Below, one piece after another: positions 1 to 64,000 of a stretch of DNA of 64,000 bases. Position numbers and translations under genes: made by a program. Location of the stretch: NCBI GenBank assembly GCA_026002995.1, contig BPGK01000001.1, forward strand, positions 620,001-684,000, written 5' to 3'. Source of the DNA: Gaiellaceae bacterium. Lineage in GTDB: Bacteria; Actinomycetota; Thermoleophilia; Gaiellales; Gaiellaceae. The first letter of the stretch is position 1. Each line of letters opens with the position of its first letter. Under the pieces are notes generated by a model, which was not told the origin of the DNA, made no database searches, and worked only from the letters and a program-made list of their open reading frames with translations.

Positions 1-25
1 CGTGCGGCCTCGGGAGCTTCGTGGT

Positions 26-265
26 TCACGCCGGCCTCCTCAGTGACGGCGGCACGTAGCCGAGCTTGCGGTACAGGGGGCAGTGGCCCAGCGCACCGGT
101 CACCACCAGGTCGAGCCCCGCCAGCACGAGGAGCACCTCGAGTACGACGGCGAGCACGCCGCCTGTGGAGGCGAGGAGCAGCAGGCCGGCGATCGCCGCA
201 CCGGCGCCGATCACGATGCGTCCCGCGCGCTCGATCGGGGTGATGTTGGTCTCGAGCCTCTTCAT
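26..265 (-). CDS. DUF2892 (YgaP-type) small membrane protein
   Basis: A 79-residue protein with a basic N-terminus (MKRLETNITPIERAGR) and two hydrophobic segments, ending in a motif TGALGHCPLY with one conserved cysteine. This is the layout of the DUF2892 membrane domain found in rhodanese YgaP and as stand-alone proteins. The ATG at 265 was chosen over an upstream in-frame start because AAGGAG lies 9 bases before it and the family begins here. A paralogue is at 12985-13224. A CstR/CsoR-like operator lies about 80 bp upstream, which fits sulfur or copper stress control. The molecular role is unknown. Confidence 0.85.
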   Translation of the reverse strand: MKRLETNITPIERAGRIVIGAGAAIAGLLLLASTGGVLAVVLEVLLVLAGLDLVVTGALGHCPLYRKLGYVPPSLRRPA

Positions 266-344
266 GTGGCTACTCCTTCCCTTGGGGGTCTTGCCACCGC
301 AAGCTTCCAGTCCGGCCGAGGCGCCGACATCGGTGGCACTCCGC

Positions 345-361
345 ATACCCCATAGGGGTAA
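345..361 (-). promoter_or_regulatory. CsoR/CstR-family-like operator
   Basis: The palindrome ATACCCC-ATA-GGGGTAA lies upstream of the DUF2892 gene. It matches the GC-rich core with A/T flanks typical of CsoR-family repressor sites (CsoR for Cu(I), CstR for sulfane sulfur). No CsoR-family gene is in the window. The rest of 266-436 holds no gene. Confidence 0.6.
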
Positions 362-436
362 TCCCTGACTCACTGAGCCGTTGGGCTCGCGGAAAGCGCG
401 AGCAATCCTGACGCCTGGGTGGCCTCGTGGGCGTCA

Positions 437-1126
437 TTAGCCGATGCGCCGGGAACTGCGCGGAGACGGTCTCTGCTCGGGCATGGCGGGCGGCACGGGC
501 TCGCGGAGCTGCGGCAGGAAGCGCGGCGTCTCGCGTGCGTACTGTTCCCACGCCCCGCCGAAGCGCTCGGCGACGTCCCGCTCCTCGCGAATCGCGAGGC
601 GGCGGTAGACGAGCAGCAGGATCGGGAACATGACGAGGGTGACGAAGGTCGGCCACTGCAGCAGGAAGCCGACCATGATCAGGACGAACCCCGCGTACTG
701 TGGATGGCGAAGCCGCGCGTACGGTCCGCTCACCGCGAGCTCACCCGCCTTCACCGCGGCGAGGAGCACCTTCCAGGCGGCCCAGATGAGCCAGAATCCG
801 CCGATGATGAAGGCGTAGCTCGCCAGGTGGAACGGGCTTACGTGCGGGTCGCCCCTCCAGCCGATGAGGTCGGTCCAGAGGTGACCTGCGTTGTGGCTCA
901 GGTCGACTCCGGGGACGAGCCCACCGAGCGGCCCGGTCAGCAGGTACACGGTGAGCGGGTAGCCGTACATCTCCGTGAAGAGGGCGACGACGAAGGCCGA
1001 GAAGCCGCCGAGTACGCGCCAGTCGCGGCTGGAACGCGGGTGGAAGAAGCTCACCGCGAAGGCGATGAAGAGGGCCGAGTTCACGACCACCAGGAACCAG
1101 AGCCCGTAGCCGTACTCGTCGCTCAT
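437..1126 (-). CDS. isoprenylcysteine carboxyl methyltransferase-like membrane protein
   Basis: A 229-residue membrane protein with about five hydrophobic segments. The C-terminal third carries the ICMT/PEMT signature: GPYARLRHPQYAGF, a hydrophobic stretch, then a segment ending RREERDVAERFGGAWEQYAR-type (RLAIREERDVAERFG). Such proteins use SAM to methylate lipids or membrane substrates; the substrate is not predictable here. The start overlaps the stop of the upstream ATPase gene by 4 bp (ATGA), and GGGAGG precedes it, so the two genes are probably cotranscribed. The last 25 residues are basic and proline-rich. Confidence 0.75.
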   Translation of the reverse strand: MSDEYGYGLWFLVVVNSALFIAFAVSFFHPRSSRDWRVLGGFSAFVVALFTEMYGYPLTVYLLTGPLGGLVPGVDLSHNAGHLWTDLIGWRGDPHVSPFHLASYAFIIGGFWLIWAAWKVLLAAVKAGELAVSGPYARLRHPQYAGFVLIMVGFLLQWPTFVTLVMFPILLLVYRRLAIREERDVAERFGGAWEQYARETPRFLPQLREPVPPAMPEQRPSPRSSRRIG

Positions 1127-2379
1127 CGCTCACCTCCCGAGCGCGCGAGCTCGACTACCTGCTCGACCGCGCGATGCAGGGGGTCCGGCAGCTCCTCGCG
1201 CTCCATGCTCGCGAACCGCCGCCACGCCCGCTCCGGCTTGTGGCTTCCGCCCCGGAGGCCGGTCACGCGCTCGAAATCCGGATCGAGCACGACGATCCGC
1301 TCGCCCGCGAGTGCCCCGATCGCCTCGTTCAGCGGATCGTCGCGCCGGTCGCGGTCGTGCAAGGCGACGAAGGGGACGCCTACGGCACGGCAGACGCGGG
1401 CGAAGAGGACGATGTTCGCCTTCCCGCCGCACTCGACGATCGAGACGCCCTCTCGGTCGTGGTCGTAACCACAGGCGGCGAAGGCGAACGGGAGGGCGAG
1501 TCGCTCCGTCTGCCCCTCGACGAGGAGCGCGGCTCGGGAGAGGAAGAGCTCGCCTCGCTGGGCGTCGAACTCCGTCAGCAGACGGAATTCCTCTCCCGCC
1601 GCCAGCGCCTCCGGCTGGATGACGCGGGAGCCGTGCTCGGTCATCCGGACGATCGCCAGCTCTTCGAGGCGGGAGACGTTCAGGAGGTTGGGCGAGTGGG
1701 TCGTGTAGAGAACCTGGTTGCCACCTTGGGCGAAGGTGCGCAGCAACCGGTAGAGGTAGCGCTGCGCCTGCGGGCGCAAGTAGAGCTCCGGCTCCTCGAC
1801 GAGGAGGACGAGTCCGCGGATCCCGAGGACGCAGCACTCCTCGATTCCGTCGACGAGCGACGCGGCGGGGAGCGTCCCGGACGACGGCGGCCTGCCGTTG
1901 CCCTGGTCGGCGAGCGCCTCGCGCATCAGTCCGAGCGCCTGCCCTGCGAGTGGGTTCTCAGGCTCGTCCGCGACGAGATTCGCGGCCCGCTCCGACGCCG
2001 GCAGGTAAAGGACCGGCGGTGGCTCGCCCGCGCGCGCGACGTCCCGGCCCGTCGCTTGGAAGGTGAGCTGCTGGCCCGTCTCGAGCATCGCCTCGATCGC
2101 GATCGGCCCAGCTGTCGCGAGTGTGCTGGCGTCGCTCGGAAGGACCATCGTGTTCTCGTCCAGGAGGACATGAACTGCTGCGAGAAGGTTGGACTTCCCC
2201 ACCTGCGCGTCGCCCACGAGTGCACAGAGCCGTCCGGGCGCGAAGCTCGCGTCGTCAACGCTGCGAAAGCCGCGCACCCGGAGGTGGACGAGGCTGCGTG
2301 AGCGACCGGATGCACGGCGGCGCCGGCCGTCTCCCGGAGCGGTGCCGGTCGGAGCCACGAGGTCAATGGTGTTCGGCAT
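1123..2379 (-). CDS. OLD-family-like ATPase/TOPRIM nuclease
   Basis: A 418-residue protein. Near residue 55 there is a Walker A, GDAQVGKSN, followed by an ABC/SMC-like ATPase. The Walker B region LLVEEPELYLRP and the switch LYTTHSPNLLN lie in the middle. The C-terminal half has a TOPRIM start LLVEGQTERLALP and ALHDRDRR. This order matches OLD-family (overcoming lysogenization defect) ATP-dependent nucleases, usually DNA repair or phage defence factors. It is short for the family and no partner such as GajB/UvrD is adjacent. The N-terminus overlaps the upstream gene by 17 bp. Family assignment is good; role is unknown. Confidence 0.75.
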   Translation of the reverse strand: MPNTIDLVAPTGTAPGDGRRRRASGRSRSLVHLRVRGFRSVDDASFAPGRLCALVGDAQVGKSNLLAAVHVLLDENTMVLPSDASTLATAGPIAIEAMLETGQQLTFQATGRDVARAGEPPPVLYLPASERAANLVADEPENPLAGQALGLMREALADQGNGRPPSSGTLPAASLVDGIEECCVLGIRGLVLLVEEPELYLRPQAQRYLYRLLRTFAQGGNQVLYTTHSPNLLNVSRLEELAIVRMTEHGSRVIQPEALAAGEEFRLLTEFDAQRGELFLSRAALLVEGQTERLALPFAFAACGYDHDREGVSIVECGGKANIVLFARVCRAVGVPFVALHDRDRRDDPLNEAIGALAGERIVVLDPDFERVTGLRGGSHKPERAWRRFASMEREELPDPLHRAVEQVVELARSGGER

Positions 2380-2731
2380 GACCGTCGTCCTCGATCCCCG
2401 GTTGGGCGGGAGCGTTCTCTCCGGAGATCGCCGGTCCGATCACGAAGGACGAGAGGGAGAAGGCGGCTGCGAACACCGCCAGCGCGATCGCCGGCGCCTT
2501 CCACGTCCGGAACCGGCGGTGGAGGCGGCGGAGGAACGGGATCGCGGCTACGAACCCGATGGCCGCGAAGAGGAGGCGTCCCGTCGCACCCGCCAGCAGC
2601 GCGGCGCCGGCAAGCGGGCCGACGTGGTGGAGGACGTGGGGGAGGAGGCCGATGAAGCCGCCCCAGACCGCGAGCACACCGCCCCACACGCGGCCCGCGA
2701 GCGAGGGGCGTTCCAGGGCGACGGTGGTCAT
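2363..2731 (-). CDS. membrane protein with His-rich C-terminus
   Basis: A 122-residue protein with three or four hydrophobic helices. Between helices 2 and 3 lies a basic loop (RRLHRRFRTWK), and it ends in a DDGHAEHH tail that could bind metal. I do not recognise a named family. The ATG at 2731 was preferred because the upstream extension has low hydrophobicity and shadow-like composition. It lies 49 bp after the small membrane gene at 2781-3023 and overlaps the OLD-like gene, so it probably belongs to the unit driven by the tandem-repeat promoter at 3051-3104. Confidence 0.65.
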   Translation of the reverse strand: MTTVALERPSLAGRVWGGVLAVWGGFIGLLPHVLHHVGPLAGAALLAGATGRLLFAAIGFVAAIPFLRRLHRRFRTWKAPAIALAVFAAAFSLSSFVIGPAISGENAPAQPGIEDDGHAEHH

Positions 2732-2780
2732 GCGTCGCCTCGCGTGAGAACATGCAGGAACAGGGGCATACCGACCTCCC

Positions 2781-3023
2781 TCAGCGCGTTGGATTGCGAT
2801 CGTTGCCGGACACACCCGTCAGAGCATCGGTCCGAACTACGGGTACGGGGTACGGGTTAGTCCGCGGGCTCGTTGCCTCTCGCGGCGAATCGGCGGTGAC
2901 CCTCAGCGCGACGTATATCGACGCTGCCGCCAGCGCCGCGAAGAAGACGACGAGCCCGACGCTGTAGGCCCACAGCCACGGAGTCATCTCGTGCGGGCCA
3001 AGTCCGATCATCGATGCGACCAT
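2781..3023 (-). CDS. small single-pass membrane protein
   Basis: An 80-residue protein with one clear transmembrane helix (WLWAYSVGLVVFFAALAAAS) and a polar C-terminal tail of about 40 residues. No family is recognised. The ATG at 3023 is preceded by AGAAGGAGA at good spacing and lies about 20 nt downstream of the predicted transcription start of the four-repeat promoter at 3051-3104. It is the first gene of a leftward unit that may include the membrane, OLD-like and methyltransferase genes. Confidence 0.7.
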   Translation of the reverse strand: MVASMIGLGPHEMTPWLWAYSVGLVVFFAALAAASIYVALRVTADSPREATSPRTNPYPVPVVRTDALTGVSGNDRNPTR

Positions 3024-3050
3024 CGCCGTCTCCTTCTGTTCGCCATCTGC

Positions 3051-3104
3051 ACTGTTGTGCGCCGCGCTGAAGATCCTGTGAAGCCGGTCTGCCGATCGTG
3101 TGAA
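3051..3104 (-). promoter_or_regulatory. promoter A: four-repeat 11-bp box plus -10
   Basis: Read leftward, half-sites TTCAC (3104-3100), GGCAG (3093-3089), TTCAC (3082-3078) and TTCAG (3071-3067) each start 11 bp apart. Ten bases after the last comes AACAGT (3056-3051), a NANNNT -10. It drives the gene at 2781-3023. This is one of the best matches to the shared motif. Confidence 0.8.
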
Positions 3105-3124
3105 GACGGCCTGCACCCGGCGTC

Positions 3125-3168
3125 TTCATCGAATCCGGCACGGACCCTTCACGCACGCGGGCGATTCT
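3125..3168 (+). promoter_or_regulatory. divergent repeat promoter for the 3173 gene
   Basis: TTCAT at 3125 and TTCAC at 3148 lie 23 bp apart (one more than two repeats), with CGGCA between them. Ten bases after TTCAC is GATTCT (3163-3168). A GTG start follows 4 bases later. It is a variant of the shared box, facing away from promoter A. Confidence 0.5.
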
Positions 3169-3172
3169 CGAA

Positions 3173-3456
3173 GTGCAGGAAAGGAGGCATCCGACGGCGA
3201 CACGTCTTCCGAGCGCGCGCCTGGGAAACGCGCTCGGCCTCTTCTTCGTGGTGCTCTTCGTGCTCTGCGTTGTCTGGAACGGGCTCTTCCACTGGCTGCC
3301 GATGTGCTCCGTATGGGAGCCCCTGCTCCCTGGTTCGACTGGCTGAGCTTCGGCGACTTCGTGCTCGGACTCGTCGAGGCCTTCCTCTACGGCTGGGTCG
3401 TGGCTGTCCTCACCCAGATCGGAACGAACACAGGCCAGCGGCCCCACCCACACTGA
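3173..3456 (+). pseudogene. small two-helix membrane protein, frameshifted
   Basis: The GTG-start frame (3173-3346) encodes a helix LGNALGLFFVVLFVLCVVWN and then stops. The next frame (ATG at 3313 to 3456) continues with FGDFVLGLVEAFLYGWVVAV and TQIGTNTGQ. Together they look like one protein of about 90 residues with two helices, resembling DUF5676-like membrane proteins. A one-base shift between about 3290 and 3340 would join them. It may be a sequencing indel, real decay, or two overlapping microproteins. A GAAAGGAGG lies inside the first codons, so the true start is uncertain. Confidence 0.45.
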
Positions 3457-3499
3457 GCAGGAGCGGCGCCGGCCCGAGCTTCGCGGGTTGGCGCCGCCC

Positions 3500-4201
3500 T
3501 CAGCCTCGCTCCCGAAGCTGCCTGCGGTGCCCCTCCTCGACGAGCGCGCAGATCTCGTCCGGGTCGTCGCTCGTCCGGAAGAGTTCGACGTCAGCGGGTC
3601 CCACCTTGCCCGTCTCGAGCAGTCGCTCATGCACCCAGTCGCGTAGGCCGCTCCAGTGCTCGACCCCGGCGAGCACGACTGGGAAGTGGCGGATCTTGCC
3701 CGTCTGGATCAGGGTCAGCGCCTCGAAGAGCTCGTCCAGCGTGCCGAAGCCGCCCGGGAAGACGACGAACGCCGAGGCGTAGCGGACGAACATGAGCTTA
3801 CGTGCGAAGAAGTAGTGAAACTCGAGCCCGAGCTCGACCCACTCATTCGTCCCCTGCTCGTGCGGCAGCTCGATGTTGAGGCCGACCGAGAGCGCGCCCG
3901 CCTCGCGCGCGCCGCGGTTCGCGGCGGCCATGATGCCGGGCCCGCCGCCGGACAGGATCGCGAACCCGGACTCGCCCAGCCGATGCGCCACCGTACGCGC
4001 GAGCTCGTACTCGGGGTACCCAGGCGGCGTGCGCGCCGATCCGAAGATCGAGACCGCCTTGCCGACATCGGCGAGCGCTTCGAATCCCGAGGCGAGCTCG
4101 GCCTGGATGCGCCGCAGGCGTGCGGGGTCCTGCTTGGGGAGGAGCGGGAGGCAACGGCAGAGGAGCTCCTCGTCGAGCGTCCGGGGACGAGCCGTGGTCA
4201 T
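3500..4201 (-). CDS. TIGR00730/LOG-family Rossmann-fold protein
   Basis: A 233-residue protein carrying both signatures of the LOG family (formerly called lysine decarboxylase): GGGPGIMAAANRGA near the middle and PGGFGTLDELFE about 65 residues later. LOG proteins hydrolyse nucleotide 5'-monophosphates, including cytokinin precursors, with the PGG-T-E motif in the active site. The ATG at 4201 overlaps the stop of the AarF gene by 4 bp, so it is translationally coupled to it. It closes the leftward housekeeping unit 8139-3500. The physiological substrate is not known. Confidence 0.88.
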   Translation of the reverse strand: MTTARPRTLDEELLCRCLPLLPKQDPARLRRIQAELASGFEALADVGKAVSIFGSARTPPGYPEYELARTVAHRLGESGFAILSGGGPGIMAAANRGAREAGALSVGLNIELPHEQGTNEWVELGLEFHYFFARKLMFVRYASAFVVFPGGFGTLDELFEALTLIQTGKIRHFPVVLAGVEHWSGLRDWVHERLLETGKVGPADVELFRTSDDPDEICALVEEGHRRQLRERG

Positions 4202-5763
4202 CGCCGTCGTGTTAGGAGACGGGCGACAAGCGCGCCTGCGAGGACGCCACCGGCCAGGCCGAGCCATCCGTGCGATGGGCGATGATCGGGAGGCTGGCGG
4301 GCGGGGGTGCTCCCGTCACGCAGCCGCTGCGCGAGCTCGGGCACGAGGTCGGGCAGGTCGAGGACCAGGTCGAAGTACTCGAAGCGGTTCTCGCGCCAGG
4401 CTTCCTCGAGCGCTTTCGGGTCGAGCAGGAGCGCCCGCCGGAGCTCCGGCAGGAGCGGGCGCGCGAGCTCGGCGAGACTGAGCCCGGGATCTATCACCGC
4501 GGCCGTGGACTCGAGGTTCACGAGAGAGCGCGCGAGGAGCAAGAGTTCCCGCGGGAAGACGACGCCGTAGCCCGCCCCGAGGGCCAGCTCGCGCAGGAGC
4601 AGCCGGGCGATCGAGTACTCCTCCGAGCGCGCCCCGAACCACTCCTCGACCGTCTCGCTCACCGCCGAGCGGAAGCCAGCCGGATCGGCGCCCGGGCGAA
4701 GGGTCGAGAGTCGGAGAAGCTGTTCGCCCACTGCCTCGTACTCGCCGGCGACGAGCGCCCAGAAGACGAAGCCCATCCGCCGCCGGGTACGCCGGTCGAG
4801 ACGGCCGAACATCCCGAAGTCGAGGAACGCGATCCTGTCGCCGGGAAGGAGGAGGACGTTGCCGGGATGGGGATCGGCATGGAAGAGCCCGTGCACGAAG
4901 ATCTGACGCAGCATCGCTCGCGCCCCCGCCCGAAGCAGGGCCTCGGGGTCGAGCCCCTGCTCGCGAAGTTGCTCGGCCGGAGCCGGCCGTTCCCCCTCGA
5001 GCAGCTCCATGGTCAGGACCCGCTGCGAGGTTCGCTCCCAGTCGACCGTGGGGACGACGACCTCCTCCTCACCTCCCATGAGCCCGCGGACGCGCTCCGC
5101 CGTGCGCGCCTCGCGGCGGAAGTCGAGCTCGCGTCGTGTGTACTCGGCAAACTCGGCGACGGCTGCGCTGGGGCGGAAGGCGAGCGCCTCGGGTCGGCGG
5201 CGCTCGAGCCGGCGGGCGAGGAAGGCGAGGAGCGCTAGGTCGCGCTCCACCTGCTCGCCGATGCCTGGACGCTGCACCTTGACTGCCACGGCCCGCCCGT
5301 CGGGGAGGAGCGCGTGGTGGACCTGGGAGAGCGACGCAGCCGCGAACGGCTCGCGCTCGAACTCCGTGAACAGCTGCGAGAGCGGTTTCCCCAGCTCCTC
5401 CTCGACGAGGCGCGCCGCCTGCTCGCCTGGGAACGGCGGCACGTCGTCGTGGAGCGAGCGCAGGGCCTCCGCGTACTCGAGCGGCACGTAGTCGGGGCGC
5501 AGGGCGAGCATCTGCCCGGCTTTGACGAAGGTCGGCCCCAGCCGCTCGAGGACGGCACGCATGCGGTCAGGCAGCGGGCGGTCCATTGCGACGTGGTGGG
5601 GGCACTGCTGCTTGGGCCGGAATGCGCACACGAACCGGCAGCGGGGGGAAACGCACGCCGAGAGGCCGAGCGCCTCCACGAGCCAGTGGAACTCGCTCGC
5701 GAAGAGGACGGTCGCGATCTCGGAGGCGCGGGCGAACTGGGCCCGCAGGCTGACGGTGGCCAT
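4198..5763 (-). CDS. AarF/UbiB/ABC1-family atypical kinase
   Basis: A 521-residue protein. The ABC1 domain starts near residue 70 with LGPTFVKAGQMLALRPDYVP, the KxGQ motif that replaces the P-loop in this family. Further on are PFAAASLSQVHHA (the AAAS-like motif), the lysine motif VAVKVQRPG, the catalytic HADPHPGN and the metal motif LDFGM. The C-terminus has a hydrophobic segment GWLGLAGGVLAGALVARLL that could anchor it in the membrane. UbiB-like proteins act in quinone or lipid metabolism. The odd N-terminus contains CVSPRCRFVCAF and could be a later start. Confidence 0.9.
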   Translation of the reverse strand: MATVSLRAQFARASEIATVLFASEFHWLVEALGLSACVSPRCRFVCAFRPKQQCPHHVAMDRPLPDRMRAVLERLGPTFVKAGQMLALRPDYVPLEYAEALRSLHDDVPPFPGEQAARLVEEELGKPLSQLFTEFEREPFAAASLSQVHHALLPDGRAVAVKVQRPGIGEQVERDLALLAFLARRLERRRPEALAFRPSAAVAEFAEYTRRELDFRREARTAERVRGLMGGEEEVVVPTVDWERTSQRVLTMELLEGERPAPAEQLREQGLDPEALLRAGARAMLRQIFVHGLFHADPHPGNVLLLPGDRIAFLDFGMFGRLDRRTRRRMGFVFWALVAGEYEAVGEQLLRLSTLRPGADPAGFRSAVSETVEEWFGARSEEYSIARLLLRELALGAGYGVVFPRELLLLARSLVNLESTAAVIDPGLSLAELARPLLPELRRALLLDPKALEEAWRENRFEYFDLVLDLPDLVPELAQRLRDGSTPARQPPDHRPSHGWLGLAGGVLAGALVARLLTRRR

Positions 5764-7067
5764 CAGGCTTCCTTCAGCGGGAGCGCGTGCGACGCGCCAC
5801 GCGCCAGTGGGAGCCCGTGCGAGCCGGGGGCGGCGGCGAGCACCTGGTGCACCGAGATCTCGCCACGCTCGAAACTCCGCGCGGCGCCCGTCATGTACAG
5901 GCGCCAGATCCGCTCGCGCTCCTCGCCGGCTTCGGCGACGGCCTCGTCGCGGCCGGCGGCGAGATTGGCGAGCCAGCGACGGAGGGTGAGCGCGTAGTGC
6001 TCTCGCAGGGACTCGACGTCGCGCACCTCGAGTCCGGCCCGCTCGAGCTCGCGGACGATGGTGTCGACGCTCTCGAGCTCCCCGTCCGGGAAGACGAAGC
6101 GCGCGACGAAGCTCTTGTCGTCCCAGGGCCGCGGCGAGGCTCGCGTGATCCCGTGGTTCAGGAGCAAGCCCCCCGGCCGGAGGAGCGAGCGCAGCGTGCG
6201 CGCGTACTCGCCGAGCTTCCCGGCGCCGACATGCTCGACCATGCCCACGCTCGCGATCTTGTCGTAGGGGCTGTCGTTGAGCTCGCGATAGTCGGCGACG
6301 CGGATCTCGCAGCGGTCAGCCAGGCCGGCGTCGGCGGCACGCTGGCGGGCGAGCTCCGCCTGCGGCTCGGACAGGGTGATCCCGACGGCGTGCACCCCGT
6401 AGCGCTCCGCCGCGTACAGGACGAGCGAGCCCCAACCGCAGCCCACGTCGAGGAAGCGCTCGCCGGGCTGCAGCATGAGCTTGTGGCAGACGACCTCGAG
6501 CTTGCGCTCCTGCGCCTCGTCGAGACCCTCGTCGGGGTCGGCGAAGTAGGCGCAGGAGTAGACCATTGTCGGGCCGAGAACGATCCTGAAGAAGGCGTTC
6601 GAGACGTCGTAGTGATGGCGAACGGCGGCGCGGTCGCGCCGGAGCGAGTGGCGCCGCCCGGATAGGCGCGCCTCCGACCTCGGCGGCTTGGGCGCGCGCA
6701 GATGGAGCGCGCCGAGCCTCCGCGCGACCGTGAGCGCGGCAAGCCTGTCGCGCGCGCCCAGCGCCAGGCCACGCATCGCCTCGCCTGTGCCGAGCGCCTC
6801 CTCGAGGTCGCCCTCGACGTCGAGCTCGCCCGCCACCCAGGCACGGCCGATGCCGACCTCGTTCGGTTCGCGCACGACCCGGGCGAGCGCCGCCGGGCTG
6901 CGAACCACGAGCGTCGCGACAGGCAGTTTGCCGCCGGGTGGCGGCAGCTCGCTCCCGTCCCAGAGGCGGATTGCGAAGGAGCGTGCCCCGCCGGTGCGCT
7001 CGTCGATCCGAACCGTGAGCGGCGCGAGGACGTCCGCGACGCTCCACCGGTCCGACCGCGTGCTCAC
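5763..7067 (-). CDS. cyclopropane-fatty-acyl-phospholipid synthase family methyltransferase
   Basis: A 434-residue protein of the CFAS/mycolic acid methyltransferase family. The N-terminal region positions the lipid. A central RAAVRHHYDVSNAFF motif is followed by the SAM-binding LDVGCGWGSLVLYAAERYG, then the family block KIASVGMVEHVGAGKLGEY. The active-site stretch MVYSCAYF is present. It methylates unsaturated acyl chains of phospholipids using SAM. Its stop shares a base with the AarF start (TGATG), and it lies 10 bp after the GAPDH gene, so it belongs to the same leftward unit. Confidence 0.9.
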   Translation of the reverse strand: MSTRSDRWSVADVLAPLTVRIDERTGGARSFAIRLWDGSELPPPGGKLPVATLVVRSPAALARVVREPNEVGIGRAWVAGELDVEGDLEEALGTGEAMRGLALGARDRLAALTVARRLGALHLRAPKPPRSEARLSGRRHSLRRDRAAVRHHYDVSNAFFRIVLGPTMVYSCAYFADPDEGLDEAQERKLEVVCHKLMLQPGERFLDVGCGWGSLVLYAAERYGVHAVGITLSEPQAELARQRAADAGLADRCEIRVADYRELNDSPYDKIASVGMVEHVGAGKLGEYARTLRSLLRPGGLLLNHGITRASPRPWDDKSFVARFVFPDGELESVDTIVRELERAGLEVRDVESLREHYALTLRRWLANLAAGRDEAVAEAGEERERIWRLYMTGAARSFERGEISVHQVLAAAPGSHGLPLARGASHALPLKEA

Positions 7068-7077
7068 GCCGGCAGCC

Positions 7078-8139
7078 CTACACCCGCTCGCCGGCGGTCG
7101 CGGCGACTGGGATCAGCTCCGTGCGGATTCCCAGCGTCTCGTCGGTCAGCGCGATCGAGCTCGCCGGATCGCGCTCGGCGGCGGTCACCGCGCGGATCGC
7201 GTCGACGTTCTCGGGAGTCACGATCGCCTCGTTGTGCACCTGGTAGGTGAGGAAGATCTCCCGTCCCGAGACGGCGAGCGAGTCCTCCCAGACCGCGACC
7301 TCCCACAGATCGCCCCGCGGGCGGCCGAGATCGCGGACGATCTCGATCACCGAGTTCGGCGCCTCCACGCCCTCGCCCGCCCGGACGAGGACGATGCGCG
7401 GGGCTGCTCGCAGGGCTGCGAAGACTTCCTCCTCGGTCGTCTCCCGCGGCGCCTCCACGACTGCGAAGTGCACGTGCGAGAGGTTGAAGGGGCCCGCGGC
7501 CGCGATCGTGACGAGGTCGAGGTCGGGGAGCACGGTGCGCGCGTCGGGCCCCTGGTGGGAGGGGACCTTCGGCTCGGGCAGGAGCGTGTTGACGAGGCCG
7601 CCGAGATGCGACTCCCACGGGTCGGTGCCCCGCCGGATCAGCACCGCGCGCGCCCGCTCGAGGAGCCCCTCCGAGCGCAGGGCGCCGAGCACGCGCACGA
7701 GTCCGGTCGTGTTGCAGGAGACGACGCGGACGAAGTCCCGGCCGAGCGCCTCGGCGTAGTTCGCCTGGGCCACGAACGAGACCCCCGCGAGCTCGTGTTT
7801 CTCGCCGCCCTGGAAGATCGCCTTCACGCCCGCCGCCTCGTAGGCTGGCTTGTTGGCGGCGCCGACGCGCTTCGGCGTCGCGTCCACCACGACGTCCGAC
7901 GCGGCGAGCAGGGCGCCGAGGTCGCCCGCGGGCTCCAGCCCCGCCTCACGCATCGCGGCGGCTGCCTCGGCCGTCGAGCCGAAGAGCCGGTAGCCGCGCT
8001 CGAGGGCGAGCCGCACGCGGTAGTCGGTCGCCACGTCGGCGACGCCGACGAGCTCCATGTCGGGTTGCAGCGCGACGGCGTCCGCGACGCGCTTGCCGAT
8101 GACGCCGTACCCGTTGACGGCAACCCTAACCGGGGTCAT
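7078..8139 (-). CDS. type II (archaeal-type) glyceraldehyde-3-phosphate dehydrogenase
   Basis: A 353-residue protein starting with the nucleotide-binding VRVAVNGYGVIGKRVADAV. The catalytic cysteine lies in SCNTTGL near residue 140, followed by RRGTDPWESHLGG, all hallmarks of the type II phosphorylating GAPDH of Archaea and some bacteria rather than the GapA type. It interconverts glyceraldehyde-3-phosphate and 1,3-bisphosphoglycerate, usually with dual NAD/NADP use. AAGGGAG precedes the ATG. It leads the unit with the lipid methyltransferase, AarF and LOG genes. Confidence 0.9.
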   Translation of the reverse strand: MTPVRVAVNGYGVIGKRVADAVALQPDMELVGVADVATDYRVRLALERGYRLFGSTAEAAAAMREAGLEPAGDLGALLAASDVVVDATPKRVGAANKPAYEAAGVKAIFQGGEKHELAGVSFVAQANYAEALGRDFVRVVSCNTTGLVRVLGALRSEGLLERARAVLIRRGTDPWESHLGGLVNTLLPEPKVPSHQGPDARTVLPDLDLVTIAAAGPFNLSHVHFAVVEAPRETTEEEVFAALRAAPRIVLVRAGEGVEAPNSVIEIVRDLGRPRGDLWEVAVWEDSLAVSGREIFLTYQVHNEAIVTPENVDAIRAVTAAERDPASSIALTDETLGIRTELIPVAATAGERV

Positions 8140-8245
8140 GTCTCGCTCCCTTCTTCATCGCTGTCTCCTCCAGCATCGCGCGGTCTTGCTCAACGAGCCA
8201 CGACGAGTGCCCGGGCGATTCCGCCGCGGCGGCGCATGACCCGCC

Positions 8246-8464
8246 CTACTCGGTCGCGACGCTCACCGGAGTCTGCCGTCCGCGGCGGTGTCGAGAGCCC
8301 CGCGTGCGCTCGGGCCCACGGGCGGCATCAACACCGCTGCAGCAGCGCTCGCCACGGCCTCCGTGATGGCCGCAGCAGTTCTGCTCATCACCCTCCCCGC
8401 GGCCGGCACAGCAGTCCTTCTCTGCTCTGGACGCGAGGCTCTCCGCCCTTCGGACCGTACTCAT
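8246..8464 (-). CDS. small Cys/His-rich protein (candidate copper binder)
   Basis: A 72-residue soluble protein with three CC pairs at about 18-19, 30-31 and 41-42 (spacing 11-12 residues) and an HH at 33-34 right after the second pair. The C-terminal 25 residues are Arg-rich. No family is recognised, but the pattern is metallothionein-like. The ATG is 14 bp after the stop of the second cupredoxin of the copper ATPase operon and has a strong GGGGAGGAG site, which supports real translation as the last gene of that operon. The stretch 8140-8245 after it has no gene beyond the ribosome site of the GAPDH gene. Confidence 0.6.
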   Translation of the reverse strand: MSTVRRAESLASRAEKDCCAGRGEGDEQNCCGHHGGRGERCCSGVDAARGPERTRGSRHRRGRQTPVSVATE

Positions 8465-8477
8465 GCTCCTCCCCTCC

Positions 8478-8855
8478 TCACTCGACGACGAGGGTGCCGC
8501 GCAGCATCCCCATCTGGCAGGTGAACGGGAACGACCCGGGCTCGGTAGGCATGAGCTCGATCGCCACCGGCTTTCCCTCCGGGAGCCGGGCGCTCTTCTC
8601 GAAGGCGTCGAAGACGACCTGCTCCGAGCAGGGCGAGGACTCCTCGCGCCGGAACACGAGCCGGACGGGTGTGCTCCGCGCGACGACGACGGTGTCCGGC
8701 GTGTAGCCCCCTTTGACGAGGATCATCGCCTCCTGGTAGCCACTCGATGTCAGCATTGCGCGCATTCCTTCCTCCTTCTTGAGCCAGAAGAACCAGACGA
8801 CGAGGGCGATCGCCGCGAGGCCCGCGAGCGTGACGGCGACTTGATCGGGTGTCAT
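8478..8855 (-). CDS. membrane-anchored cupredoxin, copper operon
   Basis: A 125-residue protein. One N-terminal transmembrane helix ([20 protein letters not shown]) is followed by a cupredoxin domain from about residue 45. Potential Cu ligands are C76 in SPCSEQVVF and the cluster C113, M115 and M117 in FTCQMGM, the pattern of cupredoxin_1-type domains that accompany Cu-ATPases in actinobacteria. The ATG overlaps the ATPase stop by 4 bp (ATGA). It probably passes or stores Cu(I) outside the membrane near the pump. Confidence 0.8.
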
Positions 8856-10939
8856 GTGGAGATCTCCTTCGGCCGCCAGCGCCGGAGACGGTTGGCGTTC
8901 GAGACGACGGTGACCGAGCTGAAGCTCATCGCCCCGGCCGCCATCAGTGGGCTCAGCAGGACTCCGACGAGCGGGTAGAGGACGCCGAGCGCGATCGGGA
9001 GGCCGAGGCTGTTGTACGCGAAGGCGCCTGTCAGGTTCTGGCGGACGTTGCGCATCGTCGCCTTCGAGATCTCGATCGCCGTCACGACTCCGCGCAGGCT
9101 CCCGGAGATGAGCGTGATGTCCGCCGCCTCGATCGCGACGTCGGTTCCGGTGCCGATGGCGAAGCCGACGTCGGCCTGAGTCAGCGCGGGGGCGTCGTTG
9201 ATCCCGTCCCCGACCATCCCGACCCGCTTGCCTTCGAGCTGGAGCTTCTTTACCTCGGCGGCCTTGTCCTCGGGCAGGACCTCGGCGAGGACGCGGTCGA
9301 CCCCGACCTGGCGTGCGATCGCCTCCGCGGTTCGCCGGTTGTCTCCCGTCAGCATCGCCACCTCGACCCCGAGCCCCTTGAGCGCGCGGATGGCCGCGAC
9401 GGAGTCGTCCTTGACCGTGTCCGCCACCGCGACGAGGCCGGCGAGGCGGCCGTCCACCGCCGCGTACATCGGCGTCTTGCCCTCGTCGGCGAGTCGCTGC
9501 CAGTCCCCGTCGAGGCTCGAAGTGTCGATCCCCTCGCGCTCGAGCAGCCGGCGATTGCCGAGGACGACCGTACGCCCCTCGACTGCCGCCATGACGCCGT
9601 GACCGGGGAGCGCCTCGAACGAGTCCACCGGCGGGAGGCGGAGGTCGCGCTCCTCCGCTACGGCGACGATCGCGGCTGCGAGCGGGTGCTCGGACGCCTT
9701 CTCGACGGCCGCCGCCATGCGGAGGAGCTCGCTTTCGGGAGCCCCCGTGGCGACGATGTCCGTCAAGACTGGCTTGCCCCACGTGATCGTGCCGGTCTTG
9801 TCGAGGATCACCGCGTCCAGCCGGGAGGCGCTCTGGAGAGCGTCGCCGGAGCGGATGAGGATTCCGTTCTCGGCGCCCTTGCCGACGCCGGTCGTGAGCG
9901 ACATCGGCGTCGCCATGCCGAGCGCGCACGGGCAGGCGATGATCAGCGTCGTCACTGCCACGATCACCGCGTACGCCACCGCGGGCGCTGGTCCGAGGTC
10001 GTACCAGAGGACGAAGCCGCCGATCGCCATGATCATCACGGCCGGGGTGAAGTAGCCGGAGACGACGTCCACGATCCGCTGGATCGGGACCTTCGAGGCC
10101 TGTGCGTCCTGGACGAGGCGGACGATCTGCGCGAGCGCGGTTTCCGAGCCAACCCTGGTCGCGCGGAAGCGAAACGCCCCGGTCGTGTTCAAGGTCGCCC
10201 CGATCACCGCGTCGCCCGGCGCCTTCGCGACCGGGATCGACTCGCCCGTGATCATCGACTCGTCTACCGCCGAGGTGCCTTCCAGGACCTCGCCGTCGAC
10301 CGGGATCTTGTCGCCCGGCCGGACGAGGACGAGGTCGCCGGCGACGACCTCCTCGACCGGAACGTCGAGCTCGCGCCCCTCGCGCACGACCCGCGCTGTC
10401 TTCGCCTGCAGCCCGATCAGCTTCCGGATCGCCTCCGAGGACCGGCCGCGCGCCTTCACCTCCAGCGCGAGCCCGAGGACGACGAGGGCGGTCACGACGA
10501 CGGTCACGTCGTAGTACACCTCGGTGAACGTCTCGTCCGGGAAGAGGCCGGGATCGGCGAGCGCGATCGTCGAGTAGAGCCAGGCAATGCCGGTGCCCAT
10601 CGCGATGAGCGTGTGCATGTTCGCCTGTCGGTGGCGGAGCGCCCGCCACGCGCCGCTGAAGAACTGCGATCCGGAGTAGGCGAGCACCGCGAGCGCGGCC
10701 ACGCCCATGGCGACCCAGACGGCGCGCAGGCGGTCGCTGCCGCGGGGCAGCCAGTCCCCGAGCACGGGGAGGATCCACGGGTAGCTCAAGATCATCGTCG
10801 GCGCCCCGACGGCAGCGGCGAACCACCACTTGCGCATCAGGGCGCGGTACTCACGCTGCGAGTCCCCGAGCTCGGCGGTCGCCGGATCGGGCTTCTCGAC
10901 TGCGCCTGCCCATACCACGCTTTCGCTTGCGGTGCTCAT
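8852..10939 (-). CDS. copA: Cu(I)-translocating P1B-type ATPase
   Basis: A 695-residue pump. Visible motifs are TGES (231-234), the ion-binding CPC in the sixth helix (336-338), phosphorylated DKTGT (380-384), SEHPLAAA near 418, GDGINDAP near 575, and the last-helix MSFSS signature of Cu(I) pumps. It lacks the usual N-terminal CxxC heavy-metal domain; the first 30 residues are plain. It exports Cu(I) from the cytoplasm. It sits between two cupredoxin genes with 4-bp overlaps on both sides, so the three are made together from the promoter at 11300-11353. Confidence 0.92.
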
Positions 10940-11280
10940 CTGAAGCGTCGCCCGTCCTCCCCGGTCACCACGAGCAGGCCGCTGAGCATCCCCCAGCCGC
11001 AGGTGAACGCGTAGACACCCGGCTCGGTCGGCAGGAGGTCGATGGGCACGTCCTCGCCGGCCGGCAGCGTCGCGCTCCTGCCGAAGAACGGGAACACCAC
11101 CTCCTCCGTGCAGACAAGCTGGTCCTCACGGCGGAAGATCAGGCGGAGCGGCTGGCCGGCACGGGAAACGACGGTCCCGGGCTCGTAGCCGGCGCGAACC
11201 CGGATGCGGACTTCCCGCGGCTCCGGGGTAGACGCCTGCGGCACGAAGCCCCGTCGGATCGATTGGAGGAACATCGCCAT
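10936..11280 (-). CDS. cupredoxin-domain protein, first gene of the copper operon
   Basis: A 114-residue protein without an obvious signal or helix. A short basic lead ([15 protein letters not shown]) precedes a cupredoxin fold. Candidate ligands are C57 in LVCTEEVVF and C94 and M98 in FTCGWGM, as in the paralogue at 8478-8855. It is about 13 nt downstream of the predicted transcription start of a four-repeat promoter. The stop overlaps the copA start by 4 bp. It may be a cytoplasmic or loosely membrane-associated copper carrier for the pump; the location is uncertain. Confidence 0.78.
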
Positions 11281-11299
11281 CTCCTTGGTTCTTACGGCC

Positions 11300-11353
11300 A
11301 GTGTCGGGCCGCGATCTGCAGGAGCTATGAAGAGCGTCTGCCGATCCTATGAA
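11300..11353 (-). promoter_or_regulatory. promoter B: four-repeat box of the copA operon
   Basis: Leftward half-sites TTCAT (11353-11349), GGCAG (11342-11338), TTCAT (11331-11327) and TGCAG (11320-11316) lie 11 bp apart. A 10-bp gap leads to GACACT (11305-11300). The first half-site overlaps the last codons of the MFS gene. Confidence 0.8.
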
Positions 11354-12857
11354 GCCGGCGTAGTTGCCTCGGCGAGGGGCTGGGGATCGTCTCCGCCGCG
11401 CCGCCAGTAACGCCCGGCCGAGCGGACGTGTGCCAGGCGGCCGCCTGTGATCGTAGTGGCTGCGAGGGCTGCCGCCAGGAGCGCGATCACAGCGTTCACT
11501 ACGAACGCGACCGACAGTCCGTCGACGAAGGCACGTGGGTCGGTAGCGGCCCCGGCAAGCCCACCCGGCCAGCGCGCGGTGACAATAGCCCCCATGAGCG
11601 CGATACCGATGGCGAGCCCGATCATGCGCGACGTGTTCAGGATCCCCGCCCGCATGCCGGCCTCGTCCGCGGGGGCGAAGTCGAGCGCCGCGGTCGTGAC
11701 CGGCGCCGTGGTCAGGCCGATGCCGAGGCCGGCCAGAATCAGCGCAGGCAGCAGAATTCCGAGGCCGCTCGTGGCTCCGAGCCTCGAGAGCAGCAAGAGG
11801 CCGCCGGCGAGAATCACCATCCCGAGCGCCGCCGGCAGCCGTCTTCCGATCCGGTCCGAGAGCCGACCCGAAGCGGGAGCGACGAGGCAGATCAGGAGGG
11901 TCATGGGCAGGAACGCGGCCCCGGCCTCGATCGCCGTGTACCCGCGGACGATCTGCAGATAGAGGGAGATGAAGAAGAAGATGCTGCACATGGCCGCGGT
12001 CGAGAGCAGGCTGACCGCGTTCGCGCCGCTGAGATTGCGCGAACGGAAGAGCGAGAGCTCGAGCAGCGGCTCTTCCCGTCGCCGCTCGAGCGTGATGAAC
12101 ACGACCAGACCCACCCCCGCCAAGGCAAAGGACCCGAGGACGAGCGGCGAGGACCAGCCGTAGCTCATGCCCTCAGTGAGCGCGAAGACGAGCGCGAAGA
12201 GCGTCGCGCCGGATACAACCATTCCGGCAAGATCGAAGTGGCCCCTCGGAGCGGCGGGTCTCGACTCTGTGAGGATCGCCCGACCGAAGGCCAAGCCGAG
12301 CGCCCCCAGCGGGACGTTGATCAGGAAGATCGAGCGCCAGCCGAGCGACTCGGTGAGAGCGGCTCCCAGTAGCGGGCCAATTGCGAGACCGCCTGCGGAG
12401 ACGCCCGCCCAGACGCCGATCGCCATCCCCCGGTGGCGGGCCCCAAAGGTGCCCGAGATGATGGCGAGCGTCGCCGGCATCATGAGGGCGGCGCCGCCTC
12501 CCTGCAGCACGCGCGCGGCGATCAGGAGAAGGCCGGTCGGCGCGAGCCCGGCCGCCAGGGAGGCAGCCGTGAAGACAGCGAGGCCAGCGAGGAAGACCCG
12601 CCTGCTCCCGAGGGCGTCCGCGAACCAGCCGCCGGCGAGGAGCAGGGCCGCAAGCGCGACCGTGTAGGCGTTGACGACCCACTCGAGGCCGGGAGCCCGA
12701 GTCCGAGATCGCGCGCGATCGCCGGCAGGGCGACGCTCAGCGCGGTGTCGTCGAGGGTCAGGAGGAAGGAGGCAAGAGCGAGCGCACCGAGCCCGAGCCA
12801 CCTGCGCGTCGATCCAGCCTCCGCGCCCCTCCGGCGCCCACCCGCGGAGTCGCTCAC
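11347..12857 (-). pseudogene. DHA2-family MFS multidrug exporter with internal frameshift
   Basis: The GTG frame from 12857 encodes a typical QacA/EmrB N-terminus (ALASFLLTLDDTALSVALPA, IARDLGL). The frame then changes near 12690, and the downstream frame continues with PGLEWVVNAYTVALAALLL and LAGGWFADALGSRR through about 13 more helices to 11347. Adding one G in the GGG run near 12688-12692 restores a single protein of about 503 residues. It could be a sequencing error or a recent null allele. The gene follows two small membrane genes in the unit from promoter C, so it may export a metal complex or toxic organic compound under the same control. Confidence 0.75.
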
Positions 12858-12988
12858 TAGATGACCTTCAGTGCGATCAGCGCGAAGATGACGAGCATCG
12901 GCACGCAGCAGGCGACCATCGCCCAGAAGCCGTGGCCCCCATGGCCGCCTTGGCCGTCGCGCTCCTCGAGTTCGGTGCGTCCGCTCAT
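12857..12988 (-). CDS. 43-residue His-rich single-pass membrane protein
   Basis: A polar N-terminus with GGHGGHG is followed by one helix FWAMVACCVPMLVIFALIAL. It resembles short DUF2933-like proteins that accompany metal-resistance genes. The ATG at 12988 overlaps the stop of the DUF2892 gene (ATGA) and has GGGAGG upstream; its stop shares a base with the MFS start. The tight packing argues for real translation despite its size. The HGGHG motif and CC pair could bind metal. Confidence 0.7.
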   Translation of the reverse strand: MSGRTELEERDGQGGHGGHGFWAMVACCVPMLVIFALIALKVI

Positions 12989-13224
12989 CGTGCCTCCCGC
13001 AGCGAGCGCGGCACGTGGCCGAGGCGCCAATAGAGGGGGCAGTGGCCGAGCGCGCCGGTGACGACGAGGTCGAGCCCGGCGAGGACGAGCAGCACCTCGA
13101 GGATCACGAGGCCCAGCCCGTTCGCCGAGGTGAGCAGCCAGACGCCTGCAATCGCACCGGCGAGACCGACCGCGACGCGGGCGAGCCGCTCGGCCGGGGT
13201 GATGTTGATCGGTAGACGACGCAT
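12985..13224 (-). CDS. DUF2892 small membrane protein (paralogue)
   Basis: A 79-residue protein nearly colinear with the one at 26-265: MRRLPINITPAERLARV, two hydrophobic segments and the conserved TGALGHCPLYWRLG end with one cysteine. The ATG at 13224 was chosen by homology to the paralogue and because it lies about 30 nt below the predicted start of transcription from promoter C. It leads a three-gene unit with the 43-residue protein and the MFS exporter. Confidence 0.85.
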   Translation of the reverse strand: MRRLPINITPAERLARVAVGLAGAIAGVWLLTSANGLGLVILEVLLVLAGLDLVVTGALGHCPLYWRLGHVPRSLREAR

Positions 13225-13259
13225 GACGACCTCCAGGGTGTGGTCTCTCGTCTGAGCCG

Positions 13260-13313
13260 AGCCTGCGCGCGGTGTTTGAAAGCGGGATGAAGGCCATCTG
13301 CTCATCGTGTGAA
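13260..13313 (-). promoter_or_regulatory. promoter C: four-repeat box
   Basis: Leftward half-sites TTCAC (13313-13309), AGCAG (13302-13298), TTCAT (13291-13287) and TTCAA (13280-13276) have an 11-bp period. The -10 CAGGCT (13265-13260) follows after exactly 10 bp. It drives DUF2892, the 43-residue protein and the MFS gene. Confidence 0.8.
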
Positions 13314-13412
13314 GCGCGGCGGGCCGGGGAGCACGCGCGCGTCCGGCGACGAAGCACGCTCAGCCCTCCGCGGCTACGCTCTCGGCACCCGTCGACCGAG
13401 GAGGATCGGGTC

Positions 13413-13613
13413 ATGAGTCTGCTCGACCGTCTGCTGGGTCGCGGCCGCAGGGAGGGTCGCGATGTGGAACATGCTGGCCACGGTGGTGATGCGGAGCGTC
13501 CCGAGCAGGAGCCTCAGGAGGGTGAAGGCCACGAAGGCCACTCCGAGCACGCGCGCCACGAGCACGAGGGCCACGGGCATGAGGAGCACGGGCACGAGGG
13601 CCATCGCCACTAG
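13413..13613 (+). CDS. His-rich small soluble protein
   Basis: A 66-residue protein: MSLLDRLLGRGRREGRD, then a Glu/His/Gly-rich tail with repeated HEGH units and about 13 histidines. The ATG has GAGGAGG 8 bases upstream. A possible -10 TACGCT lies in the preceding gap. Histidine-rich tails of this kind bind Ni, Zn, Co or Cu. The opposite strand shows an open, hydrophobic frame, which arises because His codons read as Val/Met in reverse, so the choice of strand rests on the ribosome site and the metal context. Confidence 0.5.
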   Translation: MSLLDRLLGRGRREGRDVEHAGHGGDAERPEQEPQEGEGHEGHSEHARHEHEGHGHEEHGHEGHRH

Positions 13614-13702
13614 ACCTCCTGCCCGCAGGGGTTTCCGACGCGACTGATCGGCAGATTGGCCTCCGTGGGGGCGGCGCCGGCCGTAGATGAGTCGGGCGCG
13701 CC

Positions 13703-14269
13703 ATGATCTGGCTGATCGTCCTTCTCGCGATCGTCCTCGTCGTCTTCCTCCTGCTGGTCGCGCTCTACAACCGGCTCGTCCGCCACCGGAACCGCTGCGA
13801 CAACGCTTGGGCCCAGGTCGAGGTGCAGCTGAAGCGGCGCCGGGACCTGATCCCGAACCTCGTCGAGGCCGTCCAGGGCTACGCCGCGCACGAGCGCGGG
13901 GTGTTCGACGAGGTGACCGAGGCGCGCGCCGCCGCCCAGCGGACAAGCTCTCCCGCTAAGGCCGCGCAGGCGGAGGGGATCCTGGGCGCCGCGCTCGGAC
14001 GGCTGTTCGCGGTCGCCGAGGCGTACCCCGAGCTCCAAGCGGACGAGAACTTCCGCCAGCTGCAGAGCCAGCTCGGGGAGACCGAGAACCGCATCGCGGT
14101 CTCCCGCGGCGTCTACAACGATGCCGTCCTCGGCTACAACAACTTGATCCAGACGTTCCCGGGCGTCGTCTTCGCCGGGCCCTTCGGCTTCACCGTGCGC
14201 GAGTTCTTCGAGGTCGAGCGGGCACCGCAACGGGAGGCCCCGGCCGTCCGCTTCGACCGCTCGCCGTAG
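13703..14269 (+). CDS. LemA family protein
   Basis: A 188-residue protein with an N-terminal helix (MIWLIVLLAIVLVVFLLLVA), then YNRLVRHRNRCDNAWAQVEV and LKRRRDLIPNLVEAVQGYAAHE, the diagnostic LemA core. The rest is a helical bundle ending with PGVVFAGPFGF. LemA proteins sit in the membrane with a cytosolic bundle and are linked to envelope stress or quality control; the mechanism is unclear. It stands alone on the plus strand. Confidence 0.92.
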   Translation: MIWLIVLLAIVLVVFLLLVALYNRLVRHRNRCDNAWAQVEVQLKRRRDLIPNLVEAVQGYAAHERGVFDEVTEARAAAQRTSSPAKAAQAEGILGAALGRLFAVAEAYPELQADENFRQLQSQLGETENRIAVSRGVYNDAVLGYNNLIQTFPGVVFAGPFGFTVREFFEVERAPQREAPAVRFDRSP

Positions 14270-14537
14270 GAATCGGACGAAGCTCGCGAGTACACGCGCG
14301 AGCGGGGCGCCGAGCATGCGCATCGCAGGCGGTGGCCGCGTACGTCCCAGAGATCGGACGGGTAGCGGTGCGCGGCGCACACACGCGCGAGCCGCTCGCA
14401 GAAGCGCGGCCCTCCCGCCTCCAGCCGCGGGCCCACGAGGCGGGCGGCCCGGCTCCGCCCGCGACGAGGTCGAATCGTTCGTGCAACGTCACCCGACGGC
14501 GCTACGCGCCGGCAGCTGGTCGAATCCTCGAGGTCGA
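14270..14537. other. intergenic stretch without a supported gene
   Basis: These 268 bases separate LemA from the convergent DUF2933-like gene. Frames are open on both strands, but none has a ribosome site, a recognisable domain or a normal composition. It could hold a decayed gene. I see no clear terminator. Confidence 0.5.
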
Positions 14538-14795
14538 TCAGCAGCCGCGGTGCTTGCTGCCCGCAGGCACAGGCTTGTCACCGTGGTCGTGCGACCCGGA
14601 CTTGGCGAGCGGCCTCGCGTCCTCGTTTCGCGGCTCATCGGCAGCGGTACCGGAGTGATCGTGGCCCTGACCGTGGCCGCCGCAGCCGCCACCGCCGCCG
14701 AACCCGCCGTGGGCGTGGCCGCCGCGGTGCATGAAGAACATCGCGAGCACTCCACCGCCGATCAGCAAGATCCACACGAGCGTCCCAGCGTCCAT
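14538..14795 (-). CDS. DUF2933-like His/Gly-rich membrane protein
   Basis: An 85-residue protein: one N-terminal helix (GTLVWILLIGGGVLAMFFM) followed by HRGGHAHGGFGGGGGCGG and further His pairs (HGQGHDHSG, HDHG). The helix-HRGGH layout is shared with the protein at 19824-20084 and typical of DUF2933. The ATG at 14795 is preferred: AAGGAGG ends 8 bases before it, while an upstream in-frame GTG lies inside that ribosome site. It is driven by promoter D. It probably binds metal at the outer membrane face; this is inferred from composition. Confidence 0.75.
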   Translation of the reverse strand: MDAGTLVWILLIGGGVLAMFFMHRGGHAHGGFGGGGGCGGHGQGHDHSGTAADEPRNEDARPLAKSGSHDHGDKPVPAGSKHRGC

Positions 14796-14826
14796 TCTCG
14801 TCACCTCCTTCGCTTGTCTGGCTCTC

Positions 14827-14880
14827 AGACTGCAACCGCCGTTCGAAGGCTCGATGAAGACGGTCTGCCGTTTCGATGAA
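14827..14880 (-). promoter_or_regulatory. promoter D: four-repeat box
   Basis: Leftward half-sites TTCAT (14880-14876), GGCAG (14869-14865), TTCAT (14858-14854) and TTCGA (14847-14843) lie 11 bp apart. After 10 bp comes CAGTCT (14832-14827). It drives the His-rich gene at 14538-14795. Confidence 0.8.
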
Positions 14881-14944
14881 GCCGCGGCGACTCACTCGAA
14901 CGAGGGTTGCCCCTCCCCTGGCGGGGGGTACGGTCAGAACGCGT

Positions 14945-15700
14945 ATGGCGAGAGCGACCCCGATCGAAGGCCGGCTGGCGGCGACGGCCGCCTCGTTGCT
15001 CTTGGTCGCGGTGGCCTTCGCGCTCGCGCCGCGCGCAGGAGCGGAGCGGGCCGATCCCTCGCGCGCCTCGCAGGTGGACGTCGTCGGCTCGGGAACCCTT
15101 GTCCGGCACCACGTGATCGTCCGCGCGCGCCCAAGCATGGACGCGCGCGAGGTCGCGGTGATGAAGGAGTTCCGGCCGGACTTCAGGCCGCAGTACGTGC
15201 TCGCGCTCTCCAAGCGGGAGGACAGGGAGACCGGGAAGCCGGCCTGGTACCGGATCAGCGTTCCAGGCCGTCCGAACGGACGCACCGGCTGGGTGCGCGC
15301 CGACTCGGTCGAACTCCAGCCAGTGCACAAGCGCCTCGTTATCTACCGCGGCGCAAGGCGGTTCGAGTTCTGGAACGGCGACAGGCTGGTGCGCTCGGGG
15401 AAGGTCGCCGTCGGCAAGCCGGGGGCGGAGACACCCCTCGGGCTCTTCTACGTCACGGACAAGTTCGATCCCACGATCGACCCAGACTGGGCGATCCTCG
15501 GCGCCTACGCGTTCGAGACGAGCGCCTACTCAAAGCTCTCGGACTGGCCGGGTGGCGGCATCGTCGGCGTGCATGGGACGCCCTGGCCGTGGCTTCTTGG
15601 ACAGGCGGTCTCGAGCGGCTGCGTGCGCCTGCGCAACGGCGACATCCTGTTCCTGCGCTCTCACGTCCCTATCGGGACGCCCGTCAAGATCGTCAGATAG
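14945..15700 (+). CDS. secreted L,D-transpeptidase (YkuD domain)
   Basis: A 251-residue protein with a signal peptide (about 1-33), an SH3-like region (about 45-125, with GRTGWVRADSVEL) and a C-terminal YkuD domain. The catalytic motif is H210-GTP followed by SSGC226VRL, matching HxxxxxxxxxxxxS(H/G)GC(V/I)R. It makes 3-3 crosslinks or attaches proteins to peptidoglycan. The ATG at 14945 follows TACGGT (-10-like, 14929-14934) by 10 nt, so the transcript may have almost no leader. It converges on the SRPBCC gene across a strong terminator. Confidence 0.9.
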   Translation: MARATPIEGRLAATAASLLLVAVAFALAPRAGAERADPSRASQVDVVGSGTLVRHHVIVRARPSMDAREVAVMKEFRPDFRPQYVLALSKREDRETGKPAWYRISVPGRPNGRTGWVRADSVELQPVHKRLVIYRGARRFEFWNGDRLVRSGKVAVGKPGAETPLGLFYVTDKFDPTIDPDWAILGAYAFETSAYSKLSDWPGGGIVGVHGTPWPWLLGQAVSSGCVRLRNGDILFLRSHVPIGTPVKIVR

Positions 15701-15718
15701 GGCTCCTGCTCAGAAGAA

Positions 15719-15752
15719 CGAACGAGGGGCCTCCGAAGGGGCCCCTCGTTCG
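15719..15752. terminator. bidirectional hairpin terminator
   Basis: A perfect 13-bp stem, CGAACGAGGGGCC with GGCCCCTCGTTCG, encloses an 8-nt loop. It lies between the convergent L,D-transpeptidase and SRPBCC genes, so it probably ends both transcripts. Confidence 0.85.
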
Positions 15753-15770
15753 AGCGGCGTGTGCTGCGGC

Positions 15771-16199
15771 TCAGGACTCGAATCTGGCCTTGAGGCTCTC
15801 GAGCAGAACGTTCGCCTCCATCTCGTTGCGCTTGAGGAAGAAGGGGACCTCCTCCTTCGGCAACGGCTTCGGCGTCTCGTACTCGGCCTTGAAGACCACC
15901 TTCGTCTGTCCGTTCTGGCCCTGGAACCTCCAGGTCAGCGTGCTCTCGATGTCGCCGACCGTCCTGTCGACGATGCGCTCGTTGACGACGTGTTCGAGAG
16001 TCTCGGTCCTGCCCTGGACCGGGCGCCCGGCCATGTTGTAGAGCCAAGCGAACTTGTGACCGCCGTTCGGCAGGCTTGCCACGTCCTTGATCTCGTACAG
16101 GCTCGGCCAGATCTTGGGCAGGTTGACCGGATCGTCGACGAATCCGAAGACGGCGCCGACGGAGGCCTTGATGGTGATGTCCTTCTCGAGAATCGGCAT
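15771..16199 (-). CDS. SRPBCC (START/polyketide cyclase-like) protein
   Basis: A 142-residue single-domain protein. The start MPILEKDITIKASVGAVFGF-VDDP is typical of the SRPBCC helix-grip fold (Bet v1-like), with a C-terminal helix covering a hydrophobic pocket. Such proteins bind lipids or other hydrophobic ligands; no catalytic residue can be named. It is monocistronic: promoter E lies upstream and the terminator at 15719-15752 downstream. Its inclusion in the repeat-promoter set suggests a role in envelope stress. Confidence 0.85.
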   Translation of the reverse strand: MPILEKDITIKASVGAVFGFVDDPVNLPKIWPSLYEIKDVASLPNGGHKFAWLYNMAGRPVQGRTETLEHVVNERIVDRTVGDIESTLTWRFQGQNGQTKVVFKAEYETPKPLPKEEVPFFLKRNEMEANVLLESLKARFES

Positions 16200-16240
16200 C
16201 GGCTCTCATCTCCTCTCTTTGCGTTGCCTTACTCGAAGCC

Positions 16241-16294
16241 AGGCTCTCACACGACTTCGAAGATCCGGTGAACCGCGTCTGCCGATTTCGTGAA
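16241..16294 (-). promoter_or_regulatory. promoter E: four-repeat box
   Basis: Leftward half-sites TTCAC (16294-16290), GGCAG (16283-16279), TTCAC (16272-16268) and TTCGA (16261-16257) have an 11-bp period. The -10 GAGCCT (16246-16241) follows after 10 bp. It drives the SRPBCC gene. Confidence 0.8.
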
Positions 16295-16306
16295 CCGGCA
16301 GGCCTG

Positions 16307-16717
16307 CTACGGGTCTCGAGGCGGAAGCAGCCGCCGTCCACCGCGCTCCCACGCCTCCATGCCTCCCTCAAGCTCGAGGACATCCTCGTACCCGAGCCTG
16401 GCAAGCGTTTCGACGGCGATCGCGCTCATGCGGCCGCTCCGGCAGTAGACGGCCAGCGGCGTTGCGGGCGAAGGCAGCTCGTCGCGGCGCGCCTGGACCG
16501 CGTCGAACGGGATCCAGAGGTCGGTCCCCCGGATCGAGCCCTCGTCGGGGACGTGGACGTTGATCGTCACGACGCCCGGCCGGGAGACGGCCGCGGCGAA
16601 CTCCTCGGGCGCGACCAGACGCGATGCGGATCCGTCGTCTGTGGCGCCGCATCCAGACACGAGCAGCGCGGCCACCGCCAAGAACGTCAGGGTCGCGAGC
16701 CCAGATTTCCGGTTCAA
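16307..16717 (-). CDS. rhodanese-domain lipoprotein
   Basis: A 136-residue exported lipoprotein. The lipobox LVSGC places the lipidated cysteine at residue 23. A rhodanese domain follows, with the active-site loop C93RSGRMS near the end. It probably moves sulfane sulfur or acts in thiol chemistry on the outer face of the membrane. The start is TTG at 16717, overlapping the stop of a 23-residue upstream gene (TTGA), so it is translationally coupled to that gene and under promoter F. Confidence 0.85.
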   Translation of the reverse strand: MNRKSGLATLTFLAVAALLVSGCGATDDGSASRLVAPEEFAAAVSRPGVVTINVHVPDEGSIRGTDLWIPFDAVQARRDELPSPATPLAVYCRSGRMSAIAVETLARLGYEDVLELEGGMEAWERGGRRLLPPRDP

Positions 16718-16785
16718 GCGAGGACGACGAGCATGGCGATCAGGACGAGGAAGATGCCGAGCAGCAGTATCGCGCAGTAGTGCAC
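16714..16785 (-). CDS. 23-residue hydrophobic microprotein
   Basis: GTG at 16785 opens a frame for VHYCAILLLGIFLV-LIAMLVVLA, essentially one transmembrane helix with a cysteine at position 4. The stop overlaps the TTG start of the rhodanese lipoprotein. The predicted transcription start of promoter F falls on the GTG itself, six bases after the -10, so it would be leaderless. Overlap and promoter geometry support it; it has no known family. It may act mainly as a coupling leader for the rhodanese. Confidence 0.6.
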   Translation of the reverse strand: MHYCAILLLGIFLVLIAMLVVLA

Positions 16786-16791
16786 ACCGGC

Positions 16792-16823
16792 AGCGTCCCT
16801 TATCGATCTGAAGATCTCGTGAA
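16792..16823 (-). promoter_or_regulatory. promoter F: two-repeat box, leaderless
   Basis: Leftward half-sites TTCAC (16823-16819) and TTCAG (16812-16808) are 11 bp apart. Ten bases later is GACGCT (16797-16792), then six bases, then the GTG of the microprotein. Upstream half-sites are weak. Confidence 0.7.
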
Positions 16824-16840
16824 CCGCTACGGCTGCGCGC

Positions 16841-17593
16841 TCACGAAGCCTCCAGTGCGCTGCGTAGGGCGGCGGCACCGTGCTCGGGCGCGACCGTCAG
16901 CACGAAGATACCGGCACCCAGCTCGATTCCCGCGAACGTCGAGAGGCGCGGCACGAGCTCCAGGTGCCAGTGCGCTCCGGCGTGGAGCCAGGCGTTCCAC
17001 GGCACCGGCCCCTCGACCGCGCGGAGCGCCCCAACGAGCGCGGCGAGCAGGTCGAGGGCCGAGCCCAGGGCAGGGCCGAAGGCGTCGCCGCGGTGCGCAA
17101 TCGGGGTGACGAGCGCCTCGAAGGGAGCCCGGCCCGCTGCCGGGCAGATGGCGACGAGGCCATCCCGCTCGGCCACGAGCCGCGCCGCCTCCGACCGCTC
17201 GGTGCTCACGAGCTCGCAGAGACGGCACGTCTCGTCTGCTTCCGCGCGTACGGCGGGCGGCGCGTCTCGCAGCCAGACGAGCTGCGAGTGCGAGTGTGCG
17301 AGGCTCGCGCCGGCGCTCGGCCCCTCGTTGACGAAGGCGTGTACGTACCCGTAGCCCTCCTCGCGCGCGGCGGCTTCACGGCGACGCCAGGCCTCCCCGA
17401 CGAGGTGCGTCTGGGCCAGTGAGAGCTCGGCGAAGGTGCGCACGTGCTCGGCGCAGTGGATCACGATCTCGTGCCGCTCAAAGGCGGGGTAGAGGTTCGG
17501 GACCACGCGCACCTGCCAGGGGTCCTCGCCCAGCCTCAGCGTCTCCGGCGGCGTGCGGTCCTCGCGACCCGCGCAAAACGGGCACTCTCGCAC
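16841..17593 (-). CDS. galactose-1-phosphate uridylyltransferase-like protein
   Basis: From the GTG at 17593 the protein has 250 residues: VRECPFCAGRED (zinc-binding CxxC), ASLAHSHSQLVW (the HxHxQ active-site histidines), ETCRLCELV (second CxxC) and GAHWHLELVPR (second His cluster). This is the GalT fold, which transfers nucleotidyl groups to sugar phosphates. The 37 codons before this GTG also encode GalT-like sequence ([12 protein letters not shown] near 17704), yet contain no ATG, GTG or TTG. The real start is therefore unclear. It follows the trehalose synthase gene directly. Confidence 0.78.
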   Translation of the reverse strand: MRECPFCAGREDRTPPETLRLGEDPWQVRVVPNLYPAFERHEIVIHCAEHVRTFAELSLAQTHLVGEAWRRREAAAREEGYGYVHAFVNEGPSAGASLAHSHSQLVWLRDAPPAVRAEADETCRLCELVSTERSEAARLVAERDGLVAICPAAGRAPFEALVTPIAHRGDAFGPALGSALDLLAALVGALRAVEGPVPWNAWLHAGAHWHLELVPRLSTFAGIELGAGIFVLTVAPEHGAAALRSALEAS

Positions 17594-17700
17594 CTCTTCC
17601 GGCGTGGGACCAGGGATGAGATCGGCTTCCGCGCCGGGTCGGAGCCGGCGCCGTGCTGCGAGGACGGCGACGCGGCCCGAGACGGGATCCCGGCGGAGCT

Positions 17701-19137
17701 CTACGGCGCGCCCTCCGTGCTAGGAGCGGGCCCCCCGCGCCCGACGTAGCGCTCGGGCGCGAGCTCGAAGCGGGCGCGGCAGTGATCGGAGCAGAACCGG
17801 TAGGCGAGGCCGCGGAATCCGGCCGAGGGAGCGCTTTCCGGCTCGACCAGGGTCATCCCGCAGACCGGGTCGCGCTCGCTTGACGGCGCAGGTCTCGGGA
17901 CTCCGGCGACAAGGTCGCTCATAAGGGTGAGCTCGTCGAGGAGCAGCCGCGGGAGCAGAAAGTGCTCCCGCACGCGCTCGCGGCCGCTCCGTCCCAGCTC
18001 GGCCGCCCGGCCCGGGTCGCGCAGGAGGGCGACCATCGCCCGTGCGCACTCCTCGACCGAGTCGACGAGCGCGCCGCCGACCCCGTCCGCGAGTTGCAGA
18101 GGGATGCCCCCAGCGCGGCCTGCGACGACGGGCGTTTCCTTCCAGAGCGCCTCCGAGACGACGAGCCCGAACCCCTCGCGGATCGACTTCTGGACGACGA
18201 CCTCCGAGAGGCGCTGGAAGGCGTTCACCTCAACGTTCCCCACCCCGGTCAGGTTGGTGAAGACGTGGATCAGCGGGTCCGCCGCGCTCGCCTCCTGGAT
18301 CTCCCCGTAGATGTCCCAGCCCTCCGGGTCGTCGAGCGCCATCGAGCCGGCGAGGGCGAGCTGGAGGCCGGTGACCTCCTCGCGCGCGAGCCGGTAAGCG
18401 GCGATGACCCCGAGCGGGTCCTTCCACGGGTCGAAGCGCGAAACCTGGGTGACGAGCGGGCGGTCGAGGTCGACCCCGATCCAGTCGAGCACCTGACGCG
18501 CGGTTTGCTCGCCGAGGTCGATGTTCTTCGGGGAGAGGGGATCGATCGCAGGAGGGACGATCTCGACCCGCGCGATGGGCAGATCGGGCGGGAGGAAGTC
18601 GCGCAGCGTGAAGATCGCCCCGTCGTAGCCCTCGAGGTAGGAGCGGAGGAAGGCCCACACCTCGGGATTCGGGCTCGCGGTGTCGATGTGACAGCGCCAG
18701 ATCCAGCGGCTCTCGCCCTTCCCGTGCAGCGAGGGGATCGCGGCCGGCTGCGGGTCGTGCACGACGATCACGTCGTACACCTCCTCGAGCAGCGCCGCGT
18801 TCCGCTCGCTCGTCGCGGCGTACGTGGCGCGCTCGGCCTCGCTCAGGCTCCGCTCTGCGCCCTGGAGCCCGTTGTGGATCGCCTTCGTGACCGAGAAGAA
18901 GCTCTCGTCGCCGGAGATCACCTTCCACTCGGCGACGAGCCCGAGGTCGCTCAGGATCGGGATCGCCGAACGCAGGAGCTCGGACACGCCTCCGCCGTAC
19001 GGAGTGGCGTTCAGGTGGAGAACGCGTAGGCCGCGCAGCCCGTCCGCGAGGTCGCGGAGGCGGTCGAGAATCGGGTCGGGGGCGACGCCCCGGTAAGCCT
19101 CAAGCGACCGCTCGCCGGTGTCGACGCTTTGAAGCAT
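17701..19137 (-). CDS. trehalose glycosyltransferring synthase (TreT-like) with C-terminal YHS domain
   Basis: A 478-residue protein. Residues 1-405 are a GT4/GT-B glycosyltransferase with [40 protein letters not shown] and [19 protein letters not shown], as in TreT/trehalose synthases that join NDP-glucose and glucose. Residues 423-466 form a YHS domain: DPVCGM, then YRFCSDHC and a P-Y end, with cysteines 426, 449 and 453 able to bind metal. The fusion is unusual. The gene lies 43 bp after the cupredoxin gene of the promoter G unit and overlaps the GalT-like region. Confidence 0.8.
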
Positions 19138-19179
19138 TCCGCGCCTCCGCCTGCTTCCCGCGCTGCGAGCGGCAGCGCG

Positions 19180-19815
19180 TCAGGCCACCGTACCCGGCGG
19201 AGCCGAACGCGGGCGGCGGGTGCCTTGGCTCAAGTCGATCGCGTCTGCAGGCTCGTGGTGGCCGACGCGCCGCACGCAGACGGCAAAGCAGGCCGTGGCC
19301 ACGACACCGAGCCAGAGAAGCGCGAGGATCCCGCCGACCTGCCAGCCAAGAAACGGCACCGCCAGGAGCAGCACCAACGGCAGGCTGCAGAGCCAGGCGA
19401 CGAACGCGAGCAGGACCGTGTCTCCGTGCTCGCCCGCGATGCGTCTCCTCCAAGGCGGTCTCCCCTTACGTGCGAGCGCCCGCTCGTTCAAGCTCGAGCA
19501 CTCAGCCTCGTCGCCGTCGACTACGAGCCGCCCGTGCAGCATCCCCATCTGGCAGGTGAACACGTACTCACCCGCGCGCTCGGGGACGACCTCGACCGCT
19601 ACGTCCTCGAACGGCGGCAGCATCGCGCTCTTGCCGAGGGCGGGGAAGACGACGTGCTCCGAGCAGTAGGCCGTCTCCTCCCGCCGGAAGACGATGCGGA
19701 GCGGCTCGCCGACCCGCCCGTGCACGACCGACGGCTGGTAGCCGCCCTTCACGCGTACGCGAGCGGTCGCGACCCGTCGGCTCCGCGCCGACCTGAGACG
19801 TTCGGCCAGCACCAT
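19180..19815 (-). CDS. cupredoxin fused to a two-helix membrane segment
   Basis: A 211-residue protein. Residues 18-100 are a cupredoxin domain of the same subfamily as those flanking CopA, with C51 in AYCSEHVVF and C88, M90, M92 and H94 in [10 protein letters not shown]. After a basic linker, two helices follow (about 135-185: VLLAFVAWLCSLPLVLLL and GGILALLWLGVVATACF). The cupredoxin would lie on one side of the membrane with the helices as C-terminal anchor. It starts 8 bp after the DUF2933 stop. Confidence 0.8.
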   Translation of the reverse strand: MVLAERLRSARSRRVATARVRVKGGYQPSVVHGRVGEPLRIVFRREETAYCSEHVVFPALGKSAMLPPFEDVAVEVVPERAGEYVFTCQMGMLHGRLVVDGDEAECSSLNERALARKGRPPWRRRIAGEHGDTVLLAFVAWLCSLPLVLLLAVPFLGWQVGGILALLWLGVVATACFAVCVRRVGHHEPADAIDLSQGTRRPRSAPPGTVA

Positions 19816-19823
19816 GGCCCCCG

Positions 19824-20084
19824 TCAGTTCCCTCCGACGGCGTCTGATGTCACGGTCTCGGTCTTGGTCTCCGCCCGCTCGAGCCTCTCAATCTCCGCGT
19901 CGAGCTCGGTTCGCCAGCGGCGTAGCTCGTCGAGCGAGCCCGACGTCTCACCGGCGGCGCCGTGCGTGTGGCCGTGATCCGGACCGTGCGACCGATGGTT
20001 GCCGTGGCCGCCGCGGTGCATGAAGACCATCATCAGCGGGCAGGCCACCAAGAGAAGCAGGATGAGCAGCGTTCCGAGTTCCAT
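19824..20084 (-). CDS. DUF2933-like His-rich membrane protein
   Basis: An 86-residue protein: helix LGTLLILLLLVACPLMMVFM, then HRGGHGNHRSHGPDHGHTHG, then a coiled-coil-like tail (LDELRRWRTELDAEIERLER). It parallels the protein at 14538-14795. AAGGAGA precedes the ATG. It is the first gene under promoter G and is followed by the membrane cupredoxin, suggesting a metal-handling pair at the membrane. Confidence 0.78.
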   Translation of the reverse strand: MELGTLLILLLLVACPLMMVFMHRGGHGNHRSHGPDHGHTHGAAGETSGSLDELRRWRTELDAEIERLERAETKTETVTSDAVGGN

Positions 20085-20113
20085 ACACGATCTCCTTCGC
20101 TCGGTACGAGCTC

Positions 20114-20167
20114 AGGGTCATGCTTGCGTCTGAAGATCCGGTGAAGCTCCTCTGCCCTTCTCGTGAA
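20114..20167 (-). promoter_or_regulatory. promoter G: four-repeat box inside the kinase 3' end
   Basis: Leftward half-sites TTCAC (20167-20163), GGCAG (20156-20152), TTCAC (20145-20141) and TTCAG (20134-20130) lie 11 bp apart. After 10 bp comes GACCCT (20119-20114). The box encodes the last residues of the sensor kinase, and the -10 overlaps its stop codon. Confidence 0.8.
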
Positions 20168-21467
20168 GTCCCGGGGTCTCGAGCGCGGGCAGCAACACGC
20201 GGAAGGTCGATCCTGCGCCGGGCTTGCTCTCCACGTCGATGCGCCCGTCGTGCGCCCGAACGAGCTCGTGCACGATCGCGAGCCCGATCCCGGCCCCGCC
20301 GGTCGCGCGCGAGCGCGACTTCTCGCCCCGCCAGAAGCGCTTGAACACGTGCTTGAGATCCTCCGGCGCGATGCCCACTCCCGTGTCCGCGACCTCGAGC
20401 ACGGCCCACGCGTCCGCGCGCCCGACTCGGAGGTCGACGCGGCCGCCGCGCCCCGTGTATCGCAGCGCGTTCGAGAGGAGGTTGGATACCACCTGTCCGA
20501 GGCGGTCTGCGTCGCCGCGGACGGGAACGGGCTCGAGGTCCGTGGCGAAGTCGACGCCTTTCGTCGCGAAGAGAGGCCCGAAGGCTTCGCCTTCGCGACG
20601 TCCGAGGTCGGCCAGGTCGAGGACGCGCTTCTCGATCAGCAGTCCCGGGCGCTCGGCCTCCGCGAGCCTCGCCAGATCGTCCAGCAGACGGGCAAGGCGG
20701 AGTGTCTCGGCATGCATCGCCTCGAGGTTCGCCGACTGATCCGCGAGCACTCCGTCTTGCGCAGCCTCGATGCGGGAGAGGAGCGCCGACACCGGTGTCC
20801 GGAGCTCGTGCGCGAGGTCGGCGACACTCTCCTTGCGGATCTCCTCCTCGTGCTCGAGCGTCTCCGCGAGGCGGTTCAGGGCATGTCCCACCGCACGCAT
20901 CTCGGAGTCACCGCTCGGCGAGACGCGCGCGGTCAGGTCGCCTTCCTCGATCCGTTGCGCCGTTTGGCGGATGAGGCGCAGCGGCCTCGACAGCGTCTCC
21001 GCCAGCAGGAAGGCGAGCAGGAGCGCCGCTACGGCCGACGCCGCGCCGGCGGCGAGATGGAGACGGTTGACGGAGGACTGCAGGTGCTCTTCCTCGGGGG
21101 TGAGCAGGTCGCCTGTCGGTGCGACGGCGATCACTGCCACCCGCTCGCCCTCGACGAGCACCGGGGCCGTGGCCGCCGGCTGGGGAAGCGTGCCGTCGAG
21201 CCGGAAGAGGACGCGGTCGAGGCGAGCGAAGTGACGGAGCCTGCTCCTTGCCTGGGGCGTCCAGCCCCCCTCCTCGCGGTACACGGCCGCGGCGATGTCC
21301 GCGAAGTGCTCGGCGGAGCGCTCGAGCCGCGCCTGCGCGGAGGCGGTGATGCGTGGATGGAGTCCGCGGTTCGAGAGGTATGTCGCGAGGCCGACCGCGA
21401 GCACGGCGACTCCGACGAGCGCGAGCGCGAGCCGGGCCCGCAGGCCGAGGCGCGAGAGGAGCTTCAC
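20118..21467 (-). CDS. two-component sensor histidine kinase
   Basis: A 449-residue kinase. Helix 1 is near residues 13-30; an extracytoplasmic sensor of about 115 residues follows; helix 2 (near 145-165) leads into HAMP. The HisKA block is ADLAHELRTPVSALL, and the ATPase has NLLSNALRYT, DTGVGIAPEDL and GGAGIGLAIV. Its ATG overlaps the stop of the OmpR-type regulator (ATGA), so the pair is one operon. The sensor region has no obvious metal motif. The last 17 codons overlap promoter G. This is the leading candidate to phosphorylate the regulator that binds the 11-bp boxes. Confidence 0.92.
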   Translation of the reverse strand: MKLLSRLGLRARLALALVGVAVLAVGLATYLSNRGLHPRITASAQARLERSAEHFADIAAAVYREEGGWTPQARSRLRHFARLDRVLFRLDGTLPQPAATAPVLVEGERVAVIAVAPTGDLLTPEEEHLQSSVNRLHLAAGAASAVAALLLAFLLAETLSRPLRLIRQTAQRIEEGDLTARVSPSGDSEMRAVGHALNRLAETLEHEEEIRKESVADLAHELRTPVSALLSRIEAAQDGVLADQSANLEAMHAETLRLARLLDDLARLAEAERPGLLIEKRVLDLADLGRREGEAFGPLFATKGVDFATDLEPVPVRGDADRLGQVVSNLLSNALRYTGRGGRVDLRVGRADAWAVLEVADTGVGIAPEDLKHVFKRFWRGEKSRSRATGGAGIGLAIVHELVRAHDGRIDVESKPGAGSTFRVLLPALETPGLHEKGRGASPDLQTQA

Positions 21468-22162
21468 CGCTTGGCGAGGCGGTAGCCGACGCCGAAGACC
21501 GTCTCCACGAAGCGGGGGTGCTTCGGGTCGGGCTCGATCTTCTTGCGCAGGTTCTTCACGTGGGCGTCGATCGTGCGCTCGTAGCCCTCGAAGTCGTAGC
21601 CCTGCACGTGGTTGATGAGCTCGAATCGGGAGTACACGCGGCCGGGGAAGCGCGCGAGGGTGACGAGCAACCGGTACTCGTTGGGGGTGACGTCGACGAT
21701 CTCGCCGTCGCGCCGCACCTCGTGCTGCACGGTGTCGATCTCGAGCGCCCCCTCGTCGAACGAGAGCACCTCGACGAGCGGTGTCTCTGCGCCCTGCGTC
21801 CGGCGAAGCACCGCGCGTACGCGAGCAACGAGCTCGCGCGGGCTGAACGGCTTCGTCAGGTAGTCGTCGGCGCCGAGCGCCAGTCCTCCGACGCGCTCGT
21901 CCTCGCTCGCCTTTGCCGTCAGCATGAGGATCGGGACGTCGGAGCGGCTCCGGATCTCGCGACAGATCTCCTCTCCGCTCACGTCGGGAAGCATCAGGTC
22001 GAGGACGATCAGGCCGGGCTTCGCGCGCTCGGCGAGCGCGAGCCCCTCGGTGCCGCTACCGGCGACGTAGACGAGGTAGCCGTCCTTCTCCAGGTACCCG
22101 CGGACGACCTCCTGTACCGAGGGCTCGTCGTCGATGACGACGATCTTCTTGTTCGGCTCCAT
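21464..22162 (-). CDS. OmpR/PhoB-family response regulator
   Basis: A 232-residue regulator. The receiver has DDEP, the phospho-acceptor in LIVLDLMLPDVSG, MLTAKASE and the lysine of YLTKPFSPRELV. The C-terminal winged helix (from about residue 135) has YSRFELINHVQG and HVKNLRKKIEPDP, close to PhoP/RegX3-type regulators. ATG at 22162 was chosen because promoter H places the -10 over two upstream in-frame ATGs (22174, 22168). The mRNA would be leaderless or nearly so. Its own promoter carries the repeat box, suggesting autoregulation. Confidence 0.9.
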   Translation of the reverse strand: MEPNKKIVVIDDEPSVQEVVRGYLEKDGYLVYVAGSGTEGLALAERAKPGLIVLDLMLPDVSGEEICREIRSRSDVPILMLTAKASEDERVGGLALGADDYLTKPFSPRELVARVRAVLRRTQGAETPLVEVLSFDEGALEIDTVQHEVRRDGEIVDVTPNEYRLLVTLARFPGRVYSRFELINHVQGYDFEGYERTIDAHVKNLRKKIEPDPKHPRFVETVFGVGYRLAKR

Positions 22163-22169
22163 GCGCATC

Positions 22170-22201
22170 ACCATCGCTGGCCCATGTGAAGATCCGATGA
22201 A
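22170..22201 (-). promoter_or_regulatory. promoter H: repeat box before the regulator gene
   Basis: Leftward half-sites TTCAT (22201-22197) and TTCAC (22190-22186) are 11 bp apart. Ten bases later is GATGGT (22175-22170), then eight bases to the ATG at 22162. It implies autoregulation and a leaderless transcript. Confidence 0.7.
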
Positions 22202-22255
22202 TCTCGCCTCATGGAGCGGACCCTTATCTGAGGGGTTGAAGTTCCCGGGCTCCTA

Positions 22256-22696
22256 CTAAGCGAGGGCCCGCTCAGCGCGACGACGACGCATGAGACCGAA
22301 CGCGCCGAGCGCGATGACAAGCGCTCCGACGATGAGGGCCACGATCTCACCGACTCCGACGGCAGGTCTGTACGTGACGCCGGCGAGGTGCGAGACCCCG
22401 CTCGGGAACACTCCGTGCAGGAGCTCGTGGGCCTTCTCGACCTCCTCTTGCTCGAGCGCCTCGTGCGCGGCTCGGAGCGCGCGCAGATCCACACCTCCCT
22501 TGTCCTCGGCTTCGAGCGCCGCGTCGAGCTTCTCCAGCGCTTCCTCGTGGGAGAGCCCCCAGTCGAGGATGGCGAGCGCTTGGAGCGAGAGCGCCTGCGC
22601 CGTCTGCGCTGGGTTCTCGCCTTCGGGCATGCCCTCGTCGGCAAGAGCGGGCGATGCGAGCGCGAGCGCGGCGACGACAAGGAGCAGCGCACGCAT
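22256..22696 (-). CDS. secreted helical protein with C-terminal membrane anchor
   Basis: A 146-residue protein with a signal peptide (MRALLLVVAALALASPALA), a long acidic helical region (about 20-95, rich in Ala, Glu and Leu), and a C-terminal helix (VGEIVALIVGALVIALGAFG) before an RRRR stop. No family is recognised. Its ATG overlaps the stop of cytochrome b, so it may be a subunit or assembly partner of that protein at the outer membrane face. Confidence 0.65.
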   Translation of the reverse strand: MRALLLVVAALALASPALADEGMPEGENPAQTAQALSLQALAILDWGLSHEEALEKLDAALEAEDKGGVDLRALRAAHEALEQEEVEKAHELLHGVFPSGVSHLAGVTYRPAVGVGEIVALIVGALVIALGAFGLMRRRRAERALA

Positions 22697-23784
22697 CAGC
22701 CCATCTCCTCGACGTGCGAGACGGGGACGGTGACGTAGCCGTAGACGGTGAGCACGGCCCACGCGAGGACGACGAGCACGGCGAGCGCGATCCATGAGCG
22801 TCGCCGGCGCGGGTCGCGCTCCCGGCTGCGGTCGAGGAACGGCAGGAGCACGAGGCCTGCGACAAGGAGCGCGGGCGCCACGACGAGCGAGTCGAGGCCG
22901 AACCAGTTCTCGAGCGGATAGAGCCAGAGGAAGTACCAGGGCGGCTTCGTGATCTCGATTCCCTCTACGCCCTCGGGGCCGATGCCGGCCGGCCGCAGCG
23001 CCGACAGCACGAGCGCGATCCCGAGGACGAGGAGCGTCCAGTACGCGATACGGGCGAGGTGCGTGGTGAAGGGGAGCTGCACCTCGTCGCGCGCGCGCCG
23101 GTCGATCTCGTCGGGCGTGCCCGATGCGAGCGGCGAGATCTTCAGCCGCTTTACGAGCAGCAGGTGGACGCCGACGACGCCGCCGAGGAGCAGGGGGAGG
23201 ATGCTCACGTGCGCGACGTAGGTGCGTATGAGGAGCGAGACGCTGTCCGTGAACTCGGGCGAGAACCAGAAGCCGAAGATCCCGAGCAGGTCGGCGATCT
23301 CGACGTTGTGCCCGAACGCCTCCTGTGCCTCCTGGTCCCACTTGAGGATCGTTCCCGTGAAGAGGAGGCCACCCGCGAGCAGGAAGAGGACGGTGCCGGA
23401 CAGCCAGATTCCTTCTCGGGGAGCCTTGTACGCGGCGGTCGCGAACGTCCGCAGCAGGTGAAGCGTGAGCGTGACGATGAAGATGCTCGACAGCCAGAAG
23501 TGGAGGCTGCGGACGAGGGAGCCGAACGAGGACTCGGTGATGTCGACGATGCTCGAGTGCGCCGCCGTCGGCGTCGGGTCGTAGAGCTGTGCGAGGTAAA
23601 TGCCCGTCGCCACGAGCAGGAGGAACGCGCCGAGGGTAACTCCGCCAAGCGTGTAGGCGAGCGCGTTCGCGTGCTGCGGGACGGGGTAGGCAAGCGCGGA
23701 GAGCCCGAAGCGCTGGTCGATCCACTCCCAGGTTCGCCGTGCGGTGCCGGTCCTGCCGGCGGGCTCCCCGGACGGGAGGTCCAT
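22696..23784 (-). CDS. cytochrome b (bc-complex type, single chain)
   Basis: A 362-residue membrane protein. Helices II and IV carry the four heme histidines: LHFWLSSIF...LTLHLLR and RTYVAHVSILP...VGVHLLLV. The second half has KPPWYFLWLYPLENW, equivalent to the PEWY region of the quinone site. The ATG at 23784 is preferred; a promoter at 23792-23820 would give a nearly leaderless mRNA. No Rieske or cytochrome c1 gene is adjacent, so it is either a separately encoded bc subunit or part of an unusual quinol oxidoreductase with the 146-residue protein. Confidence 0.85.
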   Translation of the reverse strand: MDLPSGEPAGRTGTARRTWEWIDQRFGLSALAYPVPQHANALAYTLGGVTLGAFLLLVATGIYLAQLYDPTPTAAHSSIVDITESSFGSLVRSLHFWLSSIFIVTLTLHLLRTFATAAYKAPREGIWLSGTVLFLLAGGLLFTGTILKWDQEAQEAFGHNVEIADLLGIFGFWFSPEFTDSVSLLIRTYVAHVSILPLLLGGVVGVHLLLVKRLKISPLASGTPDEIDRRARDEVQLPFTTHLARIAYWTLLVLGIALVLSALRPAGIGPEGVEGIEITKPPWYFLWLYPLENWFGLDSLVVAPALLVAGLVLLPFLDRSRERDPRRRRSWIALAVLVVLAWAVLTVYGYVTVPVSHVEEMG

Positions 23785-23791
23785 GACGGCC

Positions 23792-23820
23792 AGTGTGGCG
23801 GACGCCGGAGACGGAAGCAA
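23792..23820 (-). promoter_or_regulatory. sigma-A-type promoter of cytochrome b
   Basis: Read leftward, TTGCTT (23820-23815), a 17-bp spacer and CACACT (23797-23792) are followed seven bases later by the ATG. No repeat box is present, so this unit looks independent of that regulon. Confidence 0.55.
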
Positions 23821-23865
23821 TGCGGGGACTCCCGCGTCGGGATCCGCCGAAAGTACGGAGACGGC

Positions 23866-23920
23866 TTGACGGAATCTTGATGCCGGCGTGGGTGGATCCT
23901 TGACCGCGTGCCTCTACCGT
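23866..23920 (+). promoter_or_regulatory. variant repeat promoter (TTGAC half-sites)
   Basis: TTGAC (23866), TTGAT (23877) and TTGAC (23900) occur upstream of TACCGT (23915-23920). The first two are 11 bp apart and the last lies exactly 10 bp before the -10, as in the TTCAC boxes. It precedes the SHOCT/Met-rich/two-component operon and may be read by that operon's own regulator. Confidence 0.5.
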
Positions 23921-23954
23921 CGGGCAGGCGATAGAAGCGAGAGAGGAGACCACG

Positions 23955-24206
23955 ATGATGGATTGGGACGGAGGCATGGGAGCAGGCTCGTGGCTCGTGA
24001 TGGCCGCCTTCTGGGGCCTGCTGCTCGTCGGCATCGTCTGGGCGCTCGCGAACCTCTTCCCGGTTCGTGGGTCGAGTAAGGAGGACCACCTGCCCGAGCG
24101 GCCCGAGGAGATCCTCGACCGGCGCCTCGTGCGCGGCGAGATCGACCCGGCGACCTACGACGAGCTTCGGGCCAAGCTCACCGCGGCTCGCGCGGAGAGG
24201 GTGTGA
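23955..24206 (+). CDS. SHOCT-domain small membrane protein
   Basis: An 83-residue protein with one N-terminal helix (WLVMAAFWGLLLVGIVWALA) and a C-terminal SHOCT motif (ILDRRLVRGEIDPATYDELRA). SHOCT domains are short oligomerisation helices. GAGAGGAG precedes the ATG. The gene starts a four-gene unit with the Met-rich protein and the second two-component system. Confidence 0.85.
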   Translation: MMDWDGGMGAGSWLVMAAFWGLLLVGIVWALANLFPVRGSSKEDHLPERPEEILDRRLVRGEIDPATYDELRAKLTAARAERV

Positions 24207-25000
24207 TCGCGATGAGGTCGAAGACCCTTCCACTGGTCGTCCTGGTCGGCGCCCTTGCCGCACTCGTTGCCAGCGTCGGCTGGGCCGCCACCCGAGACGG
24301 CGACAACGGCTGGACGATGATGCGCTACGGCGCGGCGGGGATGATGGGCTACGCCGCCGACGGCGGGGAGCGCGTGCTTGGCCTCGCCGACGCGAAGCTG
24401 CAGGCGCAGCGCTTCGCCGACCGCCTCGACCTCGAGGTGGGCGAGGTGATGCGGTTCACGAATCACTACTACGCCGAGCTCGAGGAGCGAGATGGAACGC
24501 CGGCGACCGAGGTCCTCGTCGACCCCGAGACCGGCAACGTCTATCTCGAGTACGGGCCCGCGATGATGTGGAACACGCGCTACGGGATGATGAGCGACTT
24601 CCGCCTCCGCGGCTCCGAGGGGATGATGGGCGGCGGCATGATGGGCGGCGGTTCCACGGGCGGCATGATGAGCAACGGTTCCGCCGGCGGGATGATGGGC
24701 GGCGGCATGATGGGCGGCTCCGGCGGCATGATGGGCGGCAGCTACGCCGACCCGACTTGGACGCCCGGCGCCACGACCGGCGCCGTCTCGGCCGCGAAGG
24801 CCCGGGCCCTCGCGACTCGCTGGCTCGATCGTCAGGGCGGCAACGTGACGGCCGGCGAACCGGAAGCGTTTCCCGGGTACTACACGCTGCACGTGCTCCG
24901 GAATGGCCGCATTGCCGGAATGCTGTCGGTAAACGCGGCGACCGGGACGGTCTGGAGCCACTGGTGGCACGGCCGCTTCGTCTCGATGCTGGAGGCCTGA
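24203..25000 (+). CDS. exported Met-rich protein with PepSY-like flanks
   Basis: A 265-residue protein. An N-terminal signal or anchor (about 9-29) is followed by WTMMRYGAAGMMGY and a PepSY-like block ending TEVLVDPETGNVYLEYGP. Residues 141-180 hold six MM pairs in a Gly/Ser matrix. A second PepSY-like block (KARALATRWLDRQGG, HVLRNGRIAGMLSVN) closes the chain. Met-rich stretches like this bind Cu(I) outside the cytoplasm. GTG at 24203 overlaps the SHOCT stop; ATG at 24212 is an alternative. Placed before a two-component pair, it may serve as copper sink or sensor partner. Confidence 0.75.
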   Translation: MIAMRSKTLPLVVLVGALAALVASVGWAATRDGDNGWTMMRYGAAGMMGYAADGGERVLGLADAKLQAQRFADRLDLEVGEVMRFTNHYYAELEERDGTPATEVLVDPETGNVYLEYGPAMMWNTRYGMMSDFRLRGSEGMMGGGMMGGGSTGGMMSNGSAGGMMGGGMMGGSGGMMGGSYADPTWTPGATTGAVSAAKARALATRWLDRQGGNVTAGEPEAFPGYYTLHVLRNGRIAGMLSVNAATGTVWSHWWHGRFVSMLEA

Positions 25001-25004
25001 TCGG

Positions 25005-25700
25005 GTGAGCGGGCCTCGTCCGTTGGCGCTCGTCGTCGACGACGAGGCTCCGCTCGCGGCTCTCGTCCGCTCCTATCTCGAACGCGAGGGGTTCGAGGTC
25101 GAGACCGCGGGCGACGGCGAGACAGGCGTCCGGCTCGCTCGCGAGCGCCGGCCCGACGTCATCCTCCTCGACCTCATGCTGCCCGGGATCGACGGGATCG
25201 AGGCGTGCCGGCAGATCCGCACGTTCAGCGACGCGTACGTCCTCATGCTCACGGCGAAGGCCGAGGAGGTGGACAAGATCGTCGGCCTCGCGACGGGCGC
25301 GGACGACTACGTCACGAAGCCGTTCTCGCCCGGCGAGCTCGTCGCCCGCGTGCGCGCGCTGATGCGACGACCCCGCGAAGGCCCGACGCCGTCTCTCACG
25401 GTCAAGCGTTTCGGCGACCTCGAGGTCGATCCACTTGCCCGTGAGGTGCGCAGGGGCGGCGAGCCCGTCGAGCTCACCCGGCTCGAGTTCGCGCTCCTGG
25501 ACGTGCTCTCGGAGGAGCCCCGGGTCGCCTTCAGCCGGGACCAGCTCGTCGAGCGCGTATGGGGACCGTGGTTCGGCGACGATCACGTGGTCGACGTGCA
25601 CATCGCCAACCTGCGCCGTAAGCTCGGAGACGACGCGCGCGTCGGCCGATATATCCGCACGGTCCGCGGCGTCGGCTACCGGATGGGGCTCGGCGAGTGA
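25005..25700 (+). CDS. OmpR/PhoB-family response regulator (second system)
   Basis: A 231-residue regulator: receiver with VDDEAP, the acceptor Asp in VILLDLMLPGIDG, MLTAKAEEVD and YVTKPFSPGELV; the DNA-binding winged helix contains FSRDQLVERVWG and VHIANLRRKLGDD and ends in VRGVGYRMG. The GTG start is 4 bp after the Met-rich gene stop, and its stop overlaps the kinase start (GTGA). The recognition helix differs from that at 21464-22162, so it may bind a related but distinct site such as the TTGAC box upstream. Confidence 0.9.
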   Translation: MSGPRPLALVVDDEAPLAALVRSYLEREGFEVETAGDGETGVRLARERRPDVILLDLMLPGIDGIEACRQIRTFSDAYVLMLTAKAEEVDKIVGLATGADDYVTKPFSPGELVARVRALMRRPREGPTPSLTVKRFGDLEVDPLAREVRRGGEPVELTRLEFALLDVLSEEPRVAFSRDQLVERVWGPWFGDDHVVDVHIANLRRKLGDDARVGRYIRTVRGVGYRMGLGE

Positions 25701-26797
25701 GACGCCTTCGCCGCAGCCTGACCGCGAAGTTGCTCGCGGCGCAGATCCTCGTGATCATCGCCGGCAGCGCGACGCTGGTGCTCGTCGCGCTCGCGGTCGC
25801 CCCGGGCCTCTTTCACGAGCACGTGCGCGAAGCCCTCGGCATCGTTCCCGAGGACGTCTCCCGTCACCTCGACGAGGCGTTCGAGGACGCGGTGCTCGTC
25901 TCGCTGGCGATCGCGATCGGAGCTGCTGCAGTGACAGCCGCGGTCGCTAGCGGCTTCCTCGCCGTCAGGATCGTGCGCCCCATCCGCGCCTTGGCCGAGG
26001 CGTCCCAACGGATTGCACGCGGAGCGTACGGCTCTCGCGTGCCTACCGGCGGCTCCGACGAGCTCGCGGTCCTCGCCTCGTCGTTCAACGAGATGGCGGT
26101 CTCGCTCGAGACCGCCGAACGCCGCCGGCGCGAGCTCCTCTCCGACGTCGCCCACGAGCTGCGAACGCCCCTGGCGACGATCGAGGGCTACGTCGAAGGG
26201 CTGCGGGACGGCGTGGTCGCACCCGAGGCGCCGACGTGGGCGCTCCTTGCGTCCGAGACCGGACGCCTCCGGCGTCTGGTGGACGACCTCCAGCTCGTCT
26301 CGCTGGCAGAGGAGCGGCAGCTCGACCTCCGGACCGTCGAGGTCGATCCTGCCTCGCTCGTCGAGGACGCCGTTCGCGCTGCTGCTCCTGCCTACGAGGC
26401 CAAAGGTGTCTGGCTCGGGACGACGGCCGAGCCGCGCCTCCCAGTCGTCGCCGTCGACACCGACCGCATCGGAGAGGTGCTCGCCAATCTGCTCGAGAAC
26501 GCGCTGCGACACACGCCCGCCGGTGGTCGCGTCGACGTCCGCGCCGAGCACCGTGGGAGCGACGTCGAGCTTGCGGTCTCGGACACGGGCGAGGGTATCG
26601 CCCCCGAGCACCTCGAGCGACTGTTCGAGCGCTTCTATCGGGCCGATCCGGCGCGCAGCCGAGAAACCGGCGGCAGCGGGATCGGGCTCACGATCGCCCG
26701 CGCGATCACCGAGGCCCACGGCGGACGCCTTCGAGCCGAGAGCGATGGCCCAGGCCGGGGAGCGCGCTTCGTCCTGTCGCTGCCGGCGGCGCGCTGA
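25697..26797 (+). CDS. two-component sensor histidine kinase (second system)
   Basis: A 366-residue kinase. Two helices (about 14-35 and 66-92) flank a short extracytoplasmic loop of about 30 residues, too small for a separate sensor fold. HAMP follows, then HisKA with SDVAHELRTPLATIEGY, and the ATPase with NLLENALRHTP, DTGEGIAPEHL and GGSGIGLTIA. The GTG start overlaps the regulator stop. With so short a loop it may sense within the membrane or through a partner such as the Met-rich protein. Confidence 0.9.
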   Translation: MRRLRRSLTAKLLAAQILVIIAGSATLVLVALAVAPGLFHEHVREALGIVPEDVSRHLDEAFEDAVLVSLAIAIGAAAVTAAVASGFLAVRIVRPIRALAEASQRIARGAYGSRVPTGGSDELAVLASSFNEMAVSLETAERRRRELLSDVAHELRTPLATIEGYVEGLRDGVVAPEAPTWALLASETGRLRRLVDDLQLVSLAEERQLDLRTVEVDPASLVEDAVRAAAPAYEAKGVWLGTTAEPRLPVVAVDTDRIGEVLANLLENALRHTPAGGRVDVRAEHRGSDVELAVSDTGEGIAPEHLERLFERFYRADPARSRETGGSGIGLTIARAITEAHGGRLRAESDGPGRGARFVLSLPAAR

Positions 26798-26832
26798 CGT
26801 CGCTCCTGGAGCGACTCGCGACCGGGCGCCGG

Positions 26833-26886
26833 TTCATCAGATCAGCAGAACTGGTTCACCGGACCTTCACGGTGGAAAGCGATCCT
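26833..26886 (+). promoter_or_regulatory. promoter I: four-repeat box
   Basis: Half-sites TTCAT (26833), AGCAG (26844), TTCAC (26855) and TTCAC (26866) are in exact 11-bp register. After 10 bp comes GATCCT (26881-26886). It drives the USP-like gene, with start of transcription about 24 nt before the ATG. Confidence 0.8.
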
Positions 26887-26916
26887 CGGTTCGTCTTCGA
26901 GGAAAGGAGACGCACC

Positions 26917-27336
26917 ATGACACGCGTCGTTTGCGGGATCGGCGAGTCGCCGGCCACACTCGATGCCGTCCCCGCCGCCGTCGACTTCTGTCGCGAGACC
27001 GGCGCCGAGCTCGAGCTCGTCGGGCTGGTCAAGGACACGCTGTCCGATTCGACGCGGTCGGGCGCCGGGAACAAGGTCGCTCGATACAAGCAGGTCAAGT
27101 TCGAGCTCGACAGGGCGGCCGAGGTGATCCGCGAGGCCGGCTTCTCCCCCGAGATCGTCGTTCGCGCGGGGGATGCGCCGAGCGGGTTGATCCGAGAGGC
27201 GCAGGCTGTCGGGGCTGACGACATCTTCTACGTGAGCACCCGCGGTCGCATCCGGTCGGCGCTCACGGGCAAGCCCCGTGCCGAGCTCGTGCACGTCGCG
27301 CTCGCGGCAGAGACGTCGCTCGCCGAGGCTGCATGA
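26917..27336 (+). CDS. universal stress protein-like protein
   Basis: A 139-residue single-domain protein. MTRVVCGIGESPATLDAVPAA opens an alpha/beta fold with a conserved Asp, and the C-terminus has VGADDIFYVSTRGRIRSALTGK, near the place of the USP nucleotide motif, but the full GxxG-x9-G(S/T) is not clear. It may not bind ATP. AAAGGAGA precedes the ATG. It is monocistronic between promoter I and the hairpin at 27356-27392. Confidence 0.7.
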   Translation: MTRVVCGIGESPATLDAVPAAVDFCRETGAELELVGLVKDTLSDSTRSGAGNKVARYKQVKFELDRAAEVIREAGFSPEIVVRAGDAPSGLIREAQAVGADDIFYVSTRGRIRSALTGKPRAELVHVALAAETSLAEAA

Positions 27337-27355
27337 GCGGCAGAACGCAAGCTCC

Positions 27356-27392
27356 CGCTCCCTCGGCCGGCGAACGTCGCACCGAGGGAGCG
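27356..27392 (+). terminator. hairpin terminator after the USP gene
   Basis: An 11-bp stem, CGCTCCCTCGG with CCGAGGGAGCG, encloses a 15-nt loop. It lies 20 bp after the stop. No T-run follows, as is common in high-GC bacteria. Confidence 0.75.
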
Positions 27393-27463
27393 TGAGCCGC
27401 TCATCGAACGGGTCAGTCCCCGATCCGTAGAAATCACGGATCTTTGGTCCGGGCGCGCCGAGT

Positions 27464-27495
27464 TTCACGGCTCCTTCAAACGCCGTGGCGACTTT
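27464..27495 (+). promoter_or_regulatory. promoter J: two-repeat box, leaderless
   Basis: TTCAC (27464) and TTCAA (27475) are 11 bp apart. Ten bases later is GACTTT (27490-27495), then six bases, then the GTG of the glutaredoxin. The geometry is identical to promoter F. Confidence 0.7.
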
Positions 27496-27501
27496 ACGGC
27501 C

Positions 27502-27750
27502 GTGAGTGACCTGGTCCTCGTCGTCAGCGCCGACTGCCGCCTGTGCGACAGAGCGCGCGCCTTGCTCACCCGTCTCGGACATTCGTTCCGCGAGGTTGAC
27601 CTCGCCGACGACGAGGCGGGCGACCTCGCGCGCCGCGGAGTCCCGGTTGTCTTCTTCCCCGTTCTTGTCGACGGCGAGCGAGTCGTCGCCTACGGCGACA
27701 TCTCGGAAGAAGAGCTACGACGTGCCCTGCCGGCGGAGAGCCCCGCCTGA
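27502..27750 (+). CDS. glutaredoxin-like thioredoxin-fold protein
   Basis: An 82-residue protein with the redox motif C12-RL-C15 after a beta strand (SDLVLVVSADCRLC), the cis-Pro region RRGVPVVFFPVLV and a final helix. It resembles the DUF836/glutaredoxin family that reduces disulfides or iron-sulfur partners in the cytoplasm. The GTG start lies six bases after a -10, so it is probably leaderless. It leads a thiol operon whose next gene encodes the CcdA-type thiol transporter. Confidence 0.82.
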   Translation: MSDLVLVVSADCRLCDRARALLTRLGHSFREVDLADDEAGDLARRGVPVVFFPVLVDGERVVAYGDISEEELRRALPAESPA

Positions 27751-28589
27751 TGGACGCCCTTCTTGCCGGCTCGCTCGCCGCTGCCTTCGCCGCCGGCCTC
27801 GTCGCCTTCTTCGCCCCCTGCTGCGCGGGCGTAATGCTGCCGACCTATCTCGCCGCCGTTTCCGGCGGCAGCCGCTTCCGGGTTGCGCGCCTGTCGGCGC
27901 TCTACGTCGCTGGCGTCGCAGCCGTCGTGCTGCCGATCACGCTCGGCGTGAGCGCGCTTGCGGCGTTCGTCAGCGACTGGCACGCGCAGCTCTTCGTCCT
28001 CGGCGGGGTGATGATGCTCGCAGTCGCCGTGGCCCTCTGGCGCGGCACGATGCTCCCGGCGAAGGTTCCGAAGCCGGCCCTCACCGGCTCGGCGCTCTCG
28101 GTGTTTGCTCTCGGCGCCTTCTCGGGGGCGGCGACCGCCTGCTGTGCACCTGTCCTTGCCGGCGCCGTCGCGCTGTCCGCGACGACCGCGGACATCGCCG
28201 GCGGCCTCCTCCTCGGCGCCGCCTACGTCACCGGCCTCGTCGCGCCGCTCGTGCCGCTCGCGCTGCTCGCCGGCCGAGTCCACGAGCGCGTCCGCGATCC
28301 CAGGCTGACACTCCATCTCGGGGGCTACGCGAAGCGCCTGACAGTCTCGCGTCTTGCGGGCAGCGCCCTCTTCGCCGGCTTCGGTCTCCTCTTCATCGGG
28401 CTTGCGCTGACGGGCAACTCCGACACGGCGCCGTCGTTCCAGGAGACGCTCGGCCTCTGGGCACGCCGGATCGGCGCCTACGTCGACGACGTGCCGAACC
28501 TCGTTGCCTTCCCCCTTCTGGCCGCGGTGCTCGCGGCCTTCGCCTTCGCAGTCATCCGGAAAGGACGTGAGACCCGTGAGCAAGCATGA
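27750..28589 (+). CDS. CcdA/DsbD-type thiol-disulfide membrane transporter
   Basis: A 279-residue membrane protein. Helix 1 contains FFAPCCAGVMLP and helix 4 contains GAATACCAPVLAG, the paired cysteine-proline motifs of CcdA/DsbD proteins that carry electrons across the membrane to extracytoplasmic thioredoxin-like partners. It has about seven helices. The ATG shares a base with the glutaredoxin stop (TGATG). The following redoxin is a likely electron acceptor. Confidence 0.88.
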   Translation: MDALLAGSLAAAFAAGLVAFFAPCCAGVMLPTYLAAVSGGSRFRVARLSALYVAGVAAVVLPITLGVSALAAFVSDWHAQLFVLGGVMMLAVAVALWRGTMLPAKVPKPALTGSALSVFALGAFSGAATACCAPVLAGAVALSATTADIAGGLLLGAAYVTGLVAPLVPLALLAGRVHERVRDPRLTLHLGGYAKRLTVSRLAGSALFAGFGLLFIGLALTGNSDTAPSFQETLGLWARRIGAYVDDVPNLVAFPLLAAVLAAFAFAVIRKGRETREQA

Positions 28590-29271
28590 GAACCCCCGCG
28601 CGGGGAGGCGCCCGCGCCCGGTGAAGGCCCCGAAGCAGCGCAAGGAGCCGAAGCGGTTTCCTTGGAAGGCGACCGCGATCGCCGCCACCATCCTCGCCCT
28701 GGTCGGCGCCAGCTTCGTCGTGCCGGGCCTGTTCGAGGGCGAACCCACAGCGCAGACGGCGGGCGGGCACCAGATGGCGCTCGGAGACGGCGATGGGCCC
28801 GATGTCGGCAGCCGTATCTCCTTCGCCGAGCGCGACGTCGTCGACGGTCGCGAGATCTCGTCGCGGAGCCTGCGCGGGAAGAGGACGCTCCTCTTCTTCT
28901 CCGAGGGTGTCATGTGCCAGGCGTGCTTCGAGCAGATCCGGGACATCGAGAGCGTGGGCAGCGAGCTCGAGAAGCGGGGGATCGGACTCGTCTCGATCAC
29001 GCCCGATTCCGAAGAGGCCTTGCGAGAGGCGGTCAGCCAGTACGGGATCTCGACGCCGATGATCTCGGACGAGGACCGGGACATGTCCATGGCCTTCGAC
29101 ACGCTCGGTCGCGGCATGCACTCGGACACGCCCGGGCACGCCTTCGTCCTCCTCGACGGGACCGGCAAGGTCGTGTGGCGGCGCGACTACTGGCTCGATC
29201 CCTACCGAACGATGTACGTCGAGCCCGCGACCCTGCTCGCGGATCTCGCAGATGCCGCTCAGGACACGTAA
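28576..29271 (+). CDS. membrane-anchored redoxin (AhpC/TSA/TlpA-like)
   Basis: A 231-residue protein from the GTG at 28576, overlapping CcdA by 14 bp. A basic cytosolic tail and one helix (ATAIAATILALVGASFVVPG, about residues 34-53) lead to an extracytoplasmic thioredoxin fold. The redox motif is MCQAC within LLFFSEGVMCQACFEQ, a CxxC. The rest (GIGLVSITPDSEEALREAV, STPMISDEDR) fits peroxiredoxin/TlpA proteins. It probably receives electrons from CcdA. Confidence 0.82.
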   Translation: MSKHENPRAGRRPRPVKAPKQRKEPKRFPWKATAIAATILALVGASFVVPGLFEGEPTAQTAGGHQMALGDGDGPDVGSRISFAERDVVDGREISSRSLRGKRTLLFFSEGVMCQACFEQIRDIESVGSELEKRGIGLVSITPDSEEALREAVSQYGISTPMISDEDRDMSMAFDTLGRGMHSDTPGHAFVLLDGTGKVVWRRDYWLDPYRTMYVEPATLLADLADAAQDT

Positions 29272-29294
29272 CCACCAACTCGAAAGGAGAGTCC

Positions 29295-29543
29295 ATGTCA
29301 CGCCTCATCCCGACAGCTGCATCGCTGACCGCCGCGGGAGCGCTCGCTCTCGCGCTCGGAGGCAACGCGCTTGGCGCGCCGAGTCCCTCCGCCGACTTCG
29401 GCCAGCACGCCGCGACGTGCGCCCAGGAGCACGTCGGTCAGCGCGAAGGCGCGCCGAGCGTCACCTGCACGCACGACGGTTTGGAAATGACCTTCCCCAC
29501 CTTCGGGGCAATGGTCCAGCACATGAGGGACCACCATGGCTAG
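29295..29543 (+). CDS. small secreted Cys/His protein
   Basis: An 82-residue protein with a signal peptide (about 1-28) and a mature part with C42, C59 and a histidine-rich end (C59THDGLEMTF...VQHMRDHHG). The spacing C-x-H...H-x3-HH could bind zinc or copper. No family is recognised. AAAGGAGA precedes the ATG. Its stop overlaps the start of the beta-propeller gene by 8 bp, so the two are cotranscribed. Confidence 0.7.
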   Translation: MSRLIPTAASLTAAGALALALGGNALGAPSPSADFGQHAATCAQEHVGQREGAPSVTCTHDGLEMTFPTFGAMVQHMRDHHG

Positions 29544-30639
29544 GCGCACCCTTCTGCTCCTGGCCGGTGCCGTCGCCGTGGCCGCTGCCGTCGCCGTCGC
29601 CGTCGTCGTCGCGACGGGTGGAGACGGGTCGCAGTCCGCTGCCGCGGAGCACTCCGGCGTGGTCGAGGGCACCGTCTGGGTGGCAAACGAGGACGGCGCC
29701 AGCCTGACCGCCATCGACGCCGCCCGGAACGACGTCGCCGCCACGCTGACGGGCATCGAAGGACCGCACAACCTGCAGGTGTCCCCGGATGGGAAGAACG
29801 TCTGGGCCGTCAGCGGACACGACGCGATGGCGGTCATGCTCGACGCTCGCGGGTTCCAGGTGCACGGGAGCGTTCCCACAGGCGAGGAGCCAGCGCACGT
29901 GGTCGTGACGCCGGACGGCCGCACCGCCTACACGACAAACGGTGGGGACGACACGGTGACGGCGATCGACGTCGCGACGATTAAGGCGGTGGCCACGATC
30001 CCCGTCGGGTCATACCCGCACGGAATGCGCCCGAGCCCGGACGGGAAGTGGCTGTACGTCGCGAACGCCAAGGGGACGACGCTCAGCGTCATCAACACCA
30101 GCACGAACGTGAAGGTCGCGGACGTCGAGGTCGGGCAGGGGCCCGTCCAGGTGGCGTTCTCCCCCGACGGCCGCTTCGTCTATGCCTCCCTGAACGGTGA
30201 GAACGCCGTCGCGAAGGTCGAAGTCGCGAAGCGGAAGCTCGTCGGCAAGGTCGCGGTCGGCGTTGGGCCGATCCAGACCTACGTGAGCCCCGACGGGCGC
30301 TACCTGCTCGTCGCGAACCAGGGCACCGAGGAGAGCCCGAGCAAGACGGTCTCGATCGTCGACACGGCGAGCTTCGAGGTGGTCGAGACGGTCGAGACGG
30401 GGGAGGGAGCGCACGGGGTCGTCATCGACCCGTCTAGCCGCCACGCCTACGTGACCAACATCTACGGCGACGACGTTGTCGTGATCGATCTCCTCGAGCG
30501 AAGCGTCGTGGCTCGAATTCCCGTCGGGTCGAAGCCGAACGGGATCAGCTTCTCATCACTGGCGCTCGGGCCCGAGACGGAGCAGGAGGTGGAGCTCGAC
30601 CTCGGGGACATGGGGGGCATGGACATGGGAGACGGGTAG
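29536..30639 (+). CDS. secreted YVTN-repeat beta-propeller protein
   Basis: A 367-residue protein with an N-terminal signal/anchor (about 1-27) and about seven YVTN-type repeats, each with an SPDG(K/R) turn (VSPDGKNVW, SPDGKWLYVAN, SPDGRFVYASLN, SPDGRYLLVANQ). The tail GDMGGMDMGDG is Met/Asp-rich and may bind copper. The fold is that of surface-layer or NirF-like propellers; no catalytic residues can be named. It is the last gene of the thiol operon and ends at a hairpin. Confidence 0.82.
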   Translation: MARRTLLLLAGAVAVAAAVAVAVVVATGGDGSQSAAAEHSGVVEGTVWVANEDGASLTAIDAARNDVAATLTGIEGPHNLQVSPDGKNVWAVSGHDAMAVMLDARGFQVHGSVPTGEEPAHVVVTPDGRTAYTTNGGDDTVTAIDVATIKAVATIPVGSYPHGMRPSPDGKWLYVANAKGTTLSVINTSTNVKVADVEVGQGPVQVAFSPDGRFVYASLNGENAVAKVEVAKRKLVGKVAVGVGPIQTYVSPDGRYLLVANQGTEESPSKTVSIVDTASFEVVETVETGEGAHGVVIDPSSRHAYVTNIYGDDVVVIDLLERSVVARIPVGSKPNGISFSSLALGPETEQEVELDLGDMGGMDMGDG

Positions 30640-30656
30640 ACGCGGTTCAAGCGGGT

Positions 30657-30684
30657 GGAGCGCGGGCTCGTCGGCTCGCGCTCC
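30657..30684. terminator. hairpin between convergent genes
   Basis: An 8-bp stem, GGAGCGCG with CGCGCTCC, has a 12-nt loop. It lies between the propeller gene and the convergent membrane gene and may serve both. Confidence 0.6.
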
Positions 30685-30705
30685 GCACCTGTCCGCATCC
30701 GCAGC

Positions 30706-31326
30706 TCAAGCTGCCTGTGGACGATCCGAGACCGGCGCCGGAGCGTCAGGCTGCCGTCGGGGCGAGATGCCGGCGTGAATGCGGCGCAGCACGCGCTCGA
30801 GCTCCGTCCGTGGCAGCGCAGGGTTGAGAAGAGGGCTCGCCCGCCCGTCTGTCAGGAGCTGCATGCATGCGGCCATCGCGGTCGGCTCGACGACGTTTTC
30901 AGGCTCGGCCAGAGCGTGAGCCAGCGCTGCGAGCGCCGGCGCCTGCCAGGTGACGCGGTCCACGAGGTCGACGCCGAGTCGCGAGCCGCTCGCACCTCTC
31001 AGGATCGCGGCGATCGAACGTGCAAGCGCCCGGCGGCTCTTCATCGTCGTGAGCGCCGCACCGTGGCGCTGGACATCGGGCAGGAGATATGCCTCGCGAC
31101 AGACTGCGAGCGACGCGATGATCGCTCGGCGTCGACCCGAGGTCGCGAGCGCGAGGATCGCTTCGAACGCCGCTCCCGCACCGAGGGCGAGAGCCAGGCT
31201 CGTGCCGAGGAGGGCTGCTGGGCCTGCCGCAAGCGCCGCCCCAAGGGCGACCAACGCCTGCTGCAGCGTCAGTCGCCTCAGCGAGGCGAGCTCGCTGGCG
31301 GCCTGGCTGACCGTCCGTGCGTCCAC
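30706..31326 (-). CDS. helical membrane-associated protein of unknown function
   Basis: A 206-residue protein. Two hydrophobic helices (ALVALGAALAAGPAALLG and SLALALGAGAAFEAILALA) near the N-terminus are followed by a basic, helical region with cysteines (ASLAVCREAYLLP, AACMQLLTDGR). No family is recognised. GTG at 31326 was chosen because GGAAGGGAG lies just upstream; an in-frame GTG at 31359 lacks one. It faces away from DoxX and has its own weak repeat box. Confidence 0.6.
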   Translation of the reverse strand: MDARTVSQAASELASLRRLTLQQALVALGAALAAGPAALLGTSLALALGAGAAFEAILALATSGRRRAIIASLAVCREAYLLPDVQRHGAALTTMKSRRALARSIAAILRGASGSRLGVDLVDRVTWQAPALAALAHALAEPENVVEPTAMAACMQLLTDGRASPLLNPALPRTELERVLRRIHAGISPRRQPDAPAPVSDRPQAA

Positions 31327-31367
31327 GCGATCTCCCTTCCAGCGCAAGCTCCCCGCCACCTGTGGAG

Positions 31368-31399
31368 AACCAGCGAACGCGATCCGAAGAGGTCGTGAA
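31368..31399 (-). promoter_or_regulatory. promoter K': weak leftward repeat box
   Basis: TTCAC (31399-31395) and TTCGG (31388-31384) are 11 bp apart. Ten bases on is CTGGTT (31373-31368), a poor -10. It faces the membrane gene and lies back to back with the DoxX box. Confidence 0.4.
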
Positions 31400-31409
31400 G
31401 GTGTCGCCC

Positions 31410-31441
31410 TTCACGAGATCTTCCGAACTTCTTCGCTGCCT
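31410..31441 (+). promoter_or_regulatory. promoter K: rightward repeat box of DoxX
   Basis: TTCAC (31410) and TTCCG (31421) are 11 bp apart, with the same GAGATC spacer as promoter F. The hexamer at the expected -10 place, CTGCCT (31436-31441), is weak. Confidence 0.5.
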
Positions 31442-31489
31442 CTTCGCGGGCGCCGGGGACGATGGCCAAAGAGAAAGGAGGCACGCAAG

Positions 31490-32074
31490 ATGAACGCACG
31501 GATCCCACTCCTCGGCCTTCTCGCGATCCAGGTCATCATCGGCTACGAGTGGTTCATGTCCGGGCTGACGAAGATCGTCCGCGGCGGTTTCCCCTCCGGG
31601 CTCGCGGACGAGCTGACCGAGAAGTCCGAAGGGGCGGCCTCGTGGTACGTGAGCTTCCTCGACTCGGTCGTGATCCCGAACGGCTCGACGTTCGGCGTCG
31701 TGATCATCCTGGGCGAGCTGGCGGTCGGCGCCGCGCTCATCGTCGCCGCCGCCCTGTGGGCGTTCCGCTGGGAGGCGCTCGCGTCGAGAGGTCGCACGGC
31801 CGTCGTCGCAGCGACTGCTCTGGCGGCGCTCGGCGGCATCTTCATGAACGTCAACTTCCACCTCGCCAACGGCTCGGCGCACCCGTGGCTGATCCCGGGC
31901 GAAGGCTTCGACGAGGGCGTCGACCTCGACAGCCTCATGCCGGCGATCCAGCTCGTGCTCGCTACCGTGGCCGCCGTCACGTGGGCGAAGCTGCCCCGAG
32001 GGGCCGAAACGACAGAGGACGTCGTCCGGCACGCGAAGCAAGCGGCCCGTCGCGAGAGCGCGGGGGTCGCCTAG
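31490..32074 (+). CDS. DoxX-family membrane protein
   Basis: A 194-residue protein with four helices. The start IPLLGLLAIQVIIGYEWFMSGLTKI matches DoxX proteins, which include a subunit-like group of thiosulfate:quinone oxidoreductase and proteins tied to redox stress. HLANGSAHPWLI lies in the loop between helices 3 and 4. The ATG at 31490 has GAAAGGAGG 8 bases upstream. It probably acts in quinone- or thiol-linked redox chemistry; the substrate is unknown. Confidence 0.82.
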   Translation: MNARIPLLGLLAIQVIIGYEWFMSGLTKIVRGGFPSGLADELTEKSEGAASWYVSFLDSVVIPNGSTFGVVIILGELAVGAALIVAAALWAFRWEALASRGRTAVVAATALAALGGIFMNVNFHLANGSAHPWLIPGEGFDEGVDLDSLMPAIQLVLATVAAVTWAKLPRGAETTEDVVRHAKQAARRESAGVA

Positions 32075-32127
32075 CGATGTCGGCCGATGTCTCGGGTGCG
32101 AGGCATGGGCAGGACTGTCGTACGCGA

Positions 32128-32159
32128 TTCACGGGTTCTTCACAGCGGCGGCCTAGCCT
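32128..32159 (+). promoter_or_regulatory. promoter L: two-repeat box of the secreted cupredoxin
   Basis: TTCAC (32128) and TTCAC (32139) are 11 bp apart. Ten bases later is TAGCCT (32154-32159), the best -10 of the set. Confidence 0.75.
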
Positions 32160-32198
32160 CACCGCTCGTCGTGTAGGCCTCGAGTCCAGGAGGGATCC

Positions 32199-32615
32199 AT
32201 GAAACGCGTCGCTGCAGCGATGCTCATTGTTCTCGCCGTTCCGGCGGCGGCGACGGCATCGTCGGCCGGCCAGGTTGGTGCAAGCGCCACGACGGTCCGC
32301 ACCGAGCTCATGGAATGGATGGTGATGCCATCCAAGAGCCGCGTTCCCGCGGGGAAGGTCACCTTCGTGGTGACGAACAGCGGCAAGTTGAAGCACGACT
32401 TCGTCGTGCTCCGGACCAACCTCGCTCCCGGCAAGCTGCCGATAGTGGGCGCCAGGGCGAAAGAGCTGGGTCGCGTGGGAAGGACGCCCGTGTTCGGCCC
32501 GAAGCAGACGCGGAAGCTGACGCTGACGCTGAAGGCCGGGCGGTACGTGCTGATCTGCAACGTCCCCGCCCACTACATGGCCGGAATGCGGGTCGCGTTC
32601 CGCGTCGGAGGGTAG
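32199..32615 (+). CDS. secreted plastocyanin-like blue copper protein
   Basis: A 138-residue protein with a signal peptide (about 1-20) and one cupredoxin domain. Type 1 copper ligands are all visible: H66 in LKHDFVV, C120 and H125 in C-NVPA-H, and M130 in YMAGM, the C-x4-H-x4-M loop of plastocyanin- and sulfocyanin-like proteins. GGAGGG precedes the ATG. It could donate electrons to a partner such as the multicopper oxidase encoded next. Confidence 0.88.
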   Translation: MKRVAAAMLIVLAVPAAATASSAGQVGASATTVRTELMEWMVMPSKSRVPAGKVTFVVTNSGKLKHDFVVLRTNLAPGKLPIVGARAKELGRVGRTPVFGPKQTRKLTLTLKAGRYVLICNVPAHYMAGMRVAFRVGG

Positions 32616-32669
32616 CGCGTCGTGCGCCCGTGGCTTCACGATCCACGCGGGAGCCGCACCGACCGCGGC

Positions 32670-32701
32670 TTCACGGGACCTTCACGAGCCGTCTCTAGCG
32701 T
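32670..32701 (+). promoter_or_regulatory. promoter M: two-repeat box of the multicopper oxidase
   Basis: TTCAC (32670) and TTCAC (32681) are 11 bp apart. Ten bases later is TAGCGT (32696-32701). The leader to the chosen ATG is about 24 nt. Confidence 0.75.
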
Positions 32702-32731
32702 CGGGGTCAACCGATGGAGGGCACAGACGCA

Positions 32732-33820
32732 ATGAGTCAGCGATCGACCTTTTGGCTCGCCGCCGCGGGTCTCCTTGCCGCAATGCTCGCGCTCGGAGTC
32801 GGTCTCGTCGCCGTCGTTCGCGCCGACGACACCTCTCCAACAGGCGCTGCGACCGATGAGATGGGCATGGCGATGGGCGGCGGCGGCTCGATGATGGCGC
32901 ACATGACGCCGGCACCGATGGAAGGGGTACCCGACGCGACGGCGACCCGGGGCGGGCAGATCCTTCCGCACACCGTCGAGAACGGCGTCTGGGTATACGA
33001 GCTCGAGGCGAAGCCCGTGCGCTGGGAAATCCTGCCCAATACGCGTGTCACCGCGTGGACGTACAACGGCACCGTCCCGGGCCCGGAGATCCGCGTCCCT
33101 TACGGCCAGCGCGTGCGGATCGAGGTGCGAAACAGCCTCCCGGAGGCGACGACGGTCCACTGGCACGGGATCGACGTCCCGAACGCGATGGACGGTGTCC
33201 CCGAGGTGACACAGGACCCGATCGAGCCGGGGGAGACCTTCAGCTACGAGTTCGACGCCGTGCCGGCAGGCCGCGACGCGGCGGGTGGCACGTTCCTCTA
33301 CCACACGCACGGCCCGGAGGAGGACCGGCAGTTCGGCCTTGGTCTCTCCGGCGCCTTCGTGATCGAGCCGAACAAGGCACAGCGCTACGACGTCGAGAAG
33401 ACCGTCCTGATCCAGGAGTGGACGCTCAACCCCTCGACCGGCGAAACCTGGCCCGCGATGGAGATGACGGGGATGCTCCCGAACTTCTTCACCCTGAACG
33501 GGAAGAGCTTCCCCTCGACGGAGACCGTGAAGATGAAGGTCGGCCAGAGGGCGCTCTTCCGCCTCGTCGGCGCGGGTGCCTTCACGCACCCCATGCACCT
33601 ACACGGGACCGACTTCACCGTCCTCGCCAAGGACGGGCATCCCCTCTCGGCGCCCTTCAAGGCGGACGTGATCCAGGTCGCGCCCGGCGAGCGCTACGAC
33701 ATCGCCTTCACGCCTCAGCGCCCGGGCAAGTGGATCTTCCACTGCCACATCGGCCACCACCTGACGAACGACGGTGAGGATCCCGGCGGCCTACTCATGG
33801 TCGTCGAGGTCGCTGCCTGA
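32732..33820 (+). CDS. secreted multicopper oxidase
   Basis: A 362-residue enzyme. A signal segment (about 8-30) is followed by a Met/Gly-rich patch (DEMGMAMGGGGSMMAHM, 43-58). The copper motifs are H143-W-H145-G, H191-T-H193, H286-PMHLHG and H337-C-H-IGHH. The chain has two clear cupredoxin domains and is short for three-domain laccases. It oxidises phenols or Cu(I) using oxygen. ATG at 32732 was chosen over 32714 because GGAGGG lies 10 bases before it and the upstream codons add a non-signal extension. Confidence 0.9.
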   Translation: MSQRSTFWLAAAGLLAAMLALGVGLVAVVRADDTSPTGAATDEMGMAMGGGGSMMAHMTPAPMEGVPDATATRGGQILPHTVENGVWVYELEAKPVRWEILPNTRVTAWTYNGTVPGPEIRVPYGQRVRIEVRNSLPEATTVHWHGIDVPNAMDGVPEVTQDPIEPGETFSYEFDAVPAGRDAAGGTFLYHTHGPEEDRQFGLGLSGAFVIEPNKAQRYDVEKTVLIQEWTLNPSTGETWPAMEMTGMLPNFFTLNGKSFPSTETVKMKVGQRALFRLVGAGAFTHPMHLHGTDFTVLAKDGHPLSAPFKADVIQVAPGERYDIAFTPQRPGKWIFHCHIGHHLTNDGEDPGGLLMVVEVAA

Positions 33821-33838
33821 CCGGGAAAGGAGTCCAGC

Positions 33839-34054
33839 ATGAGCAAGCAGACGCTCGCGGTGATCGTCGGCGCGATCGTTCTCTTCGTCGTCGCCGTCAT
33901 CGGCGCGATGGCCTTCACGAGCGGGGGTGACTCCGGTACTCCCATGATGACGATGCCGGATGGGTCGATCATGCCGGCCGATCAGATGACGACCGAGGGC
34001 ACGCACACGATGGAGGACGGCTCGACGATGCCGGACGAGGAGATGGAGCCATAG
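33839..34054 (+). CDS. small membrane-anchored Met-rich protein
   Basis: A 71-residue protein: one N-terminal helix (LAVIVGAIVLFVVAVIGAMA) and an acidic, Met-rich outer tail (TPMMTMPDGSIMPADQMTT, HTMEDGSTMPDEEMEP) with nine methionines. GAAAGGAG precedes the ATG, 18 bp after the multicopper oxidase stop. It may supply Cu(I) to, or buffer copper for, the oxidase. No family is recognised. Confidence 0.75.
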   Translation: MSKQTLAVIVGAIVLFVVAVIGAMAFTSGGDSGTPMMTMPDGSIMPADQMTTEGTHTMEDGSTMPDEEMEP

Positions 34055-34123
34055 GTCGATCATCCCGCGCCTCCGACGGCGGTTCGAACGTGACCAGACC
34101 GCTGTGGCCGAAGCAGCCGGATC

Positions 34124-34579
34124 GTGAGCGCCGGCGTCGCGATGGCCGTCGCGCTCGGTCTCCTCATCGGTCCGCCGGCGAGCGGTCCGCCGAAGGTGGG
34201 TGGGACGATCAGCGTCGCGCCGCCGCCCGCGTGGATCGAGGTTGGTGCGCGCTCGCGCTGGCTGGCATACGGCAGCTACTGCTGGGGGACGGCGTGCGTC
34301 GACATGCTGCCGCCCGAATCACGACCCGACTTACCGCGGGTGAACGTGACACCGGGCCGGATGCTCCGCGTCCACTTCGCCTTCGAGCCGTCGAGGGCGA
34401 GCGTGCACGTGCTGAGGGCCACGAGATGGGTCAGGCTCGCGTCCATCGGAGGGCGAACGCTCAGCTTTCGCGCCCGCAGAGGGATTCTGATCGTGGATGC
34501 GAGCGGTGCGCGCGGGAGCGCGAGCTACGTCGCACGACTCGTCTCGTCGGTGTCCACCGCGGGCCAGAAGAGCCCATGA
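34124..34579 (+). CDS. putative exported protein of unknown function
   Basis: A 151-residue protein from GTG at 34124 (ATG at 34142 is an alternative). A short hydrophobic lead (AGVAMAVALGLLIG) may be a signal. The mature part has YGSYCWGTACVDM, a close cysteine pair, and beta-rich sequence. I do not recognise it. There is no strong ribosome site, so start and expression are uncertain. Confidence 0.5.
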   Translation: MSAGVAMAVALGLLIGPPASGPPKVGGTISVAPPPAWIEVGARSRWLAYGSYCWGTACVDMLPPESRPDLPRVNVTPGRMLRVHFAFEPSRASVHVLRATRWVRLASIGGRTLSFRARRGILIVDASGARGSASYVARLVSSVSTAGQKSP

Positions 34580-34652
34580 GCAGCCACTTTCTGCGATTGA
34601 GCTGTCGATGTTGCTCGCATTTCTCCTCCCCGATCTGTACGATCCTCCGCCT

Positions 34653-34976
34653 GTGATCCGGCTCCGGTGCATGCTCGAGCGCGGGCGCGCTCATCCGGTT
34701 CTCGGCCCGATCCTCTTGATCGTGCTCGTGCTGCTGCTCGCGATCGTCTTCTTGCACGTAGCGCAGGAGGGGAACGCCGCCACCGAGGTCGGTGCGATGT
34801 GCCTTGCACTTGCGACCGTTCTCGCACTCCCGCTGCTCGAGCGACTCCACCGGCGCACCTCCGAGCCTCTGGTCGCCGTCCGCGGTGACCGCGGCCCGCC
34901 ACAGGTCAGCGACGTGCCGATCCCGCGGCCGGTCGTCGTAGCCGTCCCCGCGCGGACTCTCCCTCTTCGGCGTTGA
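34653..34976 (+). CDS. putative two-helix membrane protein
   Basis: A 107-residue protein from GTG at 34653, with two hydrophobic helices (PILLIVLVLLLAIVFLHVA and TEVGAMCLALATVLALPLL) and a Pro/Val-rich basic tail. An earlier in-frame ATG at 34608 would add 15 residues. No ribosome site is evident; TACGAT just upstream could be a -10 for a near-leaderless transcript. Function unknown. Confidence 0.45.
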   Translation: MIRLRCMLERGRAHPVLGPILLIVLVLLLAIVFLHVAQEGNAATEVGAMCLALATVLALPLLERLHRRTSEPLVAVRGDRGPPQVSDVPIPRPVVVAVPARTLPLRR

Positions 34977-35037
34977 CAGGCGAGCGCCCCGGGAAGGGCG
35001 CTCCACGAGTTCCTGCCATCGATCGAAAGGGAACGCG

Positions 35038-36225
35038 TTGACCTTGCGACCCAAGCACGTCCGACAATCGAAGAGCTTCGTTCCTGTCCGGCTCATCGCC
35101 GCCCTCGCCGTCGGCCTCGCTGTCATGCTCGGTGCGACCGTGAGCGCGGGCGCTCAGTCCGTCGAGGACAAGCGTGCACAGGCCGAGGCGATCATCGCCG
35201 AGATCCAGCGTCTCGACGAGGAGGTCGGCGCCGCGGCCGAGCGCTGGAACGGGGCCAACCTCGAGCTTCAGTCCCTGACAAGCGAGCTCGCTCAGACGCG
35301 CCGACACCTCGGGATCGCGCGGCGCACGTACCGCGTCTCGCAGGAGCGGGTCGCGCAGCGCCTACGCGACCTCTACATCAACGGCAGCCCAGACTCGACC
35401 CTCGAAGTCCTCCTCGGAGCCCAAAGCCTCGACGCGATCATCACCGGGCTCGACGCGACCCAGCGGATCGCCTCCCAGGACGCGCGGATCACACGCGAGG
35501 CGAGAGCAGCACGGACACGCGTCGCCGAGCGCGAGGAGCAGCTGACCAAGGCGCGCGAGCGGCAGACGCAGGTCGTTGCGGCGCTCGCCGCCGAGAAGCA
35601 GGCGATCGAGGGGAAGCTCGCCGAGCGGCAGGTCCTGCTCGCGTCCGTGAAGGACGAGATCGCGCGGATGCAAGAGGCCGAGCGCCGTCGCCAGGCGGAA
35701 CTGCGCCGGCAGGCCCAACTCGAGCTCGAGCGCCAGCGCCGTGCTGCAGAAGCAGCAAGTGCCGCAGCCGAGCAGGCCGCGGCGCGGACGTCGTCAAGCG
35801 ACGGCGACGGCCTGTCGACCCCGGCGCAGGAGACGCCGGACTACGTCCCGCCGCCCGCGGACGCCTCCAAAGGCGCCCAGGTAGTCGCCATCGCGATGCA
35901 GTACCTCGGGATTCCGTACGTGTGGGGAGGTGCGTCTCCCTCGCAGGGCTTCGACTGCTCCGGGCTCACGATGTACGTCTTCGCTCAGGTCGGGGTCTCG
36001 CTCCCGCACTACGCGGCTGCGCAGTATCAGATGGGCGTTCCCGTCTCGAAGGACCAGCTTCAGCCGGGCGACCTCGTCTTCTTCCGCGGGCTCGGGCACA
36101 TGGGCATGTACATCGGCGGCGGCAACTTCATCCATGCTCCGCATACGGGCGACGTAGTGAAGATCTCGCCGCTCTCCGACTCGTACTACGTCGCGAACTG
36201 GGTGGGTGCCCGGCGCGTGCTCTGA
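35038..36225 (+). CDS. secreted NlpC/P60 peptidoglycan hydrolase
   Basis: A 395-residue protein from TTG at 35038 (GAAAGGGA upstream). A signal peptide (about 17-39) is followed by a long coiled coil (about 40-250) with many EL/AE/RQ heptads, a Ser/Pro linker, and an NlpC/P60 domain (about 285-395). The catalytic Cys is in FDCSGLTMYVF, the His in LGHMGMYIGGGNFIHA. This is the RipA-type arrangement; the enzyme cuts D-Glu-mDAP bonds during cell separation. A short GAGCGCC/GGCGCTC hairpin lies in the leader (34982-35002). Confidence 0.9.
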   Translation: MTLRPKHVRQSKSFVPVRLIAALAVGLAVMLGATVSAGAQSVEDKRAQAEAIIAEIQRLDEEVGAAAERWNGANLELQSLTSELAQTRRHLGIARRTYRVSQERVAQRLRDLYINGSPDSTLEVLLGAQSLDAIITGLDATQRIASQDARITREARAARTRVAEREEQLTKARERQTQVVAALAAEKQAIEGKLAERQVLLASVKDEIARMQEAERRRQAELRRQAQLELERQRRAAEAASAAAEQAAARTSSSDGDGLSTPAQETPDYVPPPADASKGAQVVAIAMQYLGIPYVWGGASPSQGFDCSGLTMYVFAQVGVSLPHYAAAQYQMGVPVSKDQLQPGDLVFFRGLGHMGMYIGGGNFIHAPHTGDVVKISPLSDSYYVANWVGARRVL

Positions 36226-36228
36226 CTT

Positions 36229-36867
36229 GTGGCCGAGAAGAAGCCTCAGGTGCCGACGCGTCCTCGCCGTCAGGCGGGACCGAAGCGGCGCGACACGCAC
36301 GTCTCGGCACGGTGGCGCATGCCCGCGGTCGTCGCCGGGGCCGCTGTACTCGTGCTCGCTGCCGCCGCCGGCGCCATCGTCTTGGCGCGCGGCGGAGGCG
36401 AGGAGGCCGTCGCCGAGACGCTCGCCGCCGCCGGCTGCACGCTCAGGAGCTACCCAGAGCAGGCGGCCAGGCATCTGGCCTCCTACGACGCGAAGGTGAA
36501 CTACGACTCGATGCCGCCGACGAGCGGGCCACATCACGAGCGGCCGGTGATCTGGGGTTCCTACGCGGAGCCTGTCGTGACCCTTCAGACGCCGCACAAC
36601 CTGGAGCACGGCGGCATCGTCATCCACTACGGCGACGGGGTTGCTTCGGCGACGCGCGAGCAGCTGCAGGCGTTCTACGACGAGAGCCCGAACGGAATGG
36701 TGTTGGCGCCGCTGCCCGAGCTCGGCAAGCGCATCACCCTGACGGCATGGACGAAACTCGCGACGTGCGAGCAGTTCGACGAGGACGCGTTCGCCGCCTT
36801 CCGTGGCACCTATCGGGGCAAGGGGCCCGAGCGAGTCCCCGTGGGCATCCTCCAACCGGGGACCTGA
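36229..36867 (+). CDS. DUF3105 membrane-anchored protein
   Basis: A 212-residue protein from GTG, 3 bp after the NlpC/P60 stop. A basic cytosolic tail and one helix (AVVAGAAVLVLAAAAGAIVLA) precede the DUF3105 domain, with the hallmarks YDSMPPTSGPHHERPVIWG, LEHGGIVIHY and LPELGKRITLTAW. A Cys pair (GCTLRSYPEQ and LATCEQFDE) may be linked. DUF3105 proteins are secreted actinobacterial proteins of unknown role. Confidence 0.88.
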   Translation: MAEKKPQVPTRPRRQAGPKRRDTHVSARWRMPAVVAGAAVLVLAAAAGAIVLARGGGEEAVAETLAAAGCTLRSYPEQAARHLASYDAKVNYDSMPPTSGPHHERPVIWGSYAEPVVTLQTPHNLEHGGIVIHYGDGVASATREQLQAFYDESPNGMVLAPLPELGKRITLTAWTKLATCEQFDEDAFAAFRGTYRGKGPERVPVGILQPGT

Positions 36868-36888
36868 TCACTGCTGACGACGAGGAGA

Positions 36889-36910
36889 ACGGCGGTTCGA
36901 TGCCCGCCGT
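36889..36910 (+). terminator. possible hairpin terminator after DUF3105
   Basis: A 7-bp stem ACGGCGG/CCGCCGT has an 8-nt loop, 22 bp after the stop. No T-run follows, so the call is weak. Confidence 0.4.
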
Positions 36911-36945
36911 GACGCTACGGGTGACGATCATCGGCAGCTGCGGTC

Positions 36946-36974
36946 TTGACGCATGCCACGCGATCGCATAGGTT
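36946..36974 (+). promoter_or_regulatory. strong consensus-like promoter into a gene-free leader
   Basis: TTGACG, a 17-bp spacer and TAGGTT face right into 36975-37157. That stretch has small stems (AGGCT-C-AGCCT) but no gene. It may be the leader of the HTH gene at 37158 or an unassigned RNA. The region 36868-37157 otherwise holds only the hairpin above. Confidence 0.5.
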
Positions 36975-37140
36975 GCTCCCTGCGCCGAGCACGGAGCGCG
37001 ATTAGGTCGAGGCTCAGCCTGAGGGCTCTACGCGGAAGCGGACGGTCAACGGGCTGAGTGGACGAAAGCGCCACCGGCTCGGCGAACTCTTGGTCCCGTC
37101 TGTGTCCCGCCCGCCCTTTGCCCGGCGTAGAGTGTTGATC

Positions 37141-37433
37141 CGGGTTAACCTCGAGCCGTGCGGATCGACTCGCGCACCGAGCTCGTAGTCGCCGCCGACA
37201 TCGCCGAGCGGCTCAGCCTCTCCCGCGCCCGCGTCTCGGTGCTCGCTAGCAGCCCCGGGTTCCCGCGACCGGTAGGGAGGCTCGGCCGCTCACTCGTGTG
37301 GCGCTGGTCAACCGTTGAGCGCTGGGCCCGCGAGACGGGCCGCCTACATCCGGCCGAGTAGTCCGAGACACAGAGCCACCTGCGGTGGGGCGAGGGGCGG
37401 CATCGCGTGCGCCGTCTACTAACTCGGGTTAAC
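37141..37433 (+). repeat. CGGGTTAAC repeated upstream of two element genes
   Basis: The nonamer CGGGTTAAC occurs at 37141-37149 and 37425-37433, 17 and 27 bp upstream of the first two genes of the element. In the first copy TAACCT serves as a -10 six bases before a GTG. The GTTAAC core is palindromic and may be an operator for an element-encoded HTH protein. Confidence 0.45.
37158..37361 (+). CDS. AlpA/excisionase-like helix-turn-helix protein
   Basis: A 67-residue protein with an HTH at about 11-45 (AADIAERLSLSRARVSVLA, FPRPVGRLGRSLVWRWSTV), as in AlpA-type regulators and excisionases of mobile elements. The GTG start follows the -10-like TAACCT by six bases, so the transcript may be leaderless. 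It is the first gene of the element and may control excision or the promoters carrying CGGGTTAAC. Confidence 0.75.
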   Translation: MRIDSRTELVVAADIAERLSLSRARVSVLASSPGFPRPVGRLGRSLVWRWSTVERWARETGRLHPAE

Positions 37434-37451
37434 AGCAACGGAGAAGGTGCA

Positions 37452-37694
37452 GTGAGGAGGTACCGGGTTGATCGCGAGGAGCTTTCGGAGTTTCTCGCCC
37501 GGCAGGTTCGGCTCGTCGAGTCGCTGCCGGCCGAAGCCGCCACGGCGGCGGCGGACGGCTATGGCGACGGGCTGGACGACGCGGAGCGGGAGGCGGTGTG
37601 GCTCGCGGCCGGGATCGCGACCTTCATCGGGCACGCGATCGCGGACGAGCCGGAGCGGTTCATCGTCGCGGCGCAGGAGCGCTGCGCAGCCTAG
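37452..37694 (+). CDS. small element protein of unknown function
   Basis: An 80-residue acidic protein from GTG at 37452, with GGAGAAGG upstream. The start RRYRVDREELSEFLARQV resembles the end of excisionase-type HTH proteins; the rest is Ala/Glu-rich and helical. An earlier in-frame ATG at 37407 exists but overlaps the second CGGGTTAAC copy. Function unknown. Confidence 0.55.
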   Translation: MRRYRVDREELSEFLARQVRLVESLPAEAATAAADGYGDGLDDAEREAVWLAAGIATFIGHAIADEPERFIVAAQERCAA

Positions 37695-37710
37695 GAAGGA
37701 GGAAGAGGAG

Positions 37711-38733
37711 ATGACGACGGAGGTAGTCAGCTATGCAGTCGAGGAGGCGGAGCGGCTCTGGCTCGGGCGCACGCCCGAAGCCTGGGGCGACGTCGTGCGG
37801 ATCGTGCCGGAAGAGGCGCGGGACGCGGCTTCGATGGTCGCCGCCGCCGGGCTGGACTGGCAGGTCGAGCAGCATCCCGTGGAAGCGGTCATCGAGCGGG
37901 AGTATCAGTCCCTGCGCGTGCCCGTGCCGCGGCACGTCGCGAACGTACGCAGCGACACGCGCGCGGTGCTCGGCGTGGTCGGCGACGGCTACGAGCCGCT
38001 CCAAAACGCGGCCGCCTTCGTCTTCTGCGACGCAATCACCGACTCGGGGCGTGCCCACTGGATCGGAGCAGGATCGACCCGCGGCGGCGCACGCGTGCAC
38101 GCGCTCATGCGACTCGACCGCGAGATCCGGATCGGCGGGGAGGAGGGGGAGGACGTGCTCCCGCTGCTCTGCTTCCGCAACGGGCACGACGGCGGCCTCG
38201 CGGTCACCGTCTCAGTGGTGCCCTTCCGGCTTGCCTGCCTGAATGGGATGCTGCTTCCGATCGAGGGCGCGCAGCGCACCTGGAAGGCCCGGCACACAGC
38301 GAACGTCGAGGCGAAGCTCGCGGACGCGCGGCGAACGCTCGGGATCGCTTGGCGCTACTACGACGAGCTGGAGCGGCTCGGCGAGCGGCTGATCCGCGAG
38401 CGCATCGACGGGCGGGAGTTCGAGCGCTTCCTCGCGCGGCTGGTGCCGCTGCCCGATCCGGTTCCCGACGAGGGCGGACGGGCCGTGCGCAACGTGGAGC
38501 GGGTGCGAGAGGCGATCCGCACCGCCTACCGCGCGGCCCCCGACCTCGAGCACGTGCGCGGCACTCGCTGGGGCGCGCTGCAGGCGGTCACCGCCTACGT
38601 CGACCACGTGCAGCCGACGAGGCAGCGCGCAGGGCGGACGGCGGCTGAGGCGCGCTTCGAGCGCCAGACGGAGCCCCAGCCGCTCAAGGATCGAGCGCTC
38701 GCGCTCCTCACGGAAGGAGGTGAGGAGCGATGA
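37711..38733 (+). CDS. DUF932 phage/plasmid-like protein
   Basis: A 340-residue protein. The centre has VGDGYEPLQNAAAFVFCDAI and SVVPFRLACLNGMLL, characteristic of DUF932 proteins found on plasmids and phages. The function of the family is not established; nucleic-acid roles are suspected. GGAAGAGGAG immediately precedes the ATG. The stop overlaps the ParB start by 4 bp. Confidence 0.85.
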   Translation: MTTEVVSYAVEEAERLWLGRTPEAWGDVVRIVPEEARDAASMVAAAGLDWQVEQHPVEAVIEREYQSLRVPVPRHVANVRSDTRAVLGVVGDGYEPLQNAAAFVFCDAITDSGRAHWIGAGSTRGGARVHALMRLDREIRIGGEEGEDVLPLLCFRNGHDGGLAVTVSVVPFRLACLNGMLLPIEGAQRTWKARHTANVEAKLADARRTLGIAWRYYDELERLGERLIRERIDGREFERFLARLVPLPDPVPDEGGRAVRNVERVREAIRTAYRAAPDLEHVRGTRWGALQAVTAYVDHVQPTRQRAGRTAAEARFERQTEPQPLKDRALALLTEGGEER

Positions 38734-39659
38734 CCGCGACCTTGACCATGGTGCCGCTCGCGAAGATCAAGCCACGCCCGGACTTCAACCCGCGCCGGGA
38801 GTTCACCGACGAGCAGATGGCCGAGCTGGTCGCGTCGGTCAAGCAGCACGGGATCATCACTCCGCTCACACTCGCCCCCGACGGCGATGGCTTCGTGATC
38901 GTCGCCGGCGAGCGCCGCTACCGAGCGGCGAAGCAGGCGAAGCTGAAGGAGGTCCCCGCTCAGGTGCGCGAGGGGGACGGCGACGCGCTCGCGCTCGCGG
39001 TGGCCGAGAACGTGATCCGCGCCGACCTGAACCCGGTCGAGGAGGCGCGCGCCTACGAGCGCCTCTTGGCCGAGCACGGCGACGCGGCGAGAGTGGCCAG
39101 GCTCGTCGGCCGCAGCGAGAAGCTGATCGCCGACCGGCTCGCCCTCCTCCGCCTCCCCGACGAGGCGCAAGCGCTGCTCGCCGCCCGCCGGGTGCCGCTG
39201 GCCTGCGCGCCCGCGCTGATCCAGATTGCGGAGCGCGAGCCGCTCCTCGCTGACCTCTGCGCCGCCTGGCTGGCGGAGCGGCCGAAGGCGGCTGCGGGCT
39301 TCCCCTCCGCGCCGGGCGAGGTCGTCGACGGCGTGCTCGAGGCGGAGTGGCAGGACGGCTCTCATGCACCGCCTCGACCGCGCCTTTCCGGAGTTCGGGT
39401 GGCGTCGGGATGCGCACGGTTGGGTGGCGACGAACGAAGAGCACACCCACTCACGCCTCGGCGTGCGCGCCGAGCGCGTGGTTGCGCACGGTCCGGCGCC
39501 GCGCGGGTTTCTCGTGCACGGCGGCGAGCCGATGCTGTGGACCGCCTACGTGAACGGCGGCGCCGTGCCGCGAGGCGTGGGTTTCGTACGGGTGGTCCGG
39601 GAGATCGCGGAACGCGCCGGCGTCGACACGGCGCCGCTCGACCGTCCGCAACCACGTGA
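38730..39659 (+). CDS. ParB-like nuclease/partition protein
   Basis: The first 210 residues are a ParB/Srx-type domain: PLAKIKPRPDFNPRREF, IITPLTLAPDG, VIVAGERRYRAAK and AVAENVIRADLNPVEEARAYERL, then an HTH (AARVARLVGRSEKLIADRL). After about residue 212 the frame reads as Arg/Ala-rich, shadow-like sequence that overlaps the primase by 296 bp. The true end is probably near 39360, either through a lost stop or a one-base shift. It may regulate or partition the element. Confidence 0.7.
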   Translation: MTATLTMVPLAKIKPRPDFNPRREFTDEQMAELVASVKQHGIITPLTLAPDGDGFVIVAGERRYRAAKQAKLKEVPAQVREGDGDALALAVAENVIRADLNPVEEARAYERLLAEHGDAARVARLVGRSEKLIADRLALLRLPDEAQALLAARRVPLACAPALIQIAEREPLLADLCAAWLAERPKAAAGFPSAPGEVVDGVLEAEWQDGSHAPPRPRLSGVRVASGCARLGGDERRAHPLTPRRARRARGCARSGAARVSRARRRADAVDRLRERRRRAARRGFRTGGPGDRGTRRRRHGAARPSATT

Positions 39660-40689
39660 CCGGCGCTCGGATCTGCTCCATGACTTCTTCGAGCTCTGCC
39701 GCCGCGAGCTCTCGGGCGAGCACGGCGCCGCCGCCCGCGCCTACCTCGAGCGGCGCGGTTTCCCCGAGGAGGCGATCGCAGCGTCCGGTCTCGGTGTCGT
39801 CCCGCCCTCGGCGGAGACGAGCCGGCTCCTCGAGAGCAAGGGCTATCGACCGAAGGAGATCGCAAGTGCGAGCGTCCTCGCGGACTCGCGCTGGCCGGGC
39901 AGGCTCTGCGGCGCATGGCGGACCGAGCATGGCCGGATCGGAACGCTCTGGGCACGTTCGCTGGACGACGACATGGCACCCAATGCTCGTTACCTCTACC
40001 TCCGCGGTGCTAGCCGCACCAACCTGCCGCCCTACGGCCTCCATGACGTGCTCGCCGAGACGAGCGCCGCGAGGCATGAGCTCATCCTCGTGGAGGGCTT
40101 CCTGGACCTGCATCAGCTTCGCGCACAGGCAGTCGTGAACGTCGCTGCCCTCGGCGGCACGTCCATCAGACCGCGGATGTTCGAGCGGCTCCATCGCCTG
40201 GGCGTCGAAACCGTCACCCTGTGCCTCGACAACGACGACGCCGGCCGCGCGGCCGCCGCGCGAGCCGTCGAGCATTCGGCGCGGGCCAACAGCAGTCCTC
40301 AGGTATTTGTCGTCGACCCCAAGCGCCTCTCACCCTCGAAGGATCCGGACGACTTCGTCCGCGCGCGAGGCTCGGAGGCCTGGCGTGAGCTGATCGCGAG
40401 CCGAGATTGCGGAATCGCGTGGCGAGCTCAGGAACTCGTCATCGAGGTCGCGCCCGAGTCTCCGGCGGCGGAGCGCCGGACCGCACTCGCACGAGCAGGC
40501 CGGTGGCTCGGCACGTTGCCGCCCCGGCTGGCGCTCGAGCAGGAGGAGGCGGTTCGTCTGATTGCCGAGGAGTGCGGATACTCGGCCGAAGCCGTCGCTC
40601 GGTCGTTTCGGGCACGCTTCTGGCGACCGCCGGAGAGCAGCCTACGGCCGCCGCGACTTCGCATCGAGGCACACGTGCTGGAACGGTGA
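39364..40689 (+). CDS. DnaG-like primase/Toprim protein of the element
   Basis: A 441-residue protein. The N-terminal 100 residues (AFPEFGWRRDAHGWVATN, PMLWTAYVNGG) form a domain seen in actinobacterial plasmid primases. Next comes a DnaG core (LLHDFFELCRRELSGEHG, YLERRGFPEEAIAASGLGV) and a Toprim with ELILVEGFLDLHQL and LCLDNDDAGRAAA. It probably primes replication of the element. The start lies within the long ParB frame; its stop overlaps the next gene (GTGA). Confidence 0.8.
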   Translation: MHRLDRAFPEFGWRRDAHGWVATNEEHTHSRLGVRAERVVAHGPAPRGFLVHGGEPMLWTAYVNGGAVPRGVGFVRVVREIAERAGVDTAPLDRPQPRDRRSDLLHDFFELCRRELSGEHGAAARAYLERRGFPEEAIAASGLGVVPPSAETSRLLESKGYRPKEIASASVLADSRWPGRLCGAWRTEHGRIGTLWARSLDDDMAPNARYLYLRGASRTNLPPYGLHDVLAETSAARHELILVEGFLDLHQLRAQAVVNVAALGGTSIRPRMFERLHRLGVETVTLCLDNDDAGRAAAARAVEHSARANSSPQVFVVDPKRLSPSKDPDDFVRARGSEAWRELIASRDCGIAWRAQELVIEVAPESPAAERRTALARAGRWLGTLPPRLALEQEEAVRLIAEECGYSAEAVARSFRARFWRPPESSLRPPRLRIEAHVLER

Positions 40690-40943
40690 GCGAGGAGTTC
40701 TTGATCTCACCCGAACCGATCAGGGCGAATGGACGAGGGCCCGAAGCGAGGCCGGTGCCGATCGAGCCCTGGATTGGTGCGGACGACGTGGCGCTTGTTC
40801 TTGGCGTCTCGACCGACTGGGTCTACGAGAAGGCCGTGTCCGGCCACATGCCGTCGTACAAGTTCGGTGGCCATCGTCGCTTCCGCGTGAGTGAGGTGGA
40901 GGTTTGGGCGTCCTTGCACGCAACTGGTAACAGGGCGGCATGA
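40686..40943 (+). CDS. helix-turn-helix excisionase-like protein
   Basis: An 85-residue protein with a MerR/excisionase-type HTH (WIGADDVALVLGVSTDWVYE, PSYKFGGHRRFRVSEVEVW). The GTG overlaps the primase stop by 4 bp. Directly before an integrase gene, this is the usual place of a recombination directionality factor. Confidence 0.8.
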   Translation: MSEEFLISPEPIRANGRGPEARPVPIEPWIGADDVALVLGVSTDWVYEKAVSGHMPSYKFGGHRRFRVSEVEVWASLHATGNRAA

Positions 40944-40974
40944 CGCGACAGTCTCGAACGGCAGCGTTGCGCTG

Positions 40975-42102
40975 ATGGCGTACGTTCGGAGACGCTCGAC
41001 ATCTGCCGGTCCGCGCTTCGACGTCTGCTGGAGGGAGAGCGGCCGCCATCGCTCGCGCACGTTCACATTCAGAAAGGACGCTGATCGATTCCGTACCGAG
41101 GTCGAGCGCAGAGCCCAGCTCGGCGCGCTCTTCGAGGCGCCGCCGGTGACGCTCAAGGAGTGGTGGGACGGGTACCTGAGCCGATGGTCGGTCGGGAAGT
41201 CCGAGGGCACCCTCAGGCGCAGGCAGGAGGTATGGAGGGCGCTCGACACGCTTCATGAACGCCCGCTTCGCGACGTGACGCGCGCCGAAGCCGAGGACGC
41301 GATCATCGCCGTCGCTCGCCGGGCGCCGCGTCAGGCCCAACTTGCGCTTGCTCTGCTGAAGGCGATGCTGCGGGACGCGCAGCAGCGCGGTCACCGCGTT
41401 GACCCCGCCGTACTGGCGCTCGTGCCGCCTTCGTATGACGAGCGGGAACCTGTCTACCTCACGCTCGAGCAGCTCGAGGCGTTGGCGTCCTGTTCATCGG
41501 AGCCGAGGCTTGTGCTCTTCGCAGGCCTCTCCGGTCTCCGTCAGGGCGAGTGCTTCGCGCTCCGCGACCACGACGTGAATCTCGTCGAGTGTTTCGTGGA
41601 TGTCTCACGCGGCGCGTATCAAGGTCGGCCGACGCGGACGAAGAGCCGAAAGCGACGCCGCGTCTATCTCTGTTCGGAGGCCGTCCAAGTCCTGCGCGAG
41701 CAACTTCTCGCACGTCCACCCGGCGCCTCGCTTGTGTTTCCAGCTCCCGAAGGCGGAATGTGGCGCAACGAGGCCTTTATGGCACGCGTCTTCCGTAAGG
41801 CGGCCATCCGCGCTCGGCTTGGAGGACGGGGCGAGAACGGCCGTTACAGGGGCGTGACCTTTCACGACCTGCGGCACACCTTCGCGTCACTCATGATCGC
41901 CGCCGGCGCCAACCCGCTTCAGATTGCCGAGGCGCTTGGGCACACGGATCGCAACGGGCAGCCCGACGCGACGTTGGTCTGGCGCCGGTACGGACATCTC
42001 TATCCCGGGAGCTCGAAGCAGGCTGCTGCAGCTTTGGGCCGGTATCTGAGCCTCGAGCGAAAGCGCGTGCGGGATGTGGGCGGGATAGAGGAGAGCGGCT
42101 AG
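40975..42102 (+). CDS. tyrosine-family site-specific integrase
   Basis: A 375-residue integrase. The N-terminal part has an AP2-like arm-binding region (FDVCWRESGRHRSRTFTF) and a core-binding domain (VTLKEWWDGYLSRW). The catalytic domain shows Arg in LSGLRQGECFAL, HDLRHTFAS with His and Arg, LGHTD and the Tyr near RRYGHLYPG. It recombines att sites, here most likely in the adjacent tRNA-Ala. ATG at 40975 gives the normal family length. Confidence 0.9.
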   Translation: MAYVRRRSTSAGPRFDVCWRESGRHRSRTFTFRKDADRFRTEVERRAQLGALFEAPPVTLKEWWDGYLSRWSVGKSEGTLRRRQEVWRALDTLHERPLRDVTRAEAEDAIIAVARRAPRQAQLALALLKAMLRDAQQRGHRVDPAVLALVPPSYDEREPVYLTLEQLEALASCSSEPRLVLFAGLSGLRQGECFALRDHDVNLVECFVDVSRGAYQGRPTRTKSRKRRRVYLCSEAVQVLREQLLARPPGASLVFPAPEGGMWRNEAFMARVFRKAAIRARLGGRGENGRYRGVTFHDLRHTFASLMIAAGANPLQIAEALGHTDRNGQPDATLVWRRYGHLYPGSSKQAAAALGRYLSLERKRVRDVGGIEESG

Positions 42103-42137
42103 TCTCAGAACTCACGGAAGTGCCTGCAAATCGGCTA

Positions 42138-42210
42138 TGGAGCGTACCGGGATCGAACCGGTGACCTCCGGCTTGCAAAGCCGGCGCTCTCCCAGCTGAG
42201 CTAACGCCCC
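42138..42210 (-). tRNA. tRNA-Ala (anticodon TGC)
   Basis: A 73-nt cloverleaf: acceptor GGGGCGT with ACGCTCC (one G-U), D-arm TTAGCTCAGCTGGGAGAGC, anticodon stem CCGGC/GCCGG with loop TTTGCAA, T-arm CCGGTTCGATCCCGG and discriminator A. CCA is not encoded. The 3' end faces the integrase gene, which makes it the likely attachment site. Confidence 0.95.
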
Positions 42211-42253
42211 GCGCAGCCCAGTGTAGTCGGCTCTTCCTCGACCGCGGGGGAGA

Positions 42254-43427
42254 CTAGAGGCCGACGTAGTTCTCCGCGAGCGACTGTCGCTGCGGCCTCG
42301 GAGCTCGTCACGTACCGGAGTTGCGCGAGCTGGAGCCGGAGGTCGAACGGCTCCTGATTCTCGGGACGATGGAGCATCTGGGTCATCCACCAGGAGAAGT
42401 GCTCGGCGCGCCACACGCGGCGGAGGCAGCGGTCGGAGTAGGAGTCGATTCCGCTCGTTCGGCCGGAGCCCAGGAAGTCGACGAGCGACTCTGCGAGCAG
42501 CCGTACGTCGTGGAGGGCGAGGTTCAAGCCCTTGGCGCCCGTTGGCGGGACGATGTGTGCGGCGTCTCCGGCGAGGAAGAGCATCCCGTAGCGCATCGGC
42601 TCGCAGACGTAGCTGCGCATCCCGGTCACGCCCTTCTCGAGGATCGGGCCCTCGCGTAGCGTCCAGCCCGGGAGCGCGAGGCGAAGCTGGAGCTCCTCCC
42701 AGATACGCTCGTCGGGCCAGCGCGCGAGGTCTTCGTCGGGACGGCACTGGAGGTAGAGGCGGCTCAGGGTCGGAGAGCGGAGGCTGAGGAGCGCGAAGCC
42801 GCGCTCGTGGTGGGCGTACACGAGCTCGTCGTTCGAGGGGGCGACGGCGGCGAGGATCCCGAGCCAGCCGTACGGGTACTCGCGCGAAAACTCGGACAGG
42901 AAGCCTGGGGGAATGCTCGCTCGCGAGATGCCGTGGAATCCGTCGCAACCGGCGACCACGTCACAGACGAGCTCGAGCTCCTCTCCTCCGTGGCGGTAGC
43001 GAATGGCGGGGCGCTCTCGGTCGAGGCCGTGGAGGGAGACGTCCGACACTTCGAAGCGAAGTGGCGCACCCGAGTCGAGCCGCAGGCGGATGAGGTCCTT
43101 GACGATCTCCGTCTGGCCGTAGATGACGATCGTCTTGCCGCCGGTGAGGTCGCTCAGGGGGATACGGTGACGCTCGCCTGCGAACTGGAGCTCGATCCCC
43201 CGATGGACGAGGCCCTCGCGGCGAAGTCGCTCGCCCGCTCCCACCTCCTCGAGGAGGCCGACGACCCCGTGCTCGACCACTCCAGCGCGAATGCGAGCCT
43301 CGACGTAGGCCCGGCTGCGAAGCTCGAGGATCATGGTGTCGATCCCCTCGCGCTGGAGGAGGTGGCCGAGGAGGAGCCCCGCCGGACCCGCGCCGACGAT
43401 CCCGACCTGCGTGCGCTCGCTCCTCAC
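42254..43427 (-). CDS. pobA: 4-hydroxybenzoate 3-monooxygenase, C-terminus shifted
   Basis: An FAD monooxygenase of about 390 residues: GIVGAGPAGLLLGHLLQREG (FAD), VVAGCDGFHGISR (DG motif) and LAGDAAHIVPPTGAKGLNLA. It hydroxylates 4-hydroxybenzoate to protocatechuate with NAD(P)H. The uninterrupted frame misses the family's usual end and runs into the tRNA to 42201; a one-base shift near 42280-42290 instead gives the canonical SLAENYVGL with stop at 42254. That end is adopted here. GTG at 43427 overlaps the pcaC stop. Confidence 0.85.
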
Positions 43428-43807
43428 AGCGCCCCTTCCTCTCGCAGCACCCGCTCGGCGATCGCGAAGGCGCCGTTCGCGGCGGGGACGCCGCAGTAGA
43501 CCGCGCATTGGAGAAGCACCTCCTTGATCTCGTCCGGCCTGAGCCCGGTGCGGAGCGAGGCGCGGAGGTGGAGCTCGAGCTCGTGCTCCCGGCCGGTCGC
43601 GACGAGCGCGGCGATCGTGATCGCGCTCCGTGTTCGCCGATCGAGGCCGGGGCGTGACCAGATCTCTCCCCACGCGTAGCGGGTGATGAGGTCCTGGAAG
43701 TCGGCCGTGAAGGCCGTCGTCGAGGCGAGCGCCCGATCGACGTGCGCGTCGCCCAGCACCTCACGGCGTGTCTCCATTCCCTTGTCCTGTAGCCGGTCGT
43801 CGGTCAC
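43424..43807 (-). CDS. pcaC: 4-carboxymuconolactone decarboxylase
   Basis: A 127-residue protein of the CMD family: VLGDAHVDRALASTTAFTADF, YAWGEIWSRPGLDRRTRSAI and ECAVYCG-like LLQCAVYCGVPAANGAF with the conserved His in GREHELELHLRA. It converts 4-carboxymuconolactone to 3-oxoadipate enol-lactone. Start and stop overlap pcaD and pobA by 4 bp each. Confidence 0.92.
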   Translation of the reverse strand: MTDDRLQDKGMETRREVLGDAHVDRALASTTAFTADFQDLITRYAWGEIWSRPGLDRRTRSAITIAALVATGREHELELHLRASLRTGLRPDEIKEVLLQCAVYCGVPAANGAFAIAERVLREEGAL

Positions 43808-44577
43808 GTCGGGATCCCCACCTCGAGGTGCTCGAGCACGGCGTGGGTGAACGAGTCGGCTCGCTCGACGTTCGCGAGGTGTGCGGCCCGCTCGAGCACG
43901 TGCAGGCGCGCCCCGGGGATGCGCTCGGCGAGGAGCTCGGCGTGGGCGGGAGGCGTGGCGGGGTCGTCGGCCCCGGCGACGACGAGCGTCGGGGGTGTGA
44001 GCTCATGCAGGCGATCACGCACGTCCCAGGCGGCGATCGCCTCGCACGCGCGGGCGTACCCCTCGGGCGACGTCGAGACGAGCAGCGCGCGGGCGCGCGC
44101 GACCTCGTGCGGGTTCTCGCGCGCGAACGTCGGGGTGAACCACCGCTCGAGGACGGCGTCGGCAACTGCCTCCATCCCCGCGGCGCGGACGACTCGTGCG
44201 CGCTCGAGCCACGCATCCGGTGGAGGGAGATGGGCGGAGGTGCAGGCGAGGACGAGGCGCTCGACCCGCTCGGGCGCGTCGAGCGCGAGCGCCACGGCGA
44301 CCATGCCTCCGAGCGAGAGGCCGCAGATCGACACGCGCCCGAGCTCGAGCTCGTCGAGGAGCGCGCGCAGGGGACGCGCGAGCGCCTCCACGGTCGTCGG
44401 CACCTCGGGGAGAGCCGAGTCACCGTGCCCGGGATGGTCGTAGACGAGGACGCGGACGTGCCGCTCGAGCACGCGACGCTGCGGTCTCCACAGCTCCCGG
44501 GTCGTGCCGAGCGAGCTCGAGAGCACGAGCACCGGGGCGTCCCCGGGCCCTCGCAGGTCGAAGCCGAGCGTCCTCAT
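43804..44577 (-). CDS. pcaD: 3-oxoadipate enol-lactonase
   Basis: A 257-residue alpha/beta hydrolase. The nucleophile elbow is CGLSLGGMVAV; the acid lies in VAGADDPATPP and the His in ERAAHLANVE. LSSSLGTTRELW and VYDHPGHGDS fit PcaD closely. It opens the enol-lactone to 3-oxoadipate. ATG at 44577 overlaps the pcaB stop (ATGA). Confidence 0.92.
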   Translation of the reverse strand: MRTLGFDLRGPGDAPVLVLSSSLGTTRELWRPQRRVLERHVRVLVYDHPGHGDSALPEVPTTVEALARPLRALLDELELGRVSICGLSLGGMVAVALALDAPERVERLVLACTSAHLPPPDAWLERARVVRAAGMEAVADAVLERWFTPTFARENPHEVARARALLVSTSPEGYARACEAIAAWDVRDRLHELTPPTLVVAGADDPATPPAHAELLAERIPGARLHVLERAAHLANVERADSFTHAVLEHLEVGIPT

Positions 44578-45878
44578 CTCCGCCGCTCGTACGCCGAGAG
44601 GGCACGGTCCACGAGAGCTTCGGCGGCCTGCAGGTAGCTCCCCGCATCGAGGAGCTCGTCGAGGTCGCTCTCGGAGAGGGCGAGCTCCGGGTCGGCGAGG
44701 AGCGCAGAGCGGAACGAGGGAGCTCGTGCGGCCTCGGCCACCGCCGCGTGCGCCCGTGCGCGACCGAGTCGCGGCGCGAGCGCGAGCACCACCCGCTCGG
44801 CGAGGAGGAGGCCTTCGCTCGCGTCGAGGTTCGCGCGCATCCGCTCTGGGTCGACGCTGAGTCCGTGCACCGCCTCCGCTGCCGAGGCGACTGCGCCGCC
44901 GGTGAAGGCGAGGGCGCCCGAGAGCGCCTCCCACTCCGCCTGCCAGGCGCCGGGGGAGCGCTCGTGTTCGTGCGGCTCGGCGCCAGCGAACGCTGCTGCG
45001 TGCGCCTGCGCGAGGCGAGCGCAGGCGAGGGCGAGCGTCGAGCGAACCGGGTTGCGCTTGTGGGGCATCGTCGAGGAGCCTCCGGGCGCTCCCTCGCTCA
45101 CCTCGCCGACCTCGCGTTGGGCGAGGAGGACGACGTCGCGGGCCACCTTGGCCGCGGCGGCTGCGGCTCCGACGAGGCCAGCGGAGAGCTGGACGAGGAG
45201 CTGGCGGTTCGTGTGCCAGGGGAGGACGGGCTCGCGCAAGCCGAGCTCGAGGGCGTACCGGCGCGCGACCTCGAGCGCGTGCTCGCCGAGGGCTGCGAGG
45301 GTGCCGGCGGCGCCTCCGAGTTGCGCCGCGAGTCGCTCGGTTCGAACGCGCTCGAGCTCCTCGCGGGCCTCGAGCGTAGCGACGAGCCAACCCGCGGCTT
45401 TCAGCCCGAAGGTCGTGGGCACCGCCGGCTGTAGGAGCGTGCGTCCGACCATCGGGGTCGAGCGGTGGGACCGCGCGAGCGCCGCGCAACCGGCGGCGAG
45501 ACGATCGAGCTCGCCGATGACGAGCGCTAGCGCGGTGCGGGCGACGAGCACGGCAGCGGTGTCGACGACGTCCTGGCTCGTCGCTCCGAGGTGGACGGAG
45601 TCGGCTGCCTCGCCGCCCACGGCCTCGCGGAGCGCGCGGACGAGCGGCTCCGCCGGGTTCCCGACGGCGCGGCCCTCCTCGACGATCCGCTCGAGGTCGA
45701 AGCGCTCGACGCGACAGGCGGCTGCGATCCGCTCCGCCTCGTCCTCGGGCACGAGGCCAACGGCTGCCGCAGCCTTCGCGAGCGCGGCCTCCGCGTCCAG
45801 CATCCTTTGCACCCATGCCCGCTCGGAGACGGCCTCGCGCAGCTCCTCGGGCACGAACAGGGCGGCGAAGGGGGTCAC
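44574..45878 (-). CDS. pcaB: 3-carboxy-cis,cis-muconate cycloisomerase
   Basis: A 434-residue member of the fumarase/aspartase superfamily. The signature loop is GGSSTMPHKRNPV; SVHLGATSQDVVDTA and STPMVGRTLLQPAVPTTFG are further conserved blocks. It lactonises 3-carboxymuconate to 4-carboxymuconolactone. GTG at 45878 overlaps the pcaG stop (GTGA), giving the usual family length. Confidence 0.93.
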   Translation of the reverse strand: MTPFAALFVPEELREAVSERAWVQRMLDAEAALAKAAAAVGLVPEDEAERIAAACRVERFDLERIVEEGRAVGNPAEPLVRALREAVGGEAADSVHLGATSQDVVDTAAVLVARTALALVIGELDRLAAGCAALARSHRSTPMVGRTLLQPAVPTTFGLKAAGWLVATLEAREELERVRTERLAAQLGGAAGTLAALGEHALEVARRYALELGLREPVLPWHTNRQLLVQLSAGLVGAAAAAAKVARDVVLLAQREVGEVSEGAPGGSSTMPHKRNPVRSTLALACARLAQAHAAAFAGAEPHEHERSPGAWQAEWEALSGALAFTGGAVASAAEAVHGLSVDPERMRANLDASEGLLLAERVVLALAPRLGRARAHAAVAEAARAPSFRSALLADPELALSESDLDELLDAGSYLQAAEALVDRALSAYERRR

Positions 45879-46444
45879 AGCGCGAAGAAGACCGTCTGTC
45901 GGGGACCCTGGAGGACGATGTCGAAGCGAAGGTCGCGGCCTTCCGGGCGAGCGACGAGCGTCGCGCGCTCCGTCTCCGTGAGAGCCGAGAGCACGGGATC
46001 CTCGGCGTTCGTCGCCTCCTCGTCCGGGAAGTAGATCCGCGTTGCCAAGCGCTTGAGCAGCCCGCGGGCGAACACCGAGACGAGCAGGTGTGGCGCCTGC
46101 AGGCGCCCGTCGACCCACGGGACACGGCCCGGCTTGATGGTGAGGAAGCTGAAGCGTCCACCCTCGGCCGTCTCCGAGCGACCGAAACCCGAGAAGCCCT
46201 CCTCGAGGGGAAGCTCCGTTCGCTCGTCGGCGGGGTGGGCGTAGCGTCCGGAGGCGTTCGCCTGCCAGATCTCCACGAGGCCATCGGGGACGGGATCACC
46301 TGCTCCATCGAGGAGGAAGCCGTGGATGCGGATCGCTCGCGGGTCGTCTGCGCGCACGAGTTTTGCGCCGATCGGCCCGCCGACGAGGCCGATGCGCAGG
46401 TACGGCCCGACCGTCTGCGAGGGCGTGAGCGGGAGCTCACTCAT
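45875..46444 (-). CDS. pcaG: protocatechuate 3,4-dioxygenase alpha subunit
   Basis: A 189-residue intradiol-dioxygenase fold: [37 protein letters not shown] and FSGFGRSETAEGGRFSFLTI, then VDGRLQAPHLLVSVFARGLL. The alpha subunit shapes the active site but lacks the iron ligands carried by the beta chain. It overlaps pcaH by 8 bp. Confidence 0.93.
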   Translation of the reverse strand: MSELPLTPSQTVGPYLRIGLVGGPIGAKLVRADDPRAIRIHGFLLDGAGDPVPDGLVEIWQANASGRYAHPADERTELPLEEGFSGFGRSETAEGGRFSFLTIKPGRVPWVDGRLQAPHLLVSVFARGLLKRLATRIYFPDEEATNAEDPVLSALTETERATLVARPEGRDLRFDIVLQGPRQTVFFAL

Positions 46445-47165
46445 CGTGGGCGTCCTCCAGGGGCGTCGCCTCCCGGCCGCCGAGGACGATGTCGAAGCGA
46501 AAGCCGAGCGCCCAGTGGTCTTCGGTCAGGTCGAGCTCGAAGGTCGACACGAGCCGCTCCCGCGCGCGGGGATCGCGCACCGCGTTGAAGATCGGATCGT
46601 GGGGGAGGAGCGGATCGCCCGGGAAGTACATCTGGGTCACGAGGCGCTCGGTGAAGGCGCGGCCGAAGAGCGAGAAGTGGATGTGTCTGGGGCGCCAGGC
46701 GTTCGGATGGTTGCGCCAGGGGTAGGCGCCGGGGAGGATGGTGACGAAGCGGTAGCGACCCTCGTCGTCGGTGAGGCAGCGGCCGGCGCCCGAGAAGGCA
46801 GGGTCGAGCGGAGCGTCCCAGGTGTCGACGTCGTGGCGGTAGCGTCCGGCCGCGTTCGCCTGCCAGATCTCGACGAGCTGACCACGGAGCGGCTTCCCGT
46901 CGGAGCCGAGTACTCGTCCGGCGACGACGATTCGCTGACCGATCGGCTTGCCGGGGTGCTGGCGCGTGAGGTCGGCGTCCGTCTCCGCGAGCGCTCGCTC
47001 GCCGTACACGGGCCCCGTTCGCTCGGAGAGCGAGGAGGGCAGGAGGACGAGCGGCTCCTTCGGAGCGCGCAGGCGGGTGGCCACGTAGTCCGGCCAGTCG
47101 AGGGGCGGGTCGACCTTCGAGAGCGAAGCGTCGGCGATGCGGGTGAGGCCTGCGTCGGGGCTCAC
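46437..47165 (-). CDS. pcaH: protocatechuate 3,4-dioxygenase beta subunit
   Basis: A 242-residue intradiol dioxygenase. The Fe(III) ligands are visible: Tyr in AGRYRHDVD, Tyr in [10 protein letters not shown], and the two His in [11 protein letters not shown]. It cleaves protocatechuate between the hydroxyls to 3-carboxy-cis,cis-muconate. GTG at 47165 overlaps the pcaJ stop. Confidence 0.94.
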
Positions 47166-47812
47166 TGGGTCTCCTCGAGGTCGACTGCGACGTTCGCTTC
47201 CGTCACCCGCAGGACGTCGTCCACGGTCGCTCCGCCCAAGAGCTCGGTGAGGACCAGCGTGCCCTCGCGCCGACGGAAGACGGCGAGCTCGGTGACGACG
47301 ACATCCGCTGTCCCGCGGGCGGTCAGAGGGTACGTGCACTCGGTGACGACCTTCGGGTCGCCGCTCGGGGTGGTCGCGGTCATGGTCACGATGACCCGCC
47401 GCGCGCCGACGACGAGGTCCATGGCGCCGCCCACGCCGAGGACGTCCCTCCCGGGGATGGCCCAGTTGGCGATGTCGCCGGCGATCGAGACCTGGAGCGC
47501 GCCGAGCACCGCGACATCGACGTGGCCGCCCCGGATCATCGCGAAGCTCTGGGCGCTGTCGAAGGCGGCGGCTCCGGGGAGCGCAGTCACGGGCTGCTTC
47601 GCCGCGTCGACGAGGTCGGGGTCGAGCGCGTCCTCGGACGGGCGGGGGCCGACGCCGAGCAGGCCGTTCTCGGTGTGGAGGAAGATCGTCGTCTCCTCTC
47701 CGAGCAGGGAGGGGATGAGGTTGGGGATGCCGATTCCGAGGTTGACGACCTCTCCGGGGCGGAGCTCCTTCGCTGCTCGGGCGGCGATGCGGATCTTGAC
47801 CTCGTCCGTCAT
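47162..47812 (-). CDS. pcaJ: 3-oxoadipate CoA-transferase beta subunit
   Basis: A 216-residue subunit B of the class I CoA-transferases: [16 protein letters not shown], the catalytic Glu in [12 protein letters not shown], and [17 protein letters not shown]. With PcaI it moves CoA from succinyl-CoA to 3-oxoadipate. ATG overlaps the pcaI stop (ATGA). A scoA/scoB (acetoacetate) role is formally possible but the pca context decides. Confidence 0.9.
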
Positions 47813-48471
47813 CGCGAGAGCACGAGCTCGTCGACGTACAGGTGAGGCGTGTGGATCGCCTCCGGCTCGAGCGCGCCGAGTGGGACGATCTCGCCCACCT
47901 CGGCGATCGTGATCCGCGCTGCCGTCGCCATGAGCGGGTTGAAGTTGCGGGCCGTCCCTCGGTACCAGAGGTTGCCGAGCTCGTCGGCGCGGGCGGCGTA
48001 GACGAGGGCGACGTCGGCATGGAGTGGCCGCTCGAGCACGTGCGGGACACCGTCGAAGACGCGCTCCTCCTTTCCCTCGGCGAGGAGCGTCCCCGCTCCC
48101 ACCGGGGTGTAGAAGCCTGCGATCCCGGCGCCGGCGGCGCGTATCGCCTCGGCGAACGTCCCCTGGGGGAGGAGCGTCGCCTCGAGCTCGCCGGCGTTGA
48201 CTGCCGCCACGGCCTCCGGATTCGAGGTGAAGTACGAGGAGATGCCGCGCGCGATTCGTCCCTGGCGCAGGAGCTTCCCGAGGCCGCGACCGGGCTCGCC
48301 GATGTTGTTCGAGACGATGGTGAGGTCGGTCGCGCGAGAGCTCTCGACGAGGGCGTCGATGAGCGTGAGCGGGGCGCCGACGAGACCGAAGCCGCCAACC
48401 ATGACCGTGTCACCGGAGCGGATCACCGCGACGGCCTCCTCGGGCGCGATCGGCGCGCGCACGCCTAGCAT
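47809..48471 (-). CDS. pcaI: 3-oxoadipate CoA-transferase alpha subunit
   Basis: A 220-residue subunit [40 protein letters not shown] and [23 protein letters not shown] at 48471 was chosen because AAAGGGCGG precedes it and the family starts here; the upstream in-frame extension is Arg-rich. It overlaps the epimerase stop by 7 bp. Confidence 0.9.
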
Positions 48472-49391
48472 CCGCCCTTTCCCCCGTGAGCGGACGACCC
48501 CGTTCGCGCGCTCGACTCGAGGACGCGGAACGCCTCGACCGTCTCCCGAACGCCGGTCTCGAGCGGGCGCCACTCGACCGGCCCGAAGTCCTCCTCGAGC
48601 GCTGAGCCGTCGTAGCTCGGCGGCGTCGGCGCGAACGGCTCGTCGCCGAACGTGATCGCCGCTCCGGGTGCCGCCTGCTCGATCTCGTCCACGATCTCGG
48701 CGATCGTATGCACGGGGCCGCCTGCGTCGTACACAAGGGCCCCCCGCGAGACCGCCCGGGCGCAGCGCACGAGCAGCTTCGCGACGTCTCCCGCGTGATT
48801 GAGCGGTGTGCTCCCTCCGAAGGGAATGTGGAACGGAAGCCCGTGGGCGGCCGCCCGCATGGCGAGCGTGACGGCGGCCGTCACGCCTCGATCGCGCCCG
48901 AGGCCGTACACGAGCGCCGGTCGGAGGCCGATGCTCGGAAACCCATCCTCGGCCCAGAACGCGCTCGCCGTCTTCTCGTTCGCGAGCTTCCAGGCGCCGT
49001 AGAGCTGTCCATCGAGGAGCGCGGCAAGCGAGCTCGTGTACACGAGCTTCGCTCCGGCTGCGAGCGCCGCGTCGAAGACCGCAACGGTGCCGAGGACGTT
49101 GACGTGCGCTCCGCGGAGGTGGTCGGCGCGGCAGTCGGGGTACTGGAGCGCGGCGAGGTGGATGACGTGCGTCACCCCGGAGAACACCCTGCGCAAAGTG
49201 TCGAGATCAGTGACATCCCCCTGTTCGAAGCGGATGTCGGCCAGCTCGTCTCGCTGGAGGAGGAGCGCGGCGCGCCCGGGCCCCGGACCGATGTCGAGCG
49301 CGACGACGTCGGCTCCTTCGCGGACGAGCTCGGCGACGGTCCACGCGCCGAGGCAACCATGGGAGCCGGTGACGCAGAACCTCTCGCTCAC
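48465..49391 (-). CDS. NAD-dependent epimerase/dehydratase (extended SDR)
   Basis: A 308-residue Rossmann protein: the dinucleotide loop GSHGCLGAW, then DVTDLDTLRRVF, VIHLAALQYPDC, the Ser in VYTSSLAAL and the active-site YGAWK. Members oxidise, reduce or epimerise sugars and related compounds. Placed between pcaI and a cupin, it may act on a sugar or lactone released from a glycoside. Substrate unknown. Both ends overlap neighbours. Confidence 0.85.
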   Translation of the reverse strand: MSERFCVTGSHGCLGAWTVAELVREGADVVALDIGPGPGRAALLLQRDELADIRFEQGDVTDLDTLRRVFSGVTHVIHLAALQYPDCRADHLRGAHVNVLGTVAVFDAALAAGAKLVYTSSLAALLDGQLYGAWKLANEKTASAFWAEDGFPSIGLRPALVYGLGRDRGVTAAVTLAMRAAAHGLPFHIPFGGSTPLNHAGDVAKLLVRCARAVSRGALVYDAGGPVHTIAEIVDEIEQAAPGAAITFGDEPFAPTPPSYDGSALEEDFGPVEWRPLETGVRETVEAFRVLESSARTGSSAHGGKGGC

Positions 49392-49897
49392 GCTCGGGCT
49401 GCGCTCTCGAAGAGCTCGAGGTTCTCGGGGAGACGCGCCCGAAGCTCGTCGGTGAACGTCCCGCCGACGAGCACGAACGCCATCCGGGCCGTCCGGTCGG
49501 TGGGGTTGATCCAGGCGTGATCGGTTCCCCGCTGGATGACGACGTCGCCCGGGCTCAGGCGAGTCTCGCTTCCGTCGTCGAGCGCCAAGACGATCTCGCC
49601 GTCGAGGACGATGCCGTAGTCGAGGGTCTGCGTGCGATGCATTGGCGAGCGCGAGCGCGGCGCGAGCTCGACGATGCGAAAGACGGTGCCCGCGCCCTCC
49701 GGTGGGACGGCGAGGGGTCGGCGGTCGGTCGGCTCCTGGCGCTCCCGCGGGGCGAGCGGCGCCGGCGCGTCGCTCGTTCGCCAGAGCTCGTAGAAGGTCG
49801 CGCCCGGAACCGAGCGCGAGATCGGGGGAGCGCCGTCCTCGAGCACGATCGAGCGCCCGTTCTCGTCGTGCCCGGTGACGATCCGCCGCGGTCTCAT
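49388..49897 (-). CDS. cupin-domain protein
   Basis: A 169-residue single cupin. The barrel motifs are SPMHRTQTLDYGIVLDGEI and LSPGDVVIQRGTDHAWINP; histidines and a Glu-like Asp could hold a metal, though the first motif departs from the usual HxH. It may be a small dioxygenase, isomerase or sensor in the aromatic pathway. Start overlaps the hydrolase stop, stop overlaps the epimerase start. Confidence 0.8.
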   Translation of the reverse strand: MRPRRIVTGHDENGRSIVLEDGAPPISRSVPGATFYELWRTSDAPAPLAPRERQEPTDRRPLAVPPEGAGTVFRIVELAPRSRSPMHRTQTLDYGIVLDGEIVLALDDGSETRLSPGDVVIQRGTDHAWINPTDRTARMAFVLVGGTFTDELRARLPENLELFESAARA

Positions 49898-50991
49898 CGC
49901 TCCAGACGGGCGCGCACCCAGTTGACGATCGTCGGGCCTACGGGCCCTTCGCCCATATGTCCTCCGTCGAAGACGCGCGCTGCCTTCGGGTCTCCGTAGT
50001 CGAGGCTGAGGTACAGATCGTCGATCGAGTTCTGGCGGTCGTCCCGGCCGTTCACGAGGAGGAGCTCAGCCGAGGGGCGCTCGAGGAGGCCCTGCTCGAG
50101 GAGGGAGAGCTCGGAGCAGCGCTCCACGTACTCCTCGAACGTGTGCCCGCCGAAGATCCGTGCCCGGGCGGCCATGAGGTCCATGAGGTACGAGGGCGCC
50201 TCGCGCGAGCGCTCCTGCCACTCCCGCGTGAAGGTGATGTGCACGCCGCCACCCCAGTTCACGCAGCAGCGCAGCCGCTCCCGATGGGTGTAGGCGAGCT
50301 TCTGCGCCCAGTACCCGCCGAACGAGGCGCCGACCGCTGCGCGGCGGTCGCGGTCGAGATCCTCTCTCGTGTCGAGCCAGTCGAAGATGGGCGTCCACTG
50401 CCGCTCGGCGTCGCGGCTCGCAAGGATCGGCGACTCCCCGACGCCGGGCATGTCGACGAGGAGCACCGCGCAGCCGGCAGCCCGGAACGCAGCGCCGAGG
50501 CGGAAGTGCATCTCCTCCTTCCAGGTGTCGATCCCGCCCCAGACCATGACGACGGGGGGTCGTTCGACGCCGTGTGGGCGCGCGAGGTAGAAGGGGAGGT
50601 CTCGTCCCTCGAGGGAGACGACGACGCGCTCGACGGGCGGCGTCTCGAGCTGCGTCGCCTCACCGAAGAACGCGCGCGCCCGCTCGTACTGGCGCTCCTT
50701 GGCCGGGTGGTTCGGCACCGGGTAGCGGCCGAGGAAGGAGAAGGCGTAGGCCTGCTCGTAGGTGGCCCTCCGCTCCTCGGCGGAGCTCGCCTGCTCGGCG
50801 GCCGCGGCGAAACGCTCCGCGGTCGCTCCCCAGGCTGCTGCCCACGACTCGGGATCGATCCCGCTGAGTGACTCGATCGTCGCGCGTGCCGCGCTCGGAT
50901 CGACGTGATCGAGCGGATGGACGCGGCGCTCGAGGCGCTCGAGGAGCCAGCTGCGCGCTGCGTCGAGACCGCTCTTGGACACTGCGCTCAC
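49894..50991 (-). CDS. alpha/beta hydrolase with helical N-terminal domain
   Basis: A 365-residue protein. A helical cap (about 1-130) precedes a hydrolase core with the oxyanion region VVMVWGGIDTWKEEMHF, the nucleophile in VGASFGGYWAQKLA, an acid in LLVNGRDDRQNSIDD and the His in RVFDGGHMGEGP. The layout matches FrsA/DUF1100-like and C-C bond hydrolases with an N-terminal domain. In this operon it could cleave a carbon-carbon bond in a ring-opened intermediate. GTG at 50991 overlaps the cyclase stop. Confidence 0.82.
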   Translation of the reverse strand: MSAVSKSGLDAARSWLLERLERRVHPLDHVDPSAARATIESLSGIDPESWAAAWGATAERFAAAAEQASSAEERRATYEQAYAFSFLGRYPVPNHPAKERQYERARAFFGEATQLETPPVERVVVSLEGRDLPFYLARPHGVERPPVVMVWGGIDTWKEEMHFRLGAAFRAAGCAVLLVDMPGVGESPILASRDAERQWTPIFDWLDTREDLDRDRRAAVGASFGGYWAQKLAYTHRERLRCCVNWGGGVHITFTREWQERSREAPSYLMDLMAARARIFGGHTFEEYVERCSELSLLEQGLLERPSAELLLVNGRDDRQNSIDDLYLSLDYGDPKAARVFDGGHMGEGPVGPTIVNWVRARLER

Positions 50992-51740
50992 TCCTCGACG
51001 ATCGCGACCACGCGCGCCCACCCCGCGCTCGCGCGCTCGATCTTGACCGGGAAGGCGGCGACGAGGAAGTCGGTGGGGCGGGGGAGTTGGTCGAGGTTCG
51101 CGAGGCGCTCGATCTGGCAGTACTCCTTCCGCCGGCCGAGGAGGTGCGACTCCCAGAACTGCGCCCGCCCGGCCTTCGCGTCCTCGAGCATGATCTGGAA
51201 TGGGCGGTCGAGGCCCCAGGCGTCGATGCCGATCAGCCGGACACCACTGTCGACGAGGAACTCGGTCGCGTCCACGCGCAAGCCGGGGTGGCGCTGCTCG
51301 TAGCCCGGGGAGCGGAGATCCGTCCCCGTCATCACGAGCACGATGTCGAGCGGCTCGAGGACATGGTTGATGCGCGCGAGCTCGCGCTCGACGTCGTCCC
51401 GCGTGATGCCGCGCACGCGGTCGTGACCGCGGAAGTCGAGGAGGACGCCCCGCCCGAAGCACCACTCGAGCGGCACCTCGTCGATCGTGCGAGCACGACC
51501 CCGCTCAGCGGGCCCGTAGTGGGCGGGCGCGTCCAGATGCGTTCCGGAGTGTGTCGAGAGCGTCACCACCTCCGCTGCGAGCGCCACCCCTCCGGGCCAG
51601 AACTCGGGGCCGAGGCCCCACTCGGCGGACTGCGCCGCGGTCGTCTCGGGGTCGAGGTACGTGATCTCGTGACGGTTGAACTCGAAGTCCGAGGTCGTGT
51701 TCGAGAGGGTGTCGGAGAGGTCGTAGATGCGCCGTGCCAT
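50988..51740 (-). CDS. cyclase/kynurenine formamidase-family metal hydrolase
   Basis: A 250-residue protein with the metal motif STHSGTHLDAPAHY near residue 65-75 (HxGTHxDxPxH), then LVMTGTDLRSPGY and LIGIDAWGLDRP. Family members hydrolyse amides or lactones, or act as isatin hydrolase. Here it may open a lactone from aromatic ring cleavage. Its ATG shares a base with the stop of the FAH gene. Confidence 0.88.
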   Translation of the reverse strand: MARRIYDLSDTLSNTTSDFEFNRHEITYLDPETTAAQSAEWGLGPEFWPGGVALAAEVVTLSTHSGTHLDAPAHYGPAERGRARTIDEVPLEWCFGRGVLLDFRGHDRVRGITRDDVERELARINHVLEPLDIVLVMTGTDLRSPGYEQRHPGLRVDATEFLVDSGVRLIGIDAWGLDRPFQIMLEDAKAGRAQFWESHLLGRRKEYCQIERLANLDQLPRPTDFLVAAFPVKIERASAGWARVVAIVEE

Positions 51741-52672
51741 CACCCCGCCTCCCGTGCGGCCGTCGCGGCGCGGGGGATCGGGATCGGATCGGCGCCGGCC
51801 ACGACGCAGTTCGAGATCGACCCGATTCCCTCCACGGTCATCGTCACGACGTCGCCCACCGCGAGCGGTGGCGGCTCGCGACGACCGGCGCGGCCCCACA
51901 GCTCGGCCAGGCACCCCCCACCGCACGTTCCGGAGCCGAGCACGTCGCCGACGCGGATCCAGGCCCCGCGGGAGGCGTAGGCGACGAGGCTCGCGAACGA
52001 CCACGCCATGCTCGCGAGCGTGTCCTTCCCGAGAACCGTGCCGTTCACGGCGACCTCCAGGGCGAGGTCGAGCCGGTCGTCGCGTCGGTAGCGCTCGAGC
52101 TCGTCCGCGGTCACGAGCCAGGGCCCGAGGGTGATCGCCGAGTCCTTGCCCTTGGCCGGACCGAGGCCGACGGCCATCTCCTCGAACTGGAGGTCGCGTG
52201 CCGACCAGTCGTTCATGATCGTGTAGGCGGCGATGTGCTCATGCGCCCTCTCCGGAGCGACGTCGCGGCCGTCGCGGCCGATCACCGCCGCCACCTCGAG
52301 CTCGTAGTCGAAGAGACGGCAACCAGGGGGCACGGGGACCTCGTCGTTCGGGCCCAGTACGGAGTGGGGGTTCGAGAAGTAGAAGGTCGGTGCCTCGTAC
52401 CAGCGCGGGTGGATCTCGCGGGGGGGATCGTGGAGGCGGACCATGCCCTCGACGTGGCGCTCGAAGGTGAGGAAGTCCCGGATCGACGGCGGCTCGATCG
52501 GCGCGAGCAGGCGCGCGGAGTCGAGGGGCAGCGTCTGCCCGGTCTCGACCGCGACTCCGGGGTCGCGCAGGACGTCGCGCACCTCGAGGGCCGGGTCGAG
52601 GAGTCGGACGAGGTCGTTCTCGACGACGGCGACGCGTACGCTGCCATCGACCTCGACGCGCGCGATCCTCAT
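51740..52672 (-). CDS. fumarylacetoacetate hydrolase-family protein
   Basis: A 310-residue protein. The FAH core has the metal-binding YELEVAAVIGRDGRDV and YTIMNDWSARDLQ, plus KGKDSAITLGPWLV and LASMAWSFASLVAYASRG. Family members hydrate or hydrolyse 2-oxo intermediates of meta-cleavage pathways, such as 2-oxopent-4-enoate hydratases and fumarylpyruvate hydrolases. It fits as a step after the extradiol dioxygenase. Both junctions overlap. Confidence 0.9.
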   Translation of the reverse strand: MRIARVEVDGSVRVAVVENDLVRLLDPALEVRDVLRDPGVAVETGQTLPLDSARLLAPIEPPSIRDFLTFERHVEGMVRLHDPPREIHPRWYEAPTFYFSNPHSVLGPNDEVPVPPGCRLFDYELEVAAVIGRDGRDVAPERAHEHIAAYTIMNDWSARDLQFEEMAVGLGPAKGKDSAITLGPWLVTADELERYRRDDRLDLALEVAVNGTVLGKDTLASMAWSFASLVAYASRGAWIRVGDVLGSGTCGGGCLAELWGRAGRREPPPLAVGDVVTMTVEGIGSISNCVVAGADPIPIPRAATAAREAG

Positions 52673-53784
52673 AGGGGAGCCGCGGTGAGCTCGACCGAGC
52701 GCATCGTGAGCCCGACGAAGTCCGCCTCCGAGGGAGGCGTGTGCTCGATCTCCCAGATCCCGATCTGACGGGAGATGCGCCAGATCTCCTCGCAGCGGGG
52801 GAAGCGGCGTTCGACGTAGCGTTGGAGCGCGCTCTCGAGGTCGCTCCCGCTCGTGACCTCCTCCGAGAGCACGACCGCGTCCTCGATCGCCATCGCGCCG
52901 CCTTGGCCGACGTGCGGGGAGGTCGCATGCGCCGAGTCTCCGACGAGGACGACGCGGCCCCGGTGCCACGGCTTCGGGACGAGGAGCGACTCCACCGGGC
53001 GGACGACGACCTTCGTCGGATCGATGAGGTACCGGTCGCGCACCTCGGCCACCGGCCCTCCGAACTCGGCGAGCCGCTCGCGCATGATGTTCGCGAGCTC
53101 CTCGTCCGGCATCTTCACCTGGTCTGCCGGAACCGCCTCGATGTAGAGGATGTACATGAGGTCGGGCGCGAGCGGGACGAAGCCGGCCTTGCCGTTCGAG
53201 CCGACGAACATGTGGAGCATGTCGAGACCCTCCGGGCGCGGGACGTTGTAGCGCCACACGATCTGGCCGGTGTACTCGGGCTCCGGAGCGTCGGGGAAGA
53301 CGAGCTTCCGCACCGTCGAGTGGATCCCGTCCGCGCCCACGACGAGGTCGTACTCCGCCTCTTCGCCGGTCGACAGCCGCACGCGCCCGTCCTCGCCGAC
53401 CTCGCTCACGGTCAGCCCCACCCGGACGTTCGCTCCCTGCTCCCTCACGGCTTCCTGGAAGATGGCGTGCAGCCGAGGGCGGGTGATCCCGTTCATGGGC
53501 GGGTACTTCGGGCCCAGGAGGTCGAGGGCGGGCACCTCGCCGAGAAGGTTTCCCTGGCTGTCGTGGAACCGGGAGCCCTTCATCGCGAACCCCTGCGCGA
53601 CCGCCCTCTCGGCAAGCCCGAGCGCATCGAGCGCTCGGATCGCGTTTCCGGGCTGGATGATCCCCACTCCGTACACGTCCCAGCGCGGGTTGATCTCGAC
53701 GACGTCGACCTCGACTCCGCGCTGGCGCAGTCCGATCGCGGTCGAGAGACCACCGATTCCGCCACCGACGACGAGGACGCGCAT
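52669..53784 (-). CDS. FAD-dependent aromatic monooxygenase
   Basis: A 371-residue class A flavin monooxygenase: RVLVVGGGIGGLSTAIGLRQ (FAD), DLVVGADGIHSTVRKLVF (DG motif) and VVLVGDSAHATSPHVGQGG. It hydroxylates an aromatic ring using NAD(P)H and oxygen. Together with the next gene (an extradiol-type dioxygenase) it forms a hydroxylate-then-cleave pair, as in flavonoid A-ring degradation (FdeE/FdeC-like). Substrate not determined from sequence. Confidence 0.88.
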   Translation of the reverse strand: MRVLVVGGGIGGLSTAIGLRQRGVEVDVVEINPRWDVYGVGIIQPGNAIRALDALGLAERAVAQGFAMKGSRFHDSQGNLLGEVPALDLLGPKYPPMNGITRPRLHAIFQEAVREQGANVRVGLTVSEVGEDGRVRLSTGEEAEYDLVVGADGIHSTVRKLVFPDAPEPEYTGQIVWRYNVPRPEGLDMLHMFVGSNGKAGFVPLAPDLMYILYIEAVPADQVKMPDEELANIMRERLAEFGGPVAEVRDRYLIDPTKVVVRPVESLLVPKPWHRGRVVLVGDSAHATSPHVGQGGAMAIEDAVVLSEEVTSGSDLESALQRYVERRFPRCEEIWRISRQIGIWEIEHTPPSEADFVGLTMRSVELTAAPL

Positions 53785-54779
53785 CAGGCGAAGAGACCGG
53801 TCGCCGCCTTCGTCTCCTCGACCGTCTCGGGTGCGAGGTCGACGGGTGGGAAGGACTCGAACATGGAGTGTGGGAGCGCCGCGTTCTTGTAGAAGACGTT
53901 CGATCCCTGCTGCGGCTCGAAGCGGACTGTCTCGAAGTCGGGCTCGTAGTTCCGGTAGCCGCCGGTGTTGAGCTCGATCCGAAGCCCGCTCGGCTCTCGC
54001 ACGTAGAGGTAGTCCTGCTCGCCCATCCCGTGCTTGCCGGGGCCGAACTCGATCGCGATGTCCTGGTTCAGGAAGATGTCCGCGGCGCGCAGGAGCTCCT
54101 CGCGGGAGTCGACCCAGTACGCGACGTGGTTGATCCGTCCGCGCACGGGCGAGGGGTCCCAGACGAGCCCGTAGTCGTGGGCGCGCTCGCACACCGTGGT
54201 CATTGCGAAGACGATCCAGTCCGGGCGCTCGGGGATCACGGTGTACTCCATGAAGCGGTGTCCGAGGGTGTCGCGGTGCCAGGCAGCATCCGCGCCGGGG
54301 TTCGCGGTGGCGACCGTTACGTGGTCGAGGTTGCGCGCCGCGACGCCACGCGGGACGTAGCGCTGCGGGCGGTTCGGGAATGGGGACTCCATGCCCGATG
54401 GCGCGCTGTAGCGCTCGACCTCCCAGAAGAGCTCGTGGAGGTGCCCGCCTGGCCCGCGGTACCGGTAGGTCGCGCCTTGGCCGACATCGGCGTCGATCCA
54501 GCCCTCGCCGACCCCGGCGGCCTCGACCCGCTCCACGGCGGTGCGCAGTTGCTCGGGCCCCTGCGCGCGCCAGGCGATGTGGCCGAGCCCCGGCGCCGGC
54601 CCTTCTGTGAGCTGGAGCGAGTGGTAGAAGCGCTCGCCCCAGCCCCGCAGGAAGACCGACTGGCCGTTCCGGCTCGAGACCTCGAGCCCGAGGACGTCGG
54701 TGTAGAAGCGCAGGGACTCATCCGGCACCGGGGTCAGGATCTCGACGTGGGCGAGTTGGGAGAGCAGGCGCTCGGTCAT
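53784..54779 (-). CDS. extradiol-type ring-cleavage dioxygenase (VOC superfamily)
   Basis: A 331-residue two-domain VOC protein. Iron-ligand candidates are His in AHVEILTPV or LDHVTVATA, His in RINHVAYWV and Glu in LRIELNTGG near the C-terminus, as in catechol 2,3-dioxygenase-like enzymes. It probably cleaves a catechol-type ring next to the hydroxyls. It is the first gene of the 15-gene run, with AGGAGA before the ATG and the GAATC dyad about 25 bp upstream. Confidence 0.88.
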   Translation of the reverse strand: MTERLLSQLAHVEILTPVPDESLRFYTDVLGLEVSSRNGQSVFLRGWGERFYHSLQLTEGPAPGLGHIAWRAQGPEQLRTAVERVEAAGVGEGWIDADVGQGATYRYRGPGGHLHELFWEVERYSAPSGMESPFPNRPQRYVPRGVAARNLDHVTVATANPGADAAWHRDTLGHRFMEYTVIPERPDWIVFAMTTVCERAHDYGLVWDPSPVRGRINHVAYWVDSREELLRAADIFLNQDIAIEFGPGKHGMGEQDYLYVREPSGLRIELNTGGYRNYEPDFETVRFEPQQGSNVFYKNAALPHSMFESFPPVDLAPETVEETKAATGLFA

Positions 54780-54800
54780 GGCGGTGGTTCTCCTATTGAA

Positions 54801-54818
54801 GAATCGAGGTTCGGATTC
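54801..54818 (-). promoter_or_regulatory. GAATC-N8-GATTC operator of the 15-gene operon
   Basis: GAATC-GAGGTTCG-GATTC lies 22 bp upstream of the dioxygenase ATG; a TAGAAT -10 candidate overlaps it. The same dyad with near-identical spacer occurs at 58378, and a diverged copy at 61328. A repressor binding here would block RNA polymerase. Confidence 0.65.
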
Positions 54819-54822
54819 TAAA

Positions 54823-56553
54823 TCACCTTCTCTGGGCAGGCCAGGAGACGGATGAGGTGGGCCGCGCGAGGTCACCGCTCGCGTGCGCGTGTGCGATGTA
54901 GTCGCATGCGCGTGCCGTGAGCGCCATGATCGTCAGGGTCGGCCCGACGGTGCTGTTCGAGACGAATGAGCTGCCGTCGGTGACGAAGAGGTTGGGGACG
55001 TCCCAGGCCTGGTTGACCTCGTTGAGAACGGAGGTCCGCGGGTCTGACCCCATGCGGACACCGCCGCACTCGTGGATCGCTGCGCCCATGCGGATGATCT
55101 TGCCCACTCCGAGCCGGAAGAGGAGCCGCTGCACCGGGCCGGCCGCCGGGAACACCTGCTTCGTCGCGAGACCGAGGACGGAGGCGATGAAGTTCACGCG
55201 GTACCCGCACAGCTCGGTCATCTCCGCGAGCGCCTCCACTTGCGCGGCCACCTGTCGTCGGTCGTGCTCCGAGAGCGTGCAGCGGATGTGGGCCGCCGGG
55301 ATCCCCCACTTGTCCTTCCGCCGCCGGGCGAGCGTCACGCGGTTGTCGTAGCTCGGGAGCATCTCCCCGACGCCGCCGATCCCGAAGGAGGTCGGGTAGT
55401 CCTTCGGCACGGGGAAGCGCCCCCCCGCGCCCTGGAAGGAGATGCCGCGGGCGAAGCGGGGGTTCACTCGACCGTCGATGTTGTCGTAGCGCGGGATGAG
55501 GATCCCGCCTGCGGGGTGGTAGAAGGGGTCGTGCGGAGCGGAGTCGTCCCGCTCGGCGTACCCGGGCCAGTGGGGCACGTCGCAGAACGCGAGGCTGATC
55601 GTCTGATCCATGAAGTAGCGTCCGACGAGCCCGGAGGAGTTTGCGAGCCCGTCGGGGTGGGAGGGGCAGGCCGAGACGAGGAGGAGCCGGATCGACTCGA
55701 TCGTGGACGCGCAGAGGACGACGACGTCCGCGTATACGCGGTGCTCCTTCCCCGACACGCGGTCGACGAACACTGCGCCGTCTGCGAGCTTCGTCCGCGG
55801 ATCGACGGTGATCTGCTTGACCACCGCATCCGTTCGCGTCGTCAACCGACCGGTCGCGCGAGCGGCGAGGATGCCCTTGGGCACCCGGTCGAGGTTCGGC
55901 GCCGCGTAGCGCCAGGAGACGACCCGCCGCTCCGGCCAGCGCGCCTCGACCTTCTCCTTGAACTCCTGCTCCACCGCGGTGAGCTTCGCCGGGCCGACGT
56001 AGCGGCCATCGGGTGGATGGGAGAGACCGTCCGCGTTCCCGTACACGCCGAGGAACTCCTCCACGCGGTCGTAGTACGGCTCGAGGTCGGCGTACGCAAA
56101 GGGCCAGTCGAGACCGATCCCGTCGGCGCTCGCGGCCTTGAAGTCGACGTCGGACATCCGCTGGAGGACGCGGCCGTAGCTGTTCAGGCGCCCCCCGAGG
56201 ATGCGTCCTCGGATCCACAGGTAGGGGGCGTCGCGGGGAGTCGTGTAGGGGTTCTCCCTGTCGTTCACGAGGAAGCGGTTCGTCGCTTCGCTGTAGAACG
56301 CCCGCCGCACCTGGATGTGCTGGCCGCGGAGAGCCGCACGGAGACGGGGCCTGAGATCCAACCCGAGCGGCTTCGGGGGCTTCGGCGGGGGAGGGACGAA
56401 GTCCGCCTCGGTCAGGTCGCGACCTGCCTCGAGCAGGAGCACGTCGAGCCCGCGCTCGGTGAGCTCCTTGACCGCGATGCTTCCGGCCGCTCCCGAGCCG
56501 ACGACGAGCGCGTCGAACCTGCGGTCGAGCGCGGAGCCGTTCCCGTCAACCAT
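54823..56553 (-). CDS. GMC-family FAD oxidoreductase (C-glycoside 3-oxidase-like)
   Basis: A 576-residue protein. The FAD motif is ALVVGSGAAGSIAVKELTER; the C-terminus has AAIHECGGVRMGSDPRTS and SNSTVGPTLTIMALTARACD with the active-site histidine region. This matches pyranose-oxidase-like GMC enzymes, including CarA, which oxidises the sugar C3 of C-glycosides. The neighbours (TIM barrel and two DUF6379 proteins) are what C-deglycosidases need, supporting this role. It overlaps the TIM gene by 8 bp and ends before the operator. Confidence 0.82.
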   Translation of the reverse strand: MVDGNGSALDRRFDALVVGSGAAGSIAVKELTERGLDVLLLEAGRDLTEADFVPPPPKPPKPLGLDLRPRLRAALRGQHIQVRRAFYSEATNRFLVNDRENPYTTPRDAPYLWIRGRILGGRLNSYGRVLQRMSDVDFKAASADGIGLDWPFAYADLEPYYDRVEEFLGVYGNADGLSHPPDGRYVGPAKLTAVEQEFKEKVEARWPERRVVSWRYAAPNLDRVPKGILAARATGRLTTRTDAVVKQITVDPRTKLADGAVFVDRVSGKEHRVYADVVVLCASTIESIRLLLVSACPSHPDGLANSSGLVGRYFMDQTISLAFCDVPHWPGYAERDDSAPHDPFYHPAGGILIPRYDNIDGRVNPRFARGISFQGAGGRFPVPKDYPTSFGIGGVGEMLPSYDNRVTLARRRKDKWGIPAAHIRCTLSEHDRRQVAAQVEALAEMTELCGYRVNFIASVLGLATKQVFPAAGPVQRLLFRLGVGKIIRMGAAIHECGGVRMGSDPRTSVLNEVNQAWDVPNLFVTDGSSFVSNSTVGPTLTIMALTARACDYIAHAHASGDLARPTSSVSWPAQRR

Positions 56554-57487
56554 CGTCTCGTCCTCGCTCGAGGAGCGTGCGGAGCATCGCCTGCTGGCGG
56601 CGGAGCATGTCGGAGGCGCGGTAGAGATCGCGGGGCCCTTCGTACTCGCTCGAGAGCGAGCCGGTGTACCCGCCCTCGACGAGCACGGAGACGATCTCGG
56701 CGTACGGGATGTGCGGATCGGTGAGCGTGTCGGTCATCTCCCAGAACTTCGCATGGACGTGGACGACGTACGGGAGGACGTCGGCGAGATCGCGAGGATC
56801 GACGGCCAACGGCTTGCGCATCTCGCGCTCCACCTGCTCGCGGAGCGCGGGCTCCGGGTCGCCGAAGACGTACACCGCGTCGCCGTGGGCCGCCGTTCGT
56901 TCGGCCGTCTGGAAGATGCCCGTGTCGATGAGGAGACCGAAGTGCGCTGTGCCCGTCTCCTGCACGAGCTCGAGGTAGCCCTCGACGACCGGGGAGCGCA
57001 GCGGTGTCGGCGCGTGGATCTCCGGCGCGATCCGGACGTCGAGCTCCTCCGCTTTCGGGAGCACCCGGAGCACGGTCTCGCGCCAGATCGGATCGGGGAC
57101 GAGGTCGAGGGAGACGACCCCGATCTTCGGCCGTACGATCCGAAAGCCGAGCCGGTGCGCGAGCTCGACGTCGCGGTGCAGGATCGCTTCGGCTTCGGCG
57201 GGCTCGAGGCCGCGGTCCCGATGGAGGCGGGTGTCGAGCCAGCTCGAGTAGCAGGTGGGCGTGAGGCGGTACCGCTCGAGCAGCGCGTGCCAGCGGTCGA
57301 TCCAAGCGGCATCGGGGTTGGGGTAGCCGGGGATGTGCGTGTCGGAGAGGATCTCGACGTCGGTCGCCCCCATGTCGGCGATGTCCGCGAGGCAGTCCTC
57401 GAGCGTCATCGTGACGAGGTAGTCCCCGCCGTAGCTGTAGAGCGAGACACCGAGGGTCGGCTCGGGGCTGGTCGGGCGCGGGCTCAT
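56546..57487 (-). CDS. TIM-barrel protein, C-deglycosidase alpha-like (1)
   Basis: A 313-residue xylose-isomerase-like TIM barrel. Metal-site residues are visible: E156 in APEIHAP, D188 in LLIDTG, H243/H245 in VVHVHAKF and E281 in SSEYEGP. These EIH, D, HVHxKF and SSEYEG blocks are shared with the two paralogues at 58459 and 59863 and with the catalytic subunit of C-glycoside deglycosidases (DgpB/CarB). It would bind Mn or another divalent metal and cleave the 3-oxo-C-glycoside. It overlaps both neighbours. Confidence 0.78.
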   Translation of the reverse strand: MSPRPTSPEPTLGVSLYSYGGDYLVTMTLEDCLADIADMGATDVEILSDTHIPGYPNPDAAWIDRWHALLERYRLTPTCYSSWLDTRLHRDRGLEPAEAEAILHRDVELAHRLGFRIVRPKIGVVSLDLVPDPIWRETVLRVLPKAEELDVRIAPEIHAPTPLRSPVVEGYLELVQETGTAHFGLLIDTGIFQTAERTAAHGDAVYVFGDPEPALREQVEREMRKPLAVDPRDLADVLPYVVHVHAKFWEMTDTLTDPHIPYAEIVSVLVEGGYTGSLSSEYEGPRDLYRASDMLRRQQAMLRTLLERGRDDG

Positions 57488-57894
57488 CGGACGAGGACGA
57501 GCGCGCGGCGCGTGCGACAGGTCGTGGGTTGCATCTCGACGGGGATGTACGACCACCGCCAGGTGACCGAGACACCGACCTCGTACAGGCCTGGCGCGAG
57601 CCCGCCCGGCCGGGTGACCGTGAGGAGTGCCGGCTCGTCGTAGGGCCAGCGGACGTCCGCGGTGGCGAAGAGGCGCTCGGAGTCGTACGTCACCCCTCCG
57701 AGCGTCCACCTGATCTCGCTCGGGCCGTGACGCTCCCCGTCGACGGTCACTTCGACATCCTCGAGGAGCGACGCCCAGATGCCTCGGTAGTACGGGCAGC
57801 GAACGGCGACCTGGAAGCCGATCGGGGTCGGCTCGCCGACGTTCCCGAATCCTCGCTGCTGGATGATCTCCCGCTCGAGCATCGTCGGGCTCAC
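57484..57894 (-). CDS. DUF6379 / C-deglycosidase beta-like (1)
   Basis: A 136-residue beta-rich protein. Its QVAVRCPYYRGIWASLLEDV and VEVTVDGE blocks correspond to the WYRxLPLS...VEVxxDGE core of the three other small proteins here, though it is the most diverged. The family provides the small subunit of DgpB-DgpC/CarB-CarC. GTG at 57894 was chosen because it overlaps the upstream stop (GTGA) like most junctions here; ATG at 57882 is possible. Confidence 0.7.
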   Translation of the reverse strand: MSPTMLEREIIQQRGFGNVGEPTPIGFQVAVRCPYYRGIWASLLEDVEVTVDGERHGPSEIRWTLGGVTYDSERLFATADVRWPYDEPALLTVTRPGGLAPGLYEVGVSVTWRWSYIPVEMQPTTCRTRRALVLVR

Positions 57895-58349
57895 TCGGGA
57901 GAGCTCCCTGCTCCGTCGAGAGGATCGGGGATAGTCGGCGAGGACGGGGGTGCGGCAGGCTGAACCGTGAGCTCGAGCGCTCGCTCGGTGACCTGTCGCA
58001 AGGGGGTGTCGGGGGCAGTCGAGATGTACGGAATCCGGCAGCGGATGGCGACGCGAACGTCGTGCGCCTCCCCGGCCCGAACCGGGCGAGGGACGAGGAT
58101 CGATGCCGGATCGCGGACGAACCACTCCTCGTCGTGCCGAGCTTGGAGCTCATCGAGCCGGCGCTCGCGTCCGCCGACGACGAGCCGCAGGTTCTCCGCG
58201 GGAATCGGCTCTCCGTCGAGCGCAACCTCGATCTCCTCGACGCAGGAGAGGGGGAGCGACCGGTACCACGGGAGTCGCACGGAGAGGGCGAGGCCGTCTT
58301 CGTGTTCCCGGAGCGCGTCCTCACGGAGCAGGACGGATGCGAGGCTCAC
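57891..58349 (-). CDS. DUF6379 / C-deglycosidase beta-like (2)
   Basis: A 152-residue beta-rich protein: LSVRLPWYRSLPLSCVEEIE, VALDGEPIPAENLRLVVGG, EWFVRDP and RCRIPYISTAPDTPLRQVTE. It is a clear paralogue of those at 59481 and 60905. The last 20 residues are Pro/Ser-rich. As the small subunit it would pair with a TIM-barrel protein. It is the first gene of the unit 58349-54823, 28 bp below the GAATC operator. Confidence 0.78.
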   Translation of the reverse strand: MSLASVLLREDALREHEDGLALSVRLPWYRSLPLSCVEEIEVALDGEPIPAENLRLVVGGRERRLDELQARHDEEWFVRDPASILVPRPVRAGEAHDVRVAIRCRIPYISTAPDTPLRQVTERALELTVQPAAPPSSPTIPDPLDGAGSSPE

Positions 58350-58377
58350 GGCTTCCTGCGCTCCCGAGCTCTTATTC

Positions 58378-58395
58378 GAATCAGGGTTCGGATTC
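58378..58395 (-). promoter_or_regulatory. GAATC-N8-GATTC operator, C-deglycosidase unit
   Basis: GAATC-AGGGTTCG-GATTC lies 28 bp upstream of the gene at 57891-58349. The spacer shares GGTTCG with the copy at 54801. A further GAATC follows at 58399. The rest of 58350-58458 holds no gene. Confidence 0.65.
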
Positions 58396-58458
58396 GTGAA
58401 TCTTACGAAGCCGCTCCTGCGGCGTCAAGCGACTCCCGTGGGCCGGGGCCCTCGCGCC

Positions 58459-59484
58459 TCAGCTCGACCGGGCGTACCGCTCGAGCGCGGCGCGGCACAC
58501 GGCCTGCTGGCGGGCGACCATCGCGAAGGCGTCGCTCTCCGTGTCCCAGTGCCAGCCCTCGTACTCGCTCGAGATGTACCCGCGGTACCCGCCTGCGACG
58601 AGGACGTCGATGAGCTCCTCGAGCGCGACGACCGGCTCCCTCCCGTCCCGGATGTCGAAGAACTTCCCGTGCACGTGCACGACGTGCGGGAGGATCTCGC
58701 TCCAGGCGCTCGCCTCCTGGTGCCCGTGGATACCGACCGCGAACACGGCGAGGTTGACGGCGTGGTCGCCCGCTCCGTGCTCATGGGCGAGGGCGATGAA
58801 GCGCCCGATCTCCTCGTGCGCCTCGAACTCCTTCCCGTCGAGCTCGCGCCAGCGACGCGCGATCTCTTCGAGCAGGTCGTCCGAGACGCCCTTCGCGCGG
58901 AACGCCTCGAACATGCTCGGGGAGATGCCCCGGGTCGAGGCGCCGAAGTCGGGGATGAAGCCGAGGTAGGGAGAGTCGAGGCGCGCGTACAGCTCGCGGA
59001 GGGCGAGCACCCACGGGGAGCGGACGGTCTCGGGGGCGTGGATCTCCATCCCCAGCTTCACCCGGCGCTTCTCCGCGTGGGGCAGGAGGCGCTCGACCAC
59101 CCGTGGGCTCGCCTGGTTCTGAATGCGCAGGACGGGGAACCCGAGCCGCGCGGCGGCGTCGATCTGGGCCTGGAGGTACTCGACGAGCTCCGTCTCGTCG
59201 AGGAGGCGATCAGCGCGCAGGGCGATGTCGACGTTCCCGTCCAGGCAGGAGAGCTCGAGGCCGTGCCGCTCCACGAGCTCGAGGAAGCGGCGCTCGTCCT
59301 CGGCCGCCATGTGCGGGAACCCACGGAAGCTCTGGAAGCCGATGACCTCGAGTCCCGGCCCGAGCCCCTCGCGCGCCACGCGGGCGACGAGCTCCTCGAG
59401 CGTCGCTCGACCGGCGTGGAAGTCGCGCGTGAAGCTGTACAGCGTCACCCCGAGGCGAGGCAGCGCCGACGCGCCGGGGCTCAC
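58459..59484 (-). CDS. TIM-barrel protein, C-deglycosidase alpha-like (2)
   Basis: A 341-residue TIM barrel with E147 (GMEIHAP), D179 (FIPDFGAS), H270/H272 (VVHVHGKF) and E307 (SSEYEGW) in the same order as the copies at 56546 and 59863. LGVTLYSFTRDFHAG opens the barrel. It carries an insert around 190-240 absent from the first copy. GTG at 59484 overlaps the stop of its partner small gene, so the pair is translated together. Confidence 0.8.
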   Translation of the reverse strand: MSPGASALPRLGVTLYSFTRDFHAGRATLEELVARVAREGLGPGLEVIGFQSFRGFPHMAAEDERRFLELVERHGLELSCLDGNVDIALRADRLLDETELVEYLQAQIDAAARLGFPVLRIQNQASPRVVERLLPHAEKRRVKLGMEIHAPETVRSPWVLALRELYARLDSPYLGFIPDFGASTRGISPSMFEAFRAKGVSDDLLEEIARRWRELDGKEFEAHEEIGRFIALAHEHGAGDHAVNLAVFAVGIHGHQEASAWSEILPHVVHVHGKFFDIRDGREPVVALEELIDVLVAGGYRGYISSEYEGWHWDTESDAFAMVARQQAVCRAALERYARSS

Positions 59485-59873
59485 CGGCGCGCCTCCATCC
59501 GCTTCACGCAGCGCTCGCGCATGACGAGCGGGTGGCCCGACTCGACGATGTAGGGAATCCGGAGCGCAACGGTGACGTCGAGCTCGTGCTCGCCGTCCCC
59601 CGCTGCGAGCGAGCGGGGTAGCGTCACCTCGATCGGGTCGGCGACGTACCACCAGGTGTCGTGGAGCGGCGAGAGGTCGGAGAGGCGGTAGCTTCTGCCT
59701 GCGAGCGTCAGCTCGAGCGTCTCGGGCGGAACCTCCTCGCCGTCGATCCTGACCTCCAAGCCCTCGAGGCAGGAGAGAGGGAGAGCGCGGTACCACGGCA
59801 TCCGAAGCGCGAAGGTCGCGCCTCGCTCGAGGGCGCGGAGCGACCCGTCGGCGATGACCTGGTCACCGAGCAC
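59481..59873 (-). CDS. DUF6379 / C-deglycosidase beta-like (3)
   Basis: A 130-residue protein: FALRMPWYRALPLSCLEGLE, VRIDGEEVPPETLELTLAG, WWYVADPIEVTLPRSL and ALRIPYIVESGHPLVMRERC. It has the length expected for a DgpC/CarC-type subunit. GTG at 59873 lies 11 bp inside the end of the upstream TIM gene; its stop overlaps the next TIM start. Confidence 0.8.
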   Translation of the reverse strand: MLGDQVIADGSLRALERGATFALRMPWYRALPLSCLEGLEVRIDGEEVPPETLELTLAGRSYRLSDLSPLHDTWWYVADPIEVTLPRSLAAGDGEHELDVTVALRIPYIVESGHPLVMRERCVKRMEARR

Positions 59874-60891
59874 GGACGAGTCGCTCCTGCGCCTCGACGA
59901 TGAGCCGCTGGAGGAGGTCGTGGTGGAGTCGGCACATCTCCCAGCCGCTCACCGCATCGGTGTACGCGTGGCCCTCCCACTCGCTCGAGATGAATCCGGA
60001 GTACCCGCCTCGCACGAGCACGTCGACGATCGTCGGGTAGTCGATCGACGGCTCCTCGCCTCGCTCGTCGATTCCGTAGAACTTCCCGTGGACGTGCACG
60101 ACGCGGGGCAGGAGCTCCTCCCAGCGACGAGGGTCCATGCGTCCGTGCATCGTGAGCACCATGTTCAGCTTCCCGCGCTCGCCGGGCGTGGCACCGAGTC
60201 GCTCGGACTCCTCGGCAAAGCGGGCGAACTTCTCCGGCATGCTGGAGTCGCTCTCCCACACCTCGGACACGAGCTCGATGAGCGCGGGCGGCATCCCCGA
60301 GGCCCGGTGGGCCTCGACGAGCATGGGCGGGATGCTGCGCATGGAGGCGCTGAAGTCTGGGACGAAGCCGAGGAGGGGGCAGTCCACCGCCTCGAACAGC
60401 TCGCGGAGCTCGAGGACATGGGGCGAGTCGACCGACTCGGGACTGTGCACCTCGACCCCGAAGCGCATCTCGAGGCGCTCGGCGATCCTCGCGAGCCCTT
60501 CGACGAAGCTCCTGGTCGAGAGGATGGCCGACTTCCCGATCGCGAATCCGAGCGCGTGTGCCGCCTCCATCTGCGCCTCGAGGTAGGAGAGCGCCTCCTC
60601 TTCGGTCAGGCGACGGTCGCGCCGGAGCGCGAGGTCGAGGTTCATGCTCATCGCGGTCGGTACGAGCTCGCACTCGTCGAGAAGCGCGCGGAAGTCGGCG
60701 ACGAAGCGGTCGGAGAGCCGTGGCCAGTCGCGGATGCTCTGGAAGCCGACGATCTCGAGCCCGGGGCCGAGGTCGAGCTCGGCCACGCGTCGGATCATGC
60801 GTTCGAGCGAGTAGTCGGGCCGCCGCATCTCGAGCGTGAGGCTGAAGAGCGTCGTGCCGAGCTTGGGCGGACCCTCGGGCGTCGCCGTCAT
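59863..60891 (-). CDS. TIM-barrel protein, C-deglycosidase alpha-like (3)
   Basis: A 342-residue TIM barrel, closest to the one at 58459: LGTTLFSLTLEMRRPDYSLE, E147 (GVEVHSP), D179 (FVPDFSAS), VVHVHGKFYGI and SSEWEGH (Tyr replaced by Trp). It would hold one divalent metal. GAAAGGAGG precedes the ATG. It lies between two DUF6379-like genes, so it could pair with either. Confidence 0.8.
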   Translation of the reverse strand: MTATPEGPPKLGTTLFSLTLEMRRPDYSLERMIRRVAELDLGPGLEIVGFQSIRDWPRLSDRFVADFRALLDECELVPTAMSMNLDLALRRDRRLTEEEALSYLEAQMEAAHALGFAIGKSAILSTRSFVEGLARIAERLEMRFGVEVHSPESVDSPHVLELRELFEAVDCPLLGFVPDFSASMRSIPPMLVEAHRASGMPPALIELVSEVWESDSSMPEKFARFAEESERLGATPGERGKLNMVLTMHGRMDPRRWEELLPRVVHVHGKFYGIDERGEEPSIDYPTIVDVLVRGGYSGFISSEWEGHAYTDAVSGWEMCRLHHDLLQRLIVEAQERLVRAR

Positions 60892-60904
60892 CGCCGGCCT
60901 CCTT

Positions 60905-61306
60905 TCATGCGCAGACGAGCGTCTTGTCGGTGTGGCTCGAGGCGAGGAGCGGCTCGCCGTCGGGCCCGCCGATGAGGAGGTAGGGGATCCGCAACCCGAG
61001 CTCGAGCTCGACGTGGTGCTCGCCACGACGCGGGTCGGCAGCAGGGATGTGGAGCGTCACGGGGTCAGTCGTGAACCACCACTCGTCGTAACGCTCCGCG
61101 AGCTCCTCGAACCGGAAGCGCTTGCCGTTCGCCTCGACGACGAGCTCTGCGGGGTCGATCCGCTCGCCGTCGAGCTCGAGCTCGACGACCGCGAGGGACG
61201 TCAGCGGGAGCGCTCGGTACCAGTGCGAGTGGATCTCGAGCGCGTAGCCCTCCGCCGTCGCAGAGAGCGCGTCGTCGCGGACGACGTCCTTATCGAGCGG
61301 GCCCAC
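60905..61306 (-). CDS. DUF6379 / C-deglycosidase beta-like (4)
   Basis: A 133-residue protein: LEIHSHWYRALPLTSLAVVE, LELDGERIDPAELVVEANG, EWWFTTDPVTLHIPAAD and LGLRIPYLLIGGPDGEPLL. The core motif has His instead of Pro before WYR, unlike copies 2 and 3. It leads the leftward unit 61306-58459 just below the diverged GAATC operator. Confidence 0.78.
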   Translation of the reverse strand: MGPLDKDVVRDDALSATAEGYALEIHSHWYRALPLTSLAVVELELDGERIDPAELVVEANGKRFRFEELAERYDEWWFTTDPVTLHIPAADPRRGEHHVELELGLRIPYLLIGGPDGEPLLASSHTDKTLVCA

Positions 61307-61327
61307 GGTGCCTTCGACCTTTGACTA

Positions 61328-61345
61328 GAACTAGGATTCTGATTC
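61328..61345. promoter_or_regulatory. diverged GAATC-type dyad between divergent units
   Basis: GAACT-AGGATTCT-GATTC lies between the leftward C-deglycosidase unit and the rightward SnoaL-like gene. One half-site is imperfect. TTGACT (61321-61326) and TAGAGT (61349-61354) flank it and could belong to the rightward promoter. Confidence 0.5.
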
Positions 61346-61409
61346 GGCTAGAGTACGGGACGTGGCGGCCACGGTCAAGCAGGCTCGGAAGTGAGGTGCG
61401 AGCCCGCGA

Positions 61410-62195
61410 GTGAGCACGGCGCCGGGACAGCACGCTGACGAGAGGATCGCCGAGCTCGAGGCGCGGGTGCGCGAGCTCGAGGAGCTCGCACGGAGGGGAG
61501 CTCGCGCGAAGGACCGGGCGGAGATCGAGAACGTCTTCTCCCGCTACATGTTCTGCCACAACGCGTTCCGCGACGAGGAGATCATCCCGCTCTGGGTGAA
61601 GCCGGGGACGCCGGGGATCCGCGCCCAGTACAGCAACGCAGGCGTGTACACGACCTGGGAGAGCGTCACCGAGTACCACCGGAATCGACCGGCACCCGTG
61701 GGCAAGCTCATCCTCCACGCCACCACGACCCCGGTCATCGAGGTGTCCGAGGACGGCGCGACCGCGAAGGGGGTCTGGATCATGTTCGGTCTCGAGTCGG
61801 GGCTCGCGGATCCGGAGGTCGCCGAGGCGCTCCCCGACTTCTTGTTCACGCCTGGCGAGGTCGACGGCAAGCGCGTGTGGGCGCACTGGGTGTGGGCAAA
61901 GTACGCGCTCGCCTTCCTGAAGCAGGACGGCGCCTGGCGAATCTGGCAGTTCCGCTGCTACGAGGTTGCGCGCGCTCCCTTCCACGAGAGCTGGGTGCAC
62001 TTCGCTGCCCGTGACGTCGAGGCGTTCGACCGCGATCTCATGTACTTCGGCGAGGATGGCCGTCCGCGCTTCATGCCGCCGCCGGATGCGCCGGCGACGG
62101 AGATCGCGCACCGCTACTCGCCGCGGAGGCGGCAGACGCTCGACCCGAGGCCACCCGAGCCGTACCGCACCTTCGAGGAGGGTGATCGCGCGTGA
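61410..62195 (+). CDS. SnoaL/NTF2-like protein
   Basis: A 261-residue protein. An N-terminal coiled coil (IAELEARVRELEELARRGA) is followed by an NTF2-like cone (AEIENVFSRYMFCHNAFRDE, KLILHATTTPVIEV, KYALAFLKQDGAWRIWQFRC). Such domains occur in isomerases, cyclases and hydroxylase partners; catalytic residues are not clear. The C-terminal 50 residues are a Pro-rich extension. GTG start; the stop overlaps the next gene. Confidence 0.78.
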   Translation: MSTAPGQHADERIAELEARVRELEELARRGARAKDRAEIENVFSRYMFCHNAFRDEEIIPLWVKPGTPGIRAQYSNAGVYTTWESVTEYHRNRPAPVGKLILHATTTPVIEVSEDGATAKGVWIMFGLESGLADPEVAEALPDFLFTPGEVDGKRVWAHWVWAKYALAFLKQDGAWRIWQFRCYEVARAPFHESWVHFAARDVEAFDRDLMYFGEDGRPRFMPPPDAPATEIAHRYSPRRRQTLDPRPPEPYRTFEEGDRA

Positions 62196-63103
62196 GCGCG
62201 ATCGAGGGCGGGCGCCCCGGGCTGCTGCGGCGCTGCGGGATCAGCCAGTGCACGACTCCCACGCTCACCGCGGCGGAGGCGGCAGCGCTGTACGCCGAGG
62301 CTGGTTTCGGCGCGATCGGCGTGTGGCTGCACAAGCTCGAGCGACCCGACTGGACGGGGGGCTTCTTCGTGCCGGAGGTCGAGCTCGCGCCGGCCCTCGT
62401 CGAAGAGACGGCATCCGACCTGCGGGCGAGCGGCCTCGTCGTCTCCCACGTCGTTCTCGGGGGCTTCTTCGTCACCGACGACGAGGAGCTCCGCCGGCGC
62501 CGGGTTCGCTCGACCGTGCGGGCGCTCGACGTCGCGGAGGCGCTCGGCGCGACCTGCCTCGTCATCGCTCCCGGCCGGCTCGAAGGCCGCCCGGTCACGT
62601 GGGCGCACGACTGTGCGTCCCGCTCCCTGAGCGAGGTGCTCGAGCTCCGCTCCGAGAGCTCCGTTCGCCTCGGTCTCGAACCGGTGATCGCCTGGCAGAG
62701 CGACTACATGTGCTCCATCGCGCGCGCCCTCGAGCTCGTCGAGCTCGTCGACCACCCGCGGCTCGGCGTCTTCCTCGACAACTTCCACCTCTGGCACAAC
62801 GCCGACTGGGACACCCCGTTCGTCCTCGAGGAGGTCGAGCGCGCCGGCCCGCACATCGTCGGCGTCCACGTCAACGACGGCGTTCGCGGCTCCGAGGAGC
62901 GAGCACTCCCGGGAGAAGGCGAGATGCCGGTGGCGGAGTTCGTGGCGGCTGTCGAGCGGACGGGATACGACGGCTCGTACGACGTCGAGTACGTCTACGA
63001 CGCGGGCCGCATCGCCGCCGAGCCGGATTCGTTCGCGCCCGAGGCGGTGGTTGCACGCTGTCACGCCGGCCTGGAGAAGGTCCTCGCCGGAGTGCTCGGG
63101 TGA
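62192..63103 (+). CDS. sugar phosphate isomerase/epimerase-like TIM barrel
   Basis: A 303-residue xylose-isomerase-like TIM barrel of a different subgroup: LGLEPVIAW (Glu), LGVFLDNFHLWH (Asp/His), IVGVHVNDGV (His) and SYDVEYVYD (Glu). It could epimerise or isomerise the sugar released by deglycosylation. GTG at 62192 overlaps the SnoaL stop; its own stop overlaps the ThuA start. Confidence 0.82.
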   Translation: MSAIEGGRPGLLRRCGISQCTTPTLTAAEAAALYAEAGFGAIGVWLHKLERPDWTGGFFVPEVELAPALVEETASDLRASGLVVSHVVLGGFFVTDDEELRRRRVRSTVRALDVAEALGATCLVIAPGRLEGRPVTWAHDCASRSLSEVLELRSESSVRLGLEPVIAWQSDYMCSIARALELVELVDHPRLGVFLDNFHLWHNADWDTPFVLEEVERAGPHIVGVHVNDGVRGSEERALPGEGEMPVAEFVAAVERTGYDGSYDVEYVYDAGRIAAEPDSFAPEAVVARCHAGLEKVLAGVLG

Positions 63104-64000
63104 GCGCTCCGCCCCGATCGTCGAGCGAGCGGCTGGCCGCGCTCCTCCTCACGGGCCACGACCACTTCCACCACCGCTGGCGTCACGCGGCTTCTCTTAC
63201 GCGCGACACGCTCGAGGCGTCGGGGCGCTTCTCCGTGGACGTGAGCGAGGAGCCGGAGCGGGTGACGAGGGCGTTGCTCGCCCGCTACGACTGCGTGCTC
63301 GTCTCGTACTTCGGCGCGCGGGTGCCGGGCGAACCGGAGATCCGCTGGGGTTCTCACGCCGAGGCAGCACTCTTCGACTTCGTGCGCGGGGGTGGGGGCA
63401 TCGTGCTCCTGCACACGACCTTCGCGATGGGCGCGACCTGGGACGATCCCCACGCCGACGAGCTCCTCCGCCTGGCGGGCGGGCTGCTCGGCCCGGAGAG
63501 CCGACGAGCTCCTGGCGAGCGGTTCCTGGTCGAGGTCGAGGCTCCCACGAATCCCATTACGAACGGGCTCCCGCGCTCTTGGGAGCAGCCGGTCGACGAC
63601 AAGTTCGTGCACCTGCGTTGGCACCCGGACGCCTCGCCGCACGTGCTCGCAACGGTCGTGGACGAGCCGGAGGCGTATCTCGGCGGCGCGTACTACGCGA
63701 TCCGCGGCCTTCCCGGGCCGCCGCTTTCGACCGACGAGGAGGTGCGCCTCCTCCCGGGCGTCGGCGAGCGCCACCCGGTGGCGTGGACGAACGCGTACGG
63801 CGAAGGGCGCGTGTTCGCGCTCATGCTCGGCCACGTCGGCGCGAGCACGATCGAGGATGCGCGCGCGAGCCTGAAGCAGGGACGGGAGGTAGGGCCGACG
63901 GTGGATGTCGCGGCGCGCACTCCCGAGTACGTCGGCCTCCTCCTGCGTGGCACGGAGTGGGCGGCGACCGGCGGCGTGACGCTTCAGCTCCCCGCCTTCG
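63100..64000 (+). CDS. ThuA-like protein, truncated by the window end
   Basis: Three hundred residues are visible from GTG at 63100 to the edge, without a stop. ALLLTGHDHFHHRWRHA, RGGGGIVLLHTTFAMGATW and the His-rich start fit ThuA (trehalose-utilisation-like, type 1 glutamine amidotransferase fold), often found beside sugar dehydrogenases. A role in handling 3-keto sugars is plausible. It overlaps the upstream gene by 4 bp. Confidence 0.78.
   Translation, partial: MSAPPRSSSERLAALLLTGHDHFHHRWRHAASLTRDTLEASGRFSVDVSEEPERVTRALLARYDCVLVSYFGARVPGEPEIRWGSHAEAALFDFVRGGGGIVLLHTTFAMGATWDDPHADELLRLAGGLLGPESRRAPGERFLVEVEAPTNPITNGLPRSWEQPVDDKFVHLRWHPDASPHVLATVVDEPEAYLGGAYYAIRGLPGPPLSTDEEVRLLPGVGERHPVAWTNAYGEGRVFALMLGHVGASTIEDARASLKQGREVGPTVDVAARTPEYVGLLLRGTEWAATGGVTLQLPAF

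Follow-up and report, generated by a model that had tools for sequence, protein, structure and literature searches.

C-glycosides withstand ordinary glycosidases, and their complete use by soil bacteria is, to our knowledge, still poorly known. The CarABC (Microbacterium) and PurABC (Paenarthrobacter) systems combine a flavin-dependent GMC oxidase of the CGOx kind (CarA, PurA) with an alpha-beta C-deglycosidase (CGD) in an aerobic, soil-type pathway, one CGD pair being described for each (PMC12724307). In Agrobacterium, the flavoenzyme GlycDH, which was expressed together with a TAT-signal partner protein, oxidises both C- and O-glycosides at C3, and beta-elimination follows by AtOGE, an enzyme without sequence similarity to CGDs (PMC10628242). 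Several alpha and beta CGD genes stand together in the clusters of Arthrobacter globiformis (AgCGD1/AgCGD2) and Pseudarthrobacter siccitolerans (PsG3Ox) (PMC8563793, PMC10646112).

The locus described here shares features with all of these systems, and lies in a 64,000-nucleotide window of a Gaiellaceae genome; positions are those of the window unless marked as genome positions. The first-pass annotation had listed one GMC oxidoreductase, three TIM barrels and four small beta subunits within 54823-61306, and this gene set stands, all eight genes being intact, uninterrupted ORFs on the minus strand. For TIM1, TIM2, TIM3 and b1a, the longest mechanical ORFs begin too early, and the starts were set by homology and 4-bp overlaps.

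b3, 60905..61306, minus strand: CGD beta subunit, putative cognate of TIM3 (PF19906, 62 bits; beta tree)
TIM3, 59863..60891, minus strand: CGD alpha with lid region, non-actinobacterial class (best PDB match 7dnm, E 1e-66)
b2, 59481..59873, minus strand: CGD beta subunit, putative cognate of TIM2 (PF19906, 70 bits; beta tree)
TIM2, 58459..59484, minus strand: CGD alpha with lid region, actinobacterial class (best PDB match 7dnm, E 3e-56)
b1b, 57891..58349, minus strand: fourth CGD beta, no adjoining cognate alpha (PF19906, 71 bits)
b1a, 57484..57882, minus strand: CGD beta of the EuCGD (DfgB)/8QRZ class, putative cognate of TIM1 (PF19906, 103 bits)
TIM1, 56546..57487, minus strand: CGD alpha of the EuCGD (DfgA)/8QRZ class, shorter lid region (8qrz, E 5e-85; 7bvs, E 4e-66)
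GMC, 54823..56553, minus strand: GMC-family FAD oxidoreductase of 576 aa, proposed C3-oxidising step (PF05199, 75 bits)

These genes had been assigned to two leftward units, and b3-TIM3-b2-TIM2 is indeed separated from b1b-b1a-TIM1-GMC by 109 bp with a promoter-like site, but the second unit extends past GMC. Among 396 sampled genomes of the phylum, a match to the CGDB family occurred in only 4, the present one included. RpoB of this genome points to Actinomycetota, with 64-65% identity to Streptomyces and Arthrobacter along its full length and 72-77% to MAG WY1.bin120, whereas other phyla gave lower scores and, in pieces, mostly 52-63%.

The assignment of these proteins to the CGD alpha and beta families is borne out by Pfam and by sequence matches in the PDB, and also by trees and individual residues. 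All four betas exceed the PF19906 (CGDB) cut-off of 27.6 bits and keep the tyrosine equivalent to Tyr39 of PuCGD beta (YR motif), and a search of the 2.62-Mb genome returned no CGDB match besides them. The fused protein 8qrz corresponds to b1a in its N-terminal part (E 7e-24) and to TIM1 in its C-terminal part. The best PDB match of b1b is the AgCGD2 beta subunit; the closest local relative of b1b is b2 (44% identity), and its position in the beta tree is not resolved. The metal blocks reported for the three TIM barrels are intact, as alignment to AgCGD2 (7DNM) confirmed: TIM1, TIM2 and TIM3 keep the ligands E147, D179, H269, K271 and E305 (AgCGD2 numbering), together with the catalytic His149 and its partner Glu307. 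The interval from D179 to H269 is 89 aa in TIM3 and 57 aa in TIM1. In the alpha tree, TIM1 groups with EuCGD (100/98), and TIM2 and TIM3 fall within the lid-type clade; the second A. globiformis alpha, a member of the TIM2 class, is probably AgCGD1. Recent tandem duplication of the alphas was ruled out, as they share 32-39% mutual identity and belong to three separate clades.

The alpha and beta trees are largely congruent. TIM3 and b3 group with the alpha (87/54) and the beta (100/96) of comparison locus L026, TIM2 and b2 with those of L017 (99/92 and 99/83), and the TIM1 and b1a genes overlap by 4 bp. The pairing of alphas with betas is thus supported by gene order and congruent trees, and suggests three cognate pairs, TIM1+b1a, TIM2+b2 and TIM3+b3, from three old CGD classes, with b1b as a spare. 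Because the pairs sit in three deep classes, it is plausible that they differ in substrate range. Multi-paralogue clusters as such are ordinary: at least three alphas and four betas per cluster also occur in A. globiformis, M. trichothecenolyticum and many others, and such clusters are routine in Arthrobacter, Microbacterium and their relatives.

The flavoprotein is not the CarA-type oxidase that the first-pass annotation had expected. Both GMC domains (PF00732 and PF05199, N and C) score over cut-off, and the FAD motif is present. Identity to the POx/CGOx-type GMCs that accompany CGD genes is only 20-26%, and the protein falls in a different GMC clade, with identities of about 23% to POx/CGOx-type oxidases versus 52-68% within its own clade. 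POx/CGOx structures match it at the C-terminus only, and its best PDB match is the FAD-glucose dehydrogenase 6a2u (E 5e-32). Most GMC enzymes carry a catalytic Asn or His at the second catalytic position; here the canonical pair is incomplete, with the His kept and the second position occupied by Gly in this protein and its four nearest homologues. Among the proteins that could be compared, the clade holds no characterised C-glycoside oxidase, and no TAT-signal partner of the kind used for GlycDH expression lies beside the gene. An AlphaFold model built on an alignment of four rows had a mean pLDDT of 43 and was set aside.

Downstream of GMC, the second unit forms part of a run of 19 genes with hardly any gaps, from b1b to pobA, which passes through an fde/ifc-like ring-cleavage set into a full beta-ketoadipate pathway. 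Between b1b and pcaB (16 genes), all gaps lie within -8 to +8 bp except for 43 bp after GMC; pcaD, pcaC and pobA come next, each start overlapping the previous stop by 4 bp.

53784..54779, minus strand: extradiol ring-cleavage dioxygenase (VOC fold), FdeC/IfcB-like role proposed (family-level match)
52669..53784, minus strand: group A flavin monooxygenase (FMO), FdeE/IfcA-like role proposed (PF01494; PRK06847, 448 bits, over cut-off)
51740..52672, minus strand: fumarylacetoacetate hydrolase family protein (FAA; PF01557, 182 bits)
50988..51740, minus strand: cyclase-family hydrolase (PF04199, 116 bits)
49894..50991, minus strand: alpha/beta hydrolase, FrsA-like (PF06500, 68 bits)
49388..49897, minus strand: cupin (PF07883, 45 bits)
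48465..49391, minus strand: NAD-dependent epimerase/dehydratase (PF01370, 88 bits)
47809..48471, minus strand: pcaI-like CoA-transferase subunit A (TIGR02429, over cut-off)
47162..47812, minus strand: pcaJ-like CoA-transferase subunit B (TIGR02428, over cut-off)
46437..47165, minus strand: pcaH, protocatechuate 3,4-dioxygenase beta (TIGR02422, over cut-off)
45875..46444, minus strand: pcaG, protocatechuate 3,4-dioxygenase alpha (TIGR02423, over cut-off)
44574..45878, minus strand: pcaB, carboxymuconate cycloisomerase (TIGR02426, over cut-off)
43804..44577, minus strand: pcaD, 3-oxoadipate enol-lactonase (TIGR02427, 293 bits, over cut-off; genome 663825-664568)
43424..43807, minus strand: pcaC, 4-carboxymuconolactone decarboxylase (TIGR02425, 178 bits, over cut-off)
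42201..43427, minus strand: pobA-like 4-hydroxybenzoate 3-monooxygenase (PRK08243, 584 bits, over cut-off; TIGR02360, 503 of 539)

The beta-ketoadipate set is complete, with pcaH, G, B, C, D, I and J each over the curated cut-off. In the case of the VOC protein, the score against the catechol 2,3-dioxygenase model is 245 bits versus a cut-off of 320, and no model of a named dioxygenase is matched at its equivalog cut-off; K84 and L017 encode homologues with 66-67% identity. In Deinococcus, Bacteroidota and other Actinomycetota too, homologues of the FMO, VOC, FAA and hydrolase genes adjoin CGD genes. An aromatic substrate, as originally claimed, fits the aromatic catabolic genes of the run; our literature search found no report joining a C-deglycosidase with flavonoid ring cleavage.

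A shared promoter-operator element connects the two units with genes to their right.

Operator copy 1, 58376..58396, minus strand: before b1b, adjoining TTGACG-17-TAAGAT (58428-58400)
Operator copy 2, 61326..61346, minus strand: before b3, adjoining TTGACC-17-TACTCT (about 61378-61350)
61410..62195, plus strand: SnoaL-like protein, divergent from b3 (PF13577)
62192..63103, plus strand: sugar isomerase/epimerase-like TIM barrel, not a CGD alpha (PF01261, 125 bits)

The third copy precedes a sugar-type ABC transporter operon just right of the window, which also encodes a fourth, altered alpha (H149Q/E307G). Chance was rejected as the source of these repeats, since the element has exactly three copies in the 2.62-Mb genome with zero one-mismatch sites, and 13 of 20 operator columns are identical in all three copies versus 4 of 17 in the spacer. 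In the L017 genome, the operator search gave one-mismatch matches only, near background. A TetR gene adjoins the operator-bearing locus, and its product is probably the protein that binds next to all three promoters. The SnoaL-like protein is a conserved partner of actinobacterial CGD clusters, with 60-77% identity in many CGD loci, and Arthrobacter and Microbacterium show the same complement of ABC transporter, SnoaL, alphas, betas and altered alpha. The TIM barrel at 62192..63103, a homologue of which (46%) adjoins the L017 alpha, may process the sugar product.

The DNA itself shows that the proteins belong to these families and have intact sites, that the genes are linked, that alphas and betas pair congruently and that the operator is repeated; the reactions, substrates, pairing within the cell and regulator of the following scheme are inferred. 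It is quite probable that the locus is a C-glycoside catabolic regulon that serves flavonoid-type C-glycosides from their uptake through C3-oxidation and C-C cleavage to breakdown of the aglycone. The ABC transporter would import aromatic C-glucosides or fragments thereof, and the GMC flavoprotein would oxidise the glucosyl unit at C3. TIM1+b1a, TIM2+b2 and TIM3+b3, with a metal site of the Mn/Mg type and a His as base, would then beta-eliminate the 3-oxo-C-glucoside to aglycone and 3-keto-glucal, each pair perhaps fitting a different aglycone or attachment position, and b1b serving as a spare or exchangeable beta (for the chemistry, PMC8563793, PMC10628242, PMC12724307). By analogy with described aglycone breakdown (PMC11303751, PMC11069340), the freed polyphenol would be hydroxylated by the FMO and opened by the VOC dioxygenase, the FAA, cyclase, alpha/beta-hydrolase and cupin proteins would degrade the opened product to a benzoate, and PobA with PcaHGBDCIJ would carry the benzoate to the TCA cycle. 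The common operator would coordinate the whole set, probably via the neighbouring TetR protein. The sugar-processing steps of this scheme are guesses. A fuller version is offered tentatively, as possible but rather doubtful: one regulon mineralising flavonoid C-glycosides, beginning with uptake and ending in the TCA cycle, with C3-oxidation by a non-POx/CGOx GMC class without the canonical residue at the second catalytic position, three CGD classes acting on different attachment positions, and the altered alpha acting on 3-keto-glucal.

C-glycosides need not be the sole substrates, because PuCGE cleaves 3-keto O- and C-glucosides alike (PMC10628242). Taken further, the locus might mainly degrade O-glycosides (flavonoid O-glucosides, for instance), the GMC protein then being a 3-dehydrogenase of glycosides in general, and the CGD pairs O-glycoside eliminases. 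GlycDH and PurA do oxidise O-glycosides (PMC10628242, PMC12724307), and in Rhizobium, GMCs 52% identical to the one here adjoin sugar ABC transporters and isomerases, with CGD genes absent there. We nevertheless regard this as unlikely: the beta tyrosine, which in PuCGE is specifically important for C-glycoside cleavage (PMC10628242), is kept in four copies, and three divergent CGD classes are retained. Still less credible, and in our view very improbable, is that the TIM and beta proteins are sugar isomerases with an accessory domain rather than C-C lyases; the alphas' Pfam match is only the broad family PF01261, but all four betas are CGDB proteins, every top PDB match is a solved CGD, and the catalytic His/Glu pair and every metal ligand are intact.

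The flavoprotein itself could act elsewhere, for example on released sugar or aglycone, with a separate dehydrogenase oxidising the glycoside. Its low CGOx identity and missing Asn/His would suit such a role, as would the seven Gfo/Idh/MocA matches elsewhere in the genome and the DgpA-type oxidation that exists in gut bacteria. However, the beginning of the GMC gene shares 8 bp with the end of TIM1, members of the GMC clade occur in Pantoea, Novosphingobium and L017 alongside CGD pairs, the cluster holds no Gfo/Idh gene, and the genome encodes just one other GMC; such a division of labour is therefore improbable, and C3-oxidation by the GMC protein is preferred.

The enzymes are of known kind, and what looks new is the set-up, in which three CGD versions, uptake genes, an unusual flavoenzyme and an apparently full aglycone pathway form one regulated set. 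The locus physically joins C-C cleavage, aglycone ring opening and the beta-ketoadipate pathway, and this linkage makes substrate and pathway testable by induction and expression. Three natural CGD pairs of separate classes in one cell provide material for tests of C6/C8 selectivity, and the GMC clade named here may be an independent C-glycoside 3-oxidoreductase.

Compared with known systems, the fde (Herbaspirillum) and ifc (Variovorax) pathways likewise group genes for an FMO, a VOC dioxygenase, an alpha/beta hydrolase and a cupin, a likeness of family and gene set, but no CGD is described for them (PMC11303751, PMC11069340). DfgAB/EuCGD and the natural fusion 8QRZ are the closest PDB matches of TIM1+b1a in both subunits (our literature search found no relevant paper for 8QRZ, 8UN2, 8QVC or 8UMC). 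8QRZ is fused, whereas TIM1 and b1a are two genes; TIM1 keeps the H269 that is absent from 8QRZ, and the stretch from D179 to H269 is 37 aa in EuCGD versus 57 aa in TIM1. The AgCGD1/AgCGD2 and PsG3Ox clusters differ from the present locus in their POx/CGOx-type GMC, in gene order, in a fused EuCGD-class enzyme with H269Q, and in lacking the full pca run in the flanks scanned. Like the present locus, these clusters carry a sugar ABC transporter and an altered extra alpha (H149Q/E307G), and that of P. siccitolerans also has a SnoaL-like gene.

All eight genes that the first-pass annotation had assigned to a C-glycoside deglycosidase (CGD) locus at 54823-61306 are present there and intact. They form two leftward units, b3-TIM3-b2-TIM2 and b1b-b1a-TIM1-GMC, where TIM1 to TIM3 are alpha subunits, b1a to b3 are beta subunits and GMC is an oxidoreductase. 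The principal features, including corrected gene starts, are as follows (window coordinates, unless stated).

54823-56553, minus strand, GMC oxidoreductase
57487, minus strand, corrected start of TIM1
57882, minus strand, corrected start of b1a
59484, minus strand, corrected start of TIM2
60891, minus strand, corrected start of TIM3
61410-62195, SnoaL-like protein
62192-63103, sugar epimerase-like TIM barrel, forming a tandem with the SnoaL gene
68455-69444 (genome C1:688455-689444), outside the window, fourth CGD-alpha-like gene with H149Q and E307G (AgCGD2 numbering)
L077:14864-15934 and L072:15623-16648, genes of the same H149Q/E307G class in relatives

The CGD assignment is borne out by family scores, structural matches and conserved residues. 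All four small proteins score above the Pfam cut-off for CGDB, the CGD beta subunit, and a search of the whole genome found no others. In the PDB, the TIM proteins come closest to CGD alpha subunits of known structure, 7DNM (AgCGD2) in the case of TIM2 and TIM3, and 8QRZ and 7BVS (EuCGD) in that of TIM1, and all metal ligands and the catalytic His and Glu named in PMC8563793 are kept in the three alphas. In characterised CGDs, C3-oxidation is followed by removal of the C2 proton by a His base, a metal-bound hydroxide aids dearomatisation of the aglycone ahead of beta-elimination, and the beta subunit holds the aglycone (PMC8563793, PMC10628242). The residues required for this chemistry are complete in three pairs of the window.

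The composition of these pairs is suggested by separately built alpha and beta trees, which are largely congruent. TIM1 and b1a both fall with the EuCGD/8QRZ class, TIM2 and b2 with the alpha and beta of relative locus L017, and TIM3 and b3 with those of L026 (Bacteroidota), the TIM3-L026 fork being weak (87/54) within a wider clade at 98/95. The placement of b1b is unsettled, its nearest relative being b2 (44% identity). 8QRZ is a single chain in which the N-terminal part corresponds to b1a and the C-terminal part to TIM1, so b1a-TIM1 represents the same enzyme encoded by two genes. The lid-region stretch of TIM1 is short (57 residues versus 89-93), a trait shared with the EuCGD class. TIM1 retains the metal-binding His; Gln replaces this residue (His269) in 8QRZ and in proteins from Arthrobacter and Microbacterium relatives (L077, L072, L023, L035 and L022) that are beta-alpha fusions or belong to the EuCGD class. 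The alphas are only 32-39% identical to each other, and thus are old classes assembled at one locus rather than fresh duplicates.

The expectation of a CarA-type oxidase did not hold, as GMC shares only 20-26% identity with CGOx-type GMCs from CGD clusters, versus 52-68% with other GMCs (52-53% for the Pantoea, Novosphingobium and Rhizobium proteins, 67-68% for the one in L017). A DUF6379 and TIM pair accompanies the homologue in Pantoea and Novosphingobium; none was present in the inspected neighbourhood of the Rhizobium homologue. The top PDB matches are FAD-glucose and fructose dehydrogenases. The canonical catalytic pair of GMC enzymes such as POx and choline oxidase is His plus Asn or His; this clade keeps the catalytic His, with Gly at the position of the Asn/His. 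The genome encodes one other GMC, and the cluster contains no Gfo/Idh gene. Because GMC overlaps TIM1 by 8 bp, is repeatedly linked to CGD genes and has no competing candidate in the cluster, we infer that it performs the C3-oxidation. The Pantoea and Novosphingobium plasmids (L101/L104) carry a further variant of the pathway: the CGD pairs have long insertions, with D179 and H269 separated by 124 residues, and are accompanied by a Gly-type GMC, and ring-cleavage genes (4-oxalmesaconate hydratase, gallate dioxygenase) lie nearby.

The gene set is also broader than the first-pass annotation described. Upstream of b3 and of b1b lies a common element, consisting of TTGAC(C/G), a 17-bp spacer, a -10-like box and, at equal offset, GAATCnGAAnnCnnnTTCnA. 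The element occurs exactly three times in the genome, a count that is not independent as the pattern was built from these sites, and there are no one-mismatch copies genome-wide. The third copy lies 5.5 kb beyond the right edge of the window (genome 689462-689482), immediately in front of the fourth CGD-alpha-like gene, and is recovered as a two-mismatch match by a pattern from the first two sites only. Across the three sites, 13/20 columns agree, versus 4/17 in the spacer.

This fourth gene has a TetR gene just upstream and is followed by a sugar ABC transporter. In its product the catalytic His is replaced by Gln and Glu307 by Gly, as also happens in a class from Arthrobacter and Microbacterium. 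A role as a C-C lyase is unlikely. Among the best 80 of 440 relatives, 47 loci hold a counterpart (best match), mostly with the same kind of transporter, and our guess would be an enzyme acting on the sugar product at a later step. The SnoaL-like protein recurs in actinobacterial CGD clusters at 60-77% identity, and a homologue adjoins a TIM gene in Novosphingobium aromaticivorans. The epimerase-like protein, whose 46% homologue adjoins the L017 alpha, is a candidate for 3-keto-sugar processing.

To the left, the second unit continues unbroken past GMC through a VOC dioxygenase, flavin monooxygenase, FAA hydrolase, cyclase, alpha/beta hydrolase, cupin and epimerase, and then PcaI, J, H, G, B, D, C and PobA, in that order; the Pca functions score above curated cut-offs. 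Across the 16 genes from b1b to pcaB, neighbouring genes lie -8 to +8 bp apart, the one exception being the 43 bp that follow GMC. Immediately beyond the run on its left side, an integrase-like ORF recognised by eye (within 40891-42210) lies directly beside a tRNA gene (42138-42210), and the two may mark a genomic island border. The fde and ifc clusters are described as using a monooxygenase, VOC, hydrolase and cupin set to cleave the flavonoid A-ring (PMC11303751, PMC11069340); the set here agrees with it at the family level only. The same kind of set adjoins CGD genes in Deinococcus aetherius, Paraflavisolibacter, Arthrobacter StoSoilB13 and Nesterenkonia, which supports a polyphenol as the probable aglycone. 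On Rhizobium rhizogenes plasmid pAtK84c (strain K84, L102), a ring-cleavage set (VOC 66%, monooxygenase 46% identical) occurs with no annotated CGD.

Multi-paralogue CGD loci are found elsewhere. A scan of genome contigs yielded 440 relatives, and among the best 80, read as loci, those of actinobacteria mostly have 2-5 alpha-like and 2-3 beta ORFs. Whole genomes encode 5 (A. globiformis), 6 (M. trichothecenolyticum) and 7 (MAG WY1.bin120) CGDB proteins, a few of them below cut-off, and two B and two C genes are published for P. siccitolerans (PMC10646112). Given these similar sets, the arrangement of three alphas and four betas is an already known one, although CGDB is rare in the phylum, with any match in only 4 of 396 sampled genomes.
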